Source of the DNA: Akkermansia muciniphila
GTDB lineage: Bacteria > Verrucomicrobiota > Verrucomicrobiia > Verrucomicrobiales > Akkermansiaceae
Direction of reading: 5' to 3'
Length of the DNA stretch: 64,000 bases
NCBI GenBank assembly: GCA_945890645.1
Contig: CAMDCV010000004.1
Coordinates: 62,001 to 126,000, forward strand
The notes under the pieces were generated by a model. The model made no database searches. It was given only the letters and a program-made list of their open reading frames with translations, and was not told where the DNA came from. This document shows positions 1 to 64,000 of this stretch, piece by piece. Position 1 is the stretch's first letter, and each line of letters begins with the position of its first letter. The translations under genes and the position numbers were made by a program.

Positions 1-969
1 GGTGAGCATGCCTTTTTCTCCGACCCAAGGATCGTTGCGCGATCCATCCCACGCGCCTTTCTGATCAGAAAGGGGTAGGTCCTTCATGTCCATCTTCAGG
101 GGAGCTCCGTTGTCGCTCAGGAAGAAGAAGATTGTATTTTTCGTTAGGCCGCGCTGTTCGATTTTTTCGCGGATGCGTCCGACACCGTCATCCACGGCGG
201 AGATCATTGCAAGCGCTGTGCGACGGCGTTCCGGCATTTCGCCGGGGAAGCGCTTGAGGTATTTTTGCGTTGCTTCGAGCGGCACGTGGGGTGCGAAATA
301 GGCGAGGTAGAGAAAGAACGGTTGCTTGGCACTGCGATCGATGAATGCGAGTGCGGCGTCGGTTTGAATGTCGAGGCGGAATCCCTCTTTGCGAAGATTG
401 CGGTTAGGCTTGATATCTTTGGCATCGAGATCGTAGTTCGCGAGGTAGCTTTGGGTATGACCACTGAAGATATCGGTGAAACCTCTTTTGTCGGGCATGT
501 AGGGGTTGGCCAGCTTCGGTGGGATGGCACTTTTTTCGCCCTTGGCTTCGGGCATGAACTCACGCATCCACTCGGTGGAGGCATGGTTCGGATCGAGATG
601 CCACTTGCCGACCATGCCAGTGCGGTAACCGGATTTTTGCAAGCGTTGGGCGATGGTGACTTCATCGATCGGTAATGGAATACTGCCATTTGCCTCCAAG
701 CCAAAGCGTTGTTGATAGCGTCCGGTTAGGAGGCCTGCACGCGAGGGAATGCACTGGGGTGCGGTGATGTAACCATTGGTGCAGCGGGTGCCATCGGCTG
801 CCATTTGATCGAGATGCGGCGTTTTCACATCCTTGAGCAGCCCCTGACATCCAAGGTCCGCGTAGCCGTGGTCATCGGTGAAGATGACGATGATGTTCGG
901 TTTTTCTGCGGCTGTGAGAGAGAGGGCGCAGAGGAAGAGAAGTAGGGTTGTGGGTAGGTGGAGTTTCAT
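1..969 (-). CDS. Secreted type I sulfatase, 3' end beyond window (CIPSR)
   Basis: The first 323 codons of a formylglycine-dependent sulfatase; the C-terminus lies left of the window. From the ATG at 969 a signal peptide (about residues 1-21) is followed by EKPNIIVIFTDDHGY, whose DD pair is a calcium ligand in this family. The modified-cysteine motif is C73-I-P-S-R, then LLTGRY. Active-site K122 and H124 sit in GKWHL, PHVPLE supplies the next histidine, and D286-N287 in LSDNG complete the metal site. All core catalytic elements are therefore inside the window. The next gene upstream ends 213 bp away, and that gap holds repeats, so this gene may have its own promoter. Substrate cannot be told from sequence. 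Confidence 0.95.
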   Translation of the reverse strand, partial: MKLHLPTTLLLFLCALSLTAAEKPNIIVIFTDDHGYADLGCQGLLKDVKTPHLDQMAADGTRCTNGYITAPQCIPSRAGLLTGRYQQRFGLEANGSIPLPIDEVTIAQRLQKSGYRTGMVGKWHLDPNHASTEWMREFMPEAKGEKSAIPPKLANPYMPDKRGFTDIFSGHTQSYLANYDLDAKDIKPNRNLRKEGFRLDIQTDAALAFIDRSAKQPFFLYLAYFAPHVPLEATQKYLKRFPGEMPERRRTALAMISAVDDGVGRIREKIEQRGLTKNTIFFFLSDNGAPLKMDMKDLPLSDQKGAWDGSRNDPWVGEKGMLT

Positions 970-1068
970 GAATTTTGTAAGGTTTTTTCCCAAACTTAGC
1001 TGCGAAGGAAAGGCAAAAGGCAAGATTGACGATTGATCATTGTTGAGGTTTGGTTTTTGATTTTTTGT

Positions 1069-1092
1069 GACTCCTGACTCCTGACTCCTGAC
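1069..1092. repeat. 7-bp tandem repeat (GACTCCT)x3
   Basis: Three perfect copies of GACTCCT plus a partial fourth lie in the gap between two sulfatase genes. They directly follow a T-rich stretch resembling the element at 17482-17551. No function is evident. Confidence 0.7.
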
Positions 1093-1112
1093 AACTGATT
1101 GTATTTTGTTGG

Positions 1113-1173
1113 AGGGCTGGGAGGCGAGACCCTACTTTGCTGAAGCTACGAAGGGCTAGCTCCTCCGCCACGG
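1113..1173. repeat. REP-like intergenic element, copy A
   Basis: On the minus strand this starts CCGTGGCGGAGG and contains imperfect self-complementary stretches. The GTGGCG(G/T)AG core recurs beside a stop codon at 14542-14565 and upstream of the DUF1592 gene at about 23430-23442. This suggests a dispersed verrucomicrobial intergenic repeat. It lies just downstream of the stop of the sulfatase at 1183-2496 and could help end transcription. Confidence 0.4.
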
Positions 1174-1182
1174 ATGGGATTG

Positions 1183-2496
1183 TTATTTTTTAGTGACGGG
1201 ATGCCAGTCTTGGATTTTTTTGCTGAGCTTTTCTACGATCTCGGGGTGAGTTGATGATAGTTCGCTTTTTTCATGTGGATCGTTTTTTACGTTATGCAAT
1301 CGAATCGGTTGCTTGTCCCAGATGTGGACGTTTTTGTAATTGGTGGTGTCGCTGCCGTGGTGACGGACTAAGAGTTTCCAGTCTCCGGAAACGCACCATA
1401 AGTATTGAAGCGTGTCGTCGGGGTTGCCGGGTGTCATATTGTGGACAGAGTGGGTTACGCCGAAAACGGTGTCGCGCGCTTGGCGGGATTTTTCCTCTAA
1501 CAGATTGATGCCGGGTAGGTCTTTGGGTGCTTCCATTCCTGCAGCGGCGGCGATGGTCGGAAAGAAATCGATGGCATGGGCAAAGTGAGGCGAGCGCGCT
1601 GGTGTCAGCTTGTCGGGCCAAGAAACCATGATGGGGGTGCGGATGCCATTTTCGAAAGGGGAGCTCTTTGAACGCAGGGCGTAACCCTCCCACAGTTTCT
1701 GATTGGGATCGGCTTTATTGGTGCTGGTGGCGGCCCAGCCGTTATCGCAGATGTAGAGTATGAGGGTGTTTTTGCTGAGTCCGCGGCTTTCGATCTGGCC
1801 GAGGAGTTCGCCGCATGTTTCATCAAACCATTCGCACATCGCGTAGTACTGGGCGACATCGGGCGCGCGGCCGGCTTGGGTGTATTTTTTGAGAAGGCGT
1901 GCTGGTGGATTGTGCGGGGTGTGGGGGAGGAATGGCGCATACCAAAGAAGGAAAGGTTTCTTTTCGGCAGTGGCGTGGTCGAGAAAATCGTTGATGGGCT
2001 TTAGTCCTTGACGGCCAATCGTGAGTCCTGCATCGCCATGGCGTTCGCCCTGAGTCATGCCGTGAGTGAAGCCGCCATCCTTGAACGATCCCTCCCACCA
2101 TTTGCCGGACTGATGAGCGAGGTAGCCGTTTGCAGTGAGAAGTTTTACGAAGCTGGGGAGTTTGTGAAATTTTTCTCGCACGGGAATGTCTAGTTCTGCT
2201 CGCTTGTTGTTGCCGTCCACGTCGTTTCCTGTGACTCCGTGATCGAAGGGATAGCGTCCGGTGAGGATTGAGGCAAGCGATGGGCGGCAAAGCGGTGAGG
2301 CAACATAGCCGCGCTCGAAAACGACGCTGTTCTGTGCGAGCTTATCGAGGTGGGGCGTTTTAATATGCTCATGCCCCATGAAGCCGTAGTCGGTCCAGGC
2401 TTGGTCATCAGATAAGATGACGACGATGTTAGGCTTTTCTGAAGCGCCTAAGAGTATGGAGGAGTAGAGAAAGATTAGTGTGAGGAGTCGCTTCAT
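1183..2496 (-). CDS. Secreted sulfatase-family protein with CRPSL active-site motif
   Basis: A 437-residue protein with an N-terminal signal peptide (about residues 1-18) and the sulfatase fold: VILSDDQAW metal ligands, C70-R-P-S-L, LTGRYP, PHTPHNPP and ICDNGW. Two positions depart from the classical consensus. The arginine four residues after the cysteine is leucine, and GKWHLG reads GKWWEG, losing the usual histidine. The remaining ligands are intact, so this may be a divergent subfamily rather than a dead enzyme. Maturation to formylglycine is less certain here than for its neighbours. It is 36 bp downstream of the esterase gene and probably co-transcribed with it. Confidence 0.9.
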   Translation of the reverse strand: MKRLLTLIFLYSSILLGASEKPNIVVILSDDQAWTDYGFMGHEHIKTPHLDKLAQNSVVFERGYVASPLCRPSLASILTGRYPFDHGVTGNDVDGNNKRAELDIPVREKFHKLPSFVKLLTANGYLAHQSGKWWEGSFKDGGFTHGMTQGERHGDAGLTIGRQGLKPINDFLDHATAEKKPFLLWYAPFLPHTPHNPPARLLKKYTQAGRAPDVAQYYAMCEWFDETCGELLGQIESRGLSKNTLILYICDNGWAATSTNKADPNQKLWEGYALRSKSSPFENGIRTPIMVSWPDKLTPARSPHFAHAIDFFPTIAAAAGMEAPKDLPGINLLEEKSRQARDTVFGVTHSVHNMTPGNPDDTLQYLWCVSGDWKLLVRHHGSDTTNYKNVHIWDKQPIRLHNVKNDPHEKSELSSTHPEIVEKLSKKIQDWHPVTKK

Positions 2497-2532
2497 GGGA
2501 GATGAATGATGAAGAGTGAATGCAAAAAAGTG

Positions 2533-3423
2533 TTAGGGAGCGGGAGTCAATTTTTCGCCTGTGCCGGGCATTTTCAGAGTGGGCTCACCGGTGAGGAGGC
2601 CGTTTTTGACCAAAAATTTGTCCGCCTCGATGAGTGTGATGGTACGCCACGGGTCTTTATTAAAAAAGCTATGCTTTTGACCCTCGGCGATGTGGAGTGC
2701 GATGCTGTTCACGCCGAGTGTGTTCCATTTTTGATAGGCGGTGTCCCAACCTTTTTTCCATTCGTCTTTGTCGCCGAAAAAGGAAATGGCAGGTGGCAGG
2801 TCGGCTTTCATGTGGGTGAGGACATCGATTTCGGGGTCTTTGTTGTCATCCGGAGCGAAGGCGGGGTTGAACCACAGATAAGCGACGACTTTGGTGTCGA
2901 TGTCTTTTGGGTCTGTTGGATCGTTGAGGCCAGGATTCATGGTGGCGAGTGCGCTGATGTGGCCGCCTGCGCTGCCGCCGCCGGTGATGATGCGGGCGGG
3001 GTCGATGCCGAGCTCGGCGGCATTTTTTTTGAACCAGCGGATAGCGGTTTTAGCATCGGTGACGCAGACGCGTTTTTTGGATTCACCGGCAGGGAGTTTT
3101 TTAGCTCCTTTGCCGAGCATTTGATATTCTGCTGTGGCGCAGACGAGTCCACGACTGGCGAAATAAGCACAGGCGACGCGGAATTGATCGAGTGTGCCGC
3201 CACTCCAGCCGCCGCCGTGGAAGAGGATGATGCCGGGGACTTTTGATTTCGCGGGGTCGTGATTCGGTGGGAAAAAGATTTCCATTTTGCGCTCTTTGCC
3301 TGCGGAGGTTTTGTAAACGTAAGGCTTGCCGGCGGGGCTTTCGGTTTTTTCTTGTGCGATCGCTACAGAGGTGAGCGACAGAGTGCACAATGCGATGACA
3401 AGTCGGGTAAGGATTTTTTTCAT
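2533..3423 (-). CDS. Secreted alpha/beta-hydrolase esterase (acetyl esterase/lipase type)
   Basis: A 296-residue carboxylesterase-like hydrolase, probably removing acetyl or similar acyl groups from carbohydrate. The reading frame is open further upstream, but the ATG at 3423 gives a clear signal peptide (MKKILTRLVIALCTLSL..., cleavage near AIAQ), so it is taken as the start. It shows the oxyanion-hole HGGGW (69-73), nucleophile elbow GGGSAGG with Ser151, a probable acid in FFGDKDEW (218 or 220) and His251 in GQKHSFF, as in the Aes/COG0657 group. It sits between two sulfatase genes on the same strand, consistent with joint de-acetylation and desulfation of one glycan. The exact ester substrate is unknown. 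Confidence 0.87.
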   Translation of the reverse strand: MKKILTRLVIALCTLSLTSVAIAQEKTESPAGKPYVYKTSAGKERKMEIFFPPNHDPAKSKVPGIILFHGGGWSGGTLDQFRVACAYFASRGLVCATAEYQMLGKGAKKLPAGESKKRVCVTDAKTAIRWFKKNAAELGIDPARIITGGGSAGGHISALATMNPGLNDPTDPKDIDTKVVAYLWFNPAFAPDDNKDPEIDVLTHMKADLPPAISFFGDKDEWKKGWDTAYQKWNTLGVNSIALHIAEGQKHSFFNKDPWRTITLIEADKFLVKNGLLTGEPTLKMPGTGEKLTPAP

Positions 3424-3496
3424 GTGAGGTAAATCAAGAATACGTGGTTTTGTGGAGGGGTTGTTACAGAAATAGAATCTGCTGAATGATAAATAT

Positions 3497-5029
3497 TCAC
3501 TTTCGTTTAACAGGCTTCCCTTTGATAGGGAAGCGTCGTACTTCGACGTCATTCTTCTGCAATGCGCCCGGGGTGCTGCGGCCATCGGTGATGAGTTTTT
3601 CTAACAGGTTTTTCATTTCAGTGACTTTGTCGGGCATGGTGGCGGAGAGGTTTTTTGTTTCTCCGAGGTCATCGGCGAGATTGTAGAGGTGGATGTTCGG
3701 GCCCGCGCCACCGTGCCCTGGTGTGCCGAGGATGAGTTTCCAGGGGCCGTCTCTTAGGGCTGGCACACCACCAGCGGAGCAACTGACTCCGTTCGTGCGG
3801 ATGGGTTTGTCGCCGCCTTTTAACAATGGTAAGATGCTGAAGCTGTCCTCGCCCGCATTGTCGGGTAGTTTTGTGCCGAGGATTTGGGCGAAGGTGGCGA
3901 TCAGGTCGGTTTGTTGCACGAGTTGAGGATTGACGGTGCCGGGCTTTATACGATCGGGCCAGCGGACAATGAAGGGGACGCGATGACCACCTTCCCAAGC
4001 ATCGAACTTATACCCGCGCAACGGTCCGCTGGGGAAATGGCCTTTCGCTTCCATCTCCGGCACGCCGATGTAGGGGGCGCAACCATTGTCGCCGGTGAAG
4101 ATGACGAGGGTGTTTTTCGCGGCGCCGGATTCTTCGAGTGTGGCTAACACACGACCGATCATGGCATCGGTCTCCATGACGAAATCGGCGTAGGGGCCGA
4201 TGCCGCTTTTGCCTTTCCATGCGTCGTTGACGGCGATGGGTGTGTGGGGGGCGGTTAAGGGCATGTAGAGGAAAAAGGGAGCATCGCCTTTGGAAAATTC
4301 GCTGATCCATTGGCACGCGCGGTCGGTGATGGCGGGTAGAATTGGTTCGAGGGTCCAGTCTTTTAACGCGGGTCCCGGGGTGCTGGCTTGGGAGTTGCGG
4401 AAGAGACGGACGGGGAGAAATTCGGTGGGAATGCCGACGGTTCTTCGGTTCTCGATGAAACAATACGGCGGCCAGTTCGGAACGCAGGTGCCGAAGTAGC
4501 GGTCGAAGCCGCGATCCATGGGACCACCGGGGATGTCTTGGGAAAACAGTTCTTTCCACATCGCTTGCTGCTCGGCGGTGGCGGGGATGTCTTTGTCTTT
4601 CGATCCTTGGAGGAGATTCTTTTTGCCTGCGGGGATGGGCCAGTCCCAACCGAGATGCCATTTGCCTGTCATGGCGGTGCGGTAGCCGTGTTGTTGGACG
4701 AGACCGCCGAGAGTCAGTCGATCAGGGGCTATGAGAGATTTTTCCCAAGTGCCCACGATGCCGCTCTGGAGGGAACTGCGCCAGTGGTAGCGTCCGGTGA
4801 GCATCGAGTAGCGTGATGGAGAGCAGACGGCAGAGGATGAGTGGGCATCGGTGAAACGCATGCCTTGAGAGGCGAGTTTGTCGATGTGAGGGGTGGGAAT
4901 TTTTCCGCGCTCGGGGTTATAGCATTGCACATCGCCGTAGCCGAGGTCATCGGCGTAGATGAGGACGATGTTGGGTTTCTCCTGAGCGATTAGGGAAACT
5001 GTTAGAGCAAGGAGTGTGAGGATTTTCAT
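3497..5029 (-). CDS. Secreted arylsulfatase-type sulfatase (CSPSR)
   Basis: A 510-residue sulfatase beginning with a signal peptide (MKILTLLALTVSLIAQ). The active site is complete: YADDLGYGD, C69-S-P-S-R, MTGKWHLGWDW, TAPHTPI and FTGDNGCAPY, followed by the GGHRVPFIVRWP strand typical of the C-terminal half. It belongs with the genes at 16001-17470 and 17595-18968; all three share the YADDLGYGD-like start and SQGMRFTDAHSS-type segment. The C-terminus is short and basic (KGKPVKRK), a trait shared with several sulfatases here. The gap to the gene upstream contains a CACGAAA repeat. Confidence 0.96.
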   Translation of the reverse strand: MKILTLLALTVSLIAQEKPNIVLIYADDLGYGDVQCYNPERGKIPTPHIDKLASQGMRFTDAHSSSAVCSPSRYSMLTGRYHWRSSLQSGIVGTWEKSLIAPDRLTLGGLVQQHGYRTAMTGKWHLGWDWPIPAGKKNLLQGSKDKDIPATAEQQAMWKELFSQDIPGGPMDRGFDRYFGTCVPNWPPYCFIENRRTVGIPTEFLPVRLFRNSQASTPGPALKDWTLEPILPAITDRACQWISEFSKGDAPFFLYMPLTAPHTPIAVNDAWKGKSGIGPYADFVMETDAMIGRVLATLEESGAAKNTLVIFTGDNGCAPYIGVPEMEAKGHFPSGPLRGYKFDAWEGGHRVPFIVRWPDRIKPGTVNPQLVQQTDLIATFAQILGTKLPDNAGEDSFSILPLLKGGDKPIRTNGVSCSAGGVPALRDGPWKLILGTPGHGGAGPNIHLYNLADDLGETKNLSATMPDKVTEMKNLLEKLITDGRSTPGALQKNDVEVRRFPIKGKPVKRK

Positions 5030-5075
5030 TCGGTCTGGTTGATGGAGCTGGGAGCTTTTAATAAGGATTTTTAAC

Positions 5076-5100
5076 CACGAAAGGCACGAAATACTCGAAA
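5076..5100. repeat. Short CACGAAA-type direct repeat
   Basis: CACGAAA at 5076-5082 and 5085-5091 is followed by CTCGAAA at 5094-5100, giving an exact 9-bp period. It lies between two sulfatase genes. Comparable CACGAAA strings occur as dispersed intergenic repeats in other bacteria; that resemblance is from memory. Confidence 0.55.
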
Positions 5101-5156
5101 GTTTTTGAGGTGAAATAGAATGGAATGCAATGCTTTCTGAATTATAACTCCTAATC

Positions 5157-6668
5157 CTATTTATTCTTATTGGGTTTTTTCTTGTCGCGAGGTTGGTCGC
5201 TCTTGGGAGGTGTTAGGCCATCGTCGGGCTGATCTGAATAACGCCAGGGGTCGTTGAGGCGGCGCATTTCGGCGAGGAGGAGGGCGCGCATTTCTGTGAG
5301 CTTGGCGGCGTGTTGTGGGTCTTTCGCGAGGTTGGTGGCTTTCGGATCTTTGTGCTCGGCGATGAGTTCGTGGGGGTTTTCTTTGAGGTGGAAGAGTTGG
5401 GTTTCGCGGGTCTTGGTGGTGGTGGATTCATATTCGATGAGTTTCCAATCGCCTTGTTTTACGCTGCGCATGCCGGGCTTGTCGCCGCCGCTATACATGC
5501 CGTAGAGGACATCGCGGGTGCTTTGTTTTTCGCCGAGCAGTACGGGCTTGAAGCTGGTGCCTTGGTTGGTTTCTGGTGCTGCTACACCAGTGAGATCGCA
5601 GAAGGTGGCGAGCAGGTCGCCGAGGTAGATGTTGCCAGGTACGCGACTGCCGGGCTTGATGCCGGGGCCTTTGACGATCATCGGCACGCGCCATGTGTGT
5701 TCGTAGAGATTTTGTTTTCCTTGCAAGCCGTGGCGACCAATGGCGATGCCGTGGTCGGCAGTGTAGAAGATGTAGGTGTTATCGAGTTCGCCCATTTCTT
5801 CGAGTTGTTTGAGGACGCGACCGATTTGGATGTCGATGTTTTCGGAACAGGCGTATTCGCGACCGAGTTCGTTGCGAATCGTGGCTTCATCGCGTCGTTG
5901 CCAGACGCCGCTGACTGACTTCTCATCGCGCACGTTCATGCTGGTGTTGTCGAAGGGATGAGCGGGCAGCCAGTTGGGTGGGAGGGGTGGTTGTTTGGGG
6001 TTAGGGGCTGGTGGGGATGATTGATCTTTGTGGTTGGTGGCACCGTATTTTGCGAGTAGCTCGGGTGTGCCATCGCGGATGTCGTGGGGATGCGAGAGGC
6101 CGAAGTAGATAAAAAAGGGTCGTGTGTCTTTTTTCTCTTTCCGTTCGCCGAGGTAATCGAGCACGCGTTCGGCGTGCCAAGCGCTGCCGGTTTCGGCGGT
6201 GCCGCCGCGTTTGGTGGCATCGTGTACGACGGTGAATTGTTTGTTTGCATCGGCGTAGCTGTTGCCTTGCTTGCAGGTGCGCATGGTGGCGTAGCCAGCG
6301 CGATTGAAGACAGCGCCGATGGTGTTTTTTTCGAGATCGGGCGGGCAATTTTTCGAACCATGGCCGATGGGTAAGTGCCAGACAGTGCGACCGCTCATGA
6401 TCATGTGTCGCGAGGGTGTGCAGACCGCGCCGGTGAAGGAACCCATGTGGTGAGCGGCATCGAAGATCATGCCGCCAGTGGCGAGGCGGTCGATGTTGGG
6501 AGAGTCGAGGGTGGACTGCGGGTTATAAAATTTGAAGTCGAAGGGTGATTGGTCGTCAACGAGGATGAAGAGGATGTTGGGTTTGCGCGGTTCTGCGGCA
6601 TCGATCATCGAGGAAGACAGCAGCGCGAAGCTGAGGAGGATCAAAGGGTGTAGGGTGCATTTTTTCAT
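5157..6668 (-). CDS. Secreted sulfatase (CTPSR, DH-type metal site)
   Basis: A 503-residue sulfatase with a signal peptide (about residues 1-25). It has LVDDQSPFDF metal ligands and C83-T-P-S-R followed by HMIMSGR. The usual GKWHLG segment is replaced by RTCKQGNSYADANKQF, and the late metal motif reads TADHG rather than DNG. These changes place it in a different subfamily from the arylsulfatase-like neighbours. The tail is lysine-rich (DKKKPNKNK). Its start is 19 bp after the stop of the beta-helix gene upstream, so the two are very likely one transcript. Confidence 0.94.
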   Translation of the reverse strand: MKKCTLHPLILLSFALLSSSMIDAAEPRKPNILFILVDDQSPFDFKFYNPQSTLDSPNIDRLATGGMIFDAAHHMGSFTGAVCTPSRHMIMSGRTVWHLPIGHGSKNCPPDLEKNTIGAVFNRAGYATMRTCKQGNSYADANKQFTVVHDATKRGGTAETGSAWHAERVLDYLGERKEKKDTRPFFIYFGLSHPHDIRDGTPELLAKYGATNHKDQSSPPAPNPKQPPLPPNWLPAHPFDNTSMNVRDEKSVSGVWQRRDEATIRNELGREYACSENIDIQIGRVLKQLEEMGELDNTYIFYTADHGIAIGRHGLQGKQNLYEHTWRVPMIVKGPGIKPGSRVPGNIYLGDLLATFCDLTGVAAPETNQGTSFKPVLLGEKQSTRDVLYGMYSGGDKPGMRSVKQGDWKLIEYESTTTKTRETQLFHLKENPHELIAEHKDPKATNLAKDPQHAAKLTEMRALLLAEMRRLNDPWRYSDQPDDGLTPPKSDQPRDKKKPNKNK

Positions 6669-6687
6669 GAGTGGATCGTTGATTCTT

Positions 6688-7725
6688 TTAGGGAGCGGAG
6701 CCGATTCGTCGGGTGCGGATGTTGGCTCCGCCGTTGCGGGTGAACTTCTCGACTGCCCCTACATTTCCCTCGACGACCCAGTAGTTGATGTCGGCGCTGC
6801 CGAGATTTTGCGGATCGTTGAGATCGCTGACAAGTGTCTGCCATTTGTTCTGATCTGTCGTTTGTCCTGGTCCCGGTTGTTCCGTGTTGAGCTGCTCAAT
6901 CGAAAAGCCATGTTTGCCGCTGACTGTGACGTGGTGGGTGTTGCGATAAGCGCCGACCCGTCCGAAGCGGGAGGCATGGTGGGCGGTGCTAAAATCAAGG
7001 CCGTGAATGTTACTTCCGACGACGATGTTATCCGCGTCGGTGTGCTCATACACCATGATTCCTGTGTGATAGCCGGTCACGGTCACGTTGCGTAAAATTG
7101 TGAGGGCGGCGTTGTTGCTCACGGGCGTGACTAATCCCTTGGTGGAGTCTGTCGGTTGAGAGGCCTGCACGTTGTAAACACCGGTGTTGATGAAGACATT
7201 TTCCACCCTGCACTGCATCGCGTAGAGCAGATCAATGCCGCTGATACTAGGGTTATCGTAGGTCCGCACTTCCACATTGCGGATGACCACATACACAGCA
7301 GAGAAACCACCGTAGAGAGAGTTAGGCGACTTCGCGGCAGAGATGACAGCCTCGCCAGATTCCGCTAAGCATTTGACAATGGTGCCTTTGTTTTGCAGGG
7401 GAAAATTACCGATGGTTCCAAACACCGGAGTCGGTTCACTCTCGCCGACAATTTCCACGGTGATCCAGCTTGGGAGAGGTTTTGAGACTGCGGGAATGAT
7501 GATCCGACCGCGATAGACGCCATCGGCGAGAACCATCCGCCCACCTCCTGCGGCGATGAGTGCCTCAAGGCATTTGGTAAACGCGGGGCTGTTGTCAGTC
7601 TTGTCGTCGCCCACGGCGCCGAAATCGCGCACGTTGAAGACCCCCGCCTGTGCTTGAGTGATGGCTAACAGGAAATAGCTGATCATGGCAATCAGCATGA
7701 AGTAAAGAAAATGGAGTCGCCTCAT
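6688..7725 (-). CDS. Secreted right-handed beta-helix protein (pectate-lyase-3-like)
   Basis: A 345-residue protein whose hydrophobic N-terminus (about residues 1-27, ending AQA) is a signal peptide. It is followed by FNVRDFGAVGDDKTDNSPAF, the hallmark opening of Pectate_lyase_3/GH28-type beta-helix proteins. The rest has the short alternating strands of a parallel beta-helix (for example NVFINTGVYNVQ and NVTVTGYHTGIMVY). No GH28 catalytic set (NTD, DD, GHG, RxK) is visible, so it may be a lyase, a phage-tailspike-like depolymerase fold or a binding protein. It stands 19 bp upstream of a sulfatase and likely acts on the same polysaccharide. Confidence 0.8.
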   Translation of the reverse strand: MRRLHFLYFMLIAMISYFLLAITQAQAGVFNVRDFGAVGDDKTDNSPAFTKCLEALIAAGGGRMVLADGVYRGRIIIPAVSKPLPSWITVEIVGESEPTPVFGTIGNFPLQNKGTIVKCLAESGEAVISAAKSPNSLYGGFSAVYVVIRNVEVRTYDNPSISGIDLLYAMQCRVENVFINTGVYNVQASQPTDSTKGLVTPVSNNAALTILRNVTVTGYHTGIMVYEHTDADNIVVGSNIHGLDFSTAHHASRFGRVGAYRNTHHVTVSGKHGFSIEQLNTEQPGPGQTTDQNKWQTLVSDLNDPQNLGSADINYWVVEGNVGAVEKFTRNGGANIRTRRIGSAP

Positions 7726-7789
7726 AAAGTTTTAGTTCTCTGGACTGAGAAGTTTCAACTAAAGATACAGTGCGACTGGATTAATCCTG

Positions 7790-7890
7790 TCACTTTCCGA
7801 GACCCAGAGATTCAAGGATCACGGGGGTGATGATTTTTTCACAACCTTCTGGTGTGGGATGAATGGAATCGGTTTTTTCGTTAGATGGAT
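7790..7890 (-). pseudogene. C-terminal remnant of an SGNH/GDSL hydrolase
   Basis: The minus strand encodes an open stretch ending ...TDSIHPTPEGCEKIITPV and then ILESLGLGK before a TGA at 7790-7792. D-S-I-H-P-T-P-E-G is the catalytic Asp-x-x-His block and C-terminal helix of SGNH (GDSL-type) hydrolases. No start or upstream body exists, because the preceding DNA is the 3' end of the sulfatase gene in another frame. It is best read as the surviving tail of an esterase gene whose 5' part was lost when the neighbouring sulfatase arrived or the locus was rearranged. Confidence 0.7.
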
Positions 7891-9594
7891 TTACCGGATG
7901 AAGACGCGGGTGGGTTTGGCGGGGGTGGTGATGTGGCCGAGTGAGCTGCCGTCTTGATTTTGTATGAGCCAGGTGTGGCCAGCGAAGGTTTTGACCATGC
8001 GGCGACTCGCACCGAGGATGGTTTCTTTTTCATGGCGTGTACCTTTTTCATCGATCCAAATGAGTTTTACGGGGGTTTGACGATGGTTTTGAAAAAGGAC
8101 GGTGACGGGTGTGGATGAGGCAGGAGAGCGAGGTGGCGTTCCTTGGGTTTCGGCGGAGATTTCGACTTCGGCGACGAAGGTGCTGATGCCGGGTTGGGTT
8201 TCGTGTGTGGGTGCGATTTGTTGGGGTTTGAGGGCGCGCATTTGTGCGAGTTGGGCGCTGTGCTGGGGAAGTTGGGCGAGGTTGGTCCACTCGTGGGGGT
8301 CGGTGTGGATGTCGTAGAGTTCTTCTTGGCCGCCGTTGTAGTGGATGTAGCGCCAGCGTTGGGTGGTGATGGCATAGTTTTGCGGATGATCCAGATGCGT
8401 GAGGGAAGCATGGGGCCAGGGGGCCACGGGATTTTCGAGTAGGGGGAGAAGGCTGTTTTCGCTGATGCCGGGTTTTTGGGGAAGGGCGCAGAGGTCGATG
8501 AGGGTGCGGTAGAGATCGACTAGGTTGACGGGTTGATCGCAGACGGTGCCGGGGCGGGTGCCTGCGGGGAGCGTGGAAATTCCTTTGGGCACGCGGATCA
8601 TGAGGGGGACGCGGGCTCCGATGCGCCAGCCGGTGAATTTCTGCCAGTGTTCTTTTTCACCGAGGTGCCAACCGTGATCGCTCCAGAGGACGATGATGGT
8701 GTTGTCGCGGTGGGGACTTTTTTCGAGGGCATCGAGAACGCGTCCGAGCATGGCATCGGCGAAGTGGATGGAGGCGAGGTAGCCTTGGATGCCTTGTTTC
8801 CATTGCTTGTGCTCTTGGATGTGGGCGAAGTAGCGGTTGCGGCCGATTTTTTGGGCTATGGGTGGGACGTCGTCGAGATCATCCGCTTTGTAGCCGGGCC
8901 CGGGCTGGATGGTTTCGAGGGGGAAGGGCTCGTAGTATTTTTTCGGGACAAACCAGGGCTCGTGAGGACGATAGATCCCGCAGGCGAGGAAGAAGGGTTT
9001 GTCGTGTTTTTTTAGGAGTTGTTCGCTGATCCATTTTGTGACGAGCCAGTCGCCTCCGAATTGTTCGTCGGTGACGTCGAGGGCGGCCCAGTCGGTTTCG
9101 TTGTATTGCCAGGGCCCGCCGACGGGGAGGCTGACGGGGCGTTTTTCGGGGTAGTGGGTGCGGGGAAATGGATCGTCTTTTTCTTTATCGGGGTAGTAGT
9201 GATCCCAGCTTTGGGGGTCGATGACGTAGTGGAGCATTTTTCCGGAGCCGGCGGACCAGTAGCCATTGTTCGAGAAATAGCGCGGGAGGAGCACGGCATC
9301 GGGCATGACCTCGCGGAGTTTTTGGGTGTTTTGATAAAGGCCGGAGCGATGGGGGGGCAGACCGGTGAAGATGGCAGAGCGCGAGGGATTGCAGGAGGGC
9401 GCGGCGCAGTAGGCGTTGGTGAAAAGCGTGCCGCTGGCGGCGAGTCTATCGAGGTTGGGGGTTTTTGTCTGGGGGTGGCCGCCGAGGCAGCCGATCCAAT
9501 CGTTGAGGTCATCGACAGCGATGAAGAGGACGTTGGGTTTTTCTGCGGCGTGGGAGAAAAAACTGAAGGCGAGAAGTGTGAGGAGTTTTTTCAT
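7891..9594 (-). CDS. Iduronate-sulfatase-like secreted sulfatase with C-terminal VHL-like domain
   Basis: A 567-residue protein from the ATG at 9594; the open frame extends further but only this start gives the signal peptide MKKLLTLLAFSFFSHA. Sulfatase features are AVDDLNDWIGCLG, C68-N-P-S-R, SGKMLHY, YRPHEPW and WSDHGWHLGE, the pattern of iduronate-2-sulfatase and choline-sulfatase relatives. After the core, a linker of about 30 residues leads to residues 494-567, which read like a VHL beta domain: VTVLFQNH, then VKLIWIDEKG, then FAGHTWLIQNQDG. In eukaryotic VHL this fold binds peptides; in a secreted bacterial enzyme it may bind substrate or partners. Its relative in the window is at 57751-59145, which lacks this extension. 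Confidence 0.93.
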   Translation of the reverse strand: MKKLLTLLAFSFFSHAAEKPNVLFIAVDDLNDWIGCLGGHPQTKTPNLDRLAASGTLFTNAYCAAPSCNPSRSAIFTGLPPHRSGLYQNTQKLREVMPDAVLLPRYFSNNGYWSAGSGKMLHYVIDPQSWDHYYPDKEKDDPFPRTHYPEKRPVSLPVGGPWQYNETDWAALDVTDEQFGGDWLVTKWISEQLLKKHDKPFFLACGIYRPHEPWFVPKKYYEPFPLETIQPGPGYKADDLDDVPPIAQKIGRNRYFAHIQEHKQWKQGIQGYLASIHFADAMLGRVLDALEKSPHRDNTIIVLWSDHGWHLGEKEHWQKFTGWRIGARVPLMIRVPKGISTLPAGTRPGTVCDQPVNLVDLYRTLIDLCALPQKPGISENSLLPLLENPVAPWPHASLTHLDHPQNYAITTQRWRYIHYNGGQEELYDIHTDPHEWTNLAQLPQHSAQLAQMRALKPQQIAPTHETQPGISTFVAEVEISAETQGTPPRSPASSTPVTVLFQNHRQTPVKLIWIDEKGTRHEKETILGASRRMVKTFAGHTWLIQNQDGSSLGHITTPAKPTRVFIR

Positions 9595-9680
9595 GTGACA
9601 ACGCAGGATGATTGACGAGTTTTGATTTTTGATTTTGGATTTTTTGTCAGGGGAAATCAAGTATCCAGAATCATCGATCG

Positions 9681-11180
9681 TCAGTTAGTCTTCTTTGTTT
9701 TATCGCGTTTTGGTTTATTGTTGCTGGGTTCAAGGCCTTTGTTGGGGTTCATGCGTTGGTAGTCGGCTTCTGTTGGGCCGCCTCCAAATTGCTCCCAGAA
9801 GCGGACGGCGAAGGGATTGAGTTTCGGGCCTATGGCTTTTTCGTTGACCATGAGTGGGAGGCATTCTTGCCACCATTTGTCGAAGGCGGTGCTAAGTTCT
9901 TTGACGACTTCGGGGTGGTCTTTTGATACATCGTTTTTCTGGCTATAATCTTTTGTTAGATCGAACAGTTGCCAGTTTGCCTCTGCACCGCCTTTTTCAC
10001 TGACCATAGACCAGCGGGTATTGCGGATGGCGGTCATATGGTATTTTGATTGGTTTGGGTCGGCGTTTTTTTGCCAGCGGCCCTGGTGGGTGATGAGATG
10101 GCGATCAGACCAAGGTGCGCTGGTGTTTTCTAACAAAGGCACGAGGCTTCTGCCTTCGATTTGTTTTTTGGCAGCTTCGGATAAGGTAAGGCCGGTGACT
10201 TGGGCGAGAGTGGGGAAAACATCGATGTGGGCGGCGAGGGCTTTGGTTTCGGCGGGTTTCCATGTGCCTGGCCAGCGCCAGAACGATGAAGCGCGGGTGC
10301 CTCCGAGCCATGCGCTGCCTTTGTTGCCGCGCATCCCAGCATTGAATACTGATGCGCCTGCTGCGGTCCCATTGTCGTTCATGAAGATAACGATGGTGTC
10401 GCGGTCGATGCCCCAGTCCTTGAGTTCAGTGAGAAGCTTGCCGATGTTTTGATCGACGTTGTGAATCATGCCATAGAAATGGGCAAGCTGCTTGTTATCA
10501 ACCTTGCCTTCGTAGAGCGCGGCGTCTTCCGGCTTAGCGATGTAGGGGCTGTGCGGCGCGTTGGTGGGGATGTAGGCGAAGAAGGGCTTTCCCGCTTCCT
10601 TTTGAGACTTAATCCAACTGCTGGCTTGGCGGAAAAAGACATCGGTGCAATAGCCTTCGGTCTTCACAAACTTGCCATTGTGAAAAATGGCGGGATTAAA
10701 GTATTTGTTGCCTGGTGCATCGCCGCAGGAACCGGGATAGCTTTGTCCGATGCCGCCTGCACCGTGGATGAACATCTCAGTGAAGCCTCGTGCAGAGGGG
10801 AGGTATTCGGTTTCATCGCCGAGATGCCACTTGCCAAAAATGCCGGTGGCGTAGCCTGCATCGCGCAGTGTTTGTGCGAGCGTGATGGAGTTGAGCGAGA
10901 GTCGTTCGCGTTCGAGGACCGTATGAGTTACGCCGTTTTTGAATTCATGCCGACCGGTGAACAGGGCGCTGCGTGTGGGAGCGCAAGTGGGACTGACGTG
11001 GAAGTCTTCGAAGCGGACACTCTCCGATCGTAGTTGATCGAGATGAGGTGTTTTGAGGATGGGATTTCCGTGAGCGGAGATGTCGCCGTAGCCTTGGTCG
11101 TCGGTGATGATGAAGACGATGTTCGGTTGTTTGGCGCTGAGGAATGTCGCGCATAGGATGAGTGAGAGGAGTGATTTCAT
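9681..11180 (-). CDS. Secreted sulfatase (CAPTR)
   Basis: A 499-residue sulfatase with signal peptide MKSLLSLILCATFLSA. Core motifs are ITDDQGYGD, C66-A-P-T-R followed by SALFTGR, FGKWHLGDE, NAPHSPY and MNDNGTAAG. It is a clear paralogue of the next gene upstream (11263-13056): both share AHGNPILKTPHLD and DFHV.PTC.PTR, pointing to an old tandem duplication. The C-terminus ends in a lysine-rich tail (KPKRDKTKKTN). It lies 82 bp downstream of its paralogue, so a shared transcript is likely. Confidence 0.96.
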   Translation of the reverse strand: MKSLLSLILCATFLSAKQPNIVFIITDDQGYGDISAHGNPILKTPHLDQLRSESVRFEDFHVSPTCAPTRSALFTGRHEFKNGVTHTVLERERLSLNSITLAQTLRDAGYATGIFGKWHLGDETEYLPSARGFTEMFIHGAGGIGQSYPGSCGDAPGNKYFNPAIFHNGKFVKTEGYCTDVFFRQASSWIKSQKEAGKPFFAYIPTNAPHSPYIAKPEDAALYEGKVDNKQLAHFYGMIHNVDQNIGKLLTELKDWGIDRDTIVIFMNDNGTAAGASVFNAGMRGNKGSAWLGGTRASSFWRWPGTWKPAETKALAAHIDVFPTLAQVTGLTLSEAAKKQIEGRSLVPLLENTSAPWSDRHLITHQGRWQKNADPNQSKYHMTAIRNTRWSMVSEKGGAEANWQLFDLTKDYSQKNDVSKDHPEVVKELSTAFDKWWQECLPLMVNEKAIGPKLNPFAVRFWEQFGGGPTEADYQRMNPNKGLEPSNNKPKRDKTKKTN

Positions 11181-11262
11181 GGGAAATGAATGGTGAAGGG
11201 TTCGTGTAGCGTTTAAAAAGGACTGTTGTGGAATTTTGATTGTGGGAATGTTAGTTAGGTTA

Positions 11263-13056
11263 TCATTTTAACAAATTACTATAAACGTAGTATCCACCTG
11301 AAATAACTTTTCCGCTGATGTCGAGTAGTTCGGCTTTTACGGATTGGGATTGATCTTTTTGCAAATCGATTTTGAAAATCACTTCGTTTGCGCCATCGGC
11401 GGCGGGGAGGGTTTGAGTTTTATCGCCGACTGTGAGGCGAACGGATGCTACGGGTAATTTCTTAAAGGGTGTTTTTTTGCTGCCGTATACGAGGTCGTGC
11501 TTGGGCCCGGTGGCGTCCCAAGCATCAACAGTTTTTTTGATCTCGGGGGTTGCGGCGAGGGGTGCGTCGGCTTCGCGTGGCCAGCGTCGGACTTCGAATC
11601 GATAGCTGCCTGTGTGTGCGGCGCGGATTTGCCAATCGCCACAATGTGCTGGTCCGGCGGCGACCATCGAGTGGTTCCATGGGACTTGCGGAAGATACCA
11701 GTCCGAGGCTGAAAGAAAAGTTTCAGGATCGCGTTCGTCGCCGACGATGAACACGGCGCGGTCGCGGTCACCCGGGGATACCTTAGTCCAGTAAGCATCG
11801 AATTCTTGGCGTAACTTCGCGACGACTTCGGGATGATCTTTGATGACGTTTTCATTTTGTGCAGGATCGATTTTGATTTCGTAGAGTGCGGTGTTATTGA
11901 GGAGTCGCCAGCGCGTGGTCATAGCTGCCGCGTTTTGCCATTTTTCGGGTTTAAAGGTGCGTTGTGTTTCGACGAAAAGCGTCCGCTCGGGAACTTCTGC
12001 CGCTGGATTGGTCAATTGATTGTGGAAACTGCGTCCGTCGAAATCGATCGGCTTGGCGAGGGTCAGGTGGCAGAGTTCGACGAGGGTGGGTAGAACGTCA
12101 ATGTGGGCGTTCAGCGTCGTGATGTCCTCGCCTTGACGCAGTTTCCCGGCGGGCCAATGGAGGAAGAATGGGACGCGGTGACCGCCGTCATAGATTGCGC
12201 CTTTTTTTCCGCGCATACCAGCATTGAAAATTTCGGAGCCACTGGTGGCACCGTTGTCGGTCATGAAAATGATGATGGTATCGCGGTCGATTTTTTCCTC
12301 GGAAAGAGTGGCGCGGAGTTTGCCGATGAGGCCATCGATTTTTTCGATAGCGGTGAAGAAGTAGGCGGTTTTATCATCGACTTTTTTTCTGTATTCATCG
12401 GCCCATTTGGGATCGGGCAATGTGTGAGGGGCGTGGGGTAGGTAGGTGGGCAAATAGACGAAGAAAGGTTGCTGGTCTATGTTGCGTTTGCGGATGTAGT
12501 CGATGGCGGAGTTGTAAAAGACTTCGGGTGCCCAGCCGTTGATTTGTTTCCAATCACCGTTGTGGAGATAGTGATCGTTGACGCGGTCATTGAGGAAATG
12601 GTCATCGGTGGTGCCTGTGCCGCCGTCGCCTTGGCCGAGCCATTCATCGAAGCCTCGATCGATAGGGCGGAAGGGAAAATTGGAGCCGAGATGCCACTTG
12701 CCGAAGATTGCGGTGCGGTAGCCGTTCGCGCGGAAGACATCGGCCATAGTGATCTCGCTTTCGCGCAGGTGGTTTCCGCCGGCGATGGTATGCCATGCTC
12801 GTACGCGGTGAGAATATTTTCCGGTCATCAAGGCGCCGCGCGTGGGTGAGCAAGTGGGATCGACATGGAAGTCGGTCAAGCGCGCGGACTCGGCGTGGAG
12901 TTTGTCGAGATGGGGTGTTTTGAGGATGGGATTACCGTGCGCGGCAATGTCGCCGTAGCCTTGGTCATCGGTGAGGATAAGGATAACGTTAGGTTTTTCC
13001 GCCGCTGTAATGGGTAGGATGAATAAAAGTGCGGCGGCGATGAGGCGTTGTTTCAT
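11263..13056 (-). CDS. Secreted sulfatase with extra C-terminal domain (CSPTR)
   Basis: A 597-residue protein with signal peptide MKQRLIAAALLFILPITA. It has LTDDQGYGD, C69-S-P-T-R then GALMTGKY, FGKWHLGSN, YLPHAPH and MTDNGATSG. About 150 residues beyond the sulfatase core (from roughly 440) form an additional beta-rich region (GSYRFEVRRWP, SVRLTVGDK, VIFKIDL), as in other long sulfatases of this type, which may help bind substrate. It is the paralogue of the gene at 9681-11180 and is 37 bp downstream of the sulfatase at 13094-14440. It lacks the basic tail seen on its paralogue. Confidence 0.95.
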   Translation of the reverse strand: MKQRLIAAALLFILPITAAEKPNVILILTDDQGYGDIAAHGNPILKTPHLDKLHAESARLTDFHVDPTCSPTRGALMTGKYSHRVRAWHTIAGGNHLRESEITMADVFRANGYRTAIFGKWHLGSNFPFRPIDRGFDEWLGQGDGGTGTTDDHFLNDRVNDHYLHNGDWKQINGWAPEVFYNSAIDYIRKRNIDQQPFFVYLPTYLPHAPHTLPDPKWADEYRKKVDDKTAYFFTAIEKIDGLIGKLRATLSEEKIDRDTIIIFMTDNGATSGSEIFNAGMRGKKGAIYDGGHRVPFFLHWPAGKLRQGEDITTLNAHIDVLPTLVELCHLTLAKPIDFDGRSFHNQLTNPAAEVPERTLFVETQRTFKPEKWQNAAAMTTRWRLLNNTALYEIKIDPAQNENVIKDHPEVVAKLRQEFDAYWTKVSPGDRDRAVFIVGDERDPETFLSASDWYLPQVPWNHSMVAAGPAHCGDWQIRAAHTGSYRFEVRRWPREADAPLAATPEIKKTVDAWDATGPKHDLVYGSKKTPFKKLPVASVRLTVGDKTQTLPAADGANEVIFKIDLQKDQSQSVKAELLDISGKVISGGYYVYSNLLK

Positions 13057-13093
13057 GCGGTGTATTTATCCCCAAAAAAAGAATGAGGTATGA

Positions 13094-14440
13094 TTATTTG
13101 TCCAATGAGGGGTTGGGGAAAATGGGAGAGGGTTGGTGGTGCTGGTCTAACAGTTTCACCATCGCAGTGACGCGCTCTGTTTCTTGATCGGCGAGATTTC
13201 TGGTTTCGGCGAGATCGTTGGCGAGGTTGTAGAGTTCGGGTTTGCCATTTTTCGCGACATCATAGTGCACGAGTTTCCAGTCGCCTTGGCGGAGTGCGCG
13301 GCGGGTATTTTGCTCGTGGAATTCCCAATAGAGGTAGTCGTGCTTGCGCTGTTCGCCTTTGCCAGTGAGTGTGGGCAAGTAGGAGATGCCGTTGATTCCC
13401 TTGGGGGCATCGATGCCAGCGACTTCGCAAGCAGTGGGCATGAAATCCCAGAATGCGCAGATGTGATCGCTGCTGCCTTTTTTGCTAATTCCGGCGGGCC
13501 AATGAGCGATGGTAGGCACGCGGATGCCGCCTTCGTAGAGGTCGCGCTTGTGACCGCGCAGAGGACCGGAGGAGTGGAGCATTTTCGGGTTATAGCCGCC
13601 CTCGGAGTGGGAACCATTATCGCTGGTGAAGATGATCAGCGTGTCACGTGCGACGCCTTTTTTCTCAAGGGCAGTGAGGAGTCGTGCGATGTAACCGTCC
13701 ATGGTTTCGACCATCGCCTGGTAATGGGTAGCAGGATTTTTTACTTCGGTGTAATGGCCTTTCGTATGCTTCATGCCCGCGCCACCTGCAACGGATCCCT
13801 CTGGTCCCAGCACTGCGGCATGAGGGATGGGGTAAGAGAGCAGCAGGAAAAAATGTCCGTCGGTTTCTCCGATAAATTTTTCGGCGCGGACGGTGTAAAG
13901 TTCGGCGTCGTAGGATTTGCCGCTGTGGAGTTGGTTACCCTCTAGCTCGACTTTTTTGTCCTGATTGTAAATGAAGAGAGGATAGCGGAAATGACCATCT
14001 TCATGGCTAGTTGTACCGTAAAATACGTCGAATCCTTTTTCGAGCACGTGCTTGGGATTCTGAGTGTTACCCGAGACGCAGGATTTGCCGATCATGGCGG
14101 TGCGATAGCCGGCGCGTTTTAAAAGAGTGGCGACGGTGAGATCCGCGGGGTCCGGGCGCAGTTCAAATTCCCCATTGCCGCGGAGCCAAGTTTTACCGGT
14201 GTCGACGCCGGTCATAAGGGTGCTACGTGCCGGTGCGCAAACGGTGGAACCGGAATAGTGTTGGGTAAATCGAATGCCGTCTGCGGCGAGTTTGTCGAGC
14301 ACAGGAGTTTTGATTTTTTTCTGCCCATAACAACCGAGATCACCGTAGCCAAGATCGTCCGCGATGATGAAAATAATGTTAGGTTTGGCCGCGGCGAGGG
14401 GCAGTGTGAGGGTGATGAGGAGAAGGAGTTTTTTTAGCAT
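13094..14440 (-). CDS. Secreted sulfatase (CAPAR) with altered GKWH motif
   Basis: A 448-residue sulfatase with signal peptide MLKKLLLLITLTLPLAAA. It has IADDLGYGDLGCYG, C68-A-P-A-R followed by STLMTG, YPIPHAA and FTSDNGSHSEGG, then LRGHKRDLYEGGIRVP. The position that is normally GKWHLG reads IGKSCVSGN: the lysine is kept but the histidine is cysteine. The rest is intact, so activity is plausible with a changed substrate pocket. It sits 37 bp upstream of the sulfatase at 11263-13056 and 129 bp downstream of the one at 14570-15982, where a hairpin repeat intervenes. Confidence 0.94.
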   Translation of the reverse strand: MLKKLLLLITLTLPLAAAKPNIIFIIADDLGYGDLGCYGQKKIKTPVLDKLAADGIRFTQHYSGSTVCAPARSTLMTGVDTGKTWLRGNGEFELRPDPADLTVATLLKRAGYRTAMIGKSCVSGNTQNPKHVLEKGFDVFYGTTSHEDGHFRYPLFIYNQDKKVELEGNQLHSGKSYDAELYTVRAEKFIGETDGHFFLLLSYPIPHAAVLGPEGSVAGGAGMKHTKGHYTEVKNPATHYQAMVETMDGYIARLLTALEKKGVARDTLIIFTSDNGSHSEGGYNPKMLHSSGPLRGHKRDLYEGGIRVPTIAHWPAGISKKGSSDHICAFWDFMPTACEVAGIDAPKGINGISYLPTLTGKGEQRKHDYLYWEFHEQNTRRALRQGDWKLVHYDVAKNGKPELYNLANDLAETRNLADQETERVTAMVKLLDQHHQPSPIFPNPSLDK

Positions 14441-14541
14441 GGTGGTCTTGTTTACTGGATTCTAAGACGATCAATAGAAGCGGTGTATCATTTCCCGAGA
14501 TTTGTGCCAAGGTGGGATTTTGGTGTGATTTTTGAAGGCTT

Positions 14542-14565
14542 GGAGGCCAGAGGCCTCCGCCACGG
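14542..14565. repeat. GC-rich hairpin, REP-like element copy B
   Basis: GGAGGCC-AGA-GGCCTCC is a perfect 7-bp stem with a 3-nt loop, followed by GCCACGG. It starts 5 bp beyond the stop codon of the sulfatase at 14570-15982 on that gene's downstream side. It could act as a transcriptional pause or mRNA-end-stabilising hairpin; there is no clear T tract. The flanking CTCCGCCACGG is shared exactly with the element at 1113-1173. Confidence 0.5.
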
Positions 14566-14569
14566 TTTG

Positions 14570-15982
14570 CTACTTCAACTTTTGGTCATCGGCGCTGAGG
14601 CTTCCTGCGGGGCGGACGCCGTTGCCTTTGTTGTTTGTGAGCTTATCGCCGAGATCATTGCGGGCATTTTGGGCGGCTTGTGTGAGGCGCTCGACGATTT
14701 CGGGGTGTTGGCTAGCGAGGTTAGTTGATTCGCTTGCGTCGTTTTTTAAGTCGTATAGTTCGAGGGCCGATTTGGCGTTGGAATATGTTGTGGGGATGCC
14801 GTCTGTGCCTCCGGGTTTGCCTGCTAGGGTGCGATAAGTGTGCGGGAAAATGAGTTTCCATTGGCGGTCACGCACGCACTGCAATTCATTGGCGTAGTAA
14901 TGATAGAAAAACTCGTGGGGTGACTTGGCGTCCTTTTCTCCGAACATGAGCGGGCGGATATCCTTGCCGTCGATTTTGTGATCGGGGAGTTTTGCTCCGT
15001 TAATTGCTGCGATGCTGGGGAGGATATCGATGGTGGAAGCAAACTCATCGCACACACTGTTAGCGGGAATTTTTCCGGGCCAACGCATGAGGGTGGGCAC
15101 GCGGCAGCCGCCTTCCCACATGGTGCCCTTGCCCTCGCGCAGTGGCGTGGCGGAACCAGCATGATTGCCATAGGATCGCCAGGGGCCATTGTCGCTGGTG
15201 AAAATAACGAGTGTGTTTTGATCGAGATCGAGTGTGCGGAGGGTATCGAGGATTTGCCCAACGGACCAGTCCACTTCCATGACAACATCGCCGTAGAGGC
15301 CGCTACCGCTCTTACCCTTGAATTTTTCGGAAACAAATAAGGGCACATGCACCATGGTGTGCGCGAGGTAGAGGAAGAATGGATTGTCTCTGTGGCGTTT
15401 GATGAAATCGACGCTGCGCTTGGTGTATTCTGTGGTGAGTACAACTTGATCCTCGGGCGTGACAGTGGGATTGATGATCTTGGTTCCCTCGACGAGTGGC
15501 AACGCGGGAAAGGCTTTTGTTTTGGGGTGGTAGGGCCACATGTCGTTAGAGTACGGAAGGCCGTAATACTCATCAAAGCCTTGGTTAGTGGGCAGAAATT
15601 TCGGGTGATGGCCGAGGTGCCATTTGCCGAAGCAGGCAGTGGCGTAGTCGTGTTGTTTGCAAATTTCTGCGATGGTGATTTCGTTAGGATGGAGACCTAC
15701 GGAATCACTCGGGCCGAATGCACCGGCGATGCTCACGCGAGCATTGTAGCAACCGGTGAGAAGGGCGGCACGCGAGGCGGAGCAGACGGCGGACGATACG
15801 GAAAAATCGCTGAACTTCATGCCTTCCTTTGCCATGCGGTCGAGATGCGGAGTCTCGTATCCCTTAGCACCGAAGGGGCCGATGTCGGCATAGCCCATGT
15901 CATCGATGAAAATGATGATGACGTTTGGCTTTTCTGCGGCGGTGAGGTGGCAGCAGAGTAGGGCGAAAAGGAGCAACTTCAT
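14570..15982 (-). CDS. Secreted sulfatase (CSASR)
   Basis: A 470-residue sulfatase with signal peptide MKLLLFALLCCHLTAA. Core motifs are FIDDMGYADIGPFGA, C67-S-A-S-R followed by AALLTGCY, FGKWHLGHH, AHTMVHVPLF and FTSDNGPWRSYG. The residue two after the cysteine is alanine instead of proline, a substitution that recurs in sulfatases of this type. Its closest relative in the window is at 39522-40952 (FIDDMGYGDIGPFGA, CSVSR, LLTGCY). It begins 18 bp before the stop-to-start junction with the sulfatase at 16001-17470, so the two are almost certainly co-transcribed. Confidence 0.95.
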   Translation of the reverse strand: MKLLLFALLCCHLTAAEKPNVIIIFIDDMGYADIGPFGAKGYETPHLDRMAKEGMKFSDFSVSSAVCSASRAALLTGCYNARVSIAGAFGPSDSVGLHPNEITIAEICKQHDYATACFGKWHLGHHPKFLPTNQGFDEYYGLPYSNDMWPYHPKTKAFPALPLVEGTKIINPTVTPEDQVVLTTEYTKRSVDFIKRHRDNPFFLYLAHTMVHVPLFVSEKFKGKSGSGLYGDVVMEVDWSVGQILDTLRTLDLDQNTLVIFTSDNGPWRSYGNHAGSATPLREGKGTMWEGGCRVPTLMRWPGKIPANSVCDEFASTIDILPSIAAINGAKLPDHKIDGKDIRPLMFGEKDAKSPHEFFYHYYANELQCVRDRQWKLIFPHTYRTLAGKPGGTDGIPTTYSNAKSALELYDLKNDASESTNLASQHPEIVERLTQAAQNARNDLGDKLTNNKGNGVRPAGSLSADDQKLK

Positions 15983-16000
15983 GGCATAGTGAATCGTGTT

Positions 16001-17470
16001 TTACTTTTCTAAGCGAGGGGCTGAGTGGCCTTGCTCGCGGATTTTTTTGAGGAGGGCTTGGAGTTCGGTGACGTGTTCGGGATGTTTGGCGGCGACGTTG
16101 TGCTTTTGGGAGAGATCCGTTTTGAGGTTGTAGAGTTCTACGGGGCCTTTTTTGTCGTCGGGGTAGTTGTGGCGCTTGAGCCATTCGGCATTGCGGGTGC
16201 CTTTGCCATCGATGAGGACCCAGTCGCCGTGGCGGATGGCGTAGGGTTCTTTGGTGTTGTGGATGTGCGTGGTGCGTACGGTTTCGACTTCGCCTTTCAG
16301 CAATGGGAGAAGGTTGTGAGAATCTTCGGCAGCGTTGTCGGGCAGTTTATAGTTGAGCGCGGCGGCGATGGTGGCCATGAAGTCGATTTGGGACACGAGT
16401 GCGTTGTTAATGACCCCGGGCTTGGTGACGCCCGGCCACTTGATGATGGTGGGGACGCGATGGCCTCCCTCGTAGATGTCGCGTTTTAAACCGCGCAGAG
16501 GGTGAGCGGACCAGTGATTGTATTTTTCATCGCGCTCGTAGGCGTAATTTTCGGGGCCGTTATCGGCGGAGAAAATGATGATGGTGTTATCGGCTTGGCC
16601 GGAATCTTCGAGTGCTTTGAGGAGTTGGCCGATGGAGTCGTCGGTCTCGTAAACGAAGTCGCCGAAGGGGCCGGCTTGAGATTTTCCATCGAACTTATCG
16701 TTCGGGATGATAGGGGCATGCGGCGAAGGGAAAGCGAAGTAGAGGAAGAAGGGTTTTTCAGCGTCTTTCTGAGCTTTGATGTATTCGACGCCGCGACGGG
16801 TGGTTTCTGGCAAGTTTTGGTAGGGATCCCATCCCGTGACCATCGGGCCAGGGCGGCATTCCCAATTTCCTTCTTTGATTTTCTTCCATTTTGCGGTGTC
16901 CATCATGGTGTCGGGTGTTTTGAGGACCTTGTCATTTTCGATCCAGCAATAAGGAGGGAAATTGATCACTTCATCACCGAAGGCATAGTCGAAGCCGTGG
17001 GCGTTCGGGCCATCAGGGATGGGTTTTGTCCAATCGAAGTCTTCGGGTGCGATGCCGTTTTTCTTTGCGCTTGGTTTGCGGATCGCATTCCAATCGCGAC
17101 CGAGATGCCACTTGCCGATGGTGGCAGTTTTGTAGCCTTGGGACTGGAGCATTTCGGGGAGAGTGAGGCGTTCGGGTTTAAAAACGGATCCACCGAAGGC
17201 GTTGACGATGCCGTAAAAATCGCGCCAATGGTGGCGACCAGTGAGCATGGCGTAGCGGGATGGTGTGCAGATACCGGAGGAACTGTGTGCATCGGTGAAA
17301 CGCATGCCTTGTGAGGCGAGCTTATCGAGATGAGGGGTGGGGATTTTTGATGCGGGATTGAAGCAGCCGAGATCGCCATAGCCGAGGTCATCGGCGTAAA
17401 GGACGAGGATGTTGGGTTTTTCTGCGGCGTGGAGAAAGGTGGCGGTGAGGAAAAAAATGAGTAGCTTCAT
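16001..17470 (-). CDS. Secreted sulfatase (CTPSR), parent family of a nearby relic
   Basis: A 489-residue sulfatase with signal peptide MKLLIFFLTATFLHAA. It shows YADDLGYGDLGC, C68-T-P-S-R followed by YAMLTGR, IGKWHLGRDW, FPSPHAPI and FSADNGPENY, then GGHRVPTIIKWPG. It groups with the sulfatases at 3497-5029 and 17595-18968. The segment DDSIGQLLKALEDSGQADN (encoded at about 16557-16642) reappears almost unchanged in an isolated 86-bp fragment at 23538-23623. Upstream lies a large inverted repeat at 17482-17551. Confidence 0.96.
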   Translation of the reverse strand: MKLLIFFLTATFLHAAEKPNILVLYADDLGYGDLGCFNPASKIPTPHLDKLASQGMRFTDAHSSSGICTPSRYAMLTGRHHWRDFYGIVNAFGGSVFKPERLTLPEMLQSQGYKTATIGKWHLGRDWNAIRKPSAKKNGIAPEDFDWTKPIPDGPNAHGFDYAFGDEVINFPPYCWIENDKVLKTPDTMMDTAKWKKIKEGNWECRPGPMVTGWDPYQNLPETTRRGVEYIKAQKDAEKPFFLYFAFPSPHAPIIPNDKFDGKSQAGPFGDFVYETDDSIGQLLKALEDSGQADNTIIIFSADNGPENYAYERDEKYNHWSAHPLRGLKRDIYEGGHRVPTIIKWPGVTKPGVINNALVSQIDFMATIAAALNYKLPDNAAEDSHNLLPLLKGEVETVRTTHIHNTKEPYAIRHGDWVLIDGKGTRNAEWLKRHNYPDDKKGPVELYNLKTDLSQKHNVAAKHPEHVTELQALLKKIREQGHSAPRLEK

Positions 17471-17481
17471 GGAGGTGTCGA

Positions 17482-17551
17482 AATTGATGATTGATGAGTT
17501 TTCATTTCTGATTTTTTGAGATCAAAAATCAAAAACCGACAATCATCAATT
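17482..17551. repeat. 70-bp inverted-repeat element
   Basis: AATTGATGATTG (17482-17493) and CAATCATCAATT (17540-17551) are perfect 12-bp complements. Inside them TTTTTGA (17513-17519) faces TCAAAAA (17522-17528). The whole could fold as one long interrupted hairpin between two sulfatase genes. Similar T-rich GATTGAYGA strings, without such clean symmetry, occur at about 1024-1067 and 9607-9650. It may be a bidirectional terminator or a miniature mobile or REP-like element. Confidence 0.6.
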
Positions 17552-17594
17552 GTAATTCAAATGGTAAGGTGAGGTCGAAATGTAGGATGGCGGT

Positions 17595-18968
17595 TTATTT
17601 TTGTTTTTTGGGCTTTTTGTTTTTGGCTCCGGTTGCGTTTTTCTGGAGGCTGACTTGTGTGTCGTTTTTTTGTGGGTGTCCCGGGGTGGTGCGTCCGTTG
17701 TCGATCAATTCCTGCATGAGTGTGGTGAGTTGTTTGACCTTATCTTGGTTTGTTGGAGCGAGGTCCTTCGTCTCACTGAGATCAGACTGCAAGTTATAAA
17801 GTTCGCGGTTACCGTTGGCGAAAAAGATGAGTTTCCAGGGGCCTTGGCGGATGGCGAGATCGCGATTGGGTGCTTGATGTATGGTGGCTTGGCGCGCGGA
17901 TTCTTTGGCAGTTCCGTTCAAGACCGGCAGGATGCTGACGCTGTCTTCTCCTGCGTTGTCAGGGAGTTTTGCGCCGATGATGTCGGCGCAGGTAGCGATG
18001 AGGTCGTTGAGGCTGATGGGGGCATCTGATACGGAGCCAGGTTTGATTTTGTTTGGCCAACGCGCAACGTAAGGCACGCGGTGTCCGCCTTCGTAAATGC
18101 TGCTTTTTGAGGCGCGCAATGGTATATAGGGACGGCCAGATGCACCGTTGTCAGCACTGACGATGACGAGGGTATTTTTGGCGAGTCCTTTCTTTTCTAA
18201 CGCATCGAGCAGTTGCCCGAGCATGTGGTCGCCCTGGTACACCCAGTCGCCGTATTTAGGATCTTTTTTCACTTCATCCGCCGCGCCGCTTTTTCCGACA
18301 AACTCTGGCGCTGGGACGACAGGAGTGTGGGGTGGGCACATGGGGAAATAGAGGAAGAAGGGTTTGTCTGCCTCGCGCTTTTGGATCCATTCGACGGCCT
18401 TGGCGATCATGCGTGGCTGGTTATCGACGTCTTTGACGTTTTCGACCACACGATCTTGTTCGATGATGGTCTCGATATTGCGCGCGTGAGTGAAGCCGAA
18501 AAAATAGTCGAACCCAACGGCGTTCGGGCTGCTGATGAGCTTCGTGCCGATGGGTATATTTTTTTCATTCCCCGGCTTGCCTTCCCATTCCATGCCGAGG
18601 TGCCACTTGCCGATGCAGGCAGTTTGATAACCGTTTTGCTTGAGGAGCGAGGCGACGGTGAGTCGTGTTTTTGGGATAATGGGTGGATTGAACGTCGTGA
18701 GCACACCATATTGCCCGATGCGAGAGGGATAGCGGCCAGTGAGCAGGCCGTAGCGAGTCGGTGTGCACACCGAGGCCGCGGAGTGCGCGTCGGTAAAACG
18801 CATTCCTTCCTTAGCTAAGCGATCAAGATTCGGTGTTTTGAGTTTTGATTCCGAGCGATAACATCCTGGTTCTCCGTAGCCCATATCGTCAAATAGCACA
18901 AAGACTAAGTTCGGCTTCTCGACAGCGAGTAGGATCGATGTGCTAAGAAGGAAGAGCAACGTTTTCAT
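17595..18968 (-). CDS. Secreted sulfatase (CTPTR), coupled to DUF1552 gene
   Basis: A 457-residue sulfatase with signal peptide MKTLLFLLSTSILLAV. It has LFDDMGYGEPGCY, C68-T-P-T-R followed by YGLLTGR, IGKWHLGMEW, CPPHTPVV and SADNGASGRPY, then GGHRVPYVARWP. The tail is lysine-rich (GAKNKKPKKQK). Its ATG (18966-18968) overlaps the TGA of the upstream DUF1552 gene in an ATGA arrangement, so the two are translationally coupled. That makes this the sulfatase most directly tied to the DUF1592/DUF1552 pair. Confidence 0.96.
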   Translation of the reverse strand: MKTLLFLLSTSILLAVEKPNLVFVLFDDMGYGEPGCYRSESKLKTPNLDRLAKEGMRFTDAHSAASVCTPTRYGLLTGRYPSRIGQYGVLTTFNPPIIPKTRLTVASLLKQNGYQTACIGKWHLGMEWEGKPGNEKNIPIGTKLISSPNAVGFDYFFGFTHARNIETIIEQDRVVENVKDVDNQPRMIAKAVEWIQKREADKPFFLYFPMCPPHTPVVPAPEFVGKSGAADEVKKDPKYGDWVYQGDHMLGQLLDALEKKGLAKNTLVIVSADNGASGRPYIPLRASKSSIYEGGHRVPYVARWPNKIKPGSVSDAPISLNDLIATCADIIGAKLPDNAGEDSVSILPVLNGTAKESARQATIHQAPNRDLAIRQGPWKLIFFANGNRELYNLQSDLSETKDLAPTNQDKVKQLTTLMQELIDNGRTTPGHPQKNDTQVSLQKNATGAKNKKPKKQK

Positions 18969-20353
18969 GCCATGAACTGTTTTATGGCACCTGTCTGGGG
19001 GAGTTTTTTGCGCGACATCTCGAGGTCGAGATCGCCGTAGTGTTCGATGGGATTGCCGTGGGCGTTGAGCAAGGTGGTGTACCAGTTGCCGAGGGTTTTG
19101 TGACCTTCGTTGCCGAGTAAAGGCAAACGGATGTAACGACCTGCAATATCCAGCTTGCAGTTTTTTCCGGACATGATGATGAAGGGTGATTCCAGACCGA
19201 TACCGTGGTGGGTTTCTCCGTTTTCGGGGAAATACATCACCATGGTGTTGTCAAACATTGTGCCCTTACCCTCAGGTGTGGCTTTCAGTTTCTCGACGAT
19301 GGTTTTGACCTGATTCATGTGACTGATGCGAATCTGTTCACGGGTCATCCAGGCGGGAACTCCGCCGAAGGCTTCATCGTGGCCGAGCGGGTGGATGCCG
19401 ACACGGTCCGTTTCATTTCCGGGCAGGCCGGTGATGGGGGTGCCGAGGTCATCGATGGTGTAGGTGACGACATTTGTTAGACCGGCTTTCATGGCGGCGA
19501 TGAGAACGTCCGTCATGGCCGCTTGCTTCTCGGGTGTGCTGGCGTTTGGTCCGCCATTGTCATGCACGGGATCGAGCGTGGGCAGGAAGTTGGCAAGAGT
19601 TCCGGAAATGCTGATCAGCTTCTTGTTGCGCTCGCGGATCTTATCGATCGATTCAACCTGTGCCTCTTGGCGTCTCACTTCATGCCCCTTAAATCCGCTC
19701 TCTTTCAGACCTTCTTTGCCCTGCAAGAAGGCGAGCATGTCATTGTCTGAATTGACAGCGTCCGGGTTAAGGACGGATTTAAAAAGTTCGCTCCTCGCGG
19801 TATCCGGATCCGCGTAGCAGTAGTTACGAGTTTGCGGTGCGGGGGCAGAGTATCCCGAGACGATGCCGGTGCGACCGTCTGCGAATGACAGCTCGACGTG
19901 GCCGAAGGGGGATGGGAAAAGTTTGGCGAGTTCGAAATCGATTGTGGTGCGCTTGATGGCACTGAGGGTGTTGCGATTGGACTTGAAGCAACCCATCACG
20001 GAGGAGAAGGAATAATGGACGTTCTCGCTCATCTTCGCGGAAAGCCCTTGGAGGATGGTCATGTTCTCCTTGTGATCATCGAGACCGCGCAACCACTTGG
20101 GCAGCTCGTGCGTGCTGAGATCTGCCTCGAAAGGCTGCTTCGCGTCATCGAGTGCCTTGTCCTTGGCCGAGAAATTCATGAGTGCGCTTTCAAGCGGACG
20201 GAGGCCACTGGATTTCCGGATGAAAATAAAGCGTTTCGGTATGCCAGCGCCAGCGCCGCTCGGGGCTGCGAAAAGCTGGTTGAAGGAGGGAGCCAGAGAC
20301 ATGGCACCGGCACCGAGCACCGAGTTTCTGAGGAAATTTCTTCTGCTAATCAT
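18965..20353 (-). CDS. Tat-exported DUF1552 protein
   Basis: A 462-residue protein whose N-terminus SRRNFLRNSVLGAGAM is a twin-arginine (Tat) signal. The body matches the DUF1552 family common in Planctomycetota and Verrucomicrobiota: KRFIFIRKSSGLRP near the mature start, GLSAKMSENVHYSF, and a C-terminal MYFPENGETHHGIGLES followed by GRYIRLPLLGNEGHKTLGNW. The family's biochemical role is unknown; members are usually encoded next to a DUF1592-type cytochrome-like protein, as here (4 bp from the upstream stop). Tat export suggests folding, perhaps with a cofactor, before secretion. Its stop overlaps the downstream sulfatase start. Confidence 0.88.
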   Translation of the reverse strand: MISRRNFLRNSVLGAGAMSLAPSFNQLFAAPSGAGAGIPKRFIFIRKSSGLRPLESALMNFSAKDKALDDAKQPFEADLSTHELPKWLRGLDDHKENMTILQGLSAKMSENVHYSFSSVMGCFKSNRNTLSAIKRTTIDFELAKLFPSPFGHVELSFADGRTGIVSGYSAPAPQTRNYCYADPDTARSELFKSVLNPDAVNSDNDMLAFLQGKEGLKESGFKGHEVRRQEAQVESIDKIRERNKKLISISGTLANFLPTLDPVHDNGGPNASTPEKQAAMTDVLIAAMKAGLTNVVTYTIDDLGTPITGLPGNETDRVGIHPLGHDEAFGGVPAWMTREQIRISHMNQVKTIVEKLKATPEGKGTMFDNTMVMYFPENGETHHGIGLESPFIIMSGKNCKLDIAGRYIRLPLLGNEGHKTLGNWYTTLLNAHGNPIEHYGDLDLEMSRKKLPQTGAIKQFMA

Positions 20354-20357
20354 AGGT

Positions 20358-23300
20358 CTAGTTTTCTACTGGTTTGCGGTAAATGAAAGAATCTGAGGTA
20401 AGTAATGACACAATCACCGCATCAAAGCTACCTCCATTATCTACGTAGGCCTTCTCGGCATCGATCAGGGTTTTTGAATCGGAAAGGAATTCGTTGCGAC
20501 CCATGAAATAACGGAAGGCATGGCGGATGAAGGATTGGCGAACCACATGGGATTTGGACAGGCGCTCCGCCAGATCGACGGCATCTTTGAGATCCCCATC
20601 CAAGGACGGATCTTGGGTGCCGGCGAGATGACCCGAAGAGTCAACGGGAAGGGTCTTGTAAATGTCGCGGAGATCGAGCAGGTGGTTGCGATCTTTCGCT
20701 TCGTCGGGTCGTTTGGTGATAAGATGTTCGGGATATTCCAGGAATTCCTCGATGCGGTAACGTCCGAAGTCGTCGTACATCTCGAACGTGTTACCGAGAG
20801 GGTTCATCTTTTCATGACAGTGCCAGCAGGTCTTGGTTTCGGTGGCCATGGCAAGACGGGCGCGCAGAGTTTTGTTATGATCTTCCGGAATCACCGCATC
20901 CACCGTGATCGGCACGTCGGGTATGGTGTCGGCCAAAAGTTTCTCACGCACGAATTTGCCACGGTGCACGGGATCCGTCTCGGTATTGAAAGCGTGCGCG
21001 ATGAGCCAGGCGGGATGGGTCAGCATGCCCTTGCGGTTGGGCACCTTGGCAGGTTGGGTTGCCGACCAGTGCCAGTTGTCCTTGCTGTAGCCCCATAGCA
21101 TCCCGACGTTCTCGCCGGTCATGAAGTCAGAGCCGTAGCCCCGGTAGAGATCAAAGGGTGCCGCATCCTTCTGGCCCTTATCGAGACGGGCAGTGATGGA
21201 GGTGAGGGATTTCTTGAAGAGCTTCAGGCCATCGCCCGAGCGGTTGCCGGACTTGAGATTGTCTGGGTTGATGCTGCGCATTGGGTTTTTGCGGAGGAAA
21301 TCCGTGTGTTCGGCAAGTTCCTTGTAACCGAATTTCTGCCAGTCCTTGTCCTTGAAATATTCGTAGATGCGCTTGATGTGTTCGGACTTCGCCTTCATCG
21401 CTTCGTTGTCACCGTCATGGAAGACATAGAATTCCTCGGTGCCGATCAACTCCTCGAACACGTTTTTATCTTTCTCTAGAATGTATTCCACGATCCGGTC
21501 GGCCTCGTTGACCACTCTGTTGGTCGAATCATCCAGGCGGTCGCCGCCGAAGCGTTTCTCATCCTTGAAAATTTCGAGTGCCTTGGGGTAGCCGAAAAAC
21601 TCACGGAAAAAACGCAGTTCGCGGATGGGTATTTTGGTGGAGTTGTCCTGCCAGCTCTTGTCCTCAAGGACGGGATCGATGATTGACCTAACATCTCGCT
21701 TGGCGAGGATGCGCTCGACCTCGCGCTTGTAGTCCTCGCGGGTATTGAGGCGACCGCTCGCAGCTGCCGCAACCAGATCCGCGTCTGGGCTTTGGTCGGT
21801 CAGAGCGTAGGCAATGGCGTAGCTGGCATCACGCGGTGACATCATTCGGCGGCCGTGCTGGTCTGCTTCGCCGAAACCGAGCTCGCTACGGTAAGCGAAT
21901 TCAGTGGAAAGAAGGATGGTCTGAATCAGCTTCTGCACCGCTTTGCGCTGTCCGAGCTTTCCGACATAGGATTGCGTGAGAGCAATATAGTCAGCAGTTT
22001 CTTGAGTAGTGGGTTCGCGCTCAAGGATCAGCAAACAAAGCTGGCTGGCCAGTTTGGTGAGAACCTCGGGACTTGGTGGGCCGGCGTCTTTGCGTTGCTG
22101 CGCGAAGGACTGCTGCCAGTCCTCGACGCAAGTGGCGATGAGGGTGTTGTAGTGGTCGCCCTTCTTACGATGTTTCTCTAGGGCCGCACGAATCGCCGCC
22201 ATTTCCTCATCGGCGAGTGGCTTGTAGTCGATCTTCTTGTGTCTCTTGAGCTGTGCCTCGGCGATCCCGCGGAAGTCTGGCACATATTCCCTGAGAAGCG
22301 CCATACGACTCTGGATCGTGCGCTCGTGATCGCCGCGGTAGAACCACACACGCTCACAGTAGACACGAAACTCGTCGTCGCTCATTTTGGCGAATTTGGG
22401 ATCGGTCAGGGTGTGATAGACGAGCGGTGCCCCGCCCAGTTGCTCGAGCATATTTGTCGAGACGTGTATCGGCGCTTTTTTGTATGTTTCCCCCTCTTTC
22501 AGCTCCGGCAGTGGCTGGAGCACGACGGGTACGAAGGTGGGCAGCATGGCCTCATTGCGGTCGCCATAAAGCTCCTCGCAAAGACGTTCGATGTGGCTTT
22601 CAAGGAATGCGCGGCGCGAGGCAATGGTGGCGGTATGGAATTCTTCCATTGCGATGATTTCCATGACCGCTGGCAAATACTTGCCCTTGCTCTTGGGCAC
22701 CAGAACGTCGGTCATGTAAACAGACACACCTTGCGCGTTGGTCAGCATGCTGGAGAGGTGACCACCTGTGAGATCCTCATTTGCGTAGTAACGCACGCCC
22801 ACGGTTTTGGGTAGGAGAAAGGGGTTGGCCAAAGAAACGCCCGGCAGCCTCTTGCTGCCGACCACTTCAAAGCGCTCCTTTCCCCGGTTTGCTATTGTCT
22901 TATTTCCAAGGATGCGCTGGAACTTGGCATTGAAGATGAACTCGCTGATCAGCCAGCGGCGATCGGTGGTGTAGGCTGGCACATCCTTGAATTCGCCGGA
23001 GAAGAGCTTTTGATGATCAATGTAGTTTCCGTATTCGGGCTTTTGCAATTTACCTTCCAGGGTGGAGGCCCCGTGAACGCCCAGCTCCGCAGAGATAAAC
23101 CCCAAAATGGCTTTCCGCTCTTCCTCGTTGGGCTGACGCTTGTCTTTCGGCGGCATGTGTTGGAAATAAATTTGCTCCTGCATGCGGTTCAGCAGTTCCA
23201 AGCGCTTAGGCATCTCCAGAGCAGCCAAGTCGTCCAACTGGATATTTCCTTTCTGCATGTCCTCATCGTGACAGGAGTAGCAGTAAGTTTCCAAAATCTC

Positions 23301-23393
23301 TGTGGCGTTCTGGGGTAAAGGCTTCGATGCGTCCTGAGCGAAGGCCGATGCGAGCAAGATCATATACGCGGCGATGGAGCGGACGCAATTCAT
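20358..23393 (-). CDS. DUF1592/DUF1588/DUF1585 cytochrome-c-like protein
   Basis: A 1011-residue secreted protein (signal peptide about 1-20, ending AFAQ). A c-type haem motif C38-Y-S-C-H opens the mature protein, as in planctomycete-type cytochrome C domains, and a second CxxCH (CWHCHEKMNPLG) lies near residue 854. Around residues 500-570 is the DUF1592-like part (MMSPRDASYAIAYALTD), then the DUF1588-like segment with the second CxxCH, and at the C-terminus a DUF1585-like segment (RHAFRYFMGRNEFLSDSKT). Two haem sites imply electron transfer or redox chemistry in the periplasm. It is the first gene of the operon with DUF1552 and a sulfatase; its direct substrate is unknown. Confidence 0.88.
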   Translation of the reverse strand: MNCVRSIAAYMILLASAFAQDASKPLPQNATEILETYCYSCHDEDMQKGNIQLDDLAALEMPKRLELLNRMQEQIYFQHMPPKDKRQPNEEERKAILGFISAELGVHGASTLEGKLQKPEYGNYIDHQKLFSGEFKDVPAYTTDRRWLISEFIFNAKFQRILGNKTIANRGKERFEVVGSKRLPGVSLANPFLLPKTVGVRYYANEDLTGGHLSSMLTNAQGVSVYMTDVLVPKSKGKYLPAVMEIIAMEEFHTATIASRRAFLESHIERLCEELYGDRNEAMLPTFVPVVLQPLPELKEGETYKKAPIHVSTNMLEQLGGAPLVYHTLTDPKFAKMSDDEFRVYCERVWFYRGDHERTIQSRMALLREYVPDFRGIAEAQLKRHKKIDYKPLADEEMAAIRAALEKHRKKGDHYNTLIATCVEDWQQSFAQQRKDAGPPSPEVLTKLASQLCLLILEREPTTQETADYIALTQSYVGKLGQRKAVQKLIQTILLSTEFAYRSELGFGEADQHGRRMMSPRDASYAIAYALTDQSPDADLVAAAASGRLNTREDYKREVERILAKRDVRSIIDPVLEDKSWQDNSTKIPIRELRFFREFFGYPKALEIFKDEKRFGGDRLDDSTNRVVNEADRIVEYILEKDKNVFEELIGTEEFYVFHDGDNEAMKAKSEHIKRIYEYFKDKDWQKFGYKELAEHTDFLRKNPMRSINPDNLKSGNRSGDGLKLFKKSLTSITARLDKGQKDAAPFDLYRGYGSDFMTGENVGMLWGYSKDNWHWSATQPAKVPNRKGMLTHPAWLIAHAFNTETDPVHRGKFVREKLLADTIPDVPITVDAVIPEDHNKTLRARLAMATETKTCWHCHEKMNPLGNTFEMYDDFGRYRIEEFLEYPEHLITKRPDEAKDRNHLLDLRDIYKTLPVDSSGHLAGTQDPSLDGDLKDAVDLAERLSKSHVVRQSFIRHAFRYFMGRNEFLSDSKTLIDAEKAYVDNGGSFDAVIVSLLTSDSFIYRKPVEN

Positions 23394-23438
23394 AGAAAAA
23401 TTCGGGAGAGTCTTGGGGCTTACTGAAAGCCGCTACGC

Positions 23439-23458
23439 CACGTGACTCAGTTCACGTG
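23439..23458. repeat. Inverted repeat CACGTGA-N6-TCACGTG
   Basis: A perfect 7-bp inverted repeat lies 46 bp upstream of the DUF1592 start codon, on the promoter side of the 23-kb minus-strand block. Position and symmetry fit an operator. It also adjoins a stretch (CACGTGGCGTAGCGGC on the minus strand) resembling REP-like copies A and B, so it may be part of that element instead. Confidence 0.4.
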
Positions 23459-23537
23459 ATTGAATGGCTACGCGCGTGCGAGGGTCGAATTATCATGATT
23501 TTTCTGATTGGCAGGCCTGACGCGCGATTTCACGGAA

Positions 23538-23623
23538 CCGTTATCGGCGGAGAAAATGATGATGGTGTTATCGGCTTGGCCGGAATCTGCGAGTGCTTTG
23601 AGGAGTTGCCCAATGGAGTCATC
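23538..23623 (-). pseudogene. Sulfatase gene fragment (relic)
   Basis: Eighty-two of 86 bases match positions 16557-16642 inside the sulfatase at 16001-17470. Read on the minus strand it encodes DDSIGQLLKALADSGQADN and then TIIIFSADNG, which includes the DNG metal motif. It is then out of context and hits a stop about 23 codons later. Three of the four differences are synonymous third-position changes and one is Glu to Ala. The fragment therefore probably derives from a once-functional paralogue rather than being a recent copy of the intact gene. It lies between the regulator and the DUF1592 gene. Confidence 0.8.
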
Positions 23624-23648
23624 ACGCATTCAAGCTTGCAATACGATC

Positions 23649-24716
23649 CTACCGCTTGACTTGCGCAATAGTGCCGCCGCGCACAAATTCGGACTTCGTT
23701 AGCACTTGCTTTCGGTCCTCCACTCCACGTCGGATGTTTTGCGCCCATAGCAAGACCTGTCGGATGATGTGTTCACTATCCCAGCGAATGTGTGAGATTT
23801 GCGGTTCACACCAAGAAAAGCAGGCATCATGATCATTACAAAATAACGACACATCCTCCGGGATGCTTAGTCCCCTCTGGCTCAGAAAATGTTGTGCCGC
23901 GACGAAAAGTGGCGCTTCATCCAAGAATAATGCGGTAGGCGGCGTGATCCCAAACAACGCGTTCAGTCGCACGTGAAACCCATCAATGCTCTCTTCCCAA
24001 TCGGGAATGTGGTAGTCAGTTGGCTCGATCCCGTTCTCCTTGAGTGCCCAAAGAAATGCTTGTTCGAAGTCTCCCAATGAGGGCAATCTCCTGCGTTTTC
24101 GTGTTAATAAAACGATACGTTTATGCCCAAGATTCGCCACAGTTTTCACCGCCTCTTTCAAAGCAGAAATTTTTTCAGGTCCCACTCCCGCTATCGCTAG
24201 TTCTTGTCTCCTGCCGAATATAGCAAATACCGGCTGCGTTCTACTCGCGAACCACTCCAACACATCGCGAGACCCCGCAAGTATGATCCATGCGTGAACA
24301 TCCATTTTTTTTGCCATCCCCCCGATCTTTTTTAAGTCCATTCCTAACTCCATCATCGTCTTGGATGCCTGCACGATCCGATGACCATCGTTTTCTAAGC
24401 GCATCGTCAGCTCTACAATATAGCGAATCTGCGCATCGACTCTTGCATTCAAAATCAGACCCACACGCAAACCGTATCTGGCATTTTTTCTAGGAAATGA
24501 AGCAATTTTCCGTCTCTTGCGTTTCCCTTGAGGGATCAATAATCCTTCGCTTTCTAACAAAGCAAAAGCCGCATCCACCGTGTCTTTGCCCACTCCCAAT
24601 TCGGTAGCAATGCTGTCACATCCAGGCATCAATTCTTGCCACCGCCCGGCGACCAGGTTCTCACGCAGATACATAGCGACCTGTTCCCGCGCTGAGCGAA
24701 TTTGCCATTTATCCAT
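23649..24716 (-). CDS. GntR-type DNA-binding / LacI-type sensor regulator
   Basis: A 355-residue transcription factor. Residues 1-70 form a GntR-like winged helix (AREQVAMYLRENLVAGRW, then LPSC-equivalent MPGCDSIATELGVGKDTVDA and LLESEGLLIPQG). From about residue 85 a LacI/periplasmic-binding-like domain follows (LRVGLILNA, AWIILAGSRD, HKRIVLLTRKRR, FCNDHDACFSW, and the closing LTKSEFVRGGT). The architecture resembles AraR-like sugar-responsive repressors. It is divergent from the giant PATR/acetylesterase gene at 24869, separated by 152 bp, and is the only regulator recognised in the island. The sensed molecule, presumably a glycan breakdown product, is unknown. Confidence 0.85.
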   Translation of the reverse strand: MDKWQIRSAREQVAMYLRENLVAGRWQELMPGCDSIATELGVGKDTVDAAFALLESEGLLIPQGKRKRRKIASFPRKNARYGLRVGLILNARVDAQIRYIVELTMRLENDGHRIVQASKTMMELGMDLKKIGGMAKKMDVHAWIILAGSRDVLEWFASRTQPVFAIFGRRQELAIAGVGPEKISALKEAVKTVANLGHKRIVLLTRKRRRLPSLGDFEQAFLWALKENGIEPTDYHIPDWEESIDGFHVRLNALFGITPPTALFLDEAPLFVAAQHFLSQRGLSIPEDVSLFCNDHDACFSWCEPQISHIRWDSEHIIRQVLLWAQNIRRGVEDRKQVLTKSEFVRGGTIAQVKR

Positions 24717-24785
24717 ACCGCAAACTATCGGTTTTCAGGGATAGAATGCAAGAAAGAATTATTTTTAGAATCAGCGAAGTTATCA

Positions 24786-24791
24786 TATAAT
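24786..24791 (+). promoter_or_regulatory. Candidate -10 box TATAAT for the 24869 gene
   Basis: A perfect TATAAT lies 77 bp upstream of the ATG at 24869, within the intergenic region shared with the divergent regulator. No good -35 sits 16-18 bp upstream (TTTTTA region only), so activation by a regulator is possible. A short CTATC-N10-GATAG symmetry at 24725-24744 could be an operator. Confidence 0.35.
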
Positions 24792-24868
24792 ATCGACCTC
24801 GAATTTTTCCGATCTTCAAAGCCGACACTTTCTGAATCAATCACAAAAATCTCCATCATCTCTTCATC

Positions 24869-27800
24869 ATGAAAATCCGCCTCAACCGCTACATCATTAC
24901 TCCGCTCGTCGCATCATTAATTAGTGCGGCGCACGCCCAGCTCCAGTGGGACGCCAACGGACTGACGGCTGGCCAAACCAATGGCGGTGCTGCCTGGCTC
25001 GGTGCCAACCTGTGGTGGAACGGTAGTGCCAACCAAACTTGGACTTCCGGACAAAATGCCACCTTCGGCGGTGCTGCCACGGCTGGCGGTGCTGTGACTC
25101 TCGCCAGTCCGACCGCTGTTGGGTCGATGACCTTCAATCAGTTCACCGGCACGTATACCCTAGGCACCGCTGGTCAAGCGCTAACAATCAATGGCGGAAT
25201 CAACAAGACCGCCACGGCCGCCGCGGTGTCGATGACCGCCAGCCCCATCACTCTCGGCGCAGCCCAGACCTGGACCAACAATTCCTCTGGGGCTTTCACA
25301 ATCACCGTGCCGGTAAACAACGGAGGCCACCTTCTGACGATCGATGGCAACGGCACAACGAACTTCGGCACCGCCACAACGTCTGTAATCTCCGGTGCAG
25401 GTGGCATCACCTACAATGGCACCGGTCGCCTCTTCCTCGGCGCTGGCCAAGTTCCCGCTCATACCTATTCGGGTACGACCACCCTGAACGGCGGCGTCAC
25501 GATGGTTTCCAACAACAACCTCGGCACTGGAGATCTCGTCCTGGATGGGGGTGTCATCGAGAGCTACTGGACCACGAATTTCACCCGTCCGCTCGGGAAC
25601 GATCTGGCGAATACGACCTCGGAGCTTCGCATCATTGGTGGAGTCAGCGGTTTCGGAAACAACAATGGAGGTAATAGCGTCATTCTTGGCAACAACGCCG
25701 GCTTCGAGGCGGTTTGGGGTGCCGCGAATGAAGCGGGCAATACGGCCGCAACCGGCTTTTTTAACCCGTCCACGTTCGTTCTCAACACGCAATACACCCA
25801 AAACACAGGTATCACTTTTCAGAACAAGATCGACCTCAATGGCTCCACGCGCACCATCCAAGCGGGTGCCGGCACTTCGGGGGGGGCCACAGCGACCGTC
25901 AGCGGTGTGATTCGTAACACCCGTGGCACCGCCGCTGGCCTCATCAAAACCGGCCCCGGCTTGCTGGTCCTCTCGGCGGCCAACAGCTACAACGGCGGCA
26001 CCACCATCAATCAAGGCAATCTCCGTTTCGGTTCACTCACCGCGATGCCCTCATCCGGAAATGTGACTGTCAGTGCCGGTGCCACCCTCACCGTCGAGGC
26101 CGGAGCAACAAATGATTGGACTTCCGCCACCAGTGGGGTAGGCACTTTGGGCGGACTATTTTCCGGCCTGGGTAGCGCGGGCACCAGCACGGTGAGTTTT
26201 GCCACCGACTCGACGCTGGGTCTTGAAATGACTGGAAACCTCATCTACTCGGGTGACATCCCCAATCTCGGAACCAACGTTGGTATCACCAAGACCGGCA
26301 CCAGCAGTCTCACCCTCACGGGAAACAACGGCTACACCGGCAGAACCAGGGTTCATGCGGGAGCTCTCTCGTTCAACTCCATCGGCAACGTCGGTGCAGG
26401 TAGCAGCGCCCTCGGTGCTCCGACAAGTGTCGCGAATGGAACCATCAGCGTCGGCTCAGGGGGCACCGCAGCCACCATCACTTATACGGGTAGCGGCCAT
26501 TCCAGCGACCGTGTGATCAATCTCTCTGGTTCAACCGGAGGCGTGACTATTGATGCTTCCGGAAGCGGCGCGCTGACGTTTACCTCTTCGCTTACCGCAG
26601 CAGCAGGTGCCAAAACACTCGCTCTCACCGGTACTAACACCGCCGCCAACACGCTTGGCACCACTGCCATCCCCGGCTTGGCCGAAGTTCTCACCATCAC
26701 GAAAAGTGGTGCTGGCACCTGGCGGATCAACGGTTTCTCGTCACCGAAAAACGTATGGTCGGTTACGGCGGGCACCTTGCTCGTTGCCGGAGGAATCACC
26801 ACCGGCGACCAGAATTTCACCGTTTCCGGCGGCACACTTGCCGGTGTGGGCCCGTTTACTCTCCAGTCCACGAAAAGCCTGACAGTCGGCGCGGCAGGAA
26901 GTCTCTCGCCCGGAAACTCCGGCGTGGGGACCATGGCTGTCACCGGCATCCTTAACATTTCGGCCATGGTCGGAGGTTCTGGCAAACTCAACTTCGAGAT
27001 GGCAGCCCCCGCAGCCAGCGACCGCATCGCCGTCACCGGCACCGCTCAGATCGGCACTGGCCAACTCGGCCTCAACGACTTCGTATTCACCGACCTTGGT
27101 GGCATGACCGCCAATACTTACATTCTCATCTCCACGACCGGAGGCATTACCGGCACGCTGGATCCGGCCAACCGTCTCGGCTCGATCGGTTCGATTTCTG
27201 GAGCCCTTCAAATCAACGGCAACAACCTCGAATTCACCGTCGATTCGGACCTTGATGGAATGCCGGACAGCTATGAACTGGCCAACACCGTTCCACCTTC
27301 CGCCACCGGGCTTGATCCCAATGCGGATACTGAAAACGGCGGCGCGGGTGATGGCCTCACCAACATCCAGGAATATCTCAGAGGCACCAACCCGAACAAT
27401 CCCGACACCGACGCCGACGGTTTCTTGGACGGAGTGGAAACAAATACAGGCACATGGGTCAGTGCGTCAAACACTGGCACCAATCCCCTTGTTTTCGATA
27501 CCGATGGCGACACCATCCGCGACGGCTATGAAACCAACACGGGCAACTTTGTGAGTTCTACCAACACCGGCACTAACCCTAACGATCCGGATACCGACAA
27601 AGATAGTTTGGTTGACAACGTCGAGACTGCCACTGACGTGTTTGTCAGCAAGACAAACACCGGTACCAACCCGAACAATGCGGACACGGACAACGACGGC
27701 GCTGGCGACTGGTATGAAATCACCGCCTCCCTCACTAGCCCGTTCCTCGCGTCCGCGAAGCCGAACATTCCCTATCCACTGCCTGATCCTGACAGCTCCT

Positions 27801-29221
27801 CGGGCAATCCCACCAAGAAGGTCAAAGTTTACATCATGTCCGGTCAGTCGAACATGCTCGGCTTTGGAACGGTGAGCGGCACGGGCACTGAGACACTCGA
27901 GACCATGACTCGCCGTGAAAACAAGTTCCCCAACTTGGTCAATTCCTCAGGCAGCTTTATCTCCCGCCAGGATGTCCAGTATCGCGGTCTCATCTCTGGC
28001 ATCAGCAGCGGTCCGCTCGCACCCGGCTTTGGCACCAACAGTGGCAGAATTGGCCCCGAACTTGGCTTTGGCCAGGTCATGGGCTGGTATCACGACGAGG
28101 CGGTGCTCCTCATCAAAAGCTCTATCGGAAACCGCAGTCTCAGCTGGGACATCCTGCCGGCCGGTAGCCCCTCATGGGTTTACGGAACCACCAACTACCC
28201 CGGCTACGGCGGTTTCGGCACCTGGCCCGTGGGCGGGGTTCCCCCGACCTCAGGCGGTTGGTACGCAGGCAAGGAATTTGATCGCTTTTTCACGCACGAA
28301 AGCGAGTGGGCTCATCCTGACGTTGCTGCGATCAACGTCGTTGATATACTCGACAACTGGGGTGCTGAATATGGTAATTCCGGTAGGCCCTTCGTAGGCC
28401 GTGATTTTGAGATCGCCGGGTTCGTCTGGTGGCAGGGCGACAAGGACCGCTACGACATGGGCCATGCAACTCGCTATGAACAGAACCTCGTCACTCTAAT
28501 CAATAAGCTCCGCGACTATTACACCAACCGCTACCCCGGCAAAGTCGTGCCAAACGCGCCTTTTGTTCTCGCCACACTCGGCCAGACGGCCATTGGTGAT
28601 ACCTCGAGTGCGGCTGACAAGGCAATCCTCGACGCGCAACTCGCCGTTGATGGAACCGCTGGGAACTATCCGCAGTTTGTTGGCAATGTGAAGACGGTCT
28701 ATGCCCATCCGATCAGCGAGGGAGGTTCCTCGAACGGCCACTACGATGGGCGTGCCGGCACCTATATGCTCGTCGGAGACGCCCTGGGTCGTGCCATGGT
28801 CGATCTCCAAGCCGCCGCTAATGGCAACACCTTCGCGACTTGGATGAACAGCTTTGGCGTGGCTCCTGGACTGTCCGGCTTCGATCAGGATGCGGACGGC
28901 GACGGTATTGACAACGGTGTGGAAAACTTCTTCGGAACTGCTCCCAATGCTTCCACTCGTGGTCTGGTCTCCGGTGTGACAAGTGGCAACACTTTTACCT
29001 TCACCCACCCGCAGAATGCCAGTCCGGCCACTGGTGTTACGGCGGTCTACCGCTGGTCGAAGGATTTGACCACTTTCTTCGGCCATGGCCAGACCGATGG
29101 TGCCAACACGACGGTGAGTTTCAATGCCGTCACCAACGGGGGCATCACCACCGTCACCGCCACCGTCACGGGCACGCCAACTGCGAAGTTGTTTGTGGAC
29201 GTGAAAGTGACTCAGAACTGA
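24869..29221 (+). CDS. Giant secreted PATR protein with Ca-binding-like repeats and SASA-type acetylesterase domain
   Basis: A 1450-residue protein with signal peptide (about 1-24, AAHA-Q). Residues about 25-780 are glycine/threonine-rich beta-helix repeats with at least three autotransporter-associated (PATR) units of the form KTG.g.L.Ls..n.Y.GgT (near 356, 471 and 608). At about 792-955 come thrombospondin-type-3-like repeats rich in DTDxDG, four units of exactly 31 residues, likely binding calcium. From about 984 to 1330 is a SASA/sialate-O-acetylesterase-like domain with nucleophile Ser994 in MSGQSNMLG and a late GHYDGRAGTYMLVGDALG. The C-terminal module (DQDADGDGIDNGVENFFG) recurs in related form on the next protein. 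No beta-barrel translocator is seen. Probably a surface or extracellular esterase acting on acetylated glycan. Confidence 0.87.
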   Translation: MKIRLNRYIITPLVASLISAAHAQLQWDANGLTAGQTNGGAAWLGANLWWNGSANQTWTSGQNATFGGAATAGGAVTLASPTAVGSMTFNQFTGTYTLGTAGQALTINGGINKTATAAAVSMTASPITLGAAQTWTNNSSGAFTITVPVNNGGHLLTIDGNGTTNFGTATTSVISGAGGITYNGTGRLFLGAGQVPAHTYSGTTTLNGGVTMVSNNNLGTGDLVLDGGVIESYWTTNFTRPLGNDLANTTSELRIIGGVSGFGNNNGGNSVILGNNAGFEAVWGAANEAGNTAATGFFNPSTFVLNTQYTQNTGITFQNKIDLNGSTRTIQAGAGTSGGATATVSGVIRNTRGTAAGLIKTGPGLLVLSAANSYNGGTTINQGNLRFGSLTAMPSSGNVTVSAGATLTVEAGATNDWTSATSGVGTLGGLFSGLGSAGTSTVSFATDSTLGLEMTGNLIYSGDIPNLGTNVGITKTGTSSLTLTGNNGYTGRTRVHAGALSFNSIGNVGAGSSALGAPTSVANGTISVGSGGTAATITYTGSGHSSDRVINLSGSTGGVTIDASGSGALTFTSSLTAAAGAKTLALTGTNTAANTLGTTAIPGLAEVLTITKSGAGTWRINGFSSPKNVWSVTAGTLLVAGGITTGDQNFTVSGGTLAGVGPFTLQSTKSLTVGAAGSLSPGNSGVGTMAVTGILNISAMVGGSGKLNFEMAAPAASDRIAVTGTAQIGTGQLGLNDFVFTDLGGMTANTYILISTTGGITGTLDPANRLGSIGSISGALQINGNNLEFTVDSDLDGMPDSYELANTVPPSATGLDPNADTENGGAGDGLTNIQEYLRGTNPNNPDTDADGFLDGVETNTGTWVSASNTGTNPLVFDTDGDTIRDGYETNTGNFVSSTNTGTNPNDPDTDKDSLVDNVETATDVFVSKTNTGTNPNNADTDNDGAGDWYEITASLTSPFLASAKPNIPYPLPDPDSSSGNPTKKVKVYIMSGQSNMLGFGTVSGTGTETLETMTRRENKFPNLVNSSGSFISRQDVQYRGLISGISSGPLAPGFGTNSGRIGPELGFGQVMGWYHDEAVLLIKSSIGNRSLSWDILPAGSPSWVYGTTNYPGYGGFGTWPVGGVPPTSGGWYAGKEFDRFFTHESEWAHPDVAAINVVDILDNWGAEYGNSGRPFVGRDFEIAGFVWWQGDKDRYDMGHATRYEQNLVTLINKLRDYYTNRYPGKVVPNAPFVLATLGQTAIGDTSSAADKAILDAQLAVDGTAGNYPQFVGNVKTVYAHPISEGGSSNGHYDGRAGTYMLVGDALGRAMVDLQAAANGNTFATWMNSFGVAPGLSGFDQDADGDGIDNGVENFFGTAPNASTRGLVSGVTSGNTFTFTHPQNASPATGVTAVYRWSKDLTTFFGHGQTDGANTTVSFNAVTNGGITTVTATVTGTPTAKLFVDVKVTQN
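27386..27714 (+). repeat. 93-bp (31-residue) in-frame tandem repeat
   Basis: Within the gene at 24869 four consecutive units start at 27386, 27479, 27572 and 27665. Each begins TNP and carries a D-x-D-x-D calcium-loop-like core (DTDADG, DTDGD, DTDKD, DTDNDG) followed by an ETNTG-type linker. The fourth unit is truncated. The period is exactly 93 bp, indicating expansion by in-frame duplication. Confidence 0.85.
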
Positions 29222-29360
29222 TTCATCTGCAATCTGCATATTTCATCACACAGGCGGCGTCCCTACAAAGAAAGCAGCTTTAATCAACCAATCTAGCTCT
29301 CAAGCGTCCACCTCTGCCAAAGAATCGGAAAGTGAAATTTCCCCAACGCACCTCCTACTC

Positions 29361-32300
29361 ATGAAAACCTACCTCCCGTCATGTTTCCAGACCATAGCCA
29401 CCGCGTGTGCTTTCATTGTTTTTGCTCTCGCTCCCTCCAAGGCCGCCACCATGTCCGCCAGTTCCACAGCGCCAGTGATTGACGATGCGGACATTGCGAA
29501 CTATGGCTATGTGTCCGGCACCGATAAATGGTTCATGGACGCAGCCCGCGGCCAGTCGATCACCACCGGCGGCGCGGCCGTGCGGCTCAAGTCCATCAGC
29601 TATCAGGTCAGCGAGGAAAACGGCGCGACACCCACCAAGACCTACACCGTGCGCGTCGGTAGAATATCGGGCACCAATTTCACCCAGATCCACTCGGAGA
29701 CGGTGACCCAGAACTTCTCCTGGACCGGCGGGCAGTTCATGACCTGGATCTTCGATACTCCTGTCCTTCTGGAACCCTACACGACCTATGGCATCGATGT
29801 CGGAATGACCAGCTCCACCAGCGGCTGGAATACAGGCATCCCCTACATCAATGTCACCGCCGACGATTTTGCGGGCGGCACCAGTTACTCAACGGGAGCG
29901 GCAGGGATCGGCACCGCATCCATCTCCTCCTCAATCGCTTCCGACCGCATCTTCCACCTCGACATTGAGCGCCCGCTAGGTCCCGTTTTCTCGCTTGTTT
30001 CACTCAGTCCGGCGGACAATGCCACTGGTGCATACGCCTCCCGCGAGATCGTCATGACCTTCAGCCAGAACGTCGCGCCCGGCAGCGGAAGTCTCACCAT
30101 CCGCAACCTCACCGACAACACCAGCGCCGCCCTCGCACCGAACGACAGTCGCATCACCTACGATCAGAATGTTGTCAGGATCATTCCTACCGGACTGCTC
30201 ACTTGGAACAAGAACTATGCCATCCGCTACGACGCCGGCTTTTTCCTCGGCGACGCCAGCGCGCCGATTCCCGCGATTACCGACGACACCACTTGGAACT
30301 TCGCCACCATCGCCAGCGATCCGCTGCTCTCCGCCATAGCCGCGCTCAAATCCCACATCCTCGGCACCACCACTCTGACCGGCCCTCAGATCTCTGCTCA
30401 CAAAACCACCATTGATGACCAGCGCCAGCGCTTCGCGGAAAACACTGACATTATCAACGCGGTGTTCGACCTGATCACCACCTATGATACTGCCAAAGGT
30501 CCTATTTTCGTCAGCGGCTTCGCTAACAACTCCACCAGCTTCGACCGCAGCGTCACCACTGGCACCGCCAAAAACTCCATCAACCCGGAAAACTACCATT
30601 GGGTAATCTACACCGTCATGCAGCACGCGATGGACCTGATTTACACTTCGGAAAACCTGGCGAAATACGAGTCCACCCTCACCAATTACAAGTTCGGCAG
30701 CCACACGAGTTTCCCTGGTCCCTGCTCTCCGCCTGCCAACCCGTCCAACACCCACACCGTCCAGATCAACGGCAGTTTCCCCGCCACCTTCGGCCGCGAC
30801 ACGCTGATGTGGACCACCCCCGCTCGCAAACCCACCGGCACCTATCTCGCACCTGGCACCATCGCCACTGTTACCGTGCCGCCCGCGCTTGTGAACGCGG
30901 GCTACAAGGTCCGCGTCGGCGCGCACTCATGGGATCTATCCGCACGCCGCCCGGTCAATCGCCTGGAGCGGGCCACCCGCCTCTATTCCATCAACTCCAC
31001 CACTACCAAGATCGCCAGCCCTTACGGCGGAGGTATCTACATCGAGGTGCCTTATCTCGCGAACGCGGGTGTCGTCAGCGTCAGCGTCACAGGAGCCGTT
31101 AGGTCCCCCTATTTCTCCGCGAAAACCTTCCACCAGACCACCGCAACCGAATGGGACAGCGAGAGGGCCAATCCAGCACCATGGGCGGATTTTCAGTCGG
31201 ACAAGTTCATGTTCCAGGTGCCGCGCAAGTGGGTCTACAACATGACCGGCGCACAGGCGGTCCAACTGATGGTCGATTGGGACAAAGCCATGGACGCCAT
31301 CAATGACCTTATGGGATTCGACCGCAATCGCGGCAAGGAAACCATGTATTGCCAGACCGATGTCATCCTTCGCTCCTCCGTCCACGCTCCCGGTTATCCG
31401 GCCGTCAACGTCACGTCAAACGTGAACTCGGAGGTCAGCCCTGTCGGTTATGCCGGCAACTATCTCGTCCGCGGTCCCGCCACCACACTCACCGCCGCCA
31501 ACATCGAGTTCCATGAGCAAGGTCACGGCTATTTTTTCCCTAAATTTGGCGGCGAGAACGAATCCAACGTCAACCTGCTCCAGCCCGCCATGCTCTATCG
31601 CGGGTTTGGAAAAACCATTGATGAAGCCCAGAACGGCTCGTTTGGCAGCGGCAAGCCTTTCATCACCGTTGACAATACCGCCATCGCCTGGATGTGCGTT
31701 TTCAGTTTCTCGCCCAACGAGATACCGATGCAAGACGGGGAAAAGGACTACCAACACAAAGGTCACGCCAAATGGATGGACATCGCCCGCATCTACGCCA
31801 CGCCCTCCAACCCCAACGCAGGCTGGGAGAAACTCGATGCTTATTGGCGGTCCTTCATGCTCGATGATGCCAACAACGTCACTTACGGCAACAGCACCGA
31901 CGACTACCTCCTGCGCCTCTCCCGCGCCGTCGGCAAGGACATCCGTCCGCTCTTCCATTTCTGGGGCATTCATCCGCAAAACCCCTCCGCCCTCGCTGCT
32001 GCGCTCGCTGCGGAAAACCTCTACCCGGATCCCGCCATCAAAGCCAAACTCCTCCATTACAAATCCATCGTCCCTGCTAACAACGCCGCCTTTCGCACTT
32101 TCATGCTTAACTGGTGGGGCAGGCAACCCAGCGTCACCGGCTATTGGGAGGAAACCGATCACGCCATGCAGTGGGATAGCACTCTGGATGCCGACGGGAG
32201 CAACAATCCCAATGTCCGTCCTAACGGTAGCATCTACGTCGAAACCAGCGCCACCGAAATCCGCAACCGCATCGATGAACTCGTCGAACTCTATTTCGCC

Positions 32301-35300
32301 GGCTCCATCACTCCAAATCCGATGACCTTCGCCACCGCTCCGGCCGTGGTGAATTCCACCACCGTCGGCATGGCTGCTGCCACCGCCACTGCGGGCACCG
32401 GTCCCATCCAGTATTTCTTCGATGAAACCTCCGGAAACCCCGGCGGCGATGACAGCGGCTGGCAATCTAGCCCGATCTATCAGGACAGCGGACTTACCCC
32501 GGGGCTCACCTATAGCTACACCGTCAGTGCCCGCGACGGAGTCCCGATTACGACCGATCCATCCGCCGCCTTGAGTGTCACGCCCACTGCGTCAGGAGAC
32601 ATCACGCCACCGACGCCTGCCACGATGACCTTCTCCACGCCACCCGTCACCGTGGACCAGGAAACCATCACCATGACCGCCTCCACCGCCAGCGACATCA
32701 ACGGCGTCGAGTATTACTTCGAAAACACCACCAACAGCACCAACAGCGGCTGGCAGGACAGCCCAGTCTATACAGAGACCAACCTTGCTCTCACCACTCT
32801 ATACACCTACCGCGTCCAAGCGCGCGACAAGAGCGCCAACCAGAACGCCACCGCCTTCTCCGCACCAGCCTCCGCCAACACCGCCAACCTGCCCGACGTG
32901 ACGTCACCGCAGGTCGTGACCTTCTCTCCGGCAGGCGGCTCCAGTGTCTCCAACCTCGCCAGCAACCTCGTCGTCACCTTCGACGAACCCGTGATCAAAG
33001 GCACCGGCTCCATTACCCTGAAGAACCTCAGCAACGCCTCCGAAGTCGTCTTCGACATTAACGATCCCGCCGTCACCATTTCTGGAAGTTCGATCACTCT
33101 CAATCCGCCTGCCGACCTGCTCTACGAGAAAAACTACGCCGTCCAGATTTCCAGCGGCGCGGTGGCGGATGCATCCAACAACCCCTCAATCGGAATCAAC
33201 GACGACACCACCTGGGCTTTCGTCACCCTCCTCGCCAATCCCATCGTCAACTCGGGCGGCCCATACGTCGTCCCGACTGGCAGCTCACTCTCGCTCAACG
33301 GCAGCGCGATCCCCTCCACCGGCGCGACGATCGCCCCCACCGGTTACGCGTGGGATATGAACCGTGACAACGTCTTCGGTGAAGTCACCGGATCTACTCC
33401 CACTGCCATCAGCGATACGGTTCTCATGGGAACCTACGGCATGGTGCTCGGGCAAAACACCATCAAACTCAAGGTCACCGACTCCCTCGGCAACAACACC
33501 ACCGTCACCACCATCGTCAAAATCGGTGCCAATATGTCATGGGACGCTAACGGATCATCCGCCAATCACACTGATGGCGCAGGCGCGTGGCTTGATGCTA
33601 ACAAATGGCGTGACAACGGAGTGAACACCACTTGGATCTCCGGCTCGTCTGCCATCTTCGGCAACAACGGCAACGGCGGCGTCGTCACCCTCGGAGCCAA
33701 CACCAGCGTCGGCTCGCTCACCTTCAACTCCTTCAACGGCACCTACACCATCTCCGGCGGCGGCGTTCTCACCATCAATAACGGTTTCACTAACAACTCC
33801 ACCGCAGGAGCCGTATCCATCTCCACGCATGTGATTCTAACAGCCCCGCAAACCTGGGGCGGCACCTCCTCTGGCGCGCTCACCTTCACAGGCGGCATCA
33901 ACAACAACGGCCATACCCTGACCCTCGGCGTTAACGGAAACATCCCCATGAACGCCGCCACTAACATCATCTCCGGTAGCGGTGGGCTCACAAAAAGTGG
34001 CTCGGGAACTCTCACCCTCGGTGGTAATCCAGCCCCCGCCCACACCTATTCCGGCCCCACCACCATCAATGGTGGAGTTGTGATGGTCGCCGGTAACAAA
34101 ACCGTCGGCAACATGACGCTTAATAACGCCATGCTCACCGACTACTATCGTGCCACCACATCGTTCACCGGCGGCTTGGGCACGGGTAACAACCAGATCC
34201 AGATTTACGGCGACAGCGGTTTCGGTGGCGGAAATGGAAACTCCACTTGGAGAATCGGCGCAGCGGGTTCCGTGCTGACATGGGGCAGCACCCACTTCAA
34301 TCCGACCTCGTTGAAATTTCTTACGTCCGCCGACAACATGGGCCCATCCACCTACGGCCAAGCGTCACTGGACAACGGGCTCAACCTCAACGGAGCCGCA
34401 CGCACGATCAGCGTCCTCGCAGCCACCGGAGCGAATGCCATCACCAGCTCATGGGGAAGAATCAACGGCGTCATTTCCGGCAGCGGCGGCAGCCTCATCA
34501 AGACCGGTGGCGGTAACCTCATCCTTTCCAGCGCCAACACCTACGACGGCGGCACGACGATTCAGGCGGGCATGCTCCAACTTGGCAGCGCCACCTCACT
34601 CGGTGCCACAAGCGGCCCACTGACTGTCAACGGCGGAATTCTCAATCTACAGGACCAAAACGTTTCGGTCGGAAATCTAACCGGCAGCGGCGGCGCCATC
34701 GCGAACAATGCCAGCAACGCCCGCACTTTTACCATTGGCACGGGCAACGGCACCGGCGGCATCTATCAAGGTGTCATCGCTAACAAAACCGGCAGCGGCA
34801 CTGGTAGTCTCGCCCTCACGAAGACCGGCAGCGGCACCATCACCCTCGCTGGCTCCAACACTTATACCGGAGCCACTATCATCAACGGCGGCGGCACCTT
34901 GTTCCTCACCGGAGCCACGCAAAGCACCAGCGCCATCAGCTTTGTCGCCAACAGCTCGCTCGGCCTCGCTATCGGCTCTCCAGTCACGGCCACTGCTGCT
35001 GCCGTGAACTTTGCCAACGGCCGCGTGTCGGTCACTGGCTCACCCACCGCCGCCAGCCACACACTGCTCACGGCTGCATCCTTCACCGGCACCCCATTAC
35101 TCGCGGCGGCGATCCCAGGCTACGAACTCGTTGTTGTAGGCAATCAACTCTTGCTCAACCAAGTCGTGATCGATCCCTACGCGGCTTGGTCTGGCGGACT
35201 AACCTTCAATGAGGACGCCAACAATGACGGTATCACCAACGGACTCGCTTGGGTTCTCGGTGCCGCCTCTCCTCATGCCTCCGCAACGGAACTTTTGCCC

Positions 35301-35588
35301 ACCATCGATCGAATCACCGATCCCAACGGCAAAATGCTCTTCATTTTCCGTCGTGCTACGAATGCCAAGAACTATGCAAACGCTTCCATCCTGGTCGAAT
35401 ACGGTAGCAATCTCGGATCTTGGATCACCGCCGTTCATCAAGGCACCTCAGCCAACCAGATCACCATCAGTGAACAGACCAATGGCTTTGGTGTAGGCAT
35501 CGACCGCGTCACCGTCGCTCTACCCGCTAACCTCGCCAACGACGGAAAAATCTTCGCCCGCCTCAAAACCGTAATGTTAGCCCCTTAA
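29361..35588 (+). CDS. Giant secreted M60-like metallopeptidase with Ig-like and PATR repeats
   Basis: A 2075-residue protein with signal peptide (about 1-29, SKA). Order: an N-terminal beta-sandwich (30-210); an Ig-like Big_5/SbsA-type domain (about 213-320); a large catalytic region in which H718-E-Q-G-H722 and a downstream Glu732 (GGENES) fit the HExxHx(8,28)E signature of M60/enhancin-like gluzincins; two fibronectin-III-like domains (about 985-1180); a second Big_5-like domain (about 1183-1290); a PKD-like stretch; then PATR repeats (near 1541, 1710 and 1815) and a C-terminal module (DANNDGITNGLAWVLG). M60-like enzymes are known to cleave mucin-type O-glycoproteins. Residues about 1391-1580 are homologous to the start of the preceding protein. 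It is 139 bp downstream of that gene and likely co-regulated. Confidence 0.85.
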   Translation: MKTYLPSCFQTIATACAFIVFALAPSKAATMSASSTAPVIDDADIANYGYVSGTDKWFMDAARGQSITTGGAAVRLKSISYQVSEENGATPTKTYTVRVGRISGTNFTQIHSETVTQNFSWTGGQFMTWIFDTPVLLEPYTTYGIDVGMTSSTSGWNTGIPYINVTADDFAGGTSYSTGAAGIGTASISSSIASDRIFHLDIERPLGPVFSLVSLSPADNATGAYASREIVMTFSQNVAPGSGSLTIRNLTDNTSAALAPNDSRITYDQNVVRIIPTGLLTWNKNYAIRYDAGFFLGDASAPIPAITDDTTWNFATIASDPLLSAIAALKSHILGTTTLTGPQISAHKTTIDDQRQRFAENTDIINAVFDLITTYDTAKGPIFVSGFANNSTSFDRSVTTGTAKNSINPENYHWVIYTVMQHAMDLIYTSENLAKYESTLTNYKFGSHTSFPGPCSPPANPSNTHTVQINGSFPATFGRDTLMWTTPARKPTGTYLAPGTIATVTVPPALVNAGYKVRVGAHSWDLSARRPVNRLERATRLYSINSTTTKIASPYGGGIYIEVPYLANAGVVSVSVTGAVRSPYFSAKTFHQTTATEWDSERANPAPWADFQSDKFMFQVPRKWVYNMTGAQAVQLMVDWDKAMDAINDLMGFDRNRGKETMYCQTDVILRSSVHAPGYPAVNVTSNVNSEVSPVGYAGNYLVRGPATTLTAANIEFHEQGHGYFFPKFGGENESNVNLLQPAMLYRGFGKTIDEAQNGSFGSGKPFITVDNTAIAWMCVFSFSPNEIPMQDGEKDYQHKGHAKWMDIARIYATPSNPNAGWEKLDAYWRSFMLDDANNVTYGNSTDDYLLRLSRAVGKDIRPLFHFWGIHPQNPSALAAALAAENLYPDPAIKAKLLHYKSIVPANNAAFRTFMLNWWGRQPSVTGYWEETDHAMQWDSTLDADGSNNPNVRPNGSIYVETSATEIRNRIDELVELYFAGSITPNPMTFATAPAVVNSTTVGMAAATATAGTGPIQYFFDETSGNPGGDDSGWQSSPIYQDSGLTPGLTYSYTVSARDGVPITTDPSAALSVTPTASGDITPPTPATMTFSTPPVTVDQETITMTASTASDINGVEYYFENTTNSTNSGWQDSPVYTETNLALTTLYTYRVQARDKSANQNATAFSAPASANTANLPDVTSPQVVTFSPAGGSSVSNLASNLVVTFDEPVIKGTGSITLKNLSNASEVVFDINDPAVTISGSSITLNPPADLLYEKNYAVQISSGAVADASNNPSIGINDDTTWAFVTLLANPIVNSGGPYVVPTGSSLSLNGSAIPSTGATIAPTGYAWDMNRDNVFGEVTGSTPTAISDTVLMGTYGMVLGQNTIKLKVTDSLGNNTTVTTIVKIGANMSWDANGSSANHTDGAGAWLDANKWRDNGVNTTWISGSSAIFGNNGNGGVVTLGANTSVGSLTFNSFNGTYTISGGGVLTINNGFTNNSTAGAVSISTHVILTAPQTWGGTSSGALTFTGGINNNGHTLTLGVNGNIPMNAATNIISGSGGLTKSGSGTLTLGGNPAPAHTYSGPTTINGGVVMVAGNKTVGNMTLNNAMLTDYYRATTSFTGGLGTGNNQIQIYGDSGFGGGNGNSTWRIGAAGSVLTWGSTHFNPTSLKFLTSADNMGPSTYGQASLDNGLNLNGAARTISVLAATGANAITSSWGRINGVISGSGGSLIKTGGGNLILSSANTYDGGTTIQAGMLQLGSATSLGATSGPLTVNGGILNLQDQNVSVGNLTGSGGAIANNASNARTFTIGTGNGTGGIYQGVIANKTGSGTGSLALTKTGSGTITLAGSNTYTGATIINGGGTLFLTGATQSTSAISFVANSSLGLAIGSPVTATAAAVNFANGRVSVTGSPTAASHTLLTAASFTGTPLLAAAIPGYELVVVGNQLLLNQVVIDPYAAWSGGLTFNEDANNDGITNGLAWVLGAASPHASATELLPTIDRITDPNGKMLFIFRRATNAKNYANASILVEYGSNLGSWITAVHQGTSANQITISEQTNGFGVGIDRVTVALPANLANDGKIFARLKTVMLAP

Positions 35589-35703
35589 TCGCCCTAATAA
35601 TGCCGAAGTGATGCGCTCTGGCATCAATACGCCTAACCTATTGTTTGCGCGACAGGATACTTGACTGCTCGCGCCGTGAAAAGTTTTGATTCATAAGCGG
35701 TAT

Positions 35704-37290
35704 TCAGGGTTTGGGAGTCGAGCTTGTGGTAAAAGTTGGTGTTTCAACAAACTCGTTAGTTTTGAAAAAAGCAGAGTTGCGCACGGGCTTGCCAGAGAGA
35801 GTAAGATTTTCGAAAGTCAGGTCCTCGATGCGCGCGTCAGGTTGACCCCAGAGGATCTGAGGCTCACCGAGAACGCTGAGCCCGGCAATGGAAATGTTTT
35901 GGAAAAGGATCCCCGACAAGTTTCCGGCTTTGCGTTGTTCTGCGTCTTTTGAATATGGCTCCGGCATGGTCATGCAAATGAAAAATTGTTGAAGAGTAGG
36001 CCGAGGATCCTCGATGTTGATGTTGCGGAAAATCACTCCGGCTCCGGCTTTGCCGCTACCTTCACCTCGCATATTGAAGACCCGTCCTCCGCTCCAGTGA
36101 TGCCATTTCGCACGGGCATAGATTACATCGCAATCCTCTACCACGAGTGTTCGATCGGTGAGTTGCGGCAGGGCGCTTAAGACGAAGGACGAACCGTTGG
36201 CATCGTTCCACAGCACAGTGCGGCGGATGCCCAGACCATTCACGTAAAGGGAATCATCCTGGGTGCGAAGGAAACAATCTTCGATCAAGGTGTTGCCAAA
36301 AGGATTGATGCCGTCGCCATTCGCTCGCCACGTGAAAATTTTTGTCCACTTCACTTCATTTGGATGCCCTGCTTTGTACGGGCTGATTAGCATGAGAGAG
36401 TGAGTAGCTGAGTCGGCGATGGTAATTCCTTCCACGCGGGTGTCGGTCGCCCCCATTACTTCAATTGGACGATAACGGCCGTGTTCCTTTTCATTGATCG
36501 CAGGCACCACATATTGGGGATGCGTCGTTCGAGCACCCGAGAGTGTTCCTAGGCCGAAGATGCGGATGTGATGGCCGTCACTCCATTTTATGTTAGAGAA
36601 TGTGCCATAGACGATAGCGTCGCCGGGGATGTAATACTGGCGATTCGCATGCACTGGAAAGGCCAGTCCGATATCGTGAACACCCGGCAGGAAATAGAGT
36701 GTGGTCCATGGTCCATCGGAGGGTGGAATTTCACCGGGTTTTACAGTGCAAACGCCGGGGGCATCGGGCATCGGTTTTCCTACCAGTGGCGGGTTGGCAA
36801 AGAGGGAAATCGTGTGAATCGGCGGCCCTTTGTAACCTTTTCCAGTGTCCTGCTCATCCATTTGACCATCGATATCAACTGCGATGAGACAGGGCTTTTC
36901 AAGCCGTACAAATGCCTTGCCTTCTTTGACGGAGCAAGCGGATGCTTTGCGCAGGGGGTGAACCACTGCGCTGCGAATCGGTTGACCGTTGGCGCGAGAA
37001 ATTTCTACTTCTACGGCTCCGTCAGTTTCAAAGTTTACATAGGTGTGTGACCAGCCCGCTAAGTGATCGAAGTAGGCTTCCTTGTTCTTCTCGACTTTTT
37101 TGCAGACTGTCTCCCATGCGAAGGCACTCTGCCACACGCTGCCCTCGCGGACCGAACGCACACGGACTTTGTAATGCGCCGAAGCGGCGAGACCGGGCAC
37201 GGGTGGATCGATCACTAAAGTTTCTGCGGCGCACATTACGAACGACGACGATAACAAGAGAGCAAGGAATAATGGAGTGAATCGGGTCAT
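35704..37290 (-). CDS. Secreted GH28/GH49-like beta-helix hydrolase
   Basis: A 528-residue protein with a signal peptide (about 1-22). An N-terminal beta-sandwich of about 170 residues precedes a right-handed beta-helix: YYIPGDAIVYGTFSN, IRIFGLGTLSGART, then the probable active site WRANGDGINPFGNTLIEDCF and TQDDSLYV, and later VVEDCDVIYARAKWHHW. The NGDG and QDD aspartates with an N-terminal sandwich recall GH49 dextranase/isopullulanase and the wider GH28 clan. The canonical GH28 GHG and RxK motifs are not evident. It probably cuts a polysaccharide backbone outside the cell. It converges with the giant peptidase gene and is downstream of the spermidine-synthase-like gene. Confidence 0.75.
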   Translation of the reverse strand: MTRFTPLFLALLLSSSFVMCAAETLVIDPPVPGLAASAHYKVRVRSVREGSVWQSAFAWETVCKKVEKNKEAYFDHLAGWSHTYVNFETDGAVEVEISRANGQPIRSAVVHPLRKASACSVKEGKAFVRLEKPCLIAVDIDGQMDEQDTGKGYKGPPIHTISLFANPPLVGKPMPDAPGVCTVKPGEIPPSDGPWTTLYFLPGVHDIGLAFPVHANRQYYIPGDAIVYGTFSNIKWSDGHHIRIFGLGTLSGARTTHPQYVVPAINEKEHGRYRPIEVMGATDTRVEGITIADSATHSLMLISPYKAGHPNEVKWTKIFTWRANGDGINPFGNTLIEDCFLRTQDDSLYVNGLGIRRTVLWNDANGSSFVLSALPQLTDRTLVVEDCDVIYARAKWHHWSGGRVFNMRGEGSGKAGAGVIFRNINIEDPRPTLQQFFICMTMPEPYSKDAEQRKAGNLSGILFQNISIAGLSVLGEPQILWGQPDARIEDLTFENLTLSGKPVRNSAFFKTNEFVETPTFTTSSTPKP

Positions 37291-37328
37291 ATTTTATGGG
37301 GTTCATAGCCGATCGCGCCGTGCGGATT

Positions 37329-38066
37329 TCATCGACCTAGCATGCCGCCGGCGAGATAGACGGTGCTGGTGGATTCGCCGCCGGTGTGCGGGTTGGGGAA
37401 GCTGACCTTTCGACCTTTAGCAGTGCCGAAAACTTCGTTGAGCAACGTTACGAATGTTTCATCGGGCAAGCCATCCGCCCACATCGCGAACACACCGGCG
37501 GGATGCAAAACATCGCGCACACGCGACAGGCCGTCATGGGTATAAAATGACGCGTGACGGGGATTCAGCCAGTGACTGTGGGTGTGGTCGATGTCTAACA
37601 GAACCGCATGAGCTTTGGCACCGGGACGTGCGGGATCGAAGCCGTTACCGGCAGCGGCGAGGGCGAAAAAATCGGCATGCACGAGGGTGGTGCGCGGGTC
37701 TTTGTCCGGTTGGGGATCGACGGGTAGTAGTCCTTGGCGGTGCCAGCGAATCACGGGTTCGAGAAACTCGACCACTGCCAGCGATCGCACCTTCGCATGG
37801 CGCAACGCGGCGGCGGCGGTGTAGCCAAGGCCTAGTCCACCGACGATCACATCCGCCGCAGGTTCCGCGAGAATTTCCAAACCGAGATCCGCGAGCGCAT
37901 CCTCGGCGGCATGAAACAAGCTGCACATCAGGAACTCGTCGTTGAGAATCACGTCATAGACAATCTCCTCACCGAGGCTCAGGACTTTCCTCCGGCGCAA
38001 AATAATTTCGCCGAGGGGGCATTCACAGTAGTCGAGTTCTTCGAAGAGGCCTTTCATTGTGGACAT
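37329..38066 (-). CDS. Spermidine-synthase-like SAM-fold protein
   Basis: A 245-residue cytoplasmic protein with the Rossmann-like core of the polyamine-synthase/methyltransferase group: VIVGGLGLGYTAAAAL as motif I, VVEFLEPVIRW as the acidic loop, and LLDIDHTHSHWL where the catalytic strand would lie. The latter lacks the usual DxxDP form, so true aminopropyl transfer is doubtful. Its ATG overlaps the TAA of the upstream sulfatase by one base (TAATG), giving translational coupling. It has no signal peptide, unlike almost everything around it, so it may modify or sense something inside the cell. Confidence 0.72.
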   Translation of the reverse strand: MSTMKGLFEELDYCECPLGEIILRRRKVLSLGEEIVYDVILNDEFLMCSLFHAAEDALADLGLEILAEPAADVIVGGLGLGYTAAAALRHAKVRSLAVVEFLEPVIRWHRQGLLPVDPQPDKDPRTTLVHADFFALAAAGNGFDPARPGAKAHAVLLDIDHTHSHWLNPRHASFYTHDGLSRVRDVLHPAGVFAMWADGLPDETFVTLLNEVFGTAKGRKVSFPNPHTGGESTSTVYLAGGMLGR

Positions 38067-39454
38067 TATTTGTAGTCTTTGCCGTTCAGGCTGCGGATCA
38101 CGGAGCGCATCCAGGCATCAAGTTCTTGTTTCATTTTTTCGAGGCGTTCTTGATGAGCAGTATTTTTTGATAGGTCAGTTTTTTCCATGGGATCATCGAT
38201 GAGGTTATAGAGTTCGTAGATGTCGCCATTGATGCGGTGGAGTTTCCATGGCCAGTCGTTCCATGCGGCGTGCCCTTTTGCGCTGTCTTCGGGATGTTGG
38301 GGAAATGCGTCCACATCCTTGCGCAGGCGTTCGGGGTCGTGGGGTAGGGGTGCTCCCGATTGCTGCTTTTCCCAGAGGGCCTTGAGGATTTGGTCGCTGC
38401 GGGTCAGGTCGCCTTTGCCGAAATTGTGCCAGAAGCCGATGCCGGCATCGCGTTCCTTTTTGCTCCCTGCGATGACGGCGGAGAGGTCGATGCCGTCGAG
38501 AGGGTGCGGCACTAATAGTTCCACTTCGGCCATTTTAAGTAGGGTCGGATAGATGTCTGAGCTTGTGGCTGTGACAAAGTTGCGGCCTTTGAGTTTGCGC
38601 GCGGGCCACTCAACGATTGAGGGAACCCGTAGTCCACCTTCGTAAACGGTGCCTTTTTTTTCTCTGCCGCCGGAGCTTTCTTCGACGAGACCGCCGTTGT
38701 CACTAGTGTACCAGAGGATGGTATTTTCCGCGAGTTTCATGTCCCGGAGTTTGGCGCGCAAACGGGCGAGTTGCTGATCGATCAAGGTAATTTCGCGATA
38801 ATATCCGGCGTGCGGTTTGTCATCATAGAGGCTGGGGCCGTCGGGGACTTCCGCGTGGGGGTCATGGGGTGAGGGAAACCAGACGACCATAAAGAGTGGC
38901 TTATCACCGCCGCGATTTTTTTCCAGAAAGCTGATGGCGTCATCCATCAGCAGCACGGAGCCTTTGCCCTTGCGGTGCTCCATCACGCCATTGCGACTGA
39001 GGTAGGGATCGTTATCGAAAAAATTCAGGCCAATGACCCATTCGTCGAATCCCATTCCGGTGGGGTTGCAATCGGTGTCAGGTTGGCCTGATCCGATGTG
39101 CAATTTTCCGAAGATCCCCGTTACATATCCGGCGGATTTTAGAGTTTCTGCAAGAGTTTGTTCTTGGGGTCGAAGGTAGTTGCCATAGCTCGGCACCTTG
39201 CCGCGGATGGGGTGACGGCCAGTCAGCACGCTGGCACGGGTGGGCGAGCAAACGGGCGCGGCGGCGTAGAAACGATCAAACACAAAACCATCCGCTGCCA
39301 TCGCGTCCATGGCTTCGGTTTTCACGAACGGATGGCCGTTATAGCCGACATCGCCCCAGCCTTGGTCGTCCGCCATGACGAGAATGATGTTGGGTTTTGC
39401 GGTGGCGGTGGCGAGTGTGAAGGCGAAGAGGAGGAGGGGGAGTGCATTTTTCAT
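38066..39454 (-). CDS. Secreted sulfatase (CSPTR)
   Basis: A 462-residue sulfatase from the ATG at 39454. The frame is open to about 39661, but only this start yields the signal peptide MKNALPLLLFAFTLATATA and avoids overlap with the upstream gene. It has MADDQGWGDVGYNG, C69-S-P-T-R then ASVLTGRHP, FGKLHIGSG (Lys and His kept, Trp changed to Leu), FPSPHDPH and YTSDNGGLVEE. It pairs with the gene at 56217-57701 (YNGHP.VKT and RFYAA..SCSPTRAS). It is 67 bp downstream of the sulfatase at 39522-40952 and overlaps the spermidine-synthase-like gene. Confidence 0.95.
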   Translation of the reverse strand: MKNALPLLLFAFTLATATAKPNIILVMADDQGWGDVGYNGHPFVKTEAMDAMAADGFVFDRFYAAAPVCSPTRASVLTGRHPIRGKVPSYGNYLRPQEQTLAETLKSAGYVTGIFGKLHIGSGQPDTDCNPTGMGFDEWVIGLNFFDNDPYLSRNGVMEHRKGKGSVLLMDDAISFLEKNRGGDKPLFMVVWFPSPHDPHAEVPDGPSLYDDKPHAGYYREITLIDQQLARLRAKLRDMKLAENTILWYTSDNGGLVEESSGGREKKGTVYEGGLRVPSIVEWPARKLKGRNFVTATSSDIYPTLLKMAEVELLVPHPLDGIDLSAVIAGSKKERDAGIGFWHNFGKGDLTRSDQILKALWEKQQSGAPLPHDPERLRKDVDAFPQHPEDSAKGHAAWNDWPWKLHRINGDIYELYNLIDDPMEKTDLSKNTAHQERLEKMKQELDAWMRSVIRSLNGKDYK

Positions 39455-39521
39455 TTTTCGCGGGAGGTTAAGATTTTGACAGAAAAATGAAGAGAGGAGG
39501 TGAGAGTAAAAGTGTAGAGGC

Positions 39522-40952
39522 TTACTCCGTCTTTTTCTTGCGTTCGGGTTGTTTGGGTTTTGCATCTCGATCGCGGCCTTCTGACGGATAGAGAAACACG
39601 GGGTTGGCGACTTTTCCGGCGGGGCGGCGGGCGGTGGGTTGGTCGCCGCCGATTTCAGCATGCATTTTTTCTGCTAGGGCGGTGAGTTCTTTTACGATCT
39701 CGGGATTTTCTTTGGCAAGGTTGGTTTTTTCATCGATTTCTTTGTCGAGATTGTAGAGTCTTGGTGTGTTGTCTTTTGCGTCGGGTTCGGCGGGTCGACC
39801 CATGGTTTCGTTTTGGGATTTAAGGGCAAGTTTCCAGGGACCTTTGCGCACGGCATCGAGATTGAATCGAGAAAAGTAATAGTGAACACCGCGTGGGGAC
39901 TCTTTGGATATCCCGAGAAGAAGTGGGGAAATGTCACGTCCGTCGATGACGGGCTCTGCGGACACGCTACCGCCTGCGAGGCTGACGGCGGTTGGCAGAA
40001 GATCGATGGTGCCAGCGATGGCGTCCACGCTGGTGTTCGGCGCGATTTTACCGGGCCACCAAGCGATTGTTGGCACGCGGACGCCACCTTCCCAGGTGCT
40101 GCCTTTGCCCCCGCGTAGTGGTCCTGCGCTGCCGCTGTCTTTTTCTTTGATCAGCCAAGGGCCGTTGTCGCTGGTGAAGATGACGAGAGTGTTGGGGGCA
40201 TTTTTGCGGATGGTTTCGAGGATTTTTCCCGTGGAGGAATCGAGCTCTTCGATCCAATCGCCGACGCGACCATTGGAAGATTTCCCGCGAAACTTTTCGC
40301 CGGGATAGATGGGGGTGTGGATGGCAGTGTGGGGTAGGTAGAGAAAGAAGGGCTTGTCCTTGTTCTTGGTGATGAAAGCAATGGCCTCATCAGTGTAGCG
40401 CTCGACGATGCGACTTTGTTGCTCGTCAGTGAGTAACTCCGCAACTTTATCATCGCGCAAAAGTGGGCTCACCCGTTCCCCGGTTGCGGTGGATTTTCGC
40501 TGCATGTCATTCGAGTAGGGGATGCCGAAGTAGCCATCGAAGCCTTGGCTGGTGGGGAGAAATTCGGGTTGGTCACCGACATGCCATTTACCGACGCACA
40601 TCGTGGCATAACCGAGTTCCTTCAGGCGTTCGGCGATGGTGCTTTCCTTGGGATTGAGTCCATGGGCCTCACCGGGAGAATAAACTCCCGGCACATCGAC
40701 GCGGACTCCATAGCAGCCAGTAAGGAGTTGAGCACGCGATACGGAGCATACGGGTGCGGCGTAAAACGAAGTAAGCTTCATGCCCTCGGCGGCCATGCGG
40801 TCGAGTTCGGGCGTTTTTTGTTTCGTCGCACCGAAGGGGCCGATGTCGCCGTAGCCCATGTCATCGATGAAAATGATGATGACGTTGGGTTTTTCGGCGG
40901 CAAGAGTGATGGTACAGTAGGCACACAGAAAGAGAGTGATGATTGATTTCAT
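39522..40952 (-). CDS. Secreted sulfatase with CSVSR motif
   Basis: A 476-residue sulfatase with signal peptide MKSIITLFLCAYCTITLAA. It has FIDDMGYGDIGPFGA, C69-S-V-S-R followed by AQLLTGCYG, VGKWHVGDQ, LPHTAIHTPIY and FTSDNGPWLI. Valine replaces the usual proline two residues after the cysteine; this matters because maturases recognise CxPxR or CxAxR. The tail is basic (KPKQPERKKKTE). The nearest relative here is at 14570-15982, which has CSASR. All metal and substrate residues look intact. Confidence 0.94.
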   Translation of the reverse strand: MKSIITLFLCAYCTITLAAEKPNVIIIFIDDMGYGDIGPFGATKQKTPELDRMAAEGMKLTSFYAAPVCSVSRAQLLTGCYGVRVDVPGVYSPGEAHGLNPKESTIAERLKELGYATMCVGKWHVGDQPEFLPTSQGFDGYFGIPYSNDMQRKSTATGERVSPLLRDDKVAELLTDEQQSRIVERYTDEAIAFITKNKDKPFFLYLPHTAIHTPIYPGEKFRGKSSNGRVGDWIEELDSSTGKILETIRKNAPNTLVIFTSDNGPWLIKEKDSGSAGPLRGGKGSTWEGGVRVPTIAWWPGKIAPNTSVDAIAGTIDLLPTAVSLAGGSVSAEPVIDGRDISPLLLGISKESPRGVHYYFSRFNLDAVRKGPWKLALKSQNETMGRPAEPDAKDNTPRLYNLDKEIDEKTNLAKENPEIVKELTALAEKMHAEIGGDQPTARRPAGKVANPVFLYPSEGRDRDAKPKQPERKKKTE

Positions 40953-41048
40953 GATGGGAGAAAAATGCGAAAAAGTAGGGTAGTAGATTTTATGCGGGGA
41001 TTGATTTATAGTAACAACAGTAGTTTCAAAAAGTTGTAAAACTTTGAT

Positions 41049-42401
41049 TCATTCGGTTTCCACCGCTGTATGGGTCACTCCGGACAATTTGTAGAGTCGA
41101 AGGGTGGAGGGTGCAGGGAGTGGTGGTTGCCGTGGGCGATCTCGATTCGCGCCGAGGGTTTCCCACTGGAGAATGTAGCGGACGCCTGGTGTGCCGCAGG
41201 TGCCGGAATCACCGGCGCGCTTGATCGCCATATCAGGAAAGTCACTTTCGATTTTCCCCAACGAGCGGGGCAAGCGTTGTGAGGTCGAAATAGGCTTGTC
41301 TAACAGATTGAGTGTTTTTGCATCGAAGCTAAGCGATCCGGATCCGTAGTCTTTGTGATTGTAGCTGACGGTGAAAAGATCGGAGTCAGAGATTTGTAAA
41401 TCGCCGATGCTAATGCCGATGAATGGCATGGAACCGCCGCCACTGAAGGTGATGGGCTGTTGCCATTCGGTGAGCACGCGGTGTTGCCATTTGCCGTTTT
41501 GGGGACGGGCGGCGTAGATCTGCATGTGACCCTTGGTATCGGATTTATGGTAGGCGAAGACAGGTTTGTTTTGTGCATCGAAGGCCATGCGGTGTCCACC
41601 ATTGATGATGCCACCGCCGGGCGGGATCGCATCTACTATGAGCATAGTTTGATCGAAGCGTATGGGTAGGTTGACTTTTTCACCAAAGGCGGATTCCCAT
41701 GCCATCAGGTCTTTGCTGCGGGCATAGGAGAGATGTTGATTCGTAGCGCAATCGGGTGTGTCACGCCACACCCAGTGGACGTGAAACCATCCATCGGGAC
41801 CGCGAGTGGGTCCTGAGGGGTAGGCATTGCGTTTGCCCTCGCCATCGAAGAGGGGGGTATCGAGCAGGCGCGACCATGTTTGGGTCTTTGCATCATAGCG
41901 GTTGTACAGATTGATTCCATTGCCCGATCCTCCGTGCCGGTAGGTGAAAATGAGACGCCCTTCGTGATCTTCGAAGAATCGTGGGTAGGTGACGCGATCC
42001 TCGAGGAGCCCGGTCATTTTGGCGGGCGCAAGAGTAGTGATGTCGCCAGGTTTTTGGGTGCGAAAATAAATCAGCGGCACGCAATGCATGTTTCCTGAAA
42101 CGTGGAGATGTCCTACGCTGTCGAGAGCCATGGTAACGTAGTTGTGCGAGTCCCAGAGAATTTGTGAAGGCAATTTCTGATAAACCCATTGGGTGGAATC
42201 AAGCGATCGGGCAGCGACCGTCATGTTTCGATCGGCATCGTAGTAAGCCACGTACTGGCGATTGGGTGTGGTCAGTAATTTAAATCCGACGGGGAATTCA
42301 GCAGTGACTTTGGCGACCTCCAATGTTTGTGCTATAACGAGGTCCTTAGCCACGGCGCACACCGTGGTCACGGTGGCAATGAGGTAGAGCAAAAATTTCA
42401 C
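41049..42401 (-). CDS. Secreted BNR_4 beta-propeller protein (PL24/PL25/GH145-like fold)
   Basis: A 450-residue protein with a signal peptide (about 1-18). Blades of a seven-bladed propeller are visible: VAYYDADRNMTVAARSLDS, WDSHNYVTMALDSVGHLHVS, FTYRHGGSGNGINLYNRYD, FHVHWVWRDTPD and PVFAYHKSD. The SHN...GHLHVSGNMH histidines match the BNR_4 family, which includes ulvan lyases (PL24/PL25) and the rhamnosidase family GH145. That suggests cleavage next to uronic acid or rhamnose, but a binding role is possible. It lies between a sulfatase and a SASA-type esterase, 54 bp from the latter. Confidence 0.75.
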   Translation of the reverse strand: MKFLLYLIATVTTVCAVAKDLVIAQTLEVAKVTAEFPVGFKLLTTPNRQYVAYYDADRNMTVAARSLDSTQWVYQKLPSQILWDSHNYVTMALDSVGHLHVSGNMHCVPLIYFRTQKPGDITTLAPAKMTGLLEDRVTYPRFFEDHEGRLIFTYRHGGSGNGINLYNRYDAKTQTWSRLLDTPLFDGEGKRNAYPSGPTRGPDGWFHVHWVWRDTPDCATNQHLSYARSKDLMAWESAFGEKVNLPIRFDQTMLIVDAIPPGGGIINGGHRMAFDAQNKPVFAYHKSDTKGHMQIYAARPQNGKWQHRVLTEWQQPITFSGGGSMPFIGISIGDLQISDSDLFTVSYNHKDYGSGSLSFDAKTLNLLDKPISTSQRLPRSLGKIESDFPDMAIKRAGDSGTCGTPGVRYILQWETLGANRDRPRQPPLPAPSTLRLYKLSGVTHTAVETE

Positions 42402-42455
42402 ACGAATGACTACGTGCGAAAGACCTGAAATATTGCGCTCAGAGTGAATGAATCG

Positions 42456-43322
42456 CTAGGGTTTTTGGGGTGCTAGCTTTTCGAGGCGGAGGATGGCATC
42501 GGCATGTGCTTTGCCGAGAGCGATTTGGCCTTCATGGTTGAAATGGATGCGATCGTCAGGGCGGACGCCGAAGCCATCGCTATTGACGAAGGCAACGTTG
42601 GTTACGGTTTTTGCTACGGATTCTTGTGCTTTTCTAACGATAAACCAACCTTTGCCAACAACGTTTATGTCGTCATCTTGACTGTTAGATAAACCGCCTA
42701 TGCTAAAGGGTATGGCCTTTCCATCAAACAGATCTTTGCGCACGTGTTGGATGAGGTCGATGAGGTTCTTTTCATAGTCTTTAGCTGTCGCCGCAGTTGT
42801 ATCTGACTCGCCCTGTTGCCAGACCATCCCACGCACTTCGAAGGTGTGACCCTGTGTGGTCAGTACAGCAAGAGCATCGCGAGTGACTTTCACAAATGTG
42901 GCATAGAGAGGGCCCTTTTCCGACCATTGTTGGTGGAGGTTAGAACCTCCGACGGAGTATTTGATGATCGCGATTTTTGATTGTGGATGTGCATTTGCTA
43001 GCGTTTGGCCCAAGGTGAGTTCGGGGCCAAATTCTTTTGCAAACACGGGCACTGTGATGCCATGGCCGGATCCTGGTGCGAGGTCGGTCCATTGGTTTTC
43101 GGGGAGGTGACCAACGTTGGTGGTTTTCTGTGAGCGATGCCAATACAAGCGGACGTTTTTTTGCGACGAGGCGAGTGGCTCAGCGAGTTGCGCGGCATCC
43201 GCTCGCCCATTCGCATTCGACTGTCCCCCGATGAGATAAACGAGGTAGTGATCAGCATATGCAGGTGCGCTTACGATAAGGAAAGCGATTACCAATGTGT
43301 TAGATATAATGGATAAGTTCAT
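42456..43322 (-). CDS. Secreted SASA-type carbohydrate esterase
   Basis: A 288-residue SGNH-superfamily esterase, probably removing O-acetyl groups. The ATG at 43322 gives signal peptide MNLSIISNTLVIAFLIVSAP; a TTG six codons upstream is less likely. Motifs are LIGGQSNANGR with Ser35, IAIIKYSVGGSNL, VRGMVWQQGESD and the catalytic D-x-x-H in DRIHFNHEG near residue 265. These match the DUF303/SASA family (CE6 relatives). It is 18 bp downstream of the 227-residue hypothetical gene and 54 bp upstream of the BNR_4 gene. Confidence 0.87.
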   Translation of the reverse strand: MNLSIISNTLVIAFLIVSAPAYADHYLVYLIGGQSNANGRADAAQLAEPLASSQKNVRLYWHRSQKTTNVGHLPENQWTDLAPGSGHGITVPVFAKEFGPELTLGQTLANAHPQSKIAIIKYSVGGSNLHQQWSEKGPLYATFVKVTRDALAVLTTQGHTFEVRGMVWQQGESDTTAATAKDYEKNLIDLIQHVRKDLFDGKAIPFSIGGLSNSQDDDINVVGKGWFIVRKAQESVAKTVTNVAFVNSDGFGVRPDDRIHFNHEGQIALGKAHADAILRLEKLAPQKP

Positions 43323-43340
43323 TGCGAAGGCGAGCGCCAA

Positions 43341-44024
43341 CTACTGAGGCGGATTTTCTGCTTTTGTATCCACAAAATGGCGGAGGCGCACGAGGCCGTT
43401 GTCTGGATTCGGAAAGAAGAGGACGAGTTCGCGCTGGGTAGCGTTGACCGACCACGATGTCTGCCTTACGACGCGTGCTGGCGTCCCTTCGGCGAGTGCC
43501 AGGATGCGCACAGGGATCGCGTTTTCTGTTGCGCTTACTCGAATCGATTCGGAGGCGCTGGGTTTAAGCAAAGTTGTCTTACCGGCAATTTCCGCTTGTA
43601 CCGTAGCTTGAGAGAAGTTAACGAGGCGGAAAGATCCGTAGGGGAAATCGGCTTCTGAAGTGGTGAAGGCTTGGTATTTTTCCAGATCCGCGCTGGGCGA
43701 AAAAATAATCAGAGAGGCTGTGGATTTGAGGGTAGTGGTCGCGAGGGGAGCGAGTGCTTCTTTGGCACTTGCGTCGGCTGCCGTGGCAAAAAATTCAAGC
43801 GCAGCGACGCCTTTGTGTTCGATGGGTAGAGAAAATACTCGTGTGTTGAGAGGAATTTCAATGGGTTCCTTACCAACTGCGGTTCGCAACCAAAGAGTGT
43901 GATGGTCTTTCACGATGTCGAGTGCGGCGACGCGGATGCTCCAAGATTTCTCCTCTATCTGCGCGGCAAGGGGTGAGACAGATAGTGCGAAAAATTTCAA
44001 TAGAAGGATGGTGAGTGTGCGCAT
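43341..44024 (-). CDS. Secreted hypothetical protein
   Basis: A 227-residue protein of unknown family, with a signal peptide (about 1-21, SPLAA-Q) and then alternating short strands and no cysteines, suggesting a beta-rich periplasmic or surface protein. Its ATG overlaps the TGA of the large pseudopilin-like gene (TGATG), so the two are translationally coupled and probably form one functional unit. Two similar beta-sandwich-like halves may be present (about 25-110 and 115-215), but this is uncertain. Confidence 0.7.
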   Translation of the reverse strand: MRTLTILLLKFFALSVSPLAAQIEEKSWSIRVAALDIVKDHHTLWLRTAVGKEPIEIPLNTRVFSLPIEHKGVAALEFFATAADASAKEALAPLATTTLKSTASLIIFSPSADLEKYQAFTTSEADFPYGSFRLVNFSQATVQAEIAGKTTLLKPSASESIRVSATENAIPVRILALAEGTPARVVRQTSWSVNATQRELVLFFPNPDNGLVRLRHFVDTKAENPPQ

Positions 44025-47000
44025 CAGATTTCTGAGGGTAAAAGCCAGCGGAAGGAGATGATCTCGAACCGCCGTCCGAAGCTGCGGTTGATCGCTGAAG
44101 AAAGGTTCACGGTGGCGATCTCGGGCAAGTCCTTTGCATCAAGGTAATCAGGACTACGGCGGACCACTGCCTCGCACCAACTTCTTGCGCGGATTGTGCC
44201 ATTGGCATCGATGGATTGCCCGTAGCCTCGGATGCGGAAGGTGTCATCGCGAGGGGTGATCATATTGCCGACGCGCTTGAGTAAATCGGCTTGGGTGAGG
44301 TAGCCGGGGATGCCGGCGAAACGTGAGCCGGTGGCGGCTTGGGGGAAGGGCAATCCCCAGCCCGCGATCTTAGTGGTGGCGATGAAATCATCGCCGCTCT
44401 TGAAGCGACCGTTGATGGATTCCGCGCTGGCTGACTCAGGTTTGCGGCCGAGGGTTTCGTCCCAATCAATGGCAGCTTGAAGCGCACCGCGCACACCGGT
44501 CTCATCGGTGGCAAGGCGGCGGTTGATGAAATCGGCGAGGTTAAGGAACGGCCCGCGCTCTTTCACTTGGCGCACGCATTCGCGCGCTAGGCGATCAATC
44601 TGCTGCGGTGTGAGATGGCGCACGCCGAGCCAAGCAGCGGGATCGCCGGCGTTTTGTCCTTCTTTCGGCGAGGCTGGTAGGGAAAAGCGGGAAAGGATCA
44701 CACGATCTTGTGGCGCGACATCGCTGCGGACATTACCGGATTGGGGATCGATGGAAATGATTGTTTTGTCCTGCGATCCAGAGAGGAAGGCCTTCCAGGC
44801 ATCAACGGACGTAGAGTTGATGTTAAAAGCTCCCTCAATGGTTAAGTAGCGGGCGGCGATGCGATGGGCTTCAGCCTTGGGGAGTGCACCGCTGAGTAGG
44901 CGGCTCTGGAGTGTTGTTGTGCCGGACGATACGCGCCACGGGATGAGGTGGGGATTTTGCGTGGGCGCTACGCCAGTCCAGAATTCGCGTACGACTTTTT
45001 CCATGTTCCGCCCGGTTTGAAAAAGTCCTTGATCCTCCCGCGTGATACCAGAGCAGAACCAATCGTCCCAGAGTGCGTCATTGTTAAGATAAGCGTGGTC
45101 ATGGAAGTCGCGTAAGAGTTGCATTTGGAGGGCGGTGCCGCGGCAGGCGGCATCGGGGACATCCTGATAGATCGCATCGCCTGGAATGAGGGGGTGGGCG
45201 AAGGAGTTTCCGATCCCCAGCGCTTGGTTCGCGGAAATATCCCAGAGGTGCCGCCCCGTATTGAAAATGCGGGTGTCTGCCGGGTTCAGCTTGAAGTGCA
45301 TGAGCGAGGCGAGAGAAGTAACGGGTACGAGTGGGAATTCATTCGTCACCATGTTGGGCTGACCGGGCCAGCGCGAATTTCCCGGCGAAATCGCGCTGCC
45401 GATGTAGGCGCGGTTGTTAGCAGGATCGAAGTCGGGGTTGAGGGAGTTGCCGCTGCCGGTTTCGATTTGAACGTGGTACTGGGAAAGTCCGCGCATGCGC
45501 GGTGTGGCTTCACCGTACATGGCACGTTGATTGGCCGGGTTGGCGTGGATGAAATTGCGGCAGCGGGAATCGTGTTCTGCGTAGCCCGCACCGGTGTTGC
45601 GCAGATCTTGTCCGGATTTCTGTACGAACTGGAAATTGGCGAAGGGCACGCGCTGGGCGGAGTTGGAAAAAAGGATACGCTTGCCTGCCGTGTCTTCAGC
45701 GAGATATATGGGATTGCCATCTTGGACGGGATTCGCTGCCATCTCGTTGTAGCGCTGGTTTTCTCCCGTCTGGGCATTTCTCACCGTCCAATACATTTGA
45801 TATTGTCCACCGTGGTCGGTGCGTTGGTCGTCCAAGCGCATCGCCATTTCCACTCGCGCGGTGCCGGGCAGGCTAGTCATACCATTCAGACCCACTTCGA
45901 AACCACCGCCCGCGTCGGGAGCTTGGTAGCCGGGATAGAGCTCGGCATGGAGGAAATCATTGGAATTGGCAAACCCCGTAACTGCTGAGTAGATGCGAGT
46001 TTCTCCGGGTTTTAAGATGATGGGAACTGTGGTCTGCGCTGGCCCTTCCATGGGATAGATATTCAATTGGAAATTACCATTGCTACGTCGCAATTGGGTC
46101 CAGTTGACCTTCATCACACCATCCACATAGGCCTTGTATTTCAGCGCGCCGGGTGTGATCTGAATCCACAGGCGCGGCGAGTGTAATGTGACGTTGTAAG
46201 GATTCCAAAGCACAACCACCGGGTTTACTCCCAGTTTATAATCAAAGGTGCCAGGCGTTGTGGTGGAGGCCATGCGCCGAGTGGAAAAAACGAGCATCAG
46301 GCGCGTGACGATGGGAGTGCGGCCGATGCCAAAATAATCAAGGTTCTGGCGGTGCCAATTGAAATTAATGTTCGGTTGTGTTGCCGTTCCCCAGACGCCT
46401 TTGCCGTTGAAAGGAAGAGGGAAGCTATCTGCTGCCACTTCATCTCCACCACCGCGATAGAGTTGGTAGTATTGATGGAGCTTGTACCAGGAGGGGAAAT
46501 TGTTGTTTTGAGCATAAAATGGGGTGGGGATGTGGCCTGTAAAGGGTCGGATCGAAGCGTGGTTACCATTCGGATTGGCGAGCGAATAGGTGCCATATTC
46601 GTTCGGCGGTCTCTCCATTTCCAGCAGCAAGTTGAGATCCTTTTTTAAGCCACCGTGGCGAACATTTGCCGCTAGCCCCGTTGAGTCCACAGTGAGGTCA
46701 TGAAAACGCGAGCGCAGTTCGGTGCGGAAATTGAGATCGTCCACGCCTAATCCCAAAGTGGGCAGAGTGATGGAACGATTGATGAGCAAGGGATCGGTGG
46801 GTGCTTTCGCCAATCCGGCCAGCGAAGAAGTTTTTCCATTCGGCCATTGAGAGCGGTCGTGGAGGCGCGCGGTGTTATTCACCGCTTCCGGCGGTGTAAG
46901 TGCGACGTGGGCCTTTTGGTTCTCGCCAGTGATCCACCAAGCATAGTGCCCATTGCCGTTTGTTTTCACTATAGGTGCCCTTACTGGTTCGGTGGCAACG

Positions 47001-47533
47001 CCGGAAGCACCTGCGGGGAATCCCTTTACCATCTCCACTGACTCGGGCAGAGAGGTGCCGCTCACGAGTTCCATATCATCGCGCGCAACGGGATTGGGAT
47101 GGGAAACGAGCCAGCGCCGGAACTTTGAACTACGACCTTTATCGTAAGTGTATCGGATTTCCGGATTGTTCAGCCAATCCGTCCATGAGTTCCATGCACC
47201 CAACCAATGGGGGTGAGAAATGCCATCCGGCGCGGTGGTAGAATTGTCTTCATCGAGGATCGCCGCGCGCGCGCTGACTCGCTGGTCCGGGCCGAGTTCT
47301 TTTTGTAGATCGCCAATCGCCAGCATCAGCGCCATGCGAGCGTTGGAACGGGCCTCGGCTTCGTGCTTGACCGTTGTTGTTGTCCGCAATGCTACAGAAG
47401 ATAGCGATAGCAAGCCGACGGCGATGATTACCAACAGCATGACCAGAGAAATCGTTATAATTAAAGTAAATCCGCCTCGACGCGAAAGGGCATGAGAAGC
47501 CGCGGGAATTCCGGAGTATATTCGAATCTTCAT
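44024..47533 (-). CDS. Large PilX/pseudopilin-like protein (Verru_Chthon cassette A type)
   Basis: An 1169-residue protein starting with a type IV prepilin-like leader: SRRGG-FTLI followed by a 22-residue hydrophobic helix and then VKHEAEARSNARMALMLAIG. The conserved Glu5 of mature pilins is absent (isoleucine). This N-terminus, the length and the SNARMALMLA segment fit the verrucomicrobial family I recall as Verru_Chthon cassette protein A (TIGR02600-like). The large C-terminal part has many WQ/WG-rich beta segments and a helical end with GWGLPFPQAATGSRF. Relatives form cassettes of minor pilins; here only the coupled 227-residue gene accompanies it. Possible roles are a surface fibre or secretion-system pseudopilin for exporting island proteins. 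Confidence 0.7.
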   Translation of the reverse strand: MKIRIYSGIPAASHALSRRGGFTLIITISLVMLLVIIAVGLLSLSSVALRTTTTVKHEAEARSNARMALMLAIGDLQKELGPDQRVSARAAILDEDNSTTAPDGISHPHWLGAWNSWTDWLNNPEIRYTYDKGRSSKFRRWLVSHPNPVARDDMELVSGTSLPESVEMVKGFPAGASGVATEPVRAPIVKTNGNGHYAWWITGENQKAHVALTPPEAVNNTARLHDRSQWPNGKTSSLAGLAKAPTDPLLINRSITLPTLGLGVDDLNFRTELRSRFHDLTVDSTGLAANVRHGGLKKDLNLLLEMERPPNEYGTYSLANPNGNHASIRPFTGHIPTPFYAQNNNFPSWYKLHQYYQLYRGGGDEVAADSFPLPFNGKGVWGTATQPNINFNWHRQNLDYFGIGRTPIVTRLMLVFSTRRMASTTTPGTFDYKLGVNPVVVLWNPYNVTLHSPRLWIQITPGALKYKAYVDGVMKVNWTQLRRSNGNFQLNIYPMEGPAQTTVPIILKPGETRIYSAVTGFANSNDFLHAELYPGYQAPDAGGGFEVGLNGMTSLPGTARVEMAMRLDDQRTDHGGQYQMYWTVRNAQTGENQRYNEMAANPVQDGNPIYLAEDTAGKRILFSNSAQRVPFANFQFVQKSGQDLRNTGAGYAEHDSRCRNFIHANPANQRAMYGEATPRMRGLSQYHVQIETGSGNSLNPDFDPANNRAYIGSAISPGNSRWPGQPNMVTNEFPLVPVTSLASLMHFKLNPADTRIFNTGRHLWDISANQALGIGNSFAHPLIPGDAIYQDVPDAACRGTALQMQLLRDFHDHAYLNNDALWDDWFCSGITREDQGLFQTGRNMEKVVREFWTGVAPTQNPHLIPWRVSSGTTTLQSRLLSGALPKAEAHRIAARYLTIEGAFNINSTSVDAWKAFLSGSQDKTIISIDPQSGNVRSDVAPQDRVILSRFSLPASPKEGQNAGDPAAWLGVRHLTPQQIDRLARECVRQVKERGPFLNLADFINRRLATDETGVRGALQAAIDWDETLGRKPESASAESINGRFKSGDDFIATTKIAGWGLPFPQAATGSRFAGIPGYLTQADLLKRVGNMITPRDDTFRIRGYGQSIDANGTIRARSWCEAVVRRSPDYLDAKDLPEIATVNLSSAINRSFGRRFEIISFRWLLPSEI

Positions 47534-47708
47534 ACAGTAAGAATATGCGGATGGGTTAGTGTGGGGAGACGTTCAAAAATTACCTTCGTTTCTGAACTAC
47601 GTGGAATTTATGTAAATGAGGCCGAATACACAAGCGGTGCTGCTTATCACAAAAGCACCAACGCTTATCGAAAAAGCACATGATTTTGCAGGGGAATCGA
47701 CCCCAAAA

Positions 47709-47993
47709 TTATGGAAAATTGAACAGGAAATCTTTATGGCTAAGTATTTGATTATTGCCCGTTTGGACCCATGTTCCATGGAGAGGAAGGGAGATTCGAT
47801 GAATGCAGAACAGTCCCTCATTGCGCGTTTGTGGTGTCGGCTTGCCTCTGTAGGTCTCGAGTGGATTGCCGCAATGATCCGCGATGGCTTCCTTGATGCG
47901 TGCCTGAACGAGTTCTGTGTAAGGTTTTCCTTGCTGCGCCAGAAGCGGAGCTAGGCAGCAAAGCGCCAAGGCTAACAAAATGGATTTACACAT
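47709..47993 (-). CDS. Small secreted hypothetical protein (94 aa)
   Basis: An ORF from the ATG at 47993 encodes a convincing signal peptide (MCKSILLALALCCLAPLLAQ) and about 74 mature residues (start QGKPYTELVQARIKEAIADH) without a recognisable domain. The mature part looks less constrained near its end (SHKDFLFNFP), so it may be a truncated or frame-shifted remnant. It is the only candidate gene in the 551-bp gap 47533-48084; nothing else was recognised there. Confidence 0.4.
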   Translation of the reverse strand: MCKSILLALALCCLAPLLAQQGKPYTELVQARIKEAIADHCGNPLETYRGKPTPQTRNEGLFCIHRISLPLHGTWVQTGNNQILSHKDFLFNFP

Positions 47994-48083
47994 AGAACCA
48001 GACCATACGCTGTGTACCGGCGCTGCCTTGCGAATCATCGTTTAAGCACTGATATAGGGGGAATATCTGAGCGCTAAAGTGTT

Positions 48084-49532
48084 TTAGTTCGCATTTTTCT
48101 TAACTTTTATTCTAGGCTTGGAAACGCCGTCTAGCACTGTCGGGAATTTGGCGTTAGTGGCCTTACACCAGGCGAGAAGTTCATCGAGGAGCTCATCACG
48201 TTTTGCGGTGTTAGTGTTCGCGAGGTTCTTGTGCTCGCCTATGTCTTCACTGAGATGATAGAGTTCCGTGGCATTGTTCGTGGCAAGTTTTTCGCGGCCA
48301 CCATCGAGCAGCCACTCCTCATGATAAAGGTGAAGTTTCCACTCGCCCTTGCGGATGACGCTGACAGGTCGTGTGCGGAAACCAGTGCGCACATCGAGCT
48401 CGCGACCGCGACTGACGGCTTCGTCAAGGTAGCCCGGGAAATGCCAGAAGATGGCTTCGCGTTTGAGTTTTTCACCACGACATAGCGCTTGCAGACTCTC
48501 ACCATCGAGGATTTTATCTGCCGGAATTTTTGCTCCTGCGGCATCGGCAAAGGTAGGGAATAAATCGATGTTCAGAACGGGCGTAGCGTTGGCAGTTCCG
48601 GGCTTCGTCACACCGGGCCAGCGCACGATGAATGGTTCACGGATGCCGCCTTCGTAGTAGCAGCCTTTGTTGCCGCGCAGTGGTTCTTGTGATGATCCAC
48701 TCGTGCCGCCGTTGTCCGATGTGAAAACGACGATCGTGTTCTCGGCGATGCCGAGTTCATCGAGCTTATCGAGCAACAACCCGACACCGCTATCAAGATC
48801 TTTCGCGCAGGCCGCATACAATGGGTCGCCCTTGGCACCGGCCGCTACCTTTGCTTCGAAATGCGCCAGCGTTTCCTTCTTCGATTGCAGAGCGGTGTGA
48901 ATCGCGTGATGCGACATGAAAACAAAAAATGGTTTTTTCGCTTTGGCGTTTTCTTCCATGAACTTCGCCGCTTGCTCGGACATCGAAAAGATTCCCTTCG
49001 GGTCCTCTTGCACTTTTCCTCGCGACGCATTCGGATTGCCGCCTTTTGATGAGTCGTAATACACGTCGAATCCTTGCTCCTTGGGATTGCATCCGTCCGC
49101 GCCGCCGAGATGCCATTTGCCAAACATTCCGGTCGCGTAACCTGCCGATTTCATGGCATCGGGCATCGCGAATTCCTTCGCAGGGATACCTGACTTATTC
49201 GGCACAGGCACCATGCGCATATGTTCTTGTGGTCCACGGTTGGTGGTGTTTACGGCATACACATCATGGCGTGGTGTGTATTGCCCAGAGAACAAGCATG
49301 CGCGCGATGGCTGGCAATTCGCGGCGGGTGCATAGCCGTTAGAAAAAATCATGCCGGACTTTGCTAAGGCATCGATGCGCGGTGTTTCCATAAAGTCAGC
49401 GCCCTGATAACCCACATCTTTCCAACCGAGGTCATCCGCGAAAATGAAGAGGATGTTGGGTTTTTCTGACGCTGATAGCGGCGCAAAGAAGAGAAATGCC
49501 GTGATGACGCGTAAGATGGTTGTTGGGTTCAT
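48084..49532 (-). CDS. Secreted sulfatase (CQPSR)
   Basis: A 482-residue sulfatase with signal peptide (about 1-22). It has IFADDLGWKDVGYQG, C73-Q-P-S-R followed by ACLFSGQY, FGKWHLGGAD, MSHHAIHTAL and FTSDNGGTSGSS, then GGIREPFIVRWPG. GWKDVGYQGADFMETPRID is characteristic of one large arylsulfatase subgroup in marine Verrucomicrobiota and Planctomycetota (from memory). The C-terminus is basic (KPRIKVKKNAN). It stands alone, with about 90 bp to each neighbouring gene. Confidence 0.95.
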   Translation of the reverse strand: MNPTTILRVITAFLFFAPLSASEKPNILFIFADDLGWKDVGYQGADFMETPRIDALAKSGMIFSNGYAPAANCQPSRACLFSGQYTPRHDVYAVNTTNRGPQEHMRMVPVPNKSGIPAKEFAMPDAMKSAGYATGMFGKWHLGGADGCNPKEQGFDVYYDSSKGGNPNASRGKVQEDPKGIFSMSEQAAKFMEENAKAKKPFFVFMSHHAIHTALQSKKETLAHFEAKVAAGAKGDPLYAACAKDLDSGVGLLLDKLDELGIAENTIVVFTSDNGGTSGSSQEPLRGNKGCYYEGGIREPFIVRWPGVTKPGTANATPVLNIDLFPTFADAAGAKIPADKILDGESLQALCRGEKLKREAIFWHFPGYLDEAVSRGRELDVRTGFRTRPVSVIRKGEWKLHLYHEEWLLDGGREKLATNNATELYHLSEDIGEHKNLANTNTAKRDELLDELLAWCKATNAKFPTVLDGVSKPRIKVKKNAN

Positions 49533-49620
49533 GGGTGTGTATGATTACAGCTACAAGCAGTGCCTCTCTTACACTATTGCGTCAATACCACAAATTTCAC
49601 GAAAGCATTGCGTAACCTAC

Positions 49621-51345
49621 TCACTTAAACAGTGCATCGACTCCCATCGCAGATTTCCTCAGGAGCTTGGGGATTTTTTTGGGATCGCGGGGTTTGAAGA
49701 TTCGATAGGCGAAGCCTAAGAGGTGGAGGGTAAATAAATGATCAACGATGCGATAGCCACGTTGTTTACGCAGCAGTAGCGATGAGGCCCAAGAGAGTGT
49801 GCGACGTTTGATATGGAAGGGAGTAAAGGAAACTTTGATCCGGTAGCGTTCGCGTTCGGTGGCGGGGTAGCGTGCTTTGTAGGATTTCTTGGCGAGTCGA
49901 ATATTTTCTGCCAGCGACTCATCAAAGGGCAGAAAGTAGTAACGACGCGCGAGCAAGATGATGCCGAAGAAGTCGCGCATGTGCTCAATGTCATCGATGG
50001 GCAATTCCGCCTTCTTGGCGAGGGCGATCATTTTAGGAAATAACAGCGACGCCGTTTCAGAAGTGCGCAGCGAAAATTCAGGATCGGGGACGAAGTGGCT
50101 GAGGACTTTTGCGACGGCGTGATTGATGAAAAGACCATCCCAGTACAGGTGCAAAAGCGGTGGAATGCGGACACGGCGGAAGAAGAGTTTTTGGCGCGCA
50201 AATTCCTCGATGTAAAAAATTTGGTTGATGACGGTATCTGCGTGGCGCAGAAGCTCCAAGGCTGCGGGTGCACGCTCTGAGCCAAGGGTTAGTGCGATGG
50301 ATTGCTCGATGCTGCGCTTGTCACGAAACACATGGATCGCGACGGCTACGTTGAGACGAATCCAGATATCCGAATGGCGATTGCCACTCAGAAAGGTAAG
50401 CCGACGAAAGCGATGCCAACCACCGGTTTGGCACCAGATCGACATGCCGACTACATTCTGTGCTTCCGCCAGTTCGCGGGCGAAGTGTTCGCAATCGGCG
50501 CCGATGAAAGAGGGGAACTCGCCTGCACCTTCGTATTCACGGCGGGCTTGGAGCTCGATGATCTTCGCTTGCTTGACGTGGAAGAAGGCTTTGTTCAATG
50601 GGATGTGGCGGAAGAAATCGCTCTCGCCATGCTTCATGGAGACGATGAAATTCGGGGAATCGATGTCCGCTAACGTTTGATTGAGAGTGCCGCGGTGCCA
50701 GATCAAATCGCCGATGCGATGCGCCCCCACCGTCCAGGTGCGGAGGATGAGTTTTTTGTTTCGCTTCTCAAACTCGGGCAGAAGTTTTTTGATGAGATGA
50801 TTCGTCTCTCGCGGGTTGCGAAGGTGGAGACGAGTGCGAATCGGATCTTTCACATCGACGCCATCACTCTCGCCGATGCGGATGATGATTCCGGCGAGTT
50901 GCGGGAAATCATCGAGCGTGTTTTGGATGAGAGTGAGGTAGTAATTCTCGAGCTCGGACTTTTTGTCGGAGAGGGATTGTTCGATGGCCGGGGTGAGCGG
51001 GATGACATCGCTGGTGAGAAAAACTTTGAGCCCGAAATCCTTGGTAAGCAGATCGAATAGAGAAGAAAATTGTGTCCGAAAAAACGCAATGTTGGCCGCA
51101 ATTTCCGGTTCGTGCAGGGGATGAGTCGCGAGGTGAGCGAGGTCATCAAGCGTGACAGCGTTGTAACCGAGCGCAGAAACTTCGCGTGCTAAATCGCGCA
51201 TGTCTTGGTGGATCTGTTGCCATTGTTTGATGGCTTCCGGACCCGAAGTGAGAAGATGAGAGAAAGGAATTTTCGACCAGTTGATACGGTTTTTCTTGTA
51301 GTTCCGAAAAAACGGCCCGATGGCATCAATGAGAAATAGCTCCAT
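49621..51345 (-). CDS. GH67-like TIM-barrel protein, probably cytoplasmic
   Basis: A 574-residue protein without a clear signal peptide. Barrel-like strand/helix alternation is evident: YNAVTLDDLAH, FGLKVFLTSDVIPL, LAGIIIRIGESDG (157-162) and KKLILRTWTVGAH. SPNFIVSMKHGESDFFRHIP at 231-250 followed by KIIELQARREYEGAGEFPS resembles the substrate-binding and catalytic stretch of GH67 alpha-glucuronidases (K-G--DF then ELQ---EY-G). A helical C-terminal region of about 200 residues follows. A cytoplasmic uronidase acting on imported oligosaccharide would fit the island, but identity to GH67 is by motif likeness only; catalytic residues are not confirmed. Confidence 0.5.
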   Translation of the reverse strand: MELFLIDAIGPFFRNYKKNRINWSKIPFSHLLTSGPEAIKQWQQIHQDMRDLAREVSALGYNAVTLDDLAHLATHPLHEPEIAANIAFFRTQFSSLFDLLTKDFGLKVFLTSDVIPLTPAIEQSLSDKKSELENYYLTLIQNTLDDFPQLAGIIIRIGESDGVDVKDPIRTRLHLRNPRETNHLIKKLLPEFEKRNKKLILRTWTVGAHRIGDLIWHRGTLNQTLADIDSPNFIVSMKHGESDFFRHIPLNKAFFHVKQAKIIELQARREYEGAGEFPSFIGADCEHFARELAEAQNVVGMSIWCQTGGWHRFRRLTFLSGNRHSDIWIRLNVAVAIHVFRDKRSIEQSIALTLGSERAPAALELLRHADTVINQIFYIEEFARQKLFFRRVRIPPLLHLYWDGLFINHAVAKVLSHFVPDPEFSLRTSETASLLFPKMIALAKKAELPIDDIEHMRDFFGIILLARRYYFLPFDESLAENIRLAKKSYKARYPATERERYRIKVSFTPFHIKRRTLSWASSLLLRKQRGYRIVDHLFTLHLLGFAYRIFKPRDPKKIPKLLRKSAMGVDALFK

Positions 51346-51392
51346 GCAACGCCACGGATCAAGCGTCTGTGGAGGCAGATAAGCGAGCGGGG

Positions 51393-51506
51393 TGGTGTGA
51401 CGGGTTTGTCACGCCTAGGGAGAAGCGGTTTGCAACCCCTTTTCTTTACTCAAAGGCAATGCTTGAAAGGCACGGGTGCTGTGAAACAAGGAGTTGCTAA
51501 CTCCTT
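51393..51506. repeat. Cluster of hairpins (REP-like or terminator)
   Basis: Three compact inverted repeats lie in the gap after the sulfatase at 51521-53353: GGTGTGAC-N7-GTCACGCC near 51393-51415, GGTT-TGC-AACC near 51428-51438, and a perfect AAGGAGTT-GCT-AACTCCTT at 51488-51506. The last is 14 bp past the sulfatase stop on its strand and may act as its terminator, although only a weak T run follows. Confidence 0.5.
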
Positions 51507-51520
51507 CTCCGTATTGGCGA

Positions 51521-53353
51521 TTATTTTTCCTTTGTTTGCTGCGAGAAGCGCTGGATGTAATTTTCGCCGCCCTCGCCCATGTTTTTTGCTTTGGCCCAAT
51601 TTGTGGGCAGACGGTCGAGGAGTTCGTAACGGCGGAGTGTGTTCAGGAGATTGAGCAGCGAAGGGGAGTCCATGGGCGATAAGATGTCTGCCACGAGTGC
51701 CACGGAGGCGATGTCTTTTTTTCCCATGGAGTAAAGCGCCTGTCCAGCAGTGGTGCGGATGCAGGAGTTGTTGTCTTTCAGGAGGGGAAGAAGCGTGTCC
51801 GATTCGGCGGTGGCCTTTTCCCCGAGCAAGCGCATGCCGACGAGGCCCCAGTAGCGTTCTGTGAGATCGGTCGATGCGATTGCGGTTTTGAGGCGAGGGA
51901 TATTTTTTGCATCGATCTCAGTAGCGGTAAACGCGAGGTCGGCGATTTTTGCTATGTCGAAGTTTCCGCTCTGCACATGATCAGCAAGAGGAGATTTTCC
52001 GGCTATATTTTGGAACAATGGCTCTGGCACAAGACCGGTGTCGTTGACTTTTTTCATCGTGGCCTTGAGACGTTCGCGCAGCGCGGCGAGCTTTCCTGCA
52101 TGGGTGGGATTTGTAGCGAGGTTGTTCATTTCCCATGGGTCGGCGGTTAAGTCGTACAGTTGTTCGGATGTACCGGGAGCTTCCCATAAGGCTTTGTGGT
52201 AGCCGCTGAGTTTTCCTTCGTGGTAGGCTTTTTGATAAGCGGTCCATCCGGGCTGACCGAATTGATAGAACGAGTAAGGGGCGGTGGGAAAATCGGGATT
52301 GAAATTGCGGATGTACTTCCATTTGCCATCGGTGAGTCCACGGCGCATGCCGAAGAGTTCATCGAAGCGATCGGCGAAGAGAAATTCCATTTCATCGACG
52401 GCTGGTTCCATGCGCTTCGCACCGAGGAAAGCGCGACCTTGCATTTGCGCGGGCGTATCGAGGCCGACGAGTGAGAGCAAAGTGGGCGAGAGATCTACGA
52501 AAGAGACCGGCTCGGTAACGCGTTGGCCTGGTTTGAACGGAGCGAGGTTGCGAAATTTTTCGGGGATGCGAACGATGAGCGGAATTTTGACGCCGGTTTG
52601 TTCGAGGTAACGTTTGCCGCGCGGTAATATGCCACCGTGGTCTGCGTAGTAAAAAACGATGGTATTCTCGGCGAGTCCGGATTTTTCTAGTTCATCGAGC
52701 ACCTTTCCGACTTGCGCGTCCATGTCTTGAATGCGGTCGAGGTAGCGGGCGTAGTCCTTGCGGATTTCGGGGAGGTCGGGTAGATAAGGAGGGAGATCGA
52801 CATCCTCTGGCTTCACGCGTCTAGGCTCGGCAGCGCCTTTATCAAACAACGAACTCTCGTGGGAGATCGTTGTATTGAAGATGGCAAAGAAAGGTTTGCC
52901 TTCGGGGCGGTTCTTATAGTGGGCTTGGCCCGAAGATGCGTCCCAGTAAGAATTGTCGTTGCCTTTGAAGTTGTAGTCGGTCTTGTTATTGTTGGTGCAG
53001 TAAAAACCGGCCGCGCGAAGGTATTCCACGTTGGGGCGATATTTCGTGGGAATGGGATGACGCGAACGCATGTGCTGCGTGCCCATGGTCGGCGAATAGG
53101 CGCCCATCAGGATCGTGGCGCGGGCGACGGCACAGACGGGTGCATTGGAGTAAGCGTTCTCGAAAAGTACACCCTCTTTCGCGAGAGCATCAATGCGGGG
53201 CGTCAGGGTCTGCTTGTTGCCGTAGCAACCGATCCAATGAGAAGAATTGTCCTCGCTCGTGATCCAGAGAATGTTTGGTTTTTGATCCGCGGAAGCCACG
53301 AATGGCACTGCCGATATCAGGGATGCGATGAAATACAATGCGAGGCGTTTCAT
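51521..53353 (-). CDS. Sulfamidase-like sulfatase with HEAT-like C-terminus (CAVAR)
   Basis: A 610-residue protein from the ATG at 53353, which gives signal peptide MKRLALYFIASLISAVPFVA; upstream in-frame starts do not. WITSEDNSSHWIGCYG (Glu-Asp instead of Asp-Asp), the C74 motif, YADHGGILPRGKRYLEQTG and VKIPLIVR place it with heparan N-sulfatase (SGSH)-like proteins. The formylglycine motif is C-A-V-A-R: both proline and serine are replaced and only Cys and Arg remain. From about residue 465 helical repeats (IPRLKTAIASTDLTERYWG, LLPLLKDNNSCIRTTAGQAL) look like HEAT repeats, common on such enzymes in this superphylum. Activity depends on whether the cysteine is matured. Confidence 0.92.
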   Translation of the reverse strand: MKRLALYFIASLISAVPFVASADQKPNILWITSEDNSSHWIGCYGNKQTLTPRIDALAKEGVLFENAYSNAPVCAVARATILMGAYSPTMGTQHMRSRHPIPTKYRPNVEYLRAAGFYCTNNNKTDYNFKGNDNSYWDASSGQAHYKNRPEGKPFFAIFNTTISHESSLFDKGAAEPRRVKPEDVDLPPYLPDLPEIRKDYARYLDRIQDMDAQVGKVLDELEKSGLAENTIVFYYADHGGILPRGKRYLEQTGVKIPLIVRIPEKFRNLAPFKPGQRVTEPVSFVDLSPTLLSLVGLDTPAQMQGRAFLGAKRMEPAVDEMEFLFADRFDELFGMRRGLTDGKWKYIRNFNPDFPTAPYSFYQFGQPGWTAYQKAYHEGKLSGYHKALWEAPGTSEQLYDLTADPWEMNNLATNPTHAGKLAALRERLKATMKKVNDTGLVPEPLFQNIAGKSPLADHVQSGNFDIAKIADLAFTATEIDAKNIPRLKTAIASTDLTERYWGLVGMRLLGEKATAESDTLLPLLKDNNSCIRTTAGQALYSMGKKDIASVALVADILSPMDSPSLLNLLNTLRRYELLDRLPTNWAKAKNMGEGGENYIQRFSQQTKEK

Positions 53354-53501
53354 GGTGGATTTACGGGTCGTGGATTTTCCGAGATGAACCAAATAATACG
53401 ATCGATTTTAGAAGTATCTTTCAAGTCAGAAAAGCATCAAAACATCTGCCGTCCATCATCCACGTCGTTTGAAATTGTGAGCAATCTATTTACTTAACAG
53501 A

Positions 53502-55073
53502 TCATTTTTTGTCAGTATTTTCTTTTGTATCTGTGCGGATTGGAGATGTGGAAACGACTTTGATAGTTTTTGTTAGCTCGGCATTATGACTGATCGCGGG
53601 AGGCAAATCACTCGCCGTTTTTAGGCCACGAATATTCATGTGCTGTGTAAGGCGATAGGGAAAGGGCGAATTAGTTTTTGAGTGGGTGGGATCGCCGAAG
53701 AACATAAGGCCTTTGTAACTTTTGGCTTGATTGGCGTCATCGACGAATAAGCCCTCGATGCGAATCGTGTGCGGCATCGAACAAGGATATCCAAAATCAT
53801 GAGTGCCGTCGTTATCCATGCGAAACATGACGTGGCTGCCTGCGGGTGGCAGCCAGCGACTGTTGCGTATAGAAATTTCGCCGTCCCATGTGGAGCCGTA
53901 ATCATCTCGAAAGCGAATCAAGCTACTGCTGTGAATGATTGAGTCTTCGATGATCAAATTCCCACGCCCGATGGCGTTGATGCCCGCATGTCCGATGGTA
54001 GAGCGGCGGATGATATAATCACCTGAAACGCCCTGATGCACATCCACACGAGAGAGCACGCAATCCTCGACGAGGAAATTTTTCATGAAGTTGCTCGCTA
54101 CTACACCCCAACGGCTATTGTCGTGAATGTTCTCCATGCGGCACTTGAGCATTTGCAGGTTGATGACGTAATTCGCCTGGTAGCCATAGGTTCCGACCGG
54201 AACAGGTTTGCCGGCATTGCCGATTTTTTGATAGACCTTGCGGGCATCGATCTGACAATTCCGCAGGATGATGTTGGCGCAGTGGCTCACATTCAAAAAT
54301 CCATTGTAGTGATGTCCGGTCTCTTTCTCGCCTGTGATTTTGTGGGTAACGCCATCGACAATCGTATTTGAGCGAGTGATGTGTATGTTGCGCGCCCAGT
54401 AGCTATTGATTTTCCCTTCTCTGGCCTCACTAGCAATGCTGGTGAAAATTCCGCCTTTGAGCTGGAGAGGTTTTGTGTCTAGGGGGTAGGCTTTGATCTT
54501 CGTGATGATATCGTAGTTCCAATCGATGCCGCCCTCGATCGATCCATCGCTACGGAGGAGGAACACTTCTTTTTGTGAGGTGCCGCTGTTTTGATTGAGG
54601 CCGCGCCGGATGAACATTTTTTTGTTCTTGTTTTCAACCAATACCAGGCAATCGGCATCGGATTTTTGTGCGACACTCGTTTGCCCTTTTTTGAGGCGAT
54701 CCATTTTTAAAGGTACGGGCTTGAAGAGAGAACGTATCTCGAAGAGCGGCTGTTCGTGATTTTCCACGTCTTGGGTGTCATCAATGATGAATCGCGATGT
54801 GCTCCAATCGGTGTCGGTGGCGATGATGGCCGAAAGTGCCTTGCGACCGAGATGATAGGTGGCATTTGGTTTCGATCGGACAGTAAGACCATTTTTATTA
54901 GCGTGATCGTGGGCCTTGCAAATGGCAGGAAGATCATCGTTCACGCCGTCTCCTTTGGCACCAAAAGTTTCGTAGCGAACGACTTCTTCGGCAGCGTGTA
55001 AGCAAGTGAAGGTGAACGCAAGTAATGCCGCGACTCGTGCAATTAGAAAGATGATGGGCGAGATTGGTTTCAC
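53502..55073 (-). CDS. Secreted right-handed beta-helix protein
   Basis: A 523-residue protein starting at a GTG (55073); no ATG would keep the signal peptide (about 1-28, CLHA-A). YETFGAKGDGVNDDLPAICK is the Pectate_lyase_3-type opening, followed by beta-helix rungs such as SNTIVDGVTHKITG, HCANIILRNCQIDARK, NFLVEDCVLSRVD and NLIIEDSIIHSSS. Similar proteins are polysaccharide lyases, hydrolases or epimerases; no catalytic triad can be assigned here. The tail is charged (DTKENTDKK). It is 149 bp upstream of the SGSH-like sulfatase and divergent from the duplicated-domain gene at 55326. Confidence 0.78.
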   Translation of the reverse strand: MKPISPIIFLIARVAALLAFTFTCLHAAEEVVRYETFGAKGDGVNDDLPAICKAHDHANKNGLTVRSKPNATYHLGRKALSAIIATDTDWSTSRFIIDDTQDVENHEQPLFEIRSLFKPVPLKMDRLKKGQTSVAQKSDADCLVLVENKNKKMFIRRGLNQNSGTSQKEVFLLRSDGSIEGGIDWNYDIITKIKAYPLDTKPLQLKGGIFTSIASEAREGKINSYWARNIHITRSNTIVDGVTHKITGEKETGHHYNGFLNVSHCANIILRNCQIDARKVYQKIGNAGKPVPVGTYGYQANYVINLQMLKCRMENIHDNSRWGVVASNFMKNFLVEDCVLSRVDVHQGVSGDYIIRRSTIGHAGINAIGRGNLIIEDSIIHSSSLIRFRDDYGSTWDGEISIRNSRWLPPAGSHVMFRMDNDGTHDFGYPCSMPHTIRIEGLFVDDANQAKSYKGLMFFGDPTHSKTNSPFPYRLTQHMNIRGLKTASDLPPAISHNAELTKTIKVVSTSPIRTDTKENTDKK

Positions 55074-55216
55074 GTGAAATCAATAAGAACTAAGTGTGAT
55101 ACGGCAGAAATCTGCGAAACTGTCATAGCAGGCAAGAATGCCAAAGTGAATGAAAATCTTATGGGTCGTGGCACCATGGCAATGGATCGAGGAACATGCA
55201 TAACATGAGTAGCAGA

Positions 55217-55243
55217 GAAGAGATCGTAACATGCGATCTCTTC
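55217..55243. promoter_or_regulatory. 10-bp inverted repeat in divergent promoter region
   Basis: GAAGAGATCG (55217-55226) and CGATCTCTTC (55234-55243) are perfect complements separated by 7 nt. They lie 30 bp upstream of the strong promoter for the 55326 gene and about 144 bp upstream of the divergent beta-helix gene. No T tract follows, so an operator is more likely than a terminator. Confidence 0.5.
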
Positions 55244-55273
55244 ACGGAATCGCTTCAAGTTTCCTCAACTGAG

Positions 55274-55302
55274 TTGACGCTCTGAATCCTTTATGGTGTA
55301 AT
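55274..55302 (+). promoter_or_regulatory. Sigma-70-like promoter for the 55326 gene
   Basis: TTGACG (55274-55279) and TGTAAT (55297-55302) each match five of six consensus bases with an ideal 17-bp spacer. Transcription would start near 55309, about 17 nt before the ATG at 55326. Confidence 0.6.
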
Positions 55303-55325
55303 AGCATAAATCATATATAAAACTC

Positions 55326-56204
55326 ATGAAAATCCACAATGAAACGCTAGCATCAGGAACGAAACTATTTCCTGTCTCCGCATGGGTAGTTTCGCGATTG
55401 ATTGTTGCCGCATTCTCTTGGCTGTTGACCGCTTCGATCATGGCCCAGCAAACCAATCCTCCCGCAGATGAACCGCAGGCCGCCAAAGAAGATCCCGTCC
55501 AGGCAATCATCTTCGAGAAGCTCAATAGCATCATCATTCCCGTGATTGATTTTGAAGATACAAGTCTTGAAGAAGCAGTTCATTTTTTAAGCCATCGTTC
55601 TCGTGAACTCGAAGTCGCCGAGAAAGATCCCGCTAACAGAGGATTCAATTTTGTGATTCGCAAAGGTGAAGTTGCTCCAGCGGCAGAAGCGAACCGGACA
55701 GTAGTTAAAGAATTGCGCCTTAGGAATGTGACTGCGTTGGCGGCGCTCCATTTCATTTGTGAGCAAACCCATCAACGCTACTTTGTGGATGAAGGAGTCA
55801 TCGTCATCTCTTCAAAAAAGATGGGGGACAAGGAGGTAGCCGAGCCATTGAATCAAGCGGCACATGCAGTGCTTCAAAACAAACTCAAAAACATCATCAT
55901 TCCTGTAATTGATTTTGAGAATACTAGCATCGAAGAAGCGATCGATTATCTGCGTATGCGTTCAGTGGAGCTCGACCCCGGAGAGAATCGTAAAAACAAG
56001 GGCGTGAACTTTGTGATCATGCGGCCCGCGAATGCAGGCGGGGAGCAAAATATCAAGTCCTTGCGACTCAGAAACGTTACTCTTGGCACTGCTCTCGAAA
56101 ACATCTGCCAACAAGTTAATTTCCGCACCACAGTAGGCAATGAAGCGGTGATTTTGTCGCCGAAAAAGGTTGAGGTGAAACCCGTTACGCCCGAGAAACC
56201 CTGA
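55326..56204 (+). CDS. Secreted protein with tandemly duplicated STN-like domain
   Basis: A 292-residue protein with an N-terminal membrane segment or signal peptide (about 20-40, SIMA-Q). Residues 65-164 and 186-281 are two copies of one domain: both contain IIIPVIDFE.TS.EEA, then NFVI, then LRLRNVT...AL..IC, and end with VI.S.KK. The pattern (two beta-alpha-beta units around LRLRNVT) resembles the STN/secretin N-domain fold found on TonB receptors and secretins and as stand-alone planctomycete/verrucomicrobial proteins. There is no pore domain. It may be an adaptor in an outer-membrane secretion or uptake system; its own promoter is strong. Family assignment is tentative. Confidence 0.7.
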   Translation: MKIHNETLASGTKLFPVSAWVVSRLIVAAFSWLLTASIMAQQTNPPADEPQAAKEDPVQAIIFEKLNSIIIPVIDFEDTSLEEAVHFLSHRSRELEVAEKDPANRGFNFVIRKGEVAPAAEANRTVVKELRLRNVTALAALHFICEQTHQRYFVDEGVIVISSKKMGDKEVAEPLNQAAHAVLQNKLKNIIIPVIDFENTSIEEAIDYLRMRSVELDPGENRKNKGVNFVIMRPANAGGEQNIKSLRLRNVTLGTALENICQQVNFRTTVGNEAVILSPKKVEVKPVTPEKP

Positions 56205-56216
56205 TCCATTCACCCG

Positions 56217-57701
56217 CTAGTGGTAATCGGCACCCGTGAGACTTTTCAGCACTGAGTCCTGCCAGTTGCGAAGTTCGGCCTGTAGTTTGCTGGTGCGTTG
56301 TGGATCTTTTTCGGCGAGGTTATTTTTTTCAGCGGGATCGGATTTGAGGTCGAAGAGCTCGATGCTTTGGCCATTGCTCTTCTCTCGCACGACGATCTTG
56401 TAGTCGCCTTGGATCAGTGAACGTGCACCGCCGTAGTCGGCCTCAGTGACAGCGGGATGGTGAAAGTTGGTGAAATCACGGGTGGCTTTATTGCCCATCA
56501 ACTTCGCCAGTGGGGTTGTGCCTTTTTGTAGTTCGGGATCAATGTAGGGCTTGCGGTCGGAAGAGTTGAGATGCTTGCTATCAAAAAACCAGCAGGCGAT
56601 AGGGTTCGCACGCGTAGTCATGGAGCCGTCGAACACAGGTGTAAGATCGATGCCATCCAAAGGCCGCGCAGGCAGTGGTTGACCAGTGATTGCGGCGAGG
56701 GTGGGCAGTAGGTCGTTGGTGCTGGCGCGGATACTAGAGGAGCGGGGTTTGGTGATGCGATTGGGCCATTCGATAAGTCCTGGCACGAGTGTTCCCCCTT
56801 CATACACTTCTCCTTTGGCGCCACGATGGGGAAACCCTAATGCGCTCTCTGGAGAAGTGCCATTATCACCACAATAAAACAGCAAGGTGTTGTCACGCGT
56901 GCCGGATTTCTTGAGATGTTCTCGCAGGGTGCCGATCGAGCGATCCATGGCAGTGATTTCCGCGTAGCGCTCGCGGAGGACTTCGCCCTGAGGCCGTTGC
57001 ACTTGATTGCCCGTTTCGTTAGAAGTGAGCTTTACCAGTTTTTTGTATTTTCCTGGCAACTCATGATAATGCGCAAGATCCTGCGGCAGGCCGCTGTACG
57101 GTTCGTGCGGCGAGCCAAACCAGATGACGAGGAACACCGGTTTGTTCTCTTTTCGCGCGCGCCCTATGGCGGCAATCGATTCGCGAATGAGGATTTCTGA
57201 GCTTTCGCCTTGGAAGACTTCGGGCTTGCCGCCATTGCGCGAGAGGATGGGATTCATCTCGAAAAAATTGTCGTGTGAGAGCCATTCGTGAAAGCCCATG
57301 GCGCCGGGATTCACGGGGGATCCAGCTTTGATCGCGCCGACATGCCATTTTCCCAGATGCGCGCAGTGGTAGCCTGCTTTGGTCATTAAATGAGCGATGG
57401 TGATTTCCTCGGGTCGCATCGACCAGCCCGGCGCGAAAGTTCCCATGCGATTCGGATCTCTTCCGGTGAGAAAACTTGCGCGCGTAGGCGAGCAACTCGG
57501 ATGCGCCGCATAGAAGCGCTCCAGTTTGAGTCCACTGGCGGCCATCTCATCGAGCACCGGAGTTTTAACATGCGGGTGACCGTTGTAACCTGTCTCTTCC
57601 CAACCATGATCGTCGCCCATCATGAGAATGATGTCGGGCTGCACGGCGGCGCAGGAAAAAGAAAAACAAACAGCGGCGGCGATGAGAAGGAGAGGTTTCA
57701 T
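56217..57701 (-). CDS. Secreted sulfatase (CSPTR)
   Basis: A 494-residue sulfatase from the ATG at 57701, which supplies signal peptide MKPLLLIAAAVCFSFSCAA; the longer open frame would overlap no recognisable signal. It shows MMGDDHGWEETGYNG, C70-S-P-T-R then ASFLTGRDP, LGKWHVGAI, FGSPHEPY and YCGDNGTSPES. It is related to the sulfatase at 38066-39454. It converges with the 55326 gene (stops 13 bp apart, no obvious terminator between). Its start is 49 bp downstream of the sulfatase at 57751-59145. Confidence 0.95.
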   Translation of the reverse strand: MKPLLLIAAAVCFSFSCAAVQPDIILMMGDDHGWEETGYNGHPHVKTPVLDEMAASGLKLERFYAAHPSCSPTRASFLTGRDPNRMGTFAPGWSMRPEEITIAHLMTKAGYHCAHLGKWHVGAIKAGSPVNPGAMGFHEWLSHDNFFEMNPILSRNGGKPEVFQGESSEILIRESIAAIGRARKENKPVFLVIWFGSPHEPYSGLPQDLAHYHELPGKYKKLVKLTSNETGNQVQRPQGEVLRERYAEITAMDRSIGTLREHLKKSGTRDNTLLFYCGDNGTSPESALGFPHRGAKGEVYEGGTLVPGLIEWPNRITKPRSSSIRASTNDLLPTLAAITGQPLPARPLDGIDLTPVFDGSMTTRANPIACWFFDSKHLNSSDRKPYIDPELQKGTTPLAKLMGNKATRDFTNFHHPAVTEADYGGARSLIQGDYKIVVREKSNGQSIELFDLKSDPAEKNNLAEKDPQRTSKLQAELRNWQDSVLKSLTGADYH

Positions 57702-57750
57702 AGTTCGGGTGGAGTATCCATCCCATACGATGGATTGGTGTAGCATCAAT

Positions 57751-59145
57751 TCATTTTTTGCCACTAGGCTTTTTGTATTGCTGTGCCTCTTGCATGCGCT
57801 GTTTGAGCAGAGAGGTCATTTTCGTAACGGATTCTTTATGCTCCGGTTTGTCGGCGATGTTTTCATTTTCGTATGGATCGTTTTCGAGATCGTAGAGCAT
57901 GTGTGCTTTGCCGTTGTAACTCGTGTAGCTGTAGCGCTCGGTGATGATGGCATCGCCAGCGTTGAATCGGCTGTAGGCAGCTTCGCGGAATGGTTGATTT
58001 GGTTTATCGAGCAATGCAGCAAAGCTGCGACCTTGCACGGATTTGGGAACTTCAAGTGCCGCGAGCGAACAGAGAGTAGGGAAGATGTCGCTGGTCTCGA
58101 CGATTGCTGTGCTGCGCCCCGCTTGCTTGCCGGGGACTTTAATGATTAGCGGCACTCGGGTGGAGAGGTGCATGGTGTTGTGTTTGCCCCAAAACGTGTG
58201 TTCGCCGAGATGCCAACCATGATCGCCCCAGATCACGATGATTGTGTTTGGGGCAAGTCCCAAGCGATCGAGTTCGGCGATGACATCACCGACCAGCTTG
58301 TCTGTATAACTTACACAGGCCATGTAGCCGTGACGCATCATGCGATCGAAGTCTTCGGATTTTTCATCGAAATCTCCCATGTGATAGGAGCGAAATTCAC
58401 CACTGCCAACGAGGTCTTTAGGAGCGTTTTTCGGCAAGTAGCGATTGTTGGCGATCTCTACTTTGTCGCGTTGATAGAGGTCCCAGTATTTTTTGGGCGC
58501 ATAAAAGGGCATGTGCGGCTTGGTGAATCCGCAAGCGAGGAAGAACGGTTTGCCGCTCTCTTTCAGGCGCCGTAAGTCCTCGATGGTTTTTTGTGCGACT
58601 TGACCATCTCCATAGGCTGCGTCGGGCACGTCAGGTGATTCGTATAGGAGACCTCTTTTCTTTTTTTTGGAAAGCCGACGAGTTGTTTCGGGATCGAGAC
58701 TCGCCAGGCCACTCATGTCGGGATGCCAAGCGGGCTGGCTCCAGCTCCTGTCCTGTGTGTCTTCTTTCGAATGAAATATTTTCCCGTTAGAGAGGGTGGT
58801 ATATCCGGCATTTTTAAAAGTTTGAGGCAATGTGGTTGCATCGGGCGCGTCTTGGCTCGCTTGGGTGGCAGCGGTAGTGAAACGAGTCGCGGTCGGTAAA
58901 ATCCCAGTCATGAGGCTTGATCGCGAAGCTCCGCACACCGGCACCTGGCAATAGGCGCGCGTCAGGACCAAGCCTTGGGAGGCAAGTTTGTCGAGGTTCG
59001 GAGACTTAACTTGTGTGGCTCCATAGCATCCTAGTTCCGGGCGCAAATCATCGATGGCAATGAACAGTACATTGGGTGTTTCAGCAGCGTAGAGAGAGCT
59101 AGATAGTATCGACAACGCTGCGAATATGCAGATGGGTAATTTCAT
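57751..59145 (-). CDS. Iduronate-2-sulfatase-like secreted sulfatase (CGASR)
   Basis: A 464-residue sulfatase with signal peptide (about 1-20, SLYAA). AIDDLRPELGCYG, C71-G-A-S-R then SSLMTG, LSNGKIFHSKED, FTKPHMPFYAPKKYW and WGDHGWHLGEHTFWGKH are the typical block set of iduronate-2-sulfatase relatives, which remove 2-O-sulfate from uronic acids in characterised members. Alanine at the proline position is common in this subgroup. It is the last gene of the sulfatase island; housekeeping genes start on the other strand 296 bp away. Compared with 7891-9594 it lacks the VHL-like extension. Confidence 0.95.
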   Translation of the reverse strand: MKLPICIFAALSILSSSLYAAETPNVLFIAIDDLRPELGCYGATQVKSPNLDKLASQGLVLTRAYCQVPVCGASRSSLMTGILPTATRFTTAATQASQDAPDATTLPQTFKNAGYTTLSNGKIFHSKEDTQDRSWSQPAWHPDMSGLASLDPETTRRLSKKKKRGLLYESPDVPDAAYGDGQVAQKTIEDLRRLKESGKPFFLACGFTKPHMPFYAPKKYWDLYQRDKVEIANNRYLPKNAPKDLVGSGEFRSYHMGDFDEKSEDFDRMMRHGYMACVSYTDKLVGDVIAELDRLGLAPNTIIVIWGDHGWHLGEHTFWGKHNTMHLSTRVPLIIKVPGKQAGRSTAIVETSDIFPTLCSLAALEVPKSVQGRSFAALLDKPNQPFREAAYSRFNAGDAIITERYSYTSYNGKAHMLYDLENDPYENENIADKPEHKESVTKMTSLLKQRMQEAQQYKKPSGKK

Positions 59146-59391
59146 GATGTTGTATCTTGCATTCTTTGATACGGAAAATACCCACTTATTGAAATGACAA
59201 AATTGCTCCGCGCAGCCATGCTCTTGGGATTAGATGCGCTGAATCGTGTCCTGAGGAGCTGTCTGAGTTTCGCGTGATCGATTTTTGATTTCTGCTGAAT
59301 GGTATTCGAGTGGGTTGAGTGAAATTCATGCGTTTTCAACAACTTGTTACCGACGAGTTATGCAATTTGTCGAAAAAATTGCGATTTTGGA

Positions 59392-59420
59392 TTGCTTTTC
59401 CGTTACGACGTCGCTATATT
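59392..59420 (+). promoter_or_regulatory. Candidate promoter of the ilv operon
   Basis: TTGCTT (59392-59397), a 17-bp spacer and TATATT (59415-59420) would start transcription near 59427, only 15 nt before the ATG at 59442. That supports 59442 over the upstream GTG at 59319. No leader peptide or attenuator was recognised in the 296-bp gap. Confidence 0.4.
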
Positions 59421-59441
59421 CTCCTGCCCAACCGCAATTTT

Positions 59442-61169
59442 ATGAGCAAAGAACAACTCGACGGCGCTCAAGCGCTTATTAAAACACTCGATGATCTCGG
59501 CATCGAATATATTTTCGGTTACTCGGGTGGCGCTGCCATTCCTATCTTCGATGCACTGGAGACGGTCAAGCCTAAGATGAAATTTATCCTCGTGCGCCAC
59601 GAGCAAGGCGCTGTGCACATGGCGGATGGCTATGCGCGTGCTACGGGCAAACCCGCTGCGGTGCTCGTTACTTCCGGCCCCGGCGCGGGAAATACCGTTA
59701 CCGGTCTTATGACTGCTATGATGGATTCCGTGCCGATGATCGTAATTTGCGGTCAGACCGTTACATGGATGCTGGGCAAGGATGCTTTCCAAGAAGCGGA
59801 CATTTTCGGAATTACCATCCCTGTGGTAAAACATAACTGGTTGGTAAAGGATACCAATTCCCTCCCGCGCATTGCCCGTGAAGCCTATCACATCGCCACA
59901 ACCGGTCGTCCCGGTCCCGTGCTGATTGACGTGCCAAAAGACATTTCGCAAGGCCCGTTCAGCGGTGATATGAATCCTCCGGTGAGCATCCCCGGCTATA
60001 ATCCCGAGGGTGATTTCGATATCTGTGCAAAAGCCGTAAAAGACGCTGTTGAGCTCATTGCAAACGCGAAGCGCCCCGTGATTCTCGCGGGACAAGGCTG
60101 TATGATCGCTCGTGCCGATAAGGAATTGATGCATCTTGCCAAAACGCTCGATTGCCCCGTGACATCGACGTTGCTGGGCAAAGGTGTATTCCCAGAGACT
60201 CATCCGCTTTCGCTTGGCATGCTCGGTATGCATGGCACTGCCTATGCGAACAAAGCAATGATCGAGTGCGACTTGTTGATCAATGTTGGCTCGCGTTTCG
60301 ACGACCGCATCATCGGTCAGCCAGCGAAATTCTGCAAAGACGCCAAAATCATTCACATCGATATTGACCCTGCTGAAGCCGGAAAAATGGTTCAGCCTGA
60401 CGTGATGATCGTAGGCGATGCGAAGGCCGCTCTCAAAGAAATCAACGCAAAGATTTCCCCTCAGAAACATCCCGAGTGGAATGCAAAGCTTGATGGGTAT
60501 CGCAAGAAATTCCCACTGGGCTACAAGAAACAAGGTGGTCTACGCATGCAGCAAGTTATCGATGAGCTCTACCAACTCACCGAAGGTAAGGCCATCGTTT
60601 CCACGGACGTCGGCCAGCACCAGATGTGGGCGGCACAGTTTTATAAGAACCACGAGTCCTACCATTGGCTCTCGTCCGGTGGCGCTGGCACCATGGGCTT
60701 CGGCTTCCCTGCCGCTATCGGTGCGCAATTGGCTTGCCCCGACAAAACGGTCATCTCCATCTCTGGCGATGGCGGTTTTCAAATGACTTTGTTCGAACTC
60801 GCCACCGCGCAAATCCACAAATTGCCCATTAAGATTGTCGTCCTGAACAACCACTACCTCGGCATGGTGCGCCAGTGGCAAGAGTTGTTTTACGAAGACC
60901 GCACCTCGGGCGTGGATCTCGTGGGCAACCCGGATTTCTGCAAACTTGCCGCTGCCTATGGCATCCCTTCCGTTTACATCAAACGCCCTGCCGACGTCAC
61001 CAAGCAGCTGGAGAAAGCCCTTGCCTATAATGACGGGCCTATCCTCATCCATGCTGAGTGCGTCAAGACGGACAACGTTTTCCCGATGATTCCCGCCGGT
61101 GCCGCCCTTGAGGATATGATCACCGAAGCACCAAAATCCCGCATGGCAAAACCTGTCGGTTCCACGTGA
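59442..61169 (+). CDS. ilvB: Acetolactate synthase large (catalytic) subunit
   Basis: A 575-residue ThDP enzyme making 2-acetolactate or 2-aceto-2-hydroxybutyrate, the first common step of branched-chain amino acid synthesis in the cytoplasm. Start chosen at [16 protein letters not shown]; the in-frame GTG 41 codons upstream would add a basic non-homologous stretch. Features: [13 protein letters not shown], catalytic Glu54 in [30 protein letters not shown], the central FAD-type domain, and the ThDP/Mg motif beginning [15 protein letters not shown] near 441 with a later [15 protein letters not shown]. Length and order fit AHAS. It is followed after 44 bp by the regulatory subunit. Confidence 0.96.
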
Positions 61170-61213
61170 TCCCATCGCTTGCGCACGCAATTTTTACCTA
61201 ACGATTCTTTTTT

Positions 61214-61744
61214 ATGATAACGACAACTGATACTCCGGTCGCGCCGAATCTTAGTGGTTCTGGCCATACACTTTCGATCCTTGTGAACAATGCCCCGGGC
61301 GTGCTCATGCGGATTTGTCAGGTCTTCTCGCGCCGCGGTTTTAACATCGATTCCCTCGTCGTCTCGCAAGGCCGTAACCCGTCCTTTTCGCGGATGACCA
61401 TCGGCATTTCCGGTGACTCTGCGGGTCTTGATCAGATTATCAAGCAGGTCGGTAAATTGATCGATGTGATTCATTGCTTCGAGCACACCAGCAACGATTC
61501 GGTCACCAAGGAAATGATCCTGATCAAAATTCTTTGCCCTGATGAAGGGCGCTCAGCAGCTCTGCAAATCACCGAGCACTTCGGCGGAAAAACTGTGGAT
61601 CTCACACCAAATTCGATGGTCGTGATGATCACTGGCGATAGCCCGAAAGTTGACGCTGCGATTTCGATGTTTTCGCAATACGAAATCATCGAGACTGTTC
61701 GCACCGGCAAGGTCGTGATGGCACGTGGCGAACAGCCCACCTAA
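61214..61744 (+). CDS. ilvN: Acetolactate synthase small (regulatory) subunit
   Basis: A 176-residue ACT-domain protein that binds valine and activates the large subunit. HTLSILVNNAPGVLMRICQV and FSRRGFNIDSLVVS form the N-terminal ACT domain (about 15-90). ILIKILCPDEGRSAALQIT and IEFGVRS-region counterparts VDLTPNSMVVMITGD belong to the C-terminal ALS_ss_C-like domain. Length is typical of ilvN/ilvH. It lies 44 bp after ilvB and 27 bp before the pyrophosphatase gene, so one operon. Confidence 0.95.
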   Translation: MITTTDTPVAPNLSGSGHTLSILVNNAPGVLMRICQVFSRRGFNIDSLVVSQGRNPSFSRMTIGISGDSAGLDQIIKQVGKLIDVIHCFEHTSNDSVTKEMILIKILCPDEGRSAALQITEHFGGKTVDLTPNSMVVMITGDSPKVDAAISMFSQYEIIETVRTGKVVMARGEQPT

Positions 61745-61771
61745 CACATTTCTACTCTCACCGCCCGCATT

Positions 61772-63466
61772 ATGGATTCTTGGAAAAGCGATCTGCCGTT
61801 TTATGTGATCGGACATCGCAATCCGGATACCGATGCGATCTGTTCAGCGATTGGACACGCGGCCTTGCTTCGCCTCACGGGCGAGCCGCGTGCGACTGCT
61901 GCCCGGTGTGGAGAAGTCACCCAACGTACGGCATGGGTCCTTCAAGAAGCAGGTGTTGAAGCGCCTGTCTTGATTGATGACGTGCGCACGACTGCTGGCA
62001 TGATGTGCCGCCGCGATGTGGTGCAGCTTTCGCCGAACGACACTTTCTTAGCCGCCTATCAGAAAATGCTCGGTGCCGGAGTTCGCGCGGTACCAGTGGT
62101 CGATGACGATGGTCACGTGATGGGCATTCTGCGTTACCTCGATTTGTTGGAGTTGCTCGTTCCTGCCGAAACGGAAGGCATTGCCGTAAGAACAGTATTG
62201 GTTGCGCTAAAAAATATGGCTGCGACTCTTCAAGCAGCGACATCCGGCGCGCCTTGCCCCCATGAGGAAGATGAAGAAAATCTTATCATTCTCGTGGGTG
62301 CTTCTTCGCAAGACACGATTGAAAAGCGGATGCAGCAAGCAAAGGATGAGGGCATGATCGAACGCTTCCTTGTGATTTGCGGAGACCGCCCATACGTACA
62401 CAAACTTGCCATCGACTTTGGTGTTCGAGCTTTGCTGATCACCGGTGGCTATGGCATTGATCCTGAGTTGGAAAAAATGGCTCAAGAGAAAAACATCTGC
62501 CTGTTGTTTGCGAAGCAAGATACGGCTTCCTGCACCACGCTGATTCGTTGTTCGCGTACCGTGCGCAATGTTCTCGATGAAGGCTTCATCACGGTCTCCG
62601 CGAAGGAACCCGTTTCCCTACTAAAAAAACGACTTACTGCGACTGTACAGGAGCTTTTTCCTGTGCTCTGTGAGGACAATCAACTGCTGCTGGGAGTGGT
62701 ATCAAAGTCTGACCTCGTCGATCCACCGCGCCTGCGTCTCGCACTCGTCGATCACAACGAATACGCCCAAGCCGTGCGTGGTGTCGAAGAGGCGGAGATC
62801 GTCGAAGTGATCGATCACCATCGCCTCGCCGGCAATCTCGTGTCACGCGAACCGATTCGCTATCTCAACGAACCAGTGGGCTCAACCTCCACACTAGTAG
62901 CACGTAAGTTCGCGCACCGCGATCTCACACCGGAGCCTGGTGTTTCCCTTTGTTTATTGGCCGGCATTGTGTCCGACACGCTTAACCTCACCTCACCGAC
63001 GACCACCGATCTCGATCGCGACATGCTGCATTGGTTAGCCCAGGTGGCAGGTGTGGATGCGGCCGAGTTTACTCGTAAGTTCTTCGCCATCGGATCACTG
63101 TTGGCGAATGGCACAGTGGAAGACATCGTCAACGCCGACCGCAAAGAATTCAGCGATGACGGATTGAAAATTTCCATCGCACAAGTCGAAGAACTTGGCA
63201 TGGAGGCGCTATCGGCACGGCAGCAAGAGTTACTCGACTACTTGCAAACGTTGATCGTGAGTGAGCAACTCGATTTGATCTGTTTGGTGATCACCGATGT
63301 CACCGAACATTACAGCCATATTATCGCTGCGGGTAATGATTCGCTGCTGTCATCGCTGCCCTATCAGCGTCTGGGGCCACATTCCTTTGCGGCTCCGGGT
63401 GTGGTCAGTCGTAAAAAACAAATTTTCCCCTCAGTTTGCCAAGCAATCCGAGTCTATCTACGCTGA
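61772..63466 (+). CDS. ppaC: Family II inorganic pyrophosphatase with CBS and DRTGG domains
   Basis: A 564-residue Mn-dependent pyrophosphatase (DHH family). The N-terminal FYVIGHRNPDTDAICSAIGH holds metal ligands. A CBS pair is split by a DRTGG domain: first CBS about 75-135 (PNDTFLAAYQKMLGAGVRAV), DRTGG about 140-250, second CBS about 255-310. DHH-type blocks return at RLALVDHNEYAQAV and EIVEVIDHHRLAG, and a DHHA2 domain ends the protein with GVVSRKKQIFPSVCQAI. CBS domains bind adenine nucleotides and tune activity in this subclass. Its position after ilvN suggests co-transcription, although the functional link is only general metabolism. Confidence 0.92.
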   Translation: MDSWKSDLPFYVIGHRNPDTDAICSAIGHAALLRLTGEPRATAARCGEVTQRTAWVLQEAGVEAPVLIDDVRTTAGMMCRRDVVQLSPNDTFLAAYQKMLGAGVRAVPVVDDDGHVMGILRYLDLLELLVPAETEGIAVRTVLVALKNMAATLQAATSGAPCPHEEDEENLIILVGASSQDTIEKRMQQAKDEGMIERFLVICGDRPYVHKLAIDFGVRALLITGGYGIDPELEKMAQEKNICLLFAKQDTASCTTLIRCSRTVRNVLDEGFITVSAKEPVSLLKKRLTATVQELFPVLCEDNQLLLGVVSKSDLVDPPRLRLALVDHNEYAQAVRGVEEAEIVEVIDHHRLAGNLVSREPIRYLNEPVGSTSTLVARKFAHRDLTPEPGVSLCLLAGIVSDTLNLTSPTTTDLDRDMLHWLAQVAGVDAAEFTRKFFAIGSLLANGTVEDIVNADRKEFSDDGLKISIAQVEELGMEALSARQQELLDYLQTLIVSEQLDLICLVITDVTEHYSHIIAAGNDSLLSSLPYQRLGPHSFAAPGVVSRKKQIFPSVCQAIRVYLR

Positions 63467-63539
63467 ATCATTTCTTGCATCAGGTCGGTGACAGACTGGT
63501 GACAAAGCAAAAATTAATGCAAAAAAGTCACAGTTTAGC

Positions 63540-63569
63540 TTGGCGTGAGCTATAAAAAAAAGTCATAAT
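63540..63569 (+). promoter_or_regulatory. Candidate promoter of the glycogen synthase gene
   Basis: TTGGCG (63540-63545), an 18-bp spacer and CATAAT (63564-63569) lie 41 bp upstream of the ATG at 63611. The 144-bp gap after the pyrophosphatase also supports a separate promoter. Confidence 0.35.
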
Positions 63570-63610
63570 ATCGGCGATTTGGCACGAATCATTCTTTTCT
63601 TCTCACACTC

Positions 63611-64000
63611 ATGGCTAGCAGCACACGCCCCCGCATTCTGATTGTCACACCAGAAATCACCTATTTGCCTTCTGGCATGGGAAACTATGCGCAGCGCATG
63701 TCGGCAAAGGCGGGTGGGTTAGCCGATGTTTCGGCGTCACTTGTATCGGCGCTTTTTGAGCTTGGTGCTGATGTGCATGTGGCGTTGCCAAATTACCGCC
63801 GCATGTTTCAAGGCGATGTATTTAGTTTTCATGAAAAGCAACTGCGCAAGTACTACGAAGTGCTGCCGGATGCCCACATCCACCTCGCCGAAGATCGGAT
63901 TTTTTACTACCGCGAACAAGTTTACAGCGGCTATCAAGATGAATCGATGAAGATTGCGATGGTATTCCAACGCGAGGTCATCAATCACATTATTCCGAAT
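63611..64000 (+). CDS. glgA: Glycogen synthase, 5' part (GT5)
   Basis: The first 130 codons of a GT5 starch/glycogen synthase; the gene continues beyond the window. RILIVTPEITYLPSGMGNYA is followed by SAKAGGLADVSASLVSAL, where K-x-G-G-L is the ADP-glucose-binding motif of this family. DVHVALPNYRRMF and IFYYREQVYSGY follow the family order. It adds glucose from ADP-glucose to alpha-1,4-glucan in the cytoplasm. A short insertion (PSGMGNYAQRM) precedes the KAGGLADV block compared with the common E. coli form. Confidence 0.9.
   Translation, partial: MASSTRPRILIVTPEITYLPSGMGNYAQRMSAKAGGLADVSASLVSALFELGADVHVALPNYRRMFQGDVFSFHEKQLRKYYEVLPDAHIHLAEDRIFYYREQVYSGYQDESMKIAMVFQREVINHIIPN

Follow-up and report, generated by a model that had tools for sequence, protein, structure and literature searches.

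A divergent M60-like metallopeptidase of Verrucomicrobiota with a neighboring acetylesterase

The stretch of DNA analyzed here (64,000 nucleotides, henceforth the window) encodes a 2075-amino acid protein on the + strand (29361..35588, from ATG to stop codon; domains assigned with Pfam). Its membership in the M60-like family, zinc enzymes by which gut bacteria cut sugar-coated proteins, is near certain, and the protein is a divergent variant of this already known enzyme family. An acetylesterase giant lies beside it. The best reading, which we consider rather probable, is that a secreted O-glycopeptidase-like enzyme and an O-acetylesterase act on acetylated glycoproteins.

Assignment to the M60-like family

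The M60 giant matched Peptidase_M60 (PF13402) with 40.6 bits (Pfam cut-off 25.8) and M60-like_N (PF17291), which lies upstream of the catalytic domain, with 58.9 bits (cut-off 23). PATR repeats were detected with PF12951 (70 bits, cut-off 27) and TIGR02601 (71.8 bits). Because the Pfam scores for PF13402, PF17291 and PATR are over their cut-offs, the observation is well beyond chance. The preliminary description of the window had proposed an M60-like metallopeptidase; the PF13402 score and predicted models that rank M60/M88 structures first uphold the proposal, and a check for the opposite outcome (no M60 profile match and an unrelated fold) found otherwise.

Profile-profile comparison (hhalign) of the subfamily with 14 ordinary M60 proteins, set A2, gave a probability of 100 and an E-value of 8.9e-49, with HEQGH aligned to HELGH and E734 to the glutamate of the ordinary GEVTVN motif. 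Set A2 was drawn from 40 loci, 22 of which had no motif on the + strand (the strand that was read): 13 proteins came from the 18 loci with HExGH on the + strand and one from L047, omitting L018 (HEYGHICD, without the usual Gln) and the near-identical L050, L051, L052 and L056. The SslE/AcfD family (NF037974) scored 40.4 bits, under the NCBIfam cut-off of 800. Scans with profiles A1 and A2 detected no viral relatives.

Structure prediction points in the same direction. When AlphaFold models were compared with known structures using Foldseek, ranks 1-19 for the first model and 1-21 for the second were all M60/M88, with 7 and 18 matches, respectively, at E<=0.001. In VIA, M60/M88 structures occupied ranks 1-17 (model 1) and 1-19 (model 2), and Z fell from 8.6 to 5.6 past rank 19 of the latter. 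These counts include 4fca and 5ev7, whose titles say function unknown and which were counted as M60-like after a separate check. Hence, the giant is predicted to have the M60 fold, with the caution that pLDDT is below 50 around HEXXH, its mean is 64.9 and 64.1 in the two models, and the rmsd of the matches runs from 4.9 to 9. The second model, shorter and supplemented with one ordinary M60, brought no improvement at the active site, and no claim on active-site geometry is made from either model.

IMPa of Pseudomonas aeruginosa (MEROPS M88; PDB 5kdv/5kdw/5kdx/7jtv) headed both Foldseek rankings and one of the two from VIA, and took second to fourth place in the other VIA ranking. The modeled match covers the helical domain (first model), the beta-sandwich and the peptidase. 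Identity is 13 to 18%, the ImpA-type score (NF038322, M88) is 34.4 bits (E 7.9e-9), far below the NCBIfam cut-off of 250, and the closing segment shows a weak profile similarity (RPLFHFWGI versus RPTFALWGI, E 0.058). Unlike IMPa, the window protein has a giant multi-domain context and an esterase neighbor. Akkermansia M60 peptidases (AM0627, PDB 7sci, 7yx8) share the predicted fold (Z 8.4 to 11.7), as do, with Z of 5.6 to 10.1, the M60 proteins BT4244 of Bacteroides thetaiotaomicron and ZmpA/B/C of Clostridium perfringens. The latter resemble the M60 giant in combining M60 with accessory domains; ZmpB, however, carries CBM32 and CBM51 modules according to PDB titles, while the M60 giant has Ig-like domains, a PATR stalk and an esterase partner. 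Identity is about 25 to 35% to ordinary M60 proteins of the order, and 10 to 13% to AM0627 in structural alignments.

Conservation of the active-site motif

The gluzincin motif, given as HEXXHX(8,28)E in a passage of PMC3267712, is present in the M60 giant as HEQGH (residues 718-722, 31512..31526), 11 residues and E734 (31560..31562). Ordinary M60 proteins of the order and Akkermansia M60 also have HExGH plus Glu. The glutamate had initially been placed ten residues past HEQGH; motif and residue (E732) are indeed there, but the conserved third-ligand glutamate, according to alignment and profile comparison, is E734 at +12. Of the 26 subfamily members counted (L021, L022 and L029, which are contig-cut or duplicate copies, are excluded), 25 have Glu at this position, and the remaining member, L047, has a 4-residue insertion that leaves Glu at +16, with 15 residues between. 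At +10, Glu is found in 22 of the 26, Asp in two, and Asn and Gln in one each. H718, E719, G721, H722, E734 and an Asn four past E734 are kept in all 16 aligned members. HExGH and E734 would bind zinc, and E719 may serve as the catalytic base.

Divergence is found around the motif. The M60 giant lacks the Gln of HExGHxxQ: it has F725 where 14/14 ordinary M60 proteins have Gln three past HExGH, a trait of the chosen A2 set rather than a published defining feature (L018 lacks it as well). GYFF, AYFF and similar sequences replace the usual Asn-His-Gln in the subfamily, and a YQxKGHAK stretch contains invariant residues without counterpart in the ordinary M60 profile.

One might envisage that the protein is a catalytically dead M60 relative turned into a glycan-binding adhesin. 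Divergence lies in the catalytic half, the best PF13402 stretch in the window protein ends at profile position 116 of 275 (the match spans 2-275 in relative L036 and 1-274 in L037), and one genome has a 58% relative without PF13402 match. However, the His, Glu, His and third Glu are kept in 26/26 members, one with an insertion, a conservation that a dead site would not require, and we regard this explanation as highly improbable.

Domain organization

A likely signal peptide (residues 1-29, 29361..29447), recognized by eye without a predictor, is followed by an N-terminal domain (residues 31-205, 29451..29975; limits by eye) without any match among the Pfam and NCBIfam hits listed at E<=10. 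An Ig-like domain (residues ~211-315, 29991..30305; CopC best stretch 211-271, outer limit by eye) and a predicted helical domain (residues ~320-440, 30318..30680; VIA alignment to IMPa from residue 302) precede the M60-like_N beta-sandwich (PF17291, residues 466-577, 30756..31091, E 5.7e-16). The Peptidase_M60 domain (PF13402, 31092..31940, E 2.8e-10, also aligned by hhalign) starts at residue 578, has its best stretch at 578-692 and ends at ~860 by comparison with relatives. Further downstream are two fibronectin-like repeats (residues 983-1165, 32307..32855; by eye, without Pfam hit), a Big_5 Ig-like domain (residues 1179-1289, 32895..33227; Pfam), a PATR-type stalk (residues 1390-1901, 33528..35063; Pfam and NCBIfam) and a C-terminal tail (residues 1934-2075, 35160..35585).

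The peptidase had been described as embedded in a PATR giant; PATR repeats are in the same ORF, but the M60 module (~466-970) is separate from the PATR-like stretch (~1390-1901). PATR was also considered as part of the enzyme and rejected: it gave no hit in relatives L036 and L037 and is therefore accessory. The tail is a multi-copy element common to other giants and, counting its own match, occurs 14 times at E<=0.001 in the genome of the window. No autotransporter barrel family appeared among the Pfam and NCBIfam hits listed at E<=10, a search whose filter may discard weak hits. The M60 giant is probably secreted, and the Ig-like domains, the stalk and the tail may hold the enzyme at the cell surface or away from it.

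A neighboring acetylesterase

Upstream on the same strand lies a 1450-aa acetylesterase giant (24869..29221, +) made of a PATR stalk and an SGNH/SASA esterase domain (residues 962-1329, 27752-28855). The domain matches the SASA/sialate O-acetylesterase family, PF03629, with 40.2 bits (cut-off 24.8, E 3.8e-10), and GQSN and the late His are present in 5/5 rows of the esterase alignment. The closest solved sequence is 2apj, at E 0.039. Sialic-acid specificity is here a family name only, and the genome has no BNR_2 sialidase match. The stalks of both giants share 39% identity. Divergently oriented is a regulator gene (23649..24716, −) with a GntR-like DNA-binding end (PF00392, 26.3 bits, just below the cut-off of 27) and a LacI-type sugar-sensor end (PF13377, 61.4 bits, over cut-off), which probably controls both giants in response to sugar. 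The same combination of esterase giant and regulator type is also found where there is no M60.

The window protein and six relatives form a motif group, HEQGH...PKFGG, defined after the first M60-esterase pairs had been noticed. An esterase partner is adjacent or fused in six of the seven: in the window, L034, L036, G137 and G515 the esterase giant adjoins the M60 gene on the same strand with gaps of ~73-208 nt, and in L037 both are fused in a single 3462-aa ORF. G137 and G515 were examined once the pattern had been noticed, and both fit. The esterase comes first in the window, L034 and G515, and M60 in L036 and G137; therefore, the two genes either stayed together through rearrangement or became neighbors on more than one occasion. 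In the 26.8-kb contig of L035 no such esterase is present, nor was a partner found in the available sequence of nine other loci (L038-L046), except for a weak 175-aa hit in L045. In the M60 tree the motif group is not one clade: six members form a starred group (99/99), and L036 joins a partner-less group (93/91, not starred).

PF03629 has 41 matches in the genome (3.82 Mb), esterase matches number 7 to 26 per genome in six paired genomes, and M60-adjacent esterases are not a clade in the esterase tree (5 changes; 347/500 shuffles as low). Since such proteins are many and the adjacent ones do not form a clade, part of the adjacency could reflect common clustering of giants. A chance adjacency of ~1% per locus is a hand estimate that assumes a gene number and treats genes as unclustered though they are clustered. 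In addition, four of the five proteins of the esterase profile are M60-adjacent and match it by construction, because the profile was built from them; it was blastp that had initially revealed their position next to M60. A strictly orthologous M60-esterase pair is rejected by the esterase tree and by G137 and G296, where the closest relatives of the window esterase are copies away from M60. Altogether, we consider M60-esterase coupling probable. No report of such coupling, or of M60 in such bacteria, was found among the titles and abstract starts listed by searches of the open-licence PMC literature.

The sulfatase island

The location within a sulfatase island is real: the window has 16 whole sulfatase genes, every one on the − strand, and a further one straddles its left edge. 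Pairing with sulfatases had been taken as an indication of the substrate, and this was not supported. The six other members of the motif group have at most one sulfatase in the 14 to 79 kb examined, compared with 16-17 here, even though the G137 genome has at least 99 (one of them just outside the examined region, at 362 kb). As synteny is not kept in same-motif relatives, a sulfatase partnership was rejected as the main context. Four other loci are among sulfatases: G517, G444 and G502a, from one more distant genus, with 4, 5 and 5 in 20 kb, and G021 C66, from a sister group, with 4 in 40 kb. The sulfatase idea is therefore weakened, not dead, and is kept as a rival, in which sulfate would be removed from a sulfated glycoprotein or proteoglycan before M60 cuts the protein core. 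The island itself and those four loci speak for it. Against it, aside from the same-motif relatives, the M60-esterase pair lies on the strand opposite to the island genes on both flanks, sulfatases abound in the genome (57 matches), and freshwater Verrucomicrobia are already known to combine sulfatases with pectin-lyase-like and PSCyt genes in such neighborhoods (PMC5615132). We consider this rival quite unlikely.

Proposed function and significance

The glycoprotein target suggested at the outset is supported by family membership, and glycopeptidase activity of the M60 giant is likely. Like M60/M88 enzymes, it would cut the peptide chain of glycosylated proteins beside the glycan. The adjoining esterase might strip O-acetyl groups from the glycan, so that the peptidase recognizes or reaches its site. 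The natural target would probably be an O-acetylated glycoprotein or proteoglycan from the environment, be it algal, cyanobacterial or animal. In this picture the family, the conserved ligand residues, the recurring adjacency and the single fusion are observed, and catalysis, glycan dependence, prior deacetylation, surface display and the substrate are inferred. Pond or Lac Pavin is named in the titles of 5 of the 15 named relatives, sponge in none, and the other titles give no habitat; one reads Akkermansia muciniphila, a label that we consider doubtful. A mucin reading from genome content was discarded upon finding no BNR_2 sialidase match in the genome, the only sialidase model used, with a control positive in 5/14 genomes. 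GH101 was not matched, but its control matched nowhere either, so that this negative carries no weight.

A general or self-directed M60-like peptidase, involved in shedding or processing of the cell's own surface giants or in adhesion, would not depend on glycans, and the esterase would be incidental. The replaced NHQ, the YQxKGHAK invariants, the single stalk type of both giants, the multi-copy tail, and esterases that are common and, when adjacent, not a clade all count in favor of this explanation. Against it count the esterase adjacency or fusion in 6/7 proteins, the predicted alignment of helical domain, beta-sandwich and peptidase to IMPa, and the known enzymes: according to PMC9513282, an O-linked glycan is required by the M60/M98 peptidases of Akkermansia and by OgpA, and IMPa is described as an O-glycopeptidase. 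We deem this explanation unlikely.

Returning to a glycopeptidase aided by an esterase, a bolder proposal is that the subfamily, which is rare and was found in 11 of the 387 genomes examined from the phylum, is a distinct M60 subfamily of environmental Verrucomicrobiota, in one branch of which O-acetylesterases are recurrent partners and, in one case, part of the same protein. The pair would be a two-step machine, acetyl removal and then backbone cut, and thus a glycopeptidase system, directed at acetylated glycoproteins outside animal hosts, whose esterase partners were recruited more than once. We regard this proposal as possible but less likely than not. In our opinion, the enzyme pair could help to analyze O-acetylated glycoproteins. 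If the proposal is true, acetylated glycoproteins would be a substrate pool, and glycan-dependent proteolysis would also be a tool of free-living polymer degraders.

Family assignment of the M60 giant

The ORF at 29361-35588 (+) encodes a 2075-aa protein, the M60 giant, which the preliminary description had taken for an M60-like metallopeptidase on account of its HEQGH motif (residues 718-722, +). That assignment holds. Pfam places M60-like_N at residues 466-577 (E 5.7e-16) and Peptidase_M60 (PF13402) from residue 578 (E 2.8e-10), both on the + strand and above cut-off, as are Big_5, CopC and PATR; PATR-like repeats also exceed the NCBIfam cut-off, and the SslE/AcfD and ImpA peptidase families of NCBIfam are matched below theirs. 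The PF13402 match is partial, its best stretch ending at profile position 116 of 275, and a separate test of the catalytic half was therefore needed; two relatives match the profile across almost its full length. A 16-row alignment of the divergent subfamily, window included, was compared with a profile of 14 ordinary M60 proteins (one from locus L047, the other 13 from the same order; some rows were left out). The probability was 100 (E 8.9e-49), and HEQGH aligned with HELGH. The M60 giant is a real, divergent M60-like enzyme.

H718, E719, G721, H722 and E734 are invariant in all 16 rows, as is an Asn four positions beyond E734; E734 aligns with the Glu of GEVTVN in ordinary M60 proteins. The glutamate first pointed out, ten residues after the motif, is present in 22 of 26 subfamily members (the window, 15 loci and ten further places), the others having Asp (2), Asn (1) or Gln (1). 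Position +12 carries Glu in 25 of the 26, and E734 is the likely zinc ligand. A four-residue insertion in L047 shifts its Glu to +16.

Structure prediction, proposed in the preliminary description as a check, points the same way. AlphaFold was run twice, on 16 and 17 alignment rows, and gave mean pLDDT values of 64.9 and 64.1, falling below 50 near HEXXH. M60/M88 structures from the PDB occupied Foldseek ranks 1-19 and 1-21 (IMPa, 4fca/5ev7, ZmpA/B/C and AM0627) and VIA ranks 1-17 and 1-19 (the same plus BT4244); in the second VIA list, Z drops from 8.6 to 5.6 below this block. The 4fca/5ev7 entries are titled as of unknown function and are M60-like by sequence. The helical part ahead of the beta-sandwich of the M60 giant aligns with IMPa from residue 302 on. 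The predicted fold thus supports the M60 family; since rmsd values are high (4.9 to 9), the models do not back details.

A probable acetylesterase partner

Directly upstream of the M60 giant (+ strand, 139 nt gap) lies a 1450-aa esterase giant that combines a PATR stalk with an SGNH/SASA esterase (PF03629). The same pair is found in L034 (gap of about 73 nt) and, with M60 first, in L036; in L037 the SASA and M60 matches are fused in one 3462-aa ORF. Ten further places were inspected after the first pairs had been noticed. In two of them, G137 (a one-contig genome) and G515 (kinship given as same phylum only), the motif is present and an esterase giant adjoins the M60 giant on the same strand. 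None of the remaining eight matched the esterase profile, although G515b, a 3-kb contig, is too short to judge; at G502b, a different SASA protein lies 4.5 kb from M60. In the group sharing HEQGH...PKFGG (the window and six relatives), which was defined after the first pairs were noticed, the partner is beside or fused to M60 in 6/7, the exception being L035. Among L038-L046 it was found in 0/9 within contig reach, at least 7 kb being available on both sides in L039, L041 and L042 only; L045 has one weak 175-aa match.

This motif group is not one clade. Six of its seven members form one starred group in the M60 tree (99/99), and L036 falls with the partnerless group (93/91, not starred). The label requires 3 changes (mean over shuffles, 5.7), and 1 of 500 shuffles was as low, a figure inflated by near-copies. 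The six M60-adjacent esterases are spread across an esterase tree of 15 rows (5 changes needed; 347 of 500 shuffles gave as few). The window's own genome has 41 PF03629 matches, and in both G137 and G296 the copies most closely related to the window's esterase lie away from M60. Esterase giants without M60 also occur near the same regulator type (GntR/LacI), as seen at L113 and L117; the latter, in a genome without the pair (G294), has three esterase-profile matches in 17 kb. The scatter reflects either repeated recruitment of esterases beside M60, which would argue for coupling, or a clustering of giants, in which case adjacency is less telling. Because of the fusion and the shared strand, coupling of peptidase and acetylesterase is favoured, and we regard it as somewhat probable.

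Sulfatases and wider neighbourhood

The window holds 16 whole S1-type sulfatase genes, spanning 1183-59145; 13 fit (C/S)-x-(P/A)-(A/S/T/G)-R, and at that place the remaining three have CRPSL, CSVSR and CAVAR. Pectate-lyase-like proteins and PSCyt and DUF1552 genes are also present. A BNR_4 protein (41049-42401) resembles the BT3686-type alpha-L-rhamnosidase model (202 bits, cut-off 700) and possibly points to rhamnose-uronic acid glycans. Comparable gene surroundings are described for freshwater Verrucomicrobia (PMC5615132).

Sulfatases near the relatives were counted by blastp with those of the window, a search that strongly divergent ones could escape. Within the motif group, none was found in L034 (G293 C20, 79 kb), L035 (G294 C227, 26.8 kb), G137 (40 kb, with one just outside) and G515 (14.3 kb), and one each in L036 (G295 C36, 55.5 kb) and L037 (G296 C111, 59.8 kb). 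The sister group has one in G001 C12 (80 kb), one in G021 C15 (40 kb) and four in G021 C66 (40 kb). Seven outer places represent three genera. G517, G444 and G502a belong to one genus, whose genomes hold at least 92 sulfatases each (for two of them the count stopped at a ceiling of 98); their numbers per 20 kb are 4, 5 (of which one is partial) and 5, and the same search found none in the remaining four.

The M60 relatives of this one genus at L107, L108 and L110 (G517, G444, G502), which lie within the sulfatase clusters, are short (633-641 aa) and more distant. A 292-aa protein of the window (55326-56204) is similar to a segment of the Amuc_1098 pilus outer-membrane family and has an 877-aa relative about 13 kb to the right of the window on the same contig. 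Another, of 1169 aa (44024-47533), shows only a weak Verru_Chthon cassette/pseudopilin-like N-terminus; its relatives occur in stretches of G293 C20, G137 and G556.

Distribution of the subfamily

PF13402 is matched in 171 of 288 genomes of the order, with one match in the window's own genome; genus g3, of the same family and presumably Akkermansia, has small genomes rich in M60. A search at E 1e-60 places the divergent subfamily in 11 of the phylum's 387 genomes, own genome included, and in 7 of its 197 genera. G021 carries a 58% relative, yet had no PF13402 match in the order survey; profile surveys can thus overlook part of the subfamily. Named genomes yielded fifteen relatives (confirmation succeeded for 15 of 21 stretches), with titles naming Verrucomicrobia in 14 and Phycisphaera in 1, and a pond in four and Lac Pavin in one. 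L047 has an ordinary M60 and a divergent member on one contig (1881-4127 and 7904-11605, 3.8 kb between).

Proposed mechanism and substrate

The M60-like peptidases of Akkermansia are described as recognising an O-linked glycan, and M60-like O-glycopeptidases as cleaving N-terminal to the glycosylated residue (PMC9513282). The M60 giant may be held at the cell surface by its stalk and C-terminal tail, the latter being matched 14 times in the own genome. The esterase would take off acetyl groups that would otherwise block recognition, and a released sugar might be sensed by the divergent GntR/LacI-type regulator. The SASA name of the esterase should not be taken to mean sialic acid; BNR_2 sialidase has no match in the own genome, and a sialic-acid-rich mucin is therefore not favoured as substrate. 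Accessory domains of 415 M60-like proteins have been tabulated, and an esterase is absent from the portion of the table available to us (PMC3267712). The M60 giant is of an ordinary kind; its branch and its partner are uncommon.
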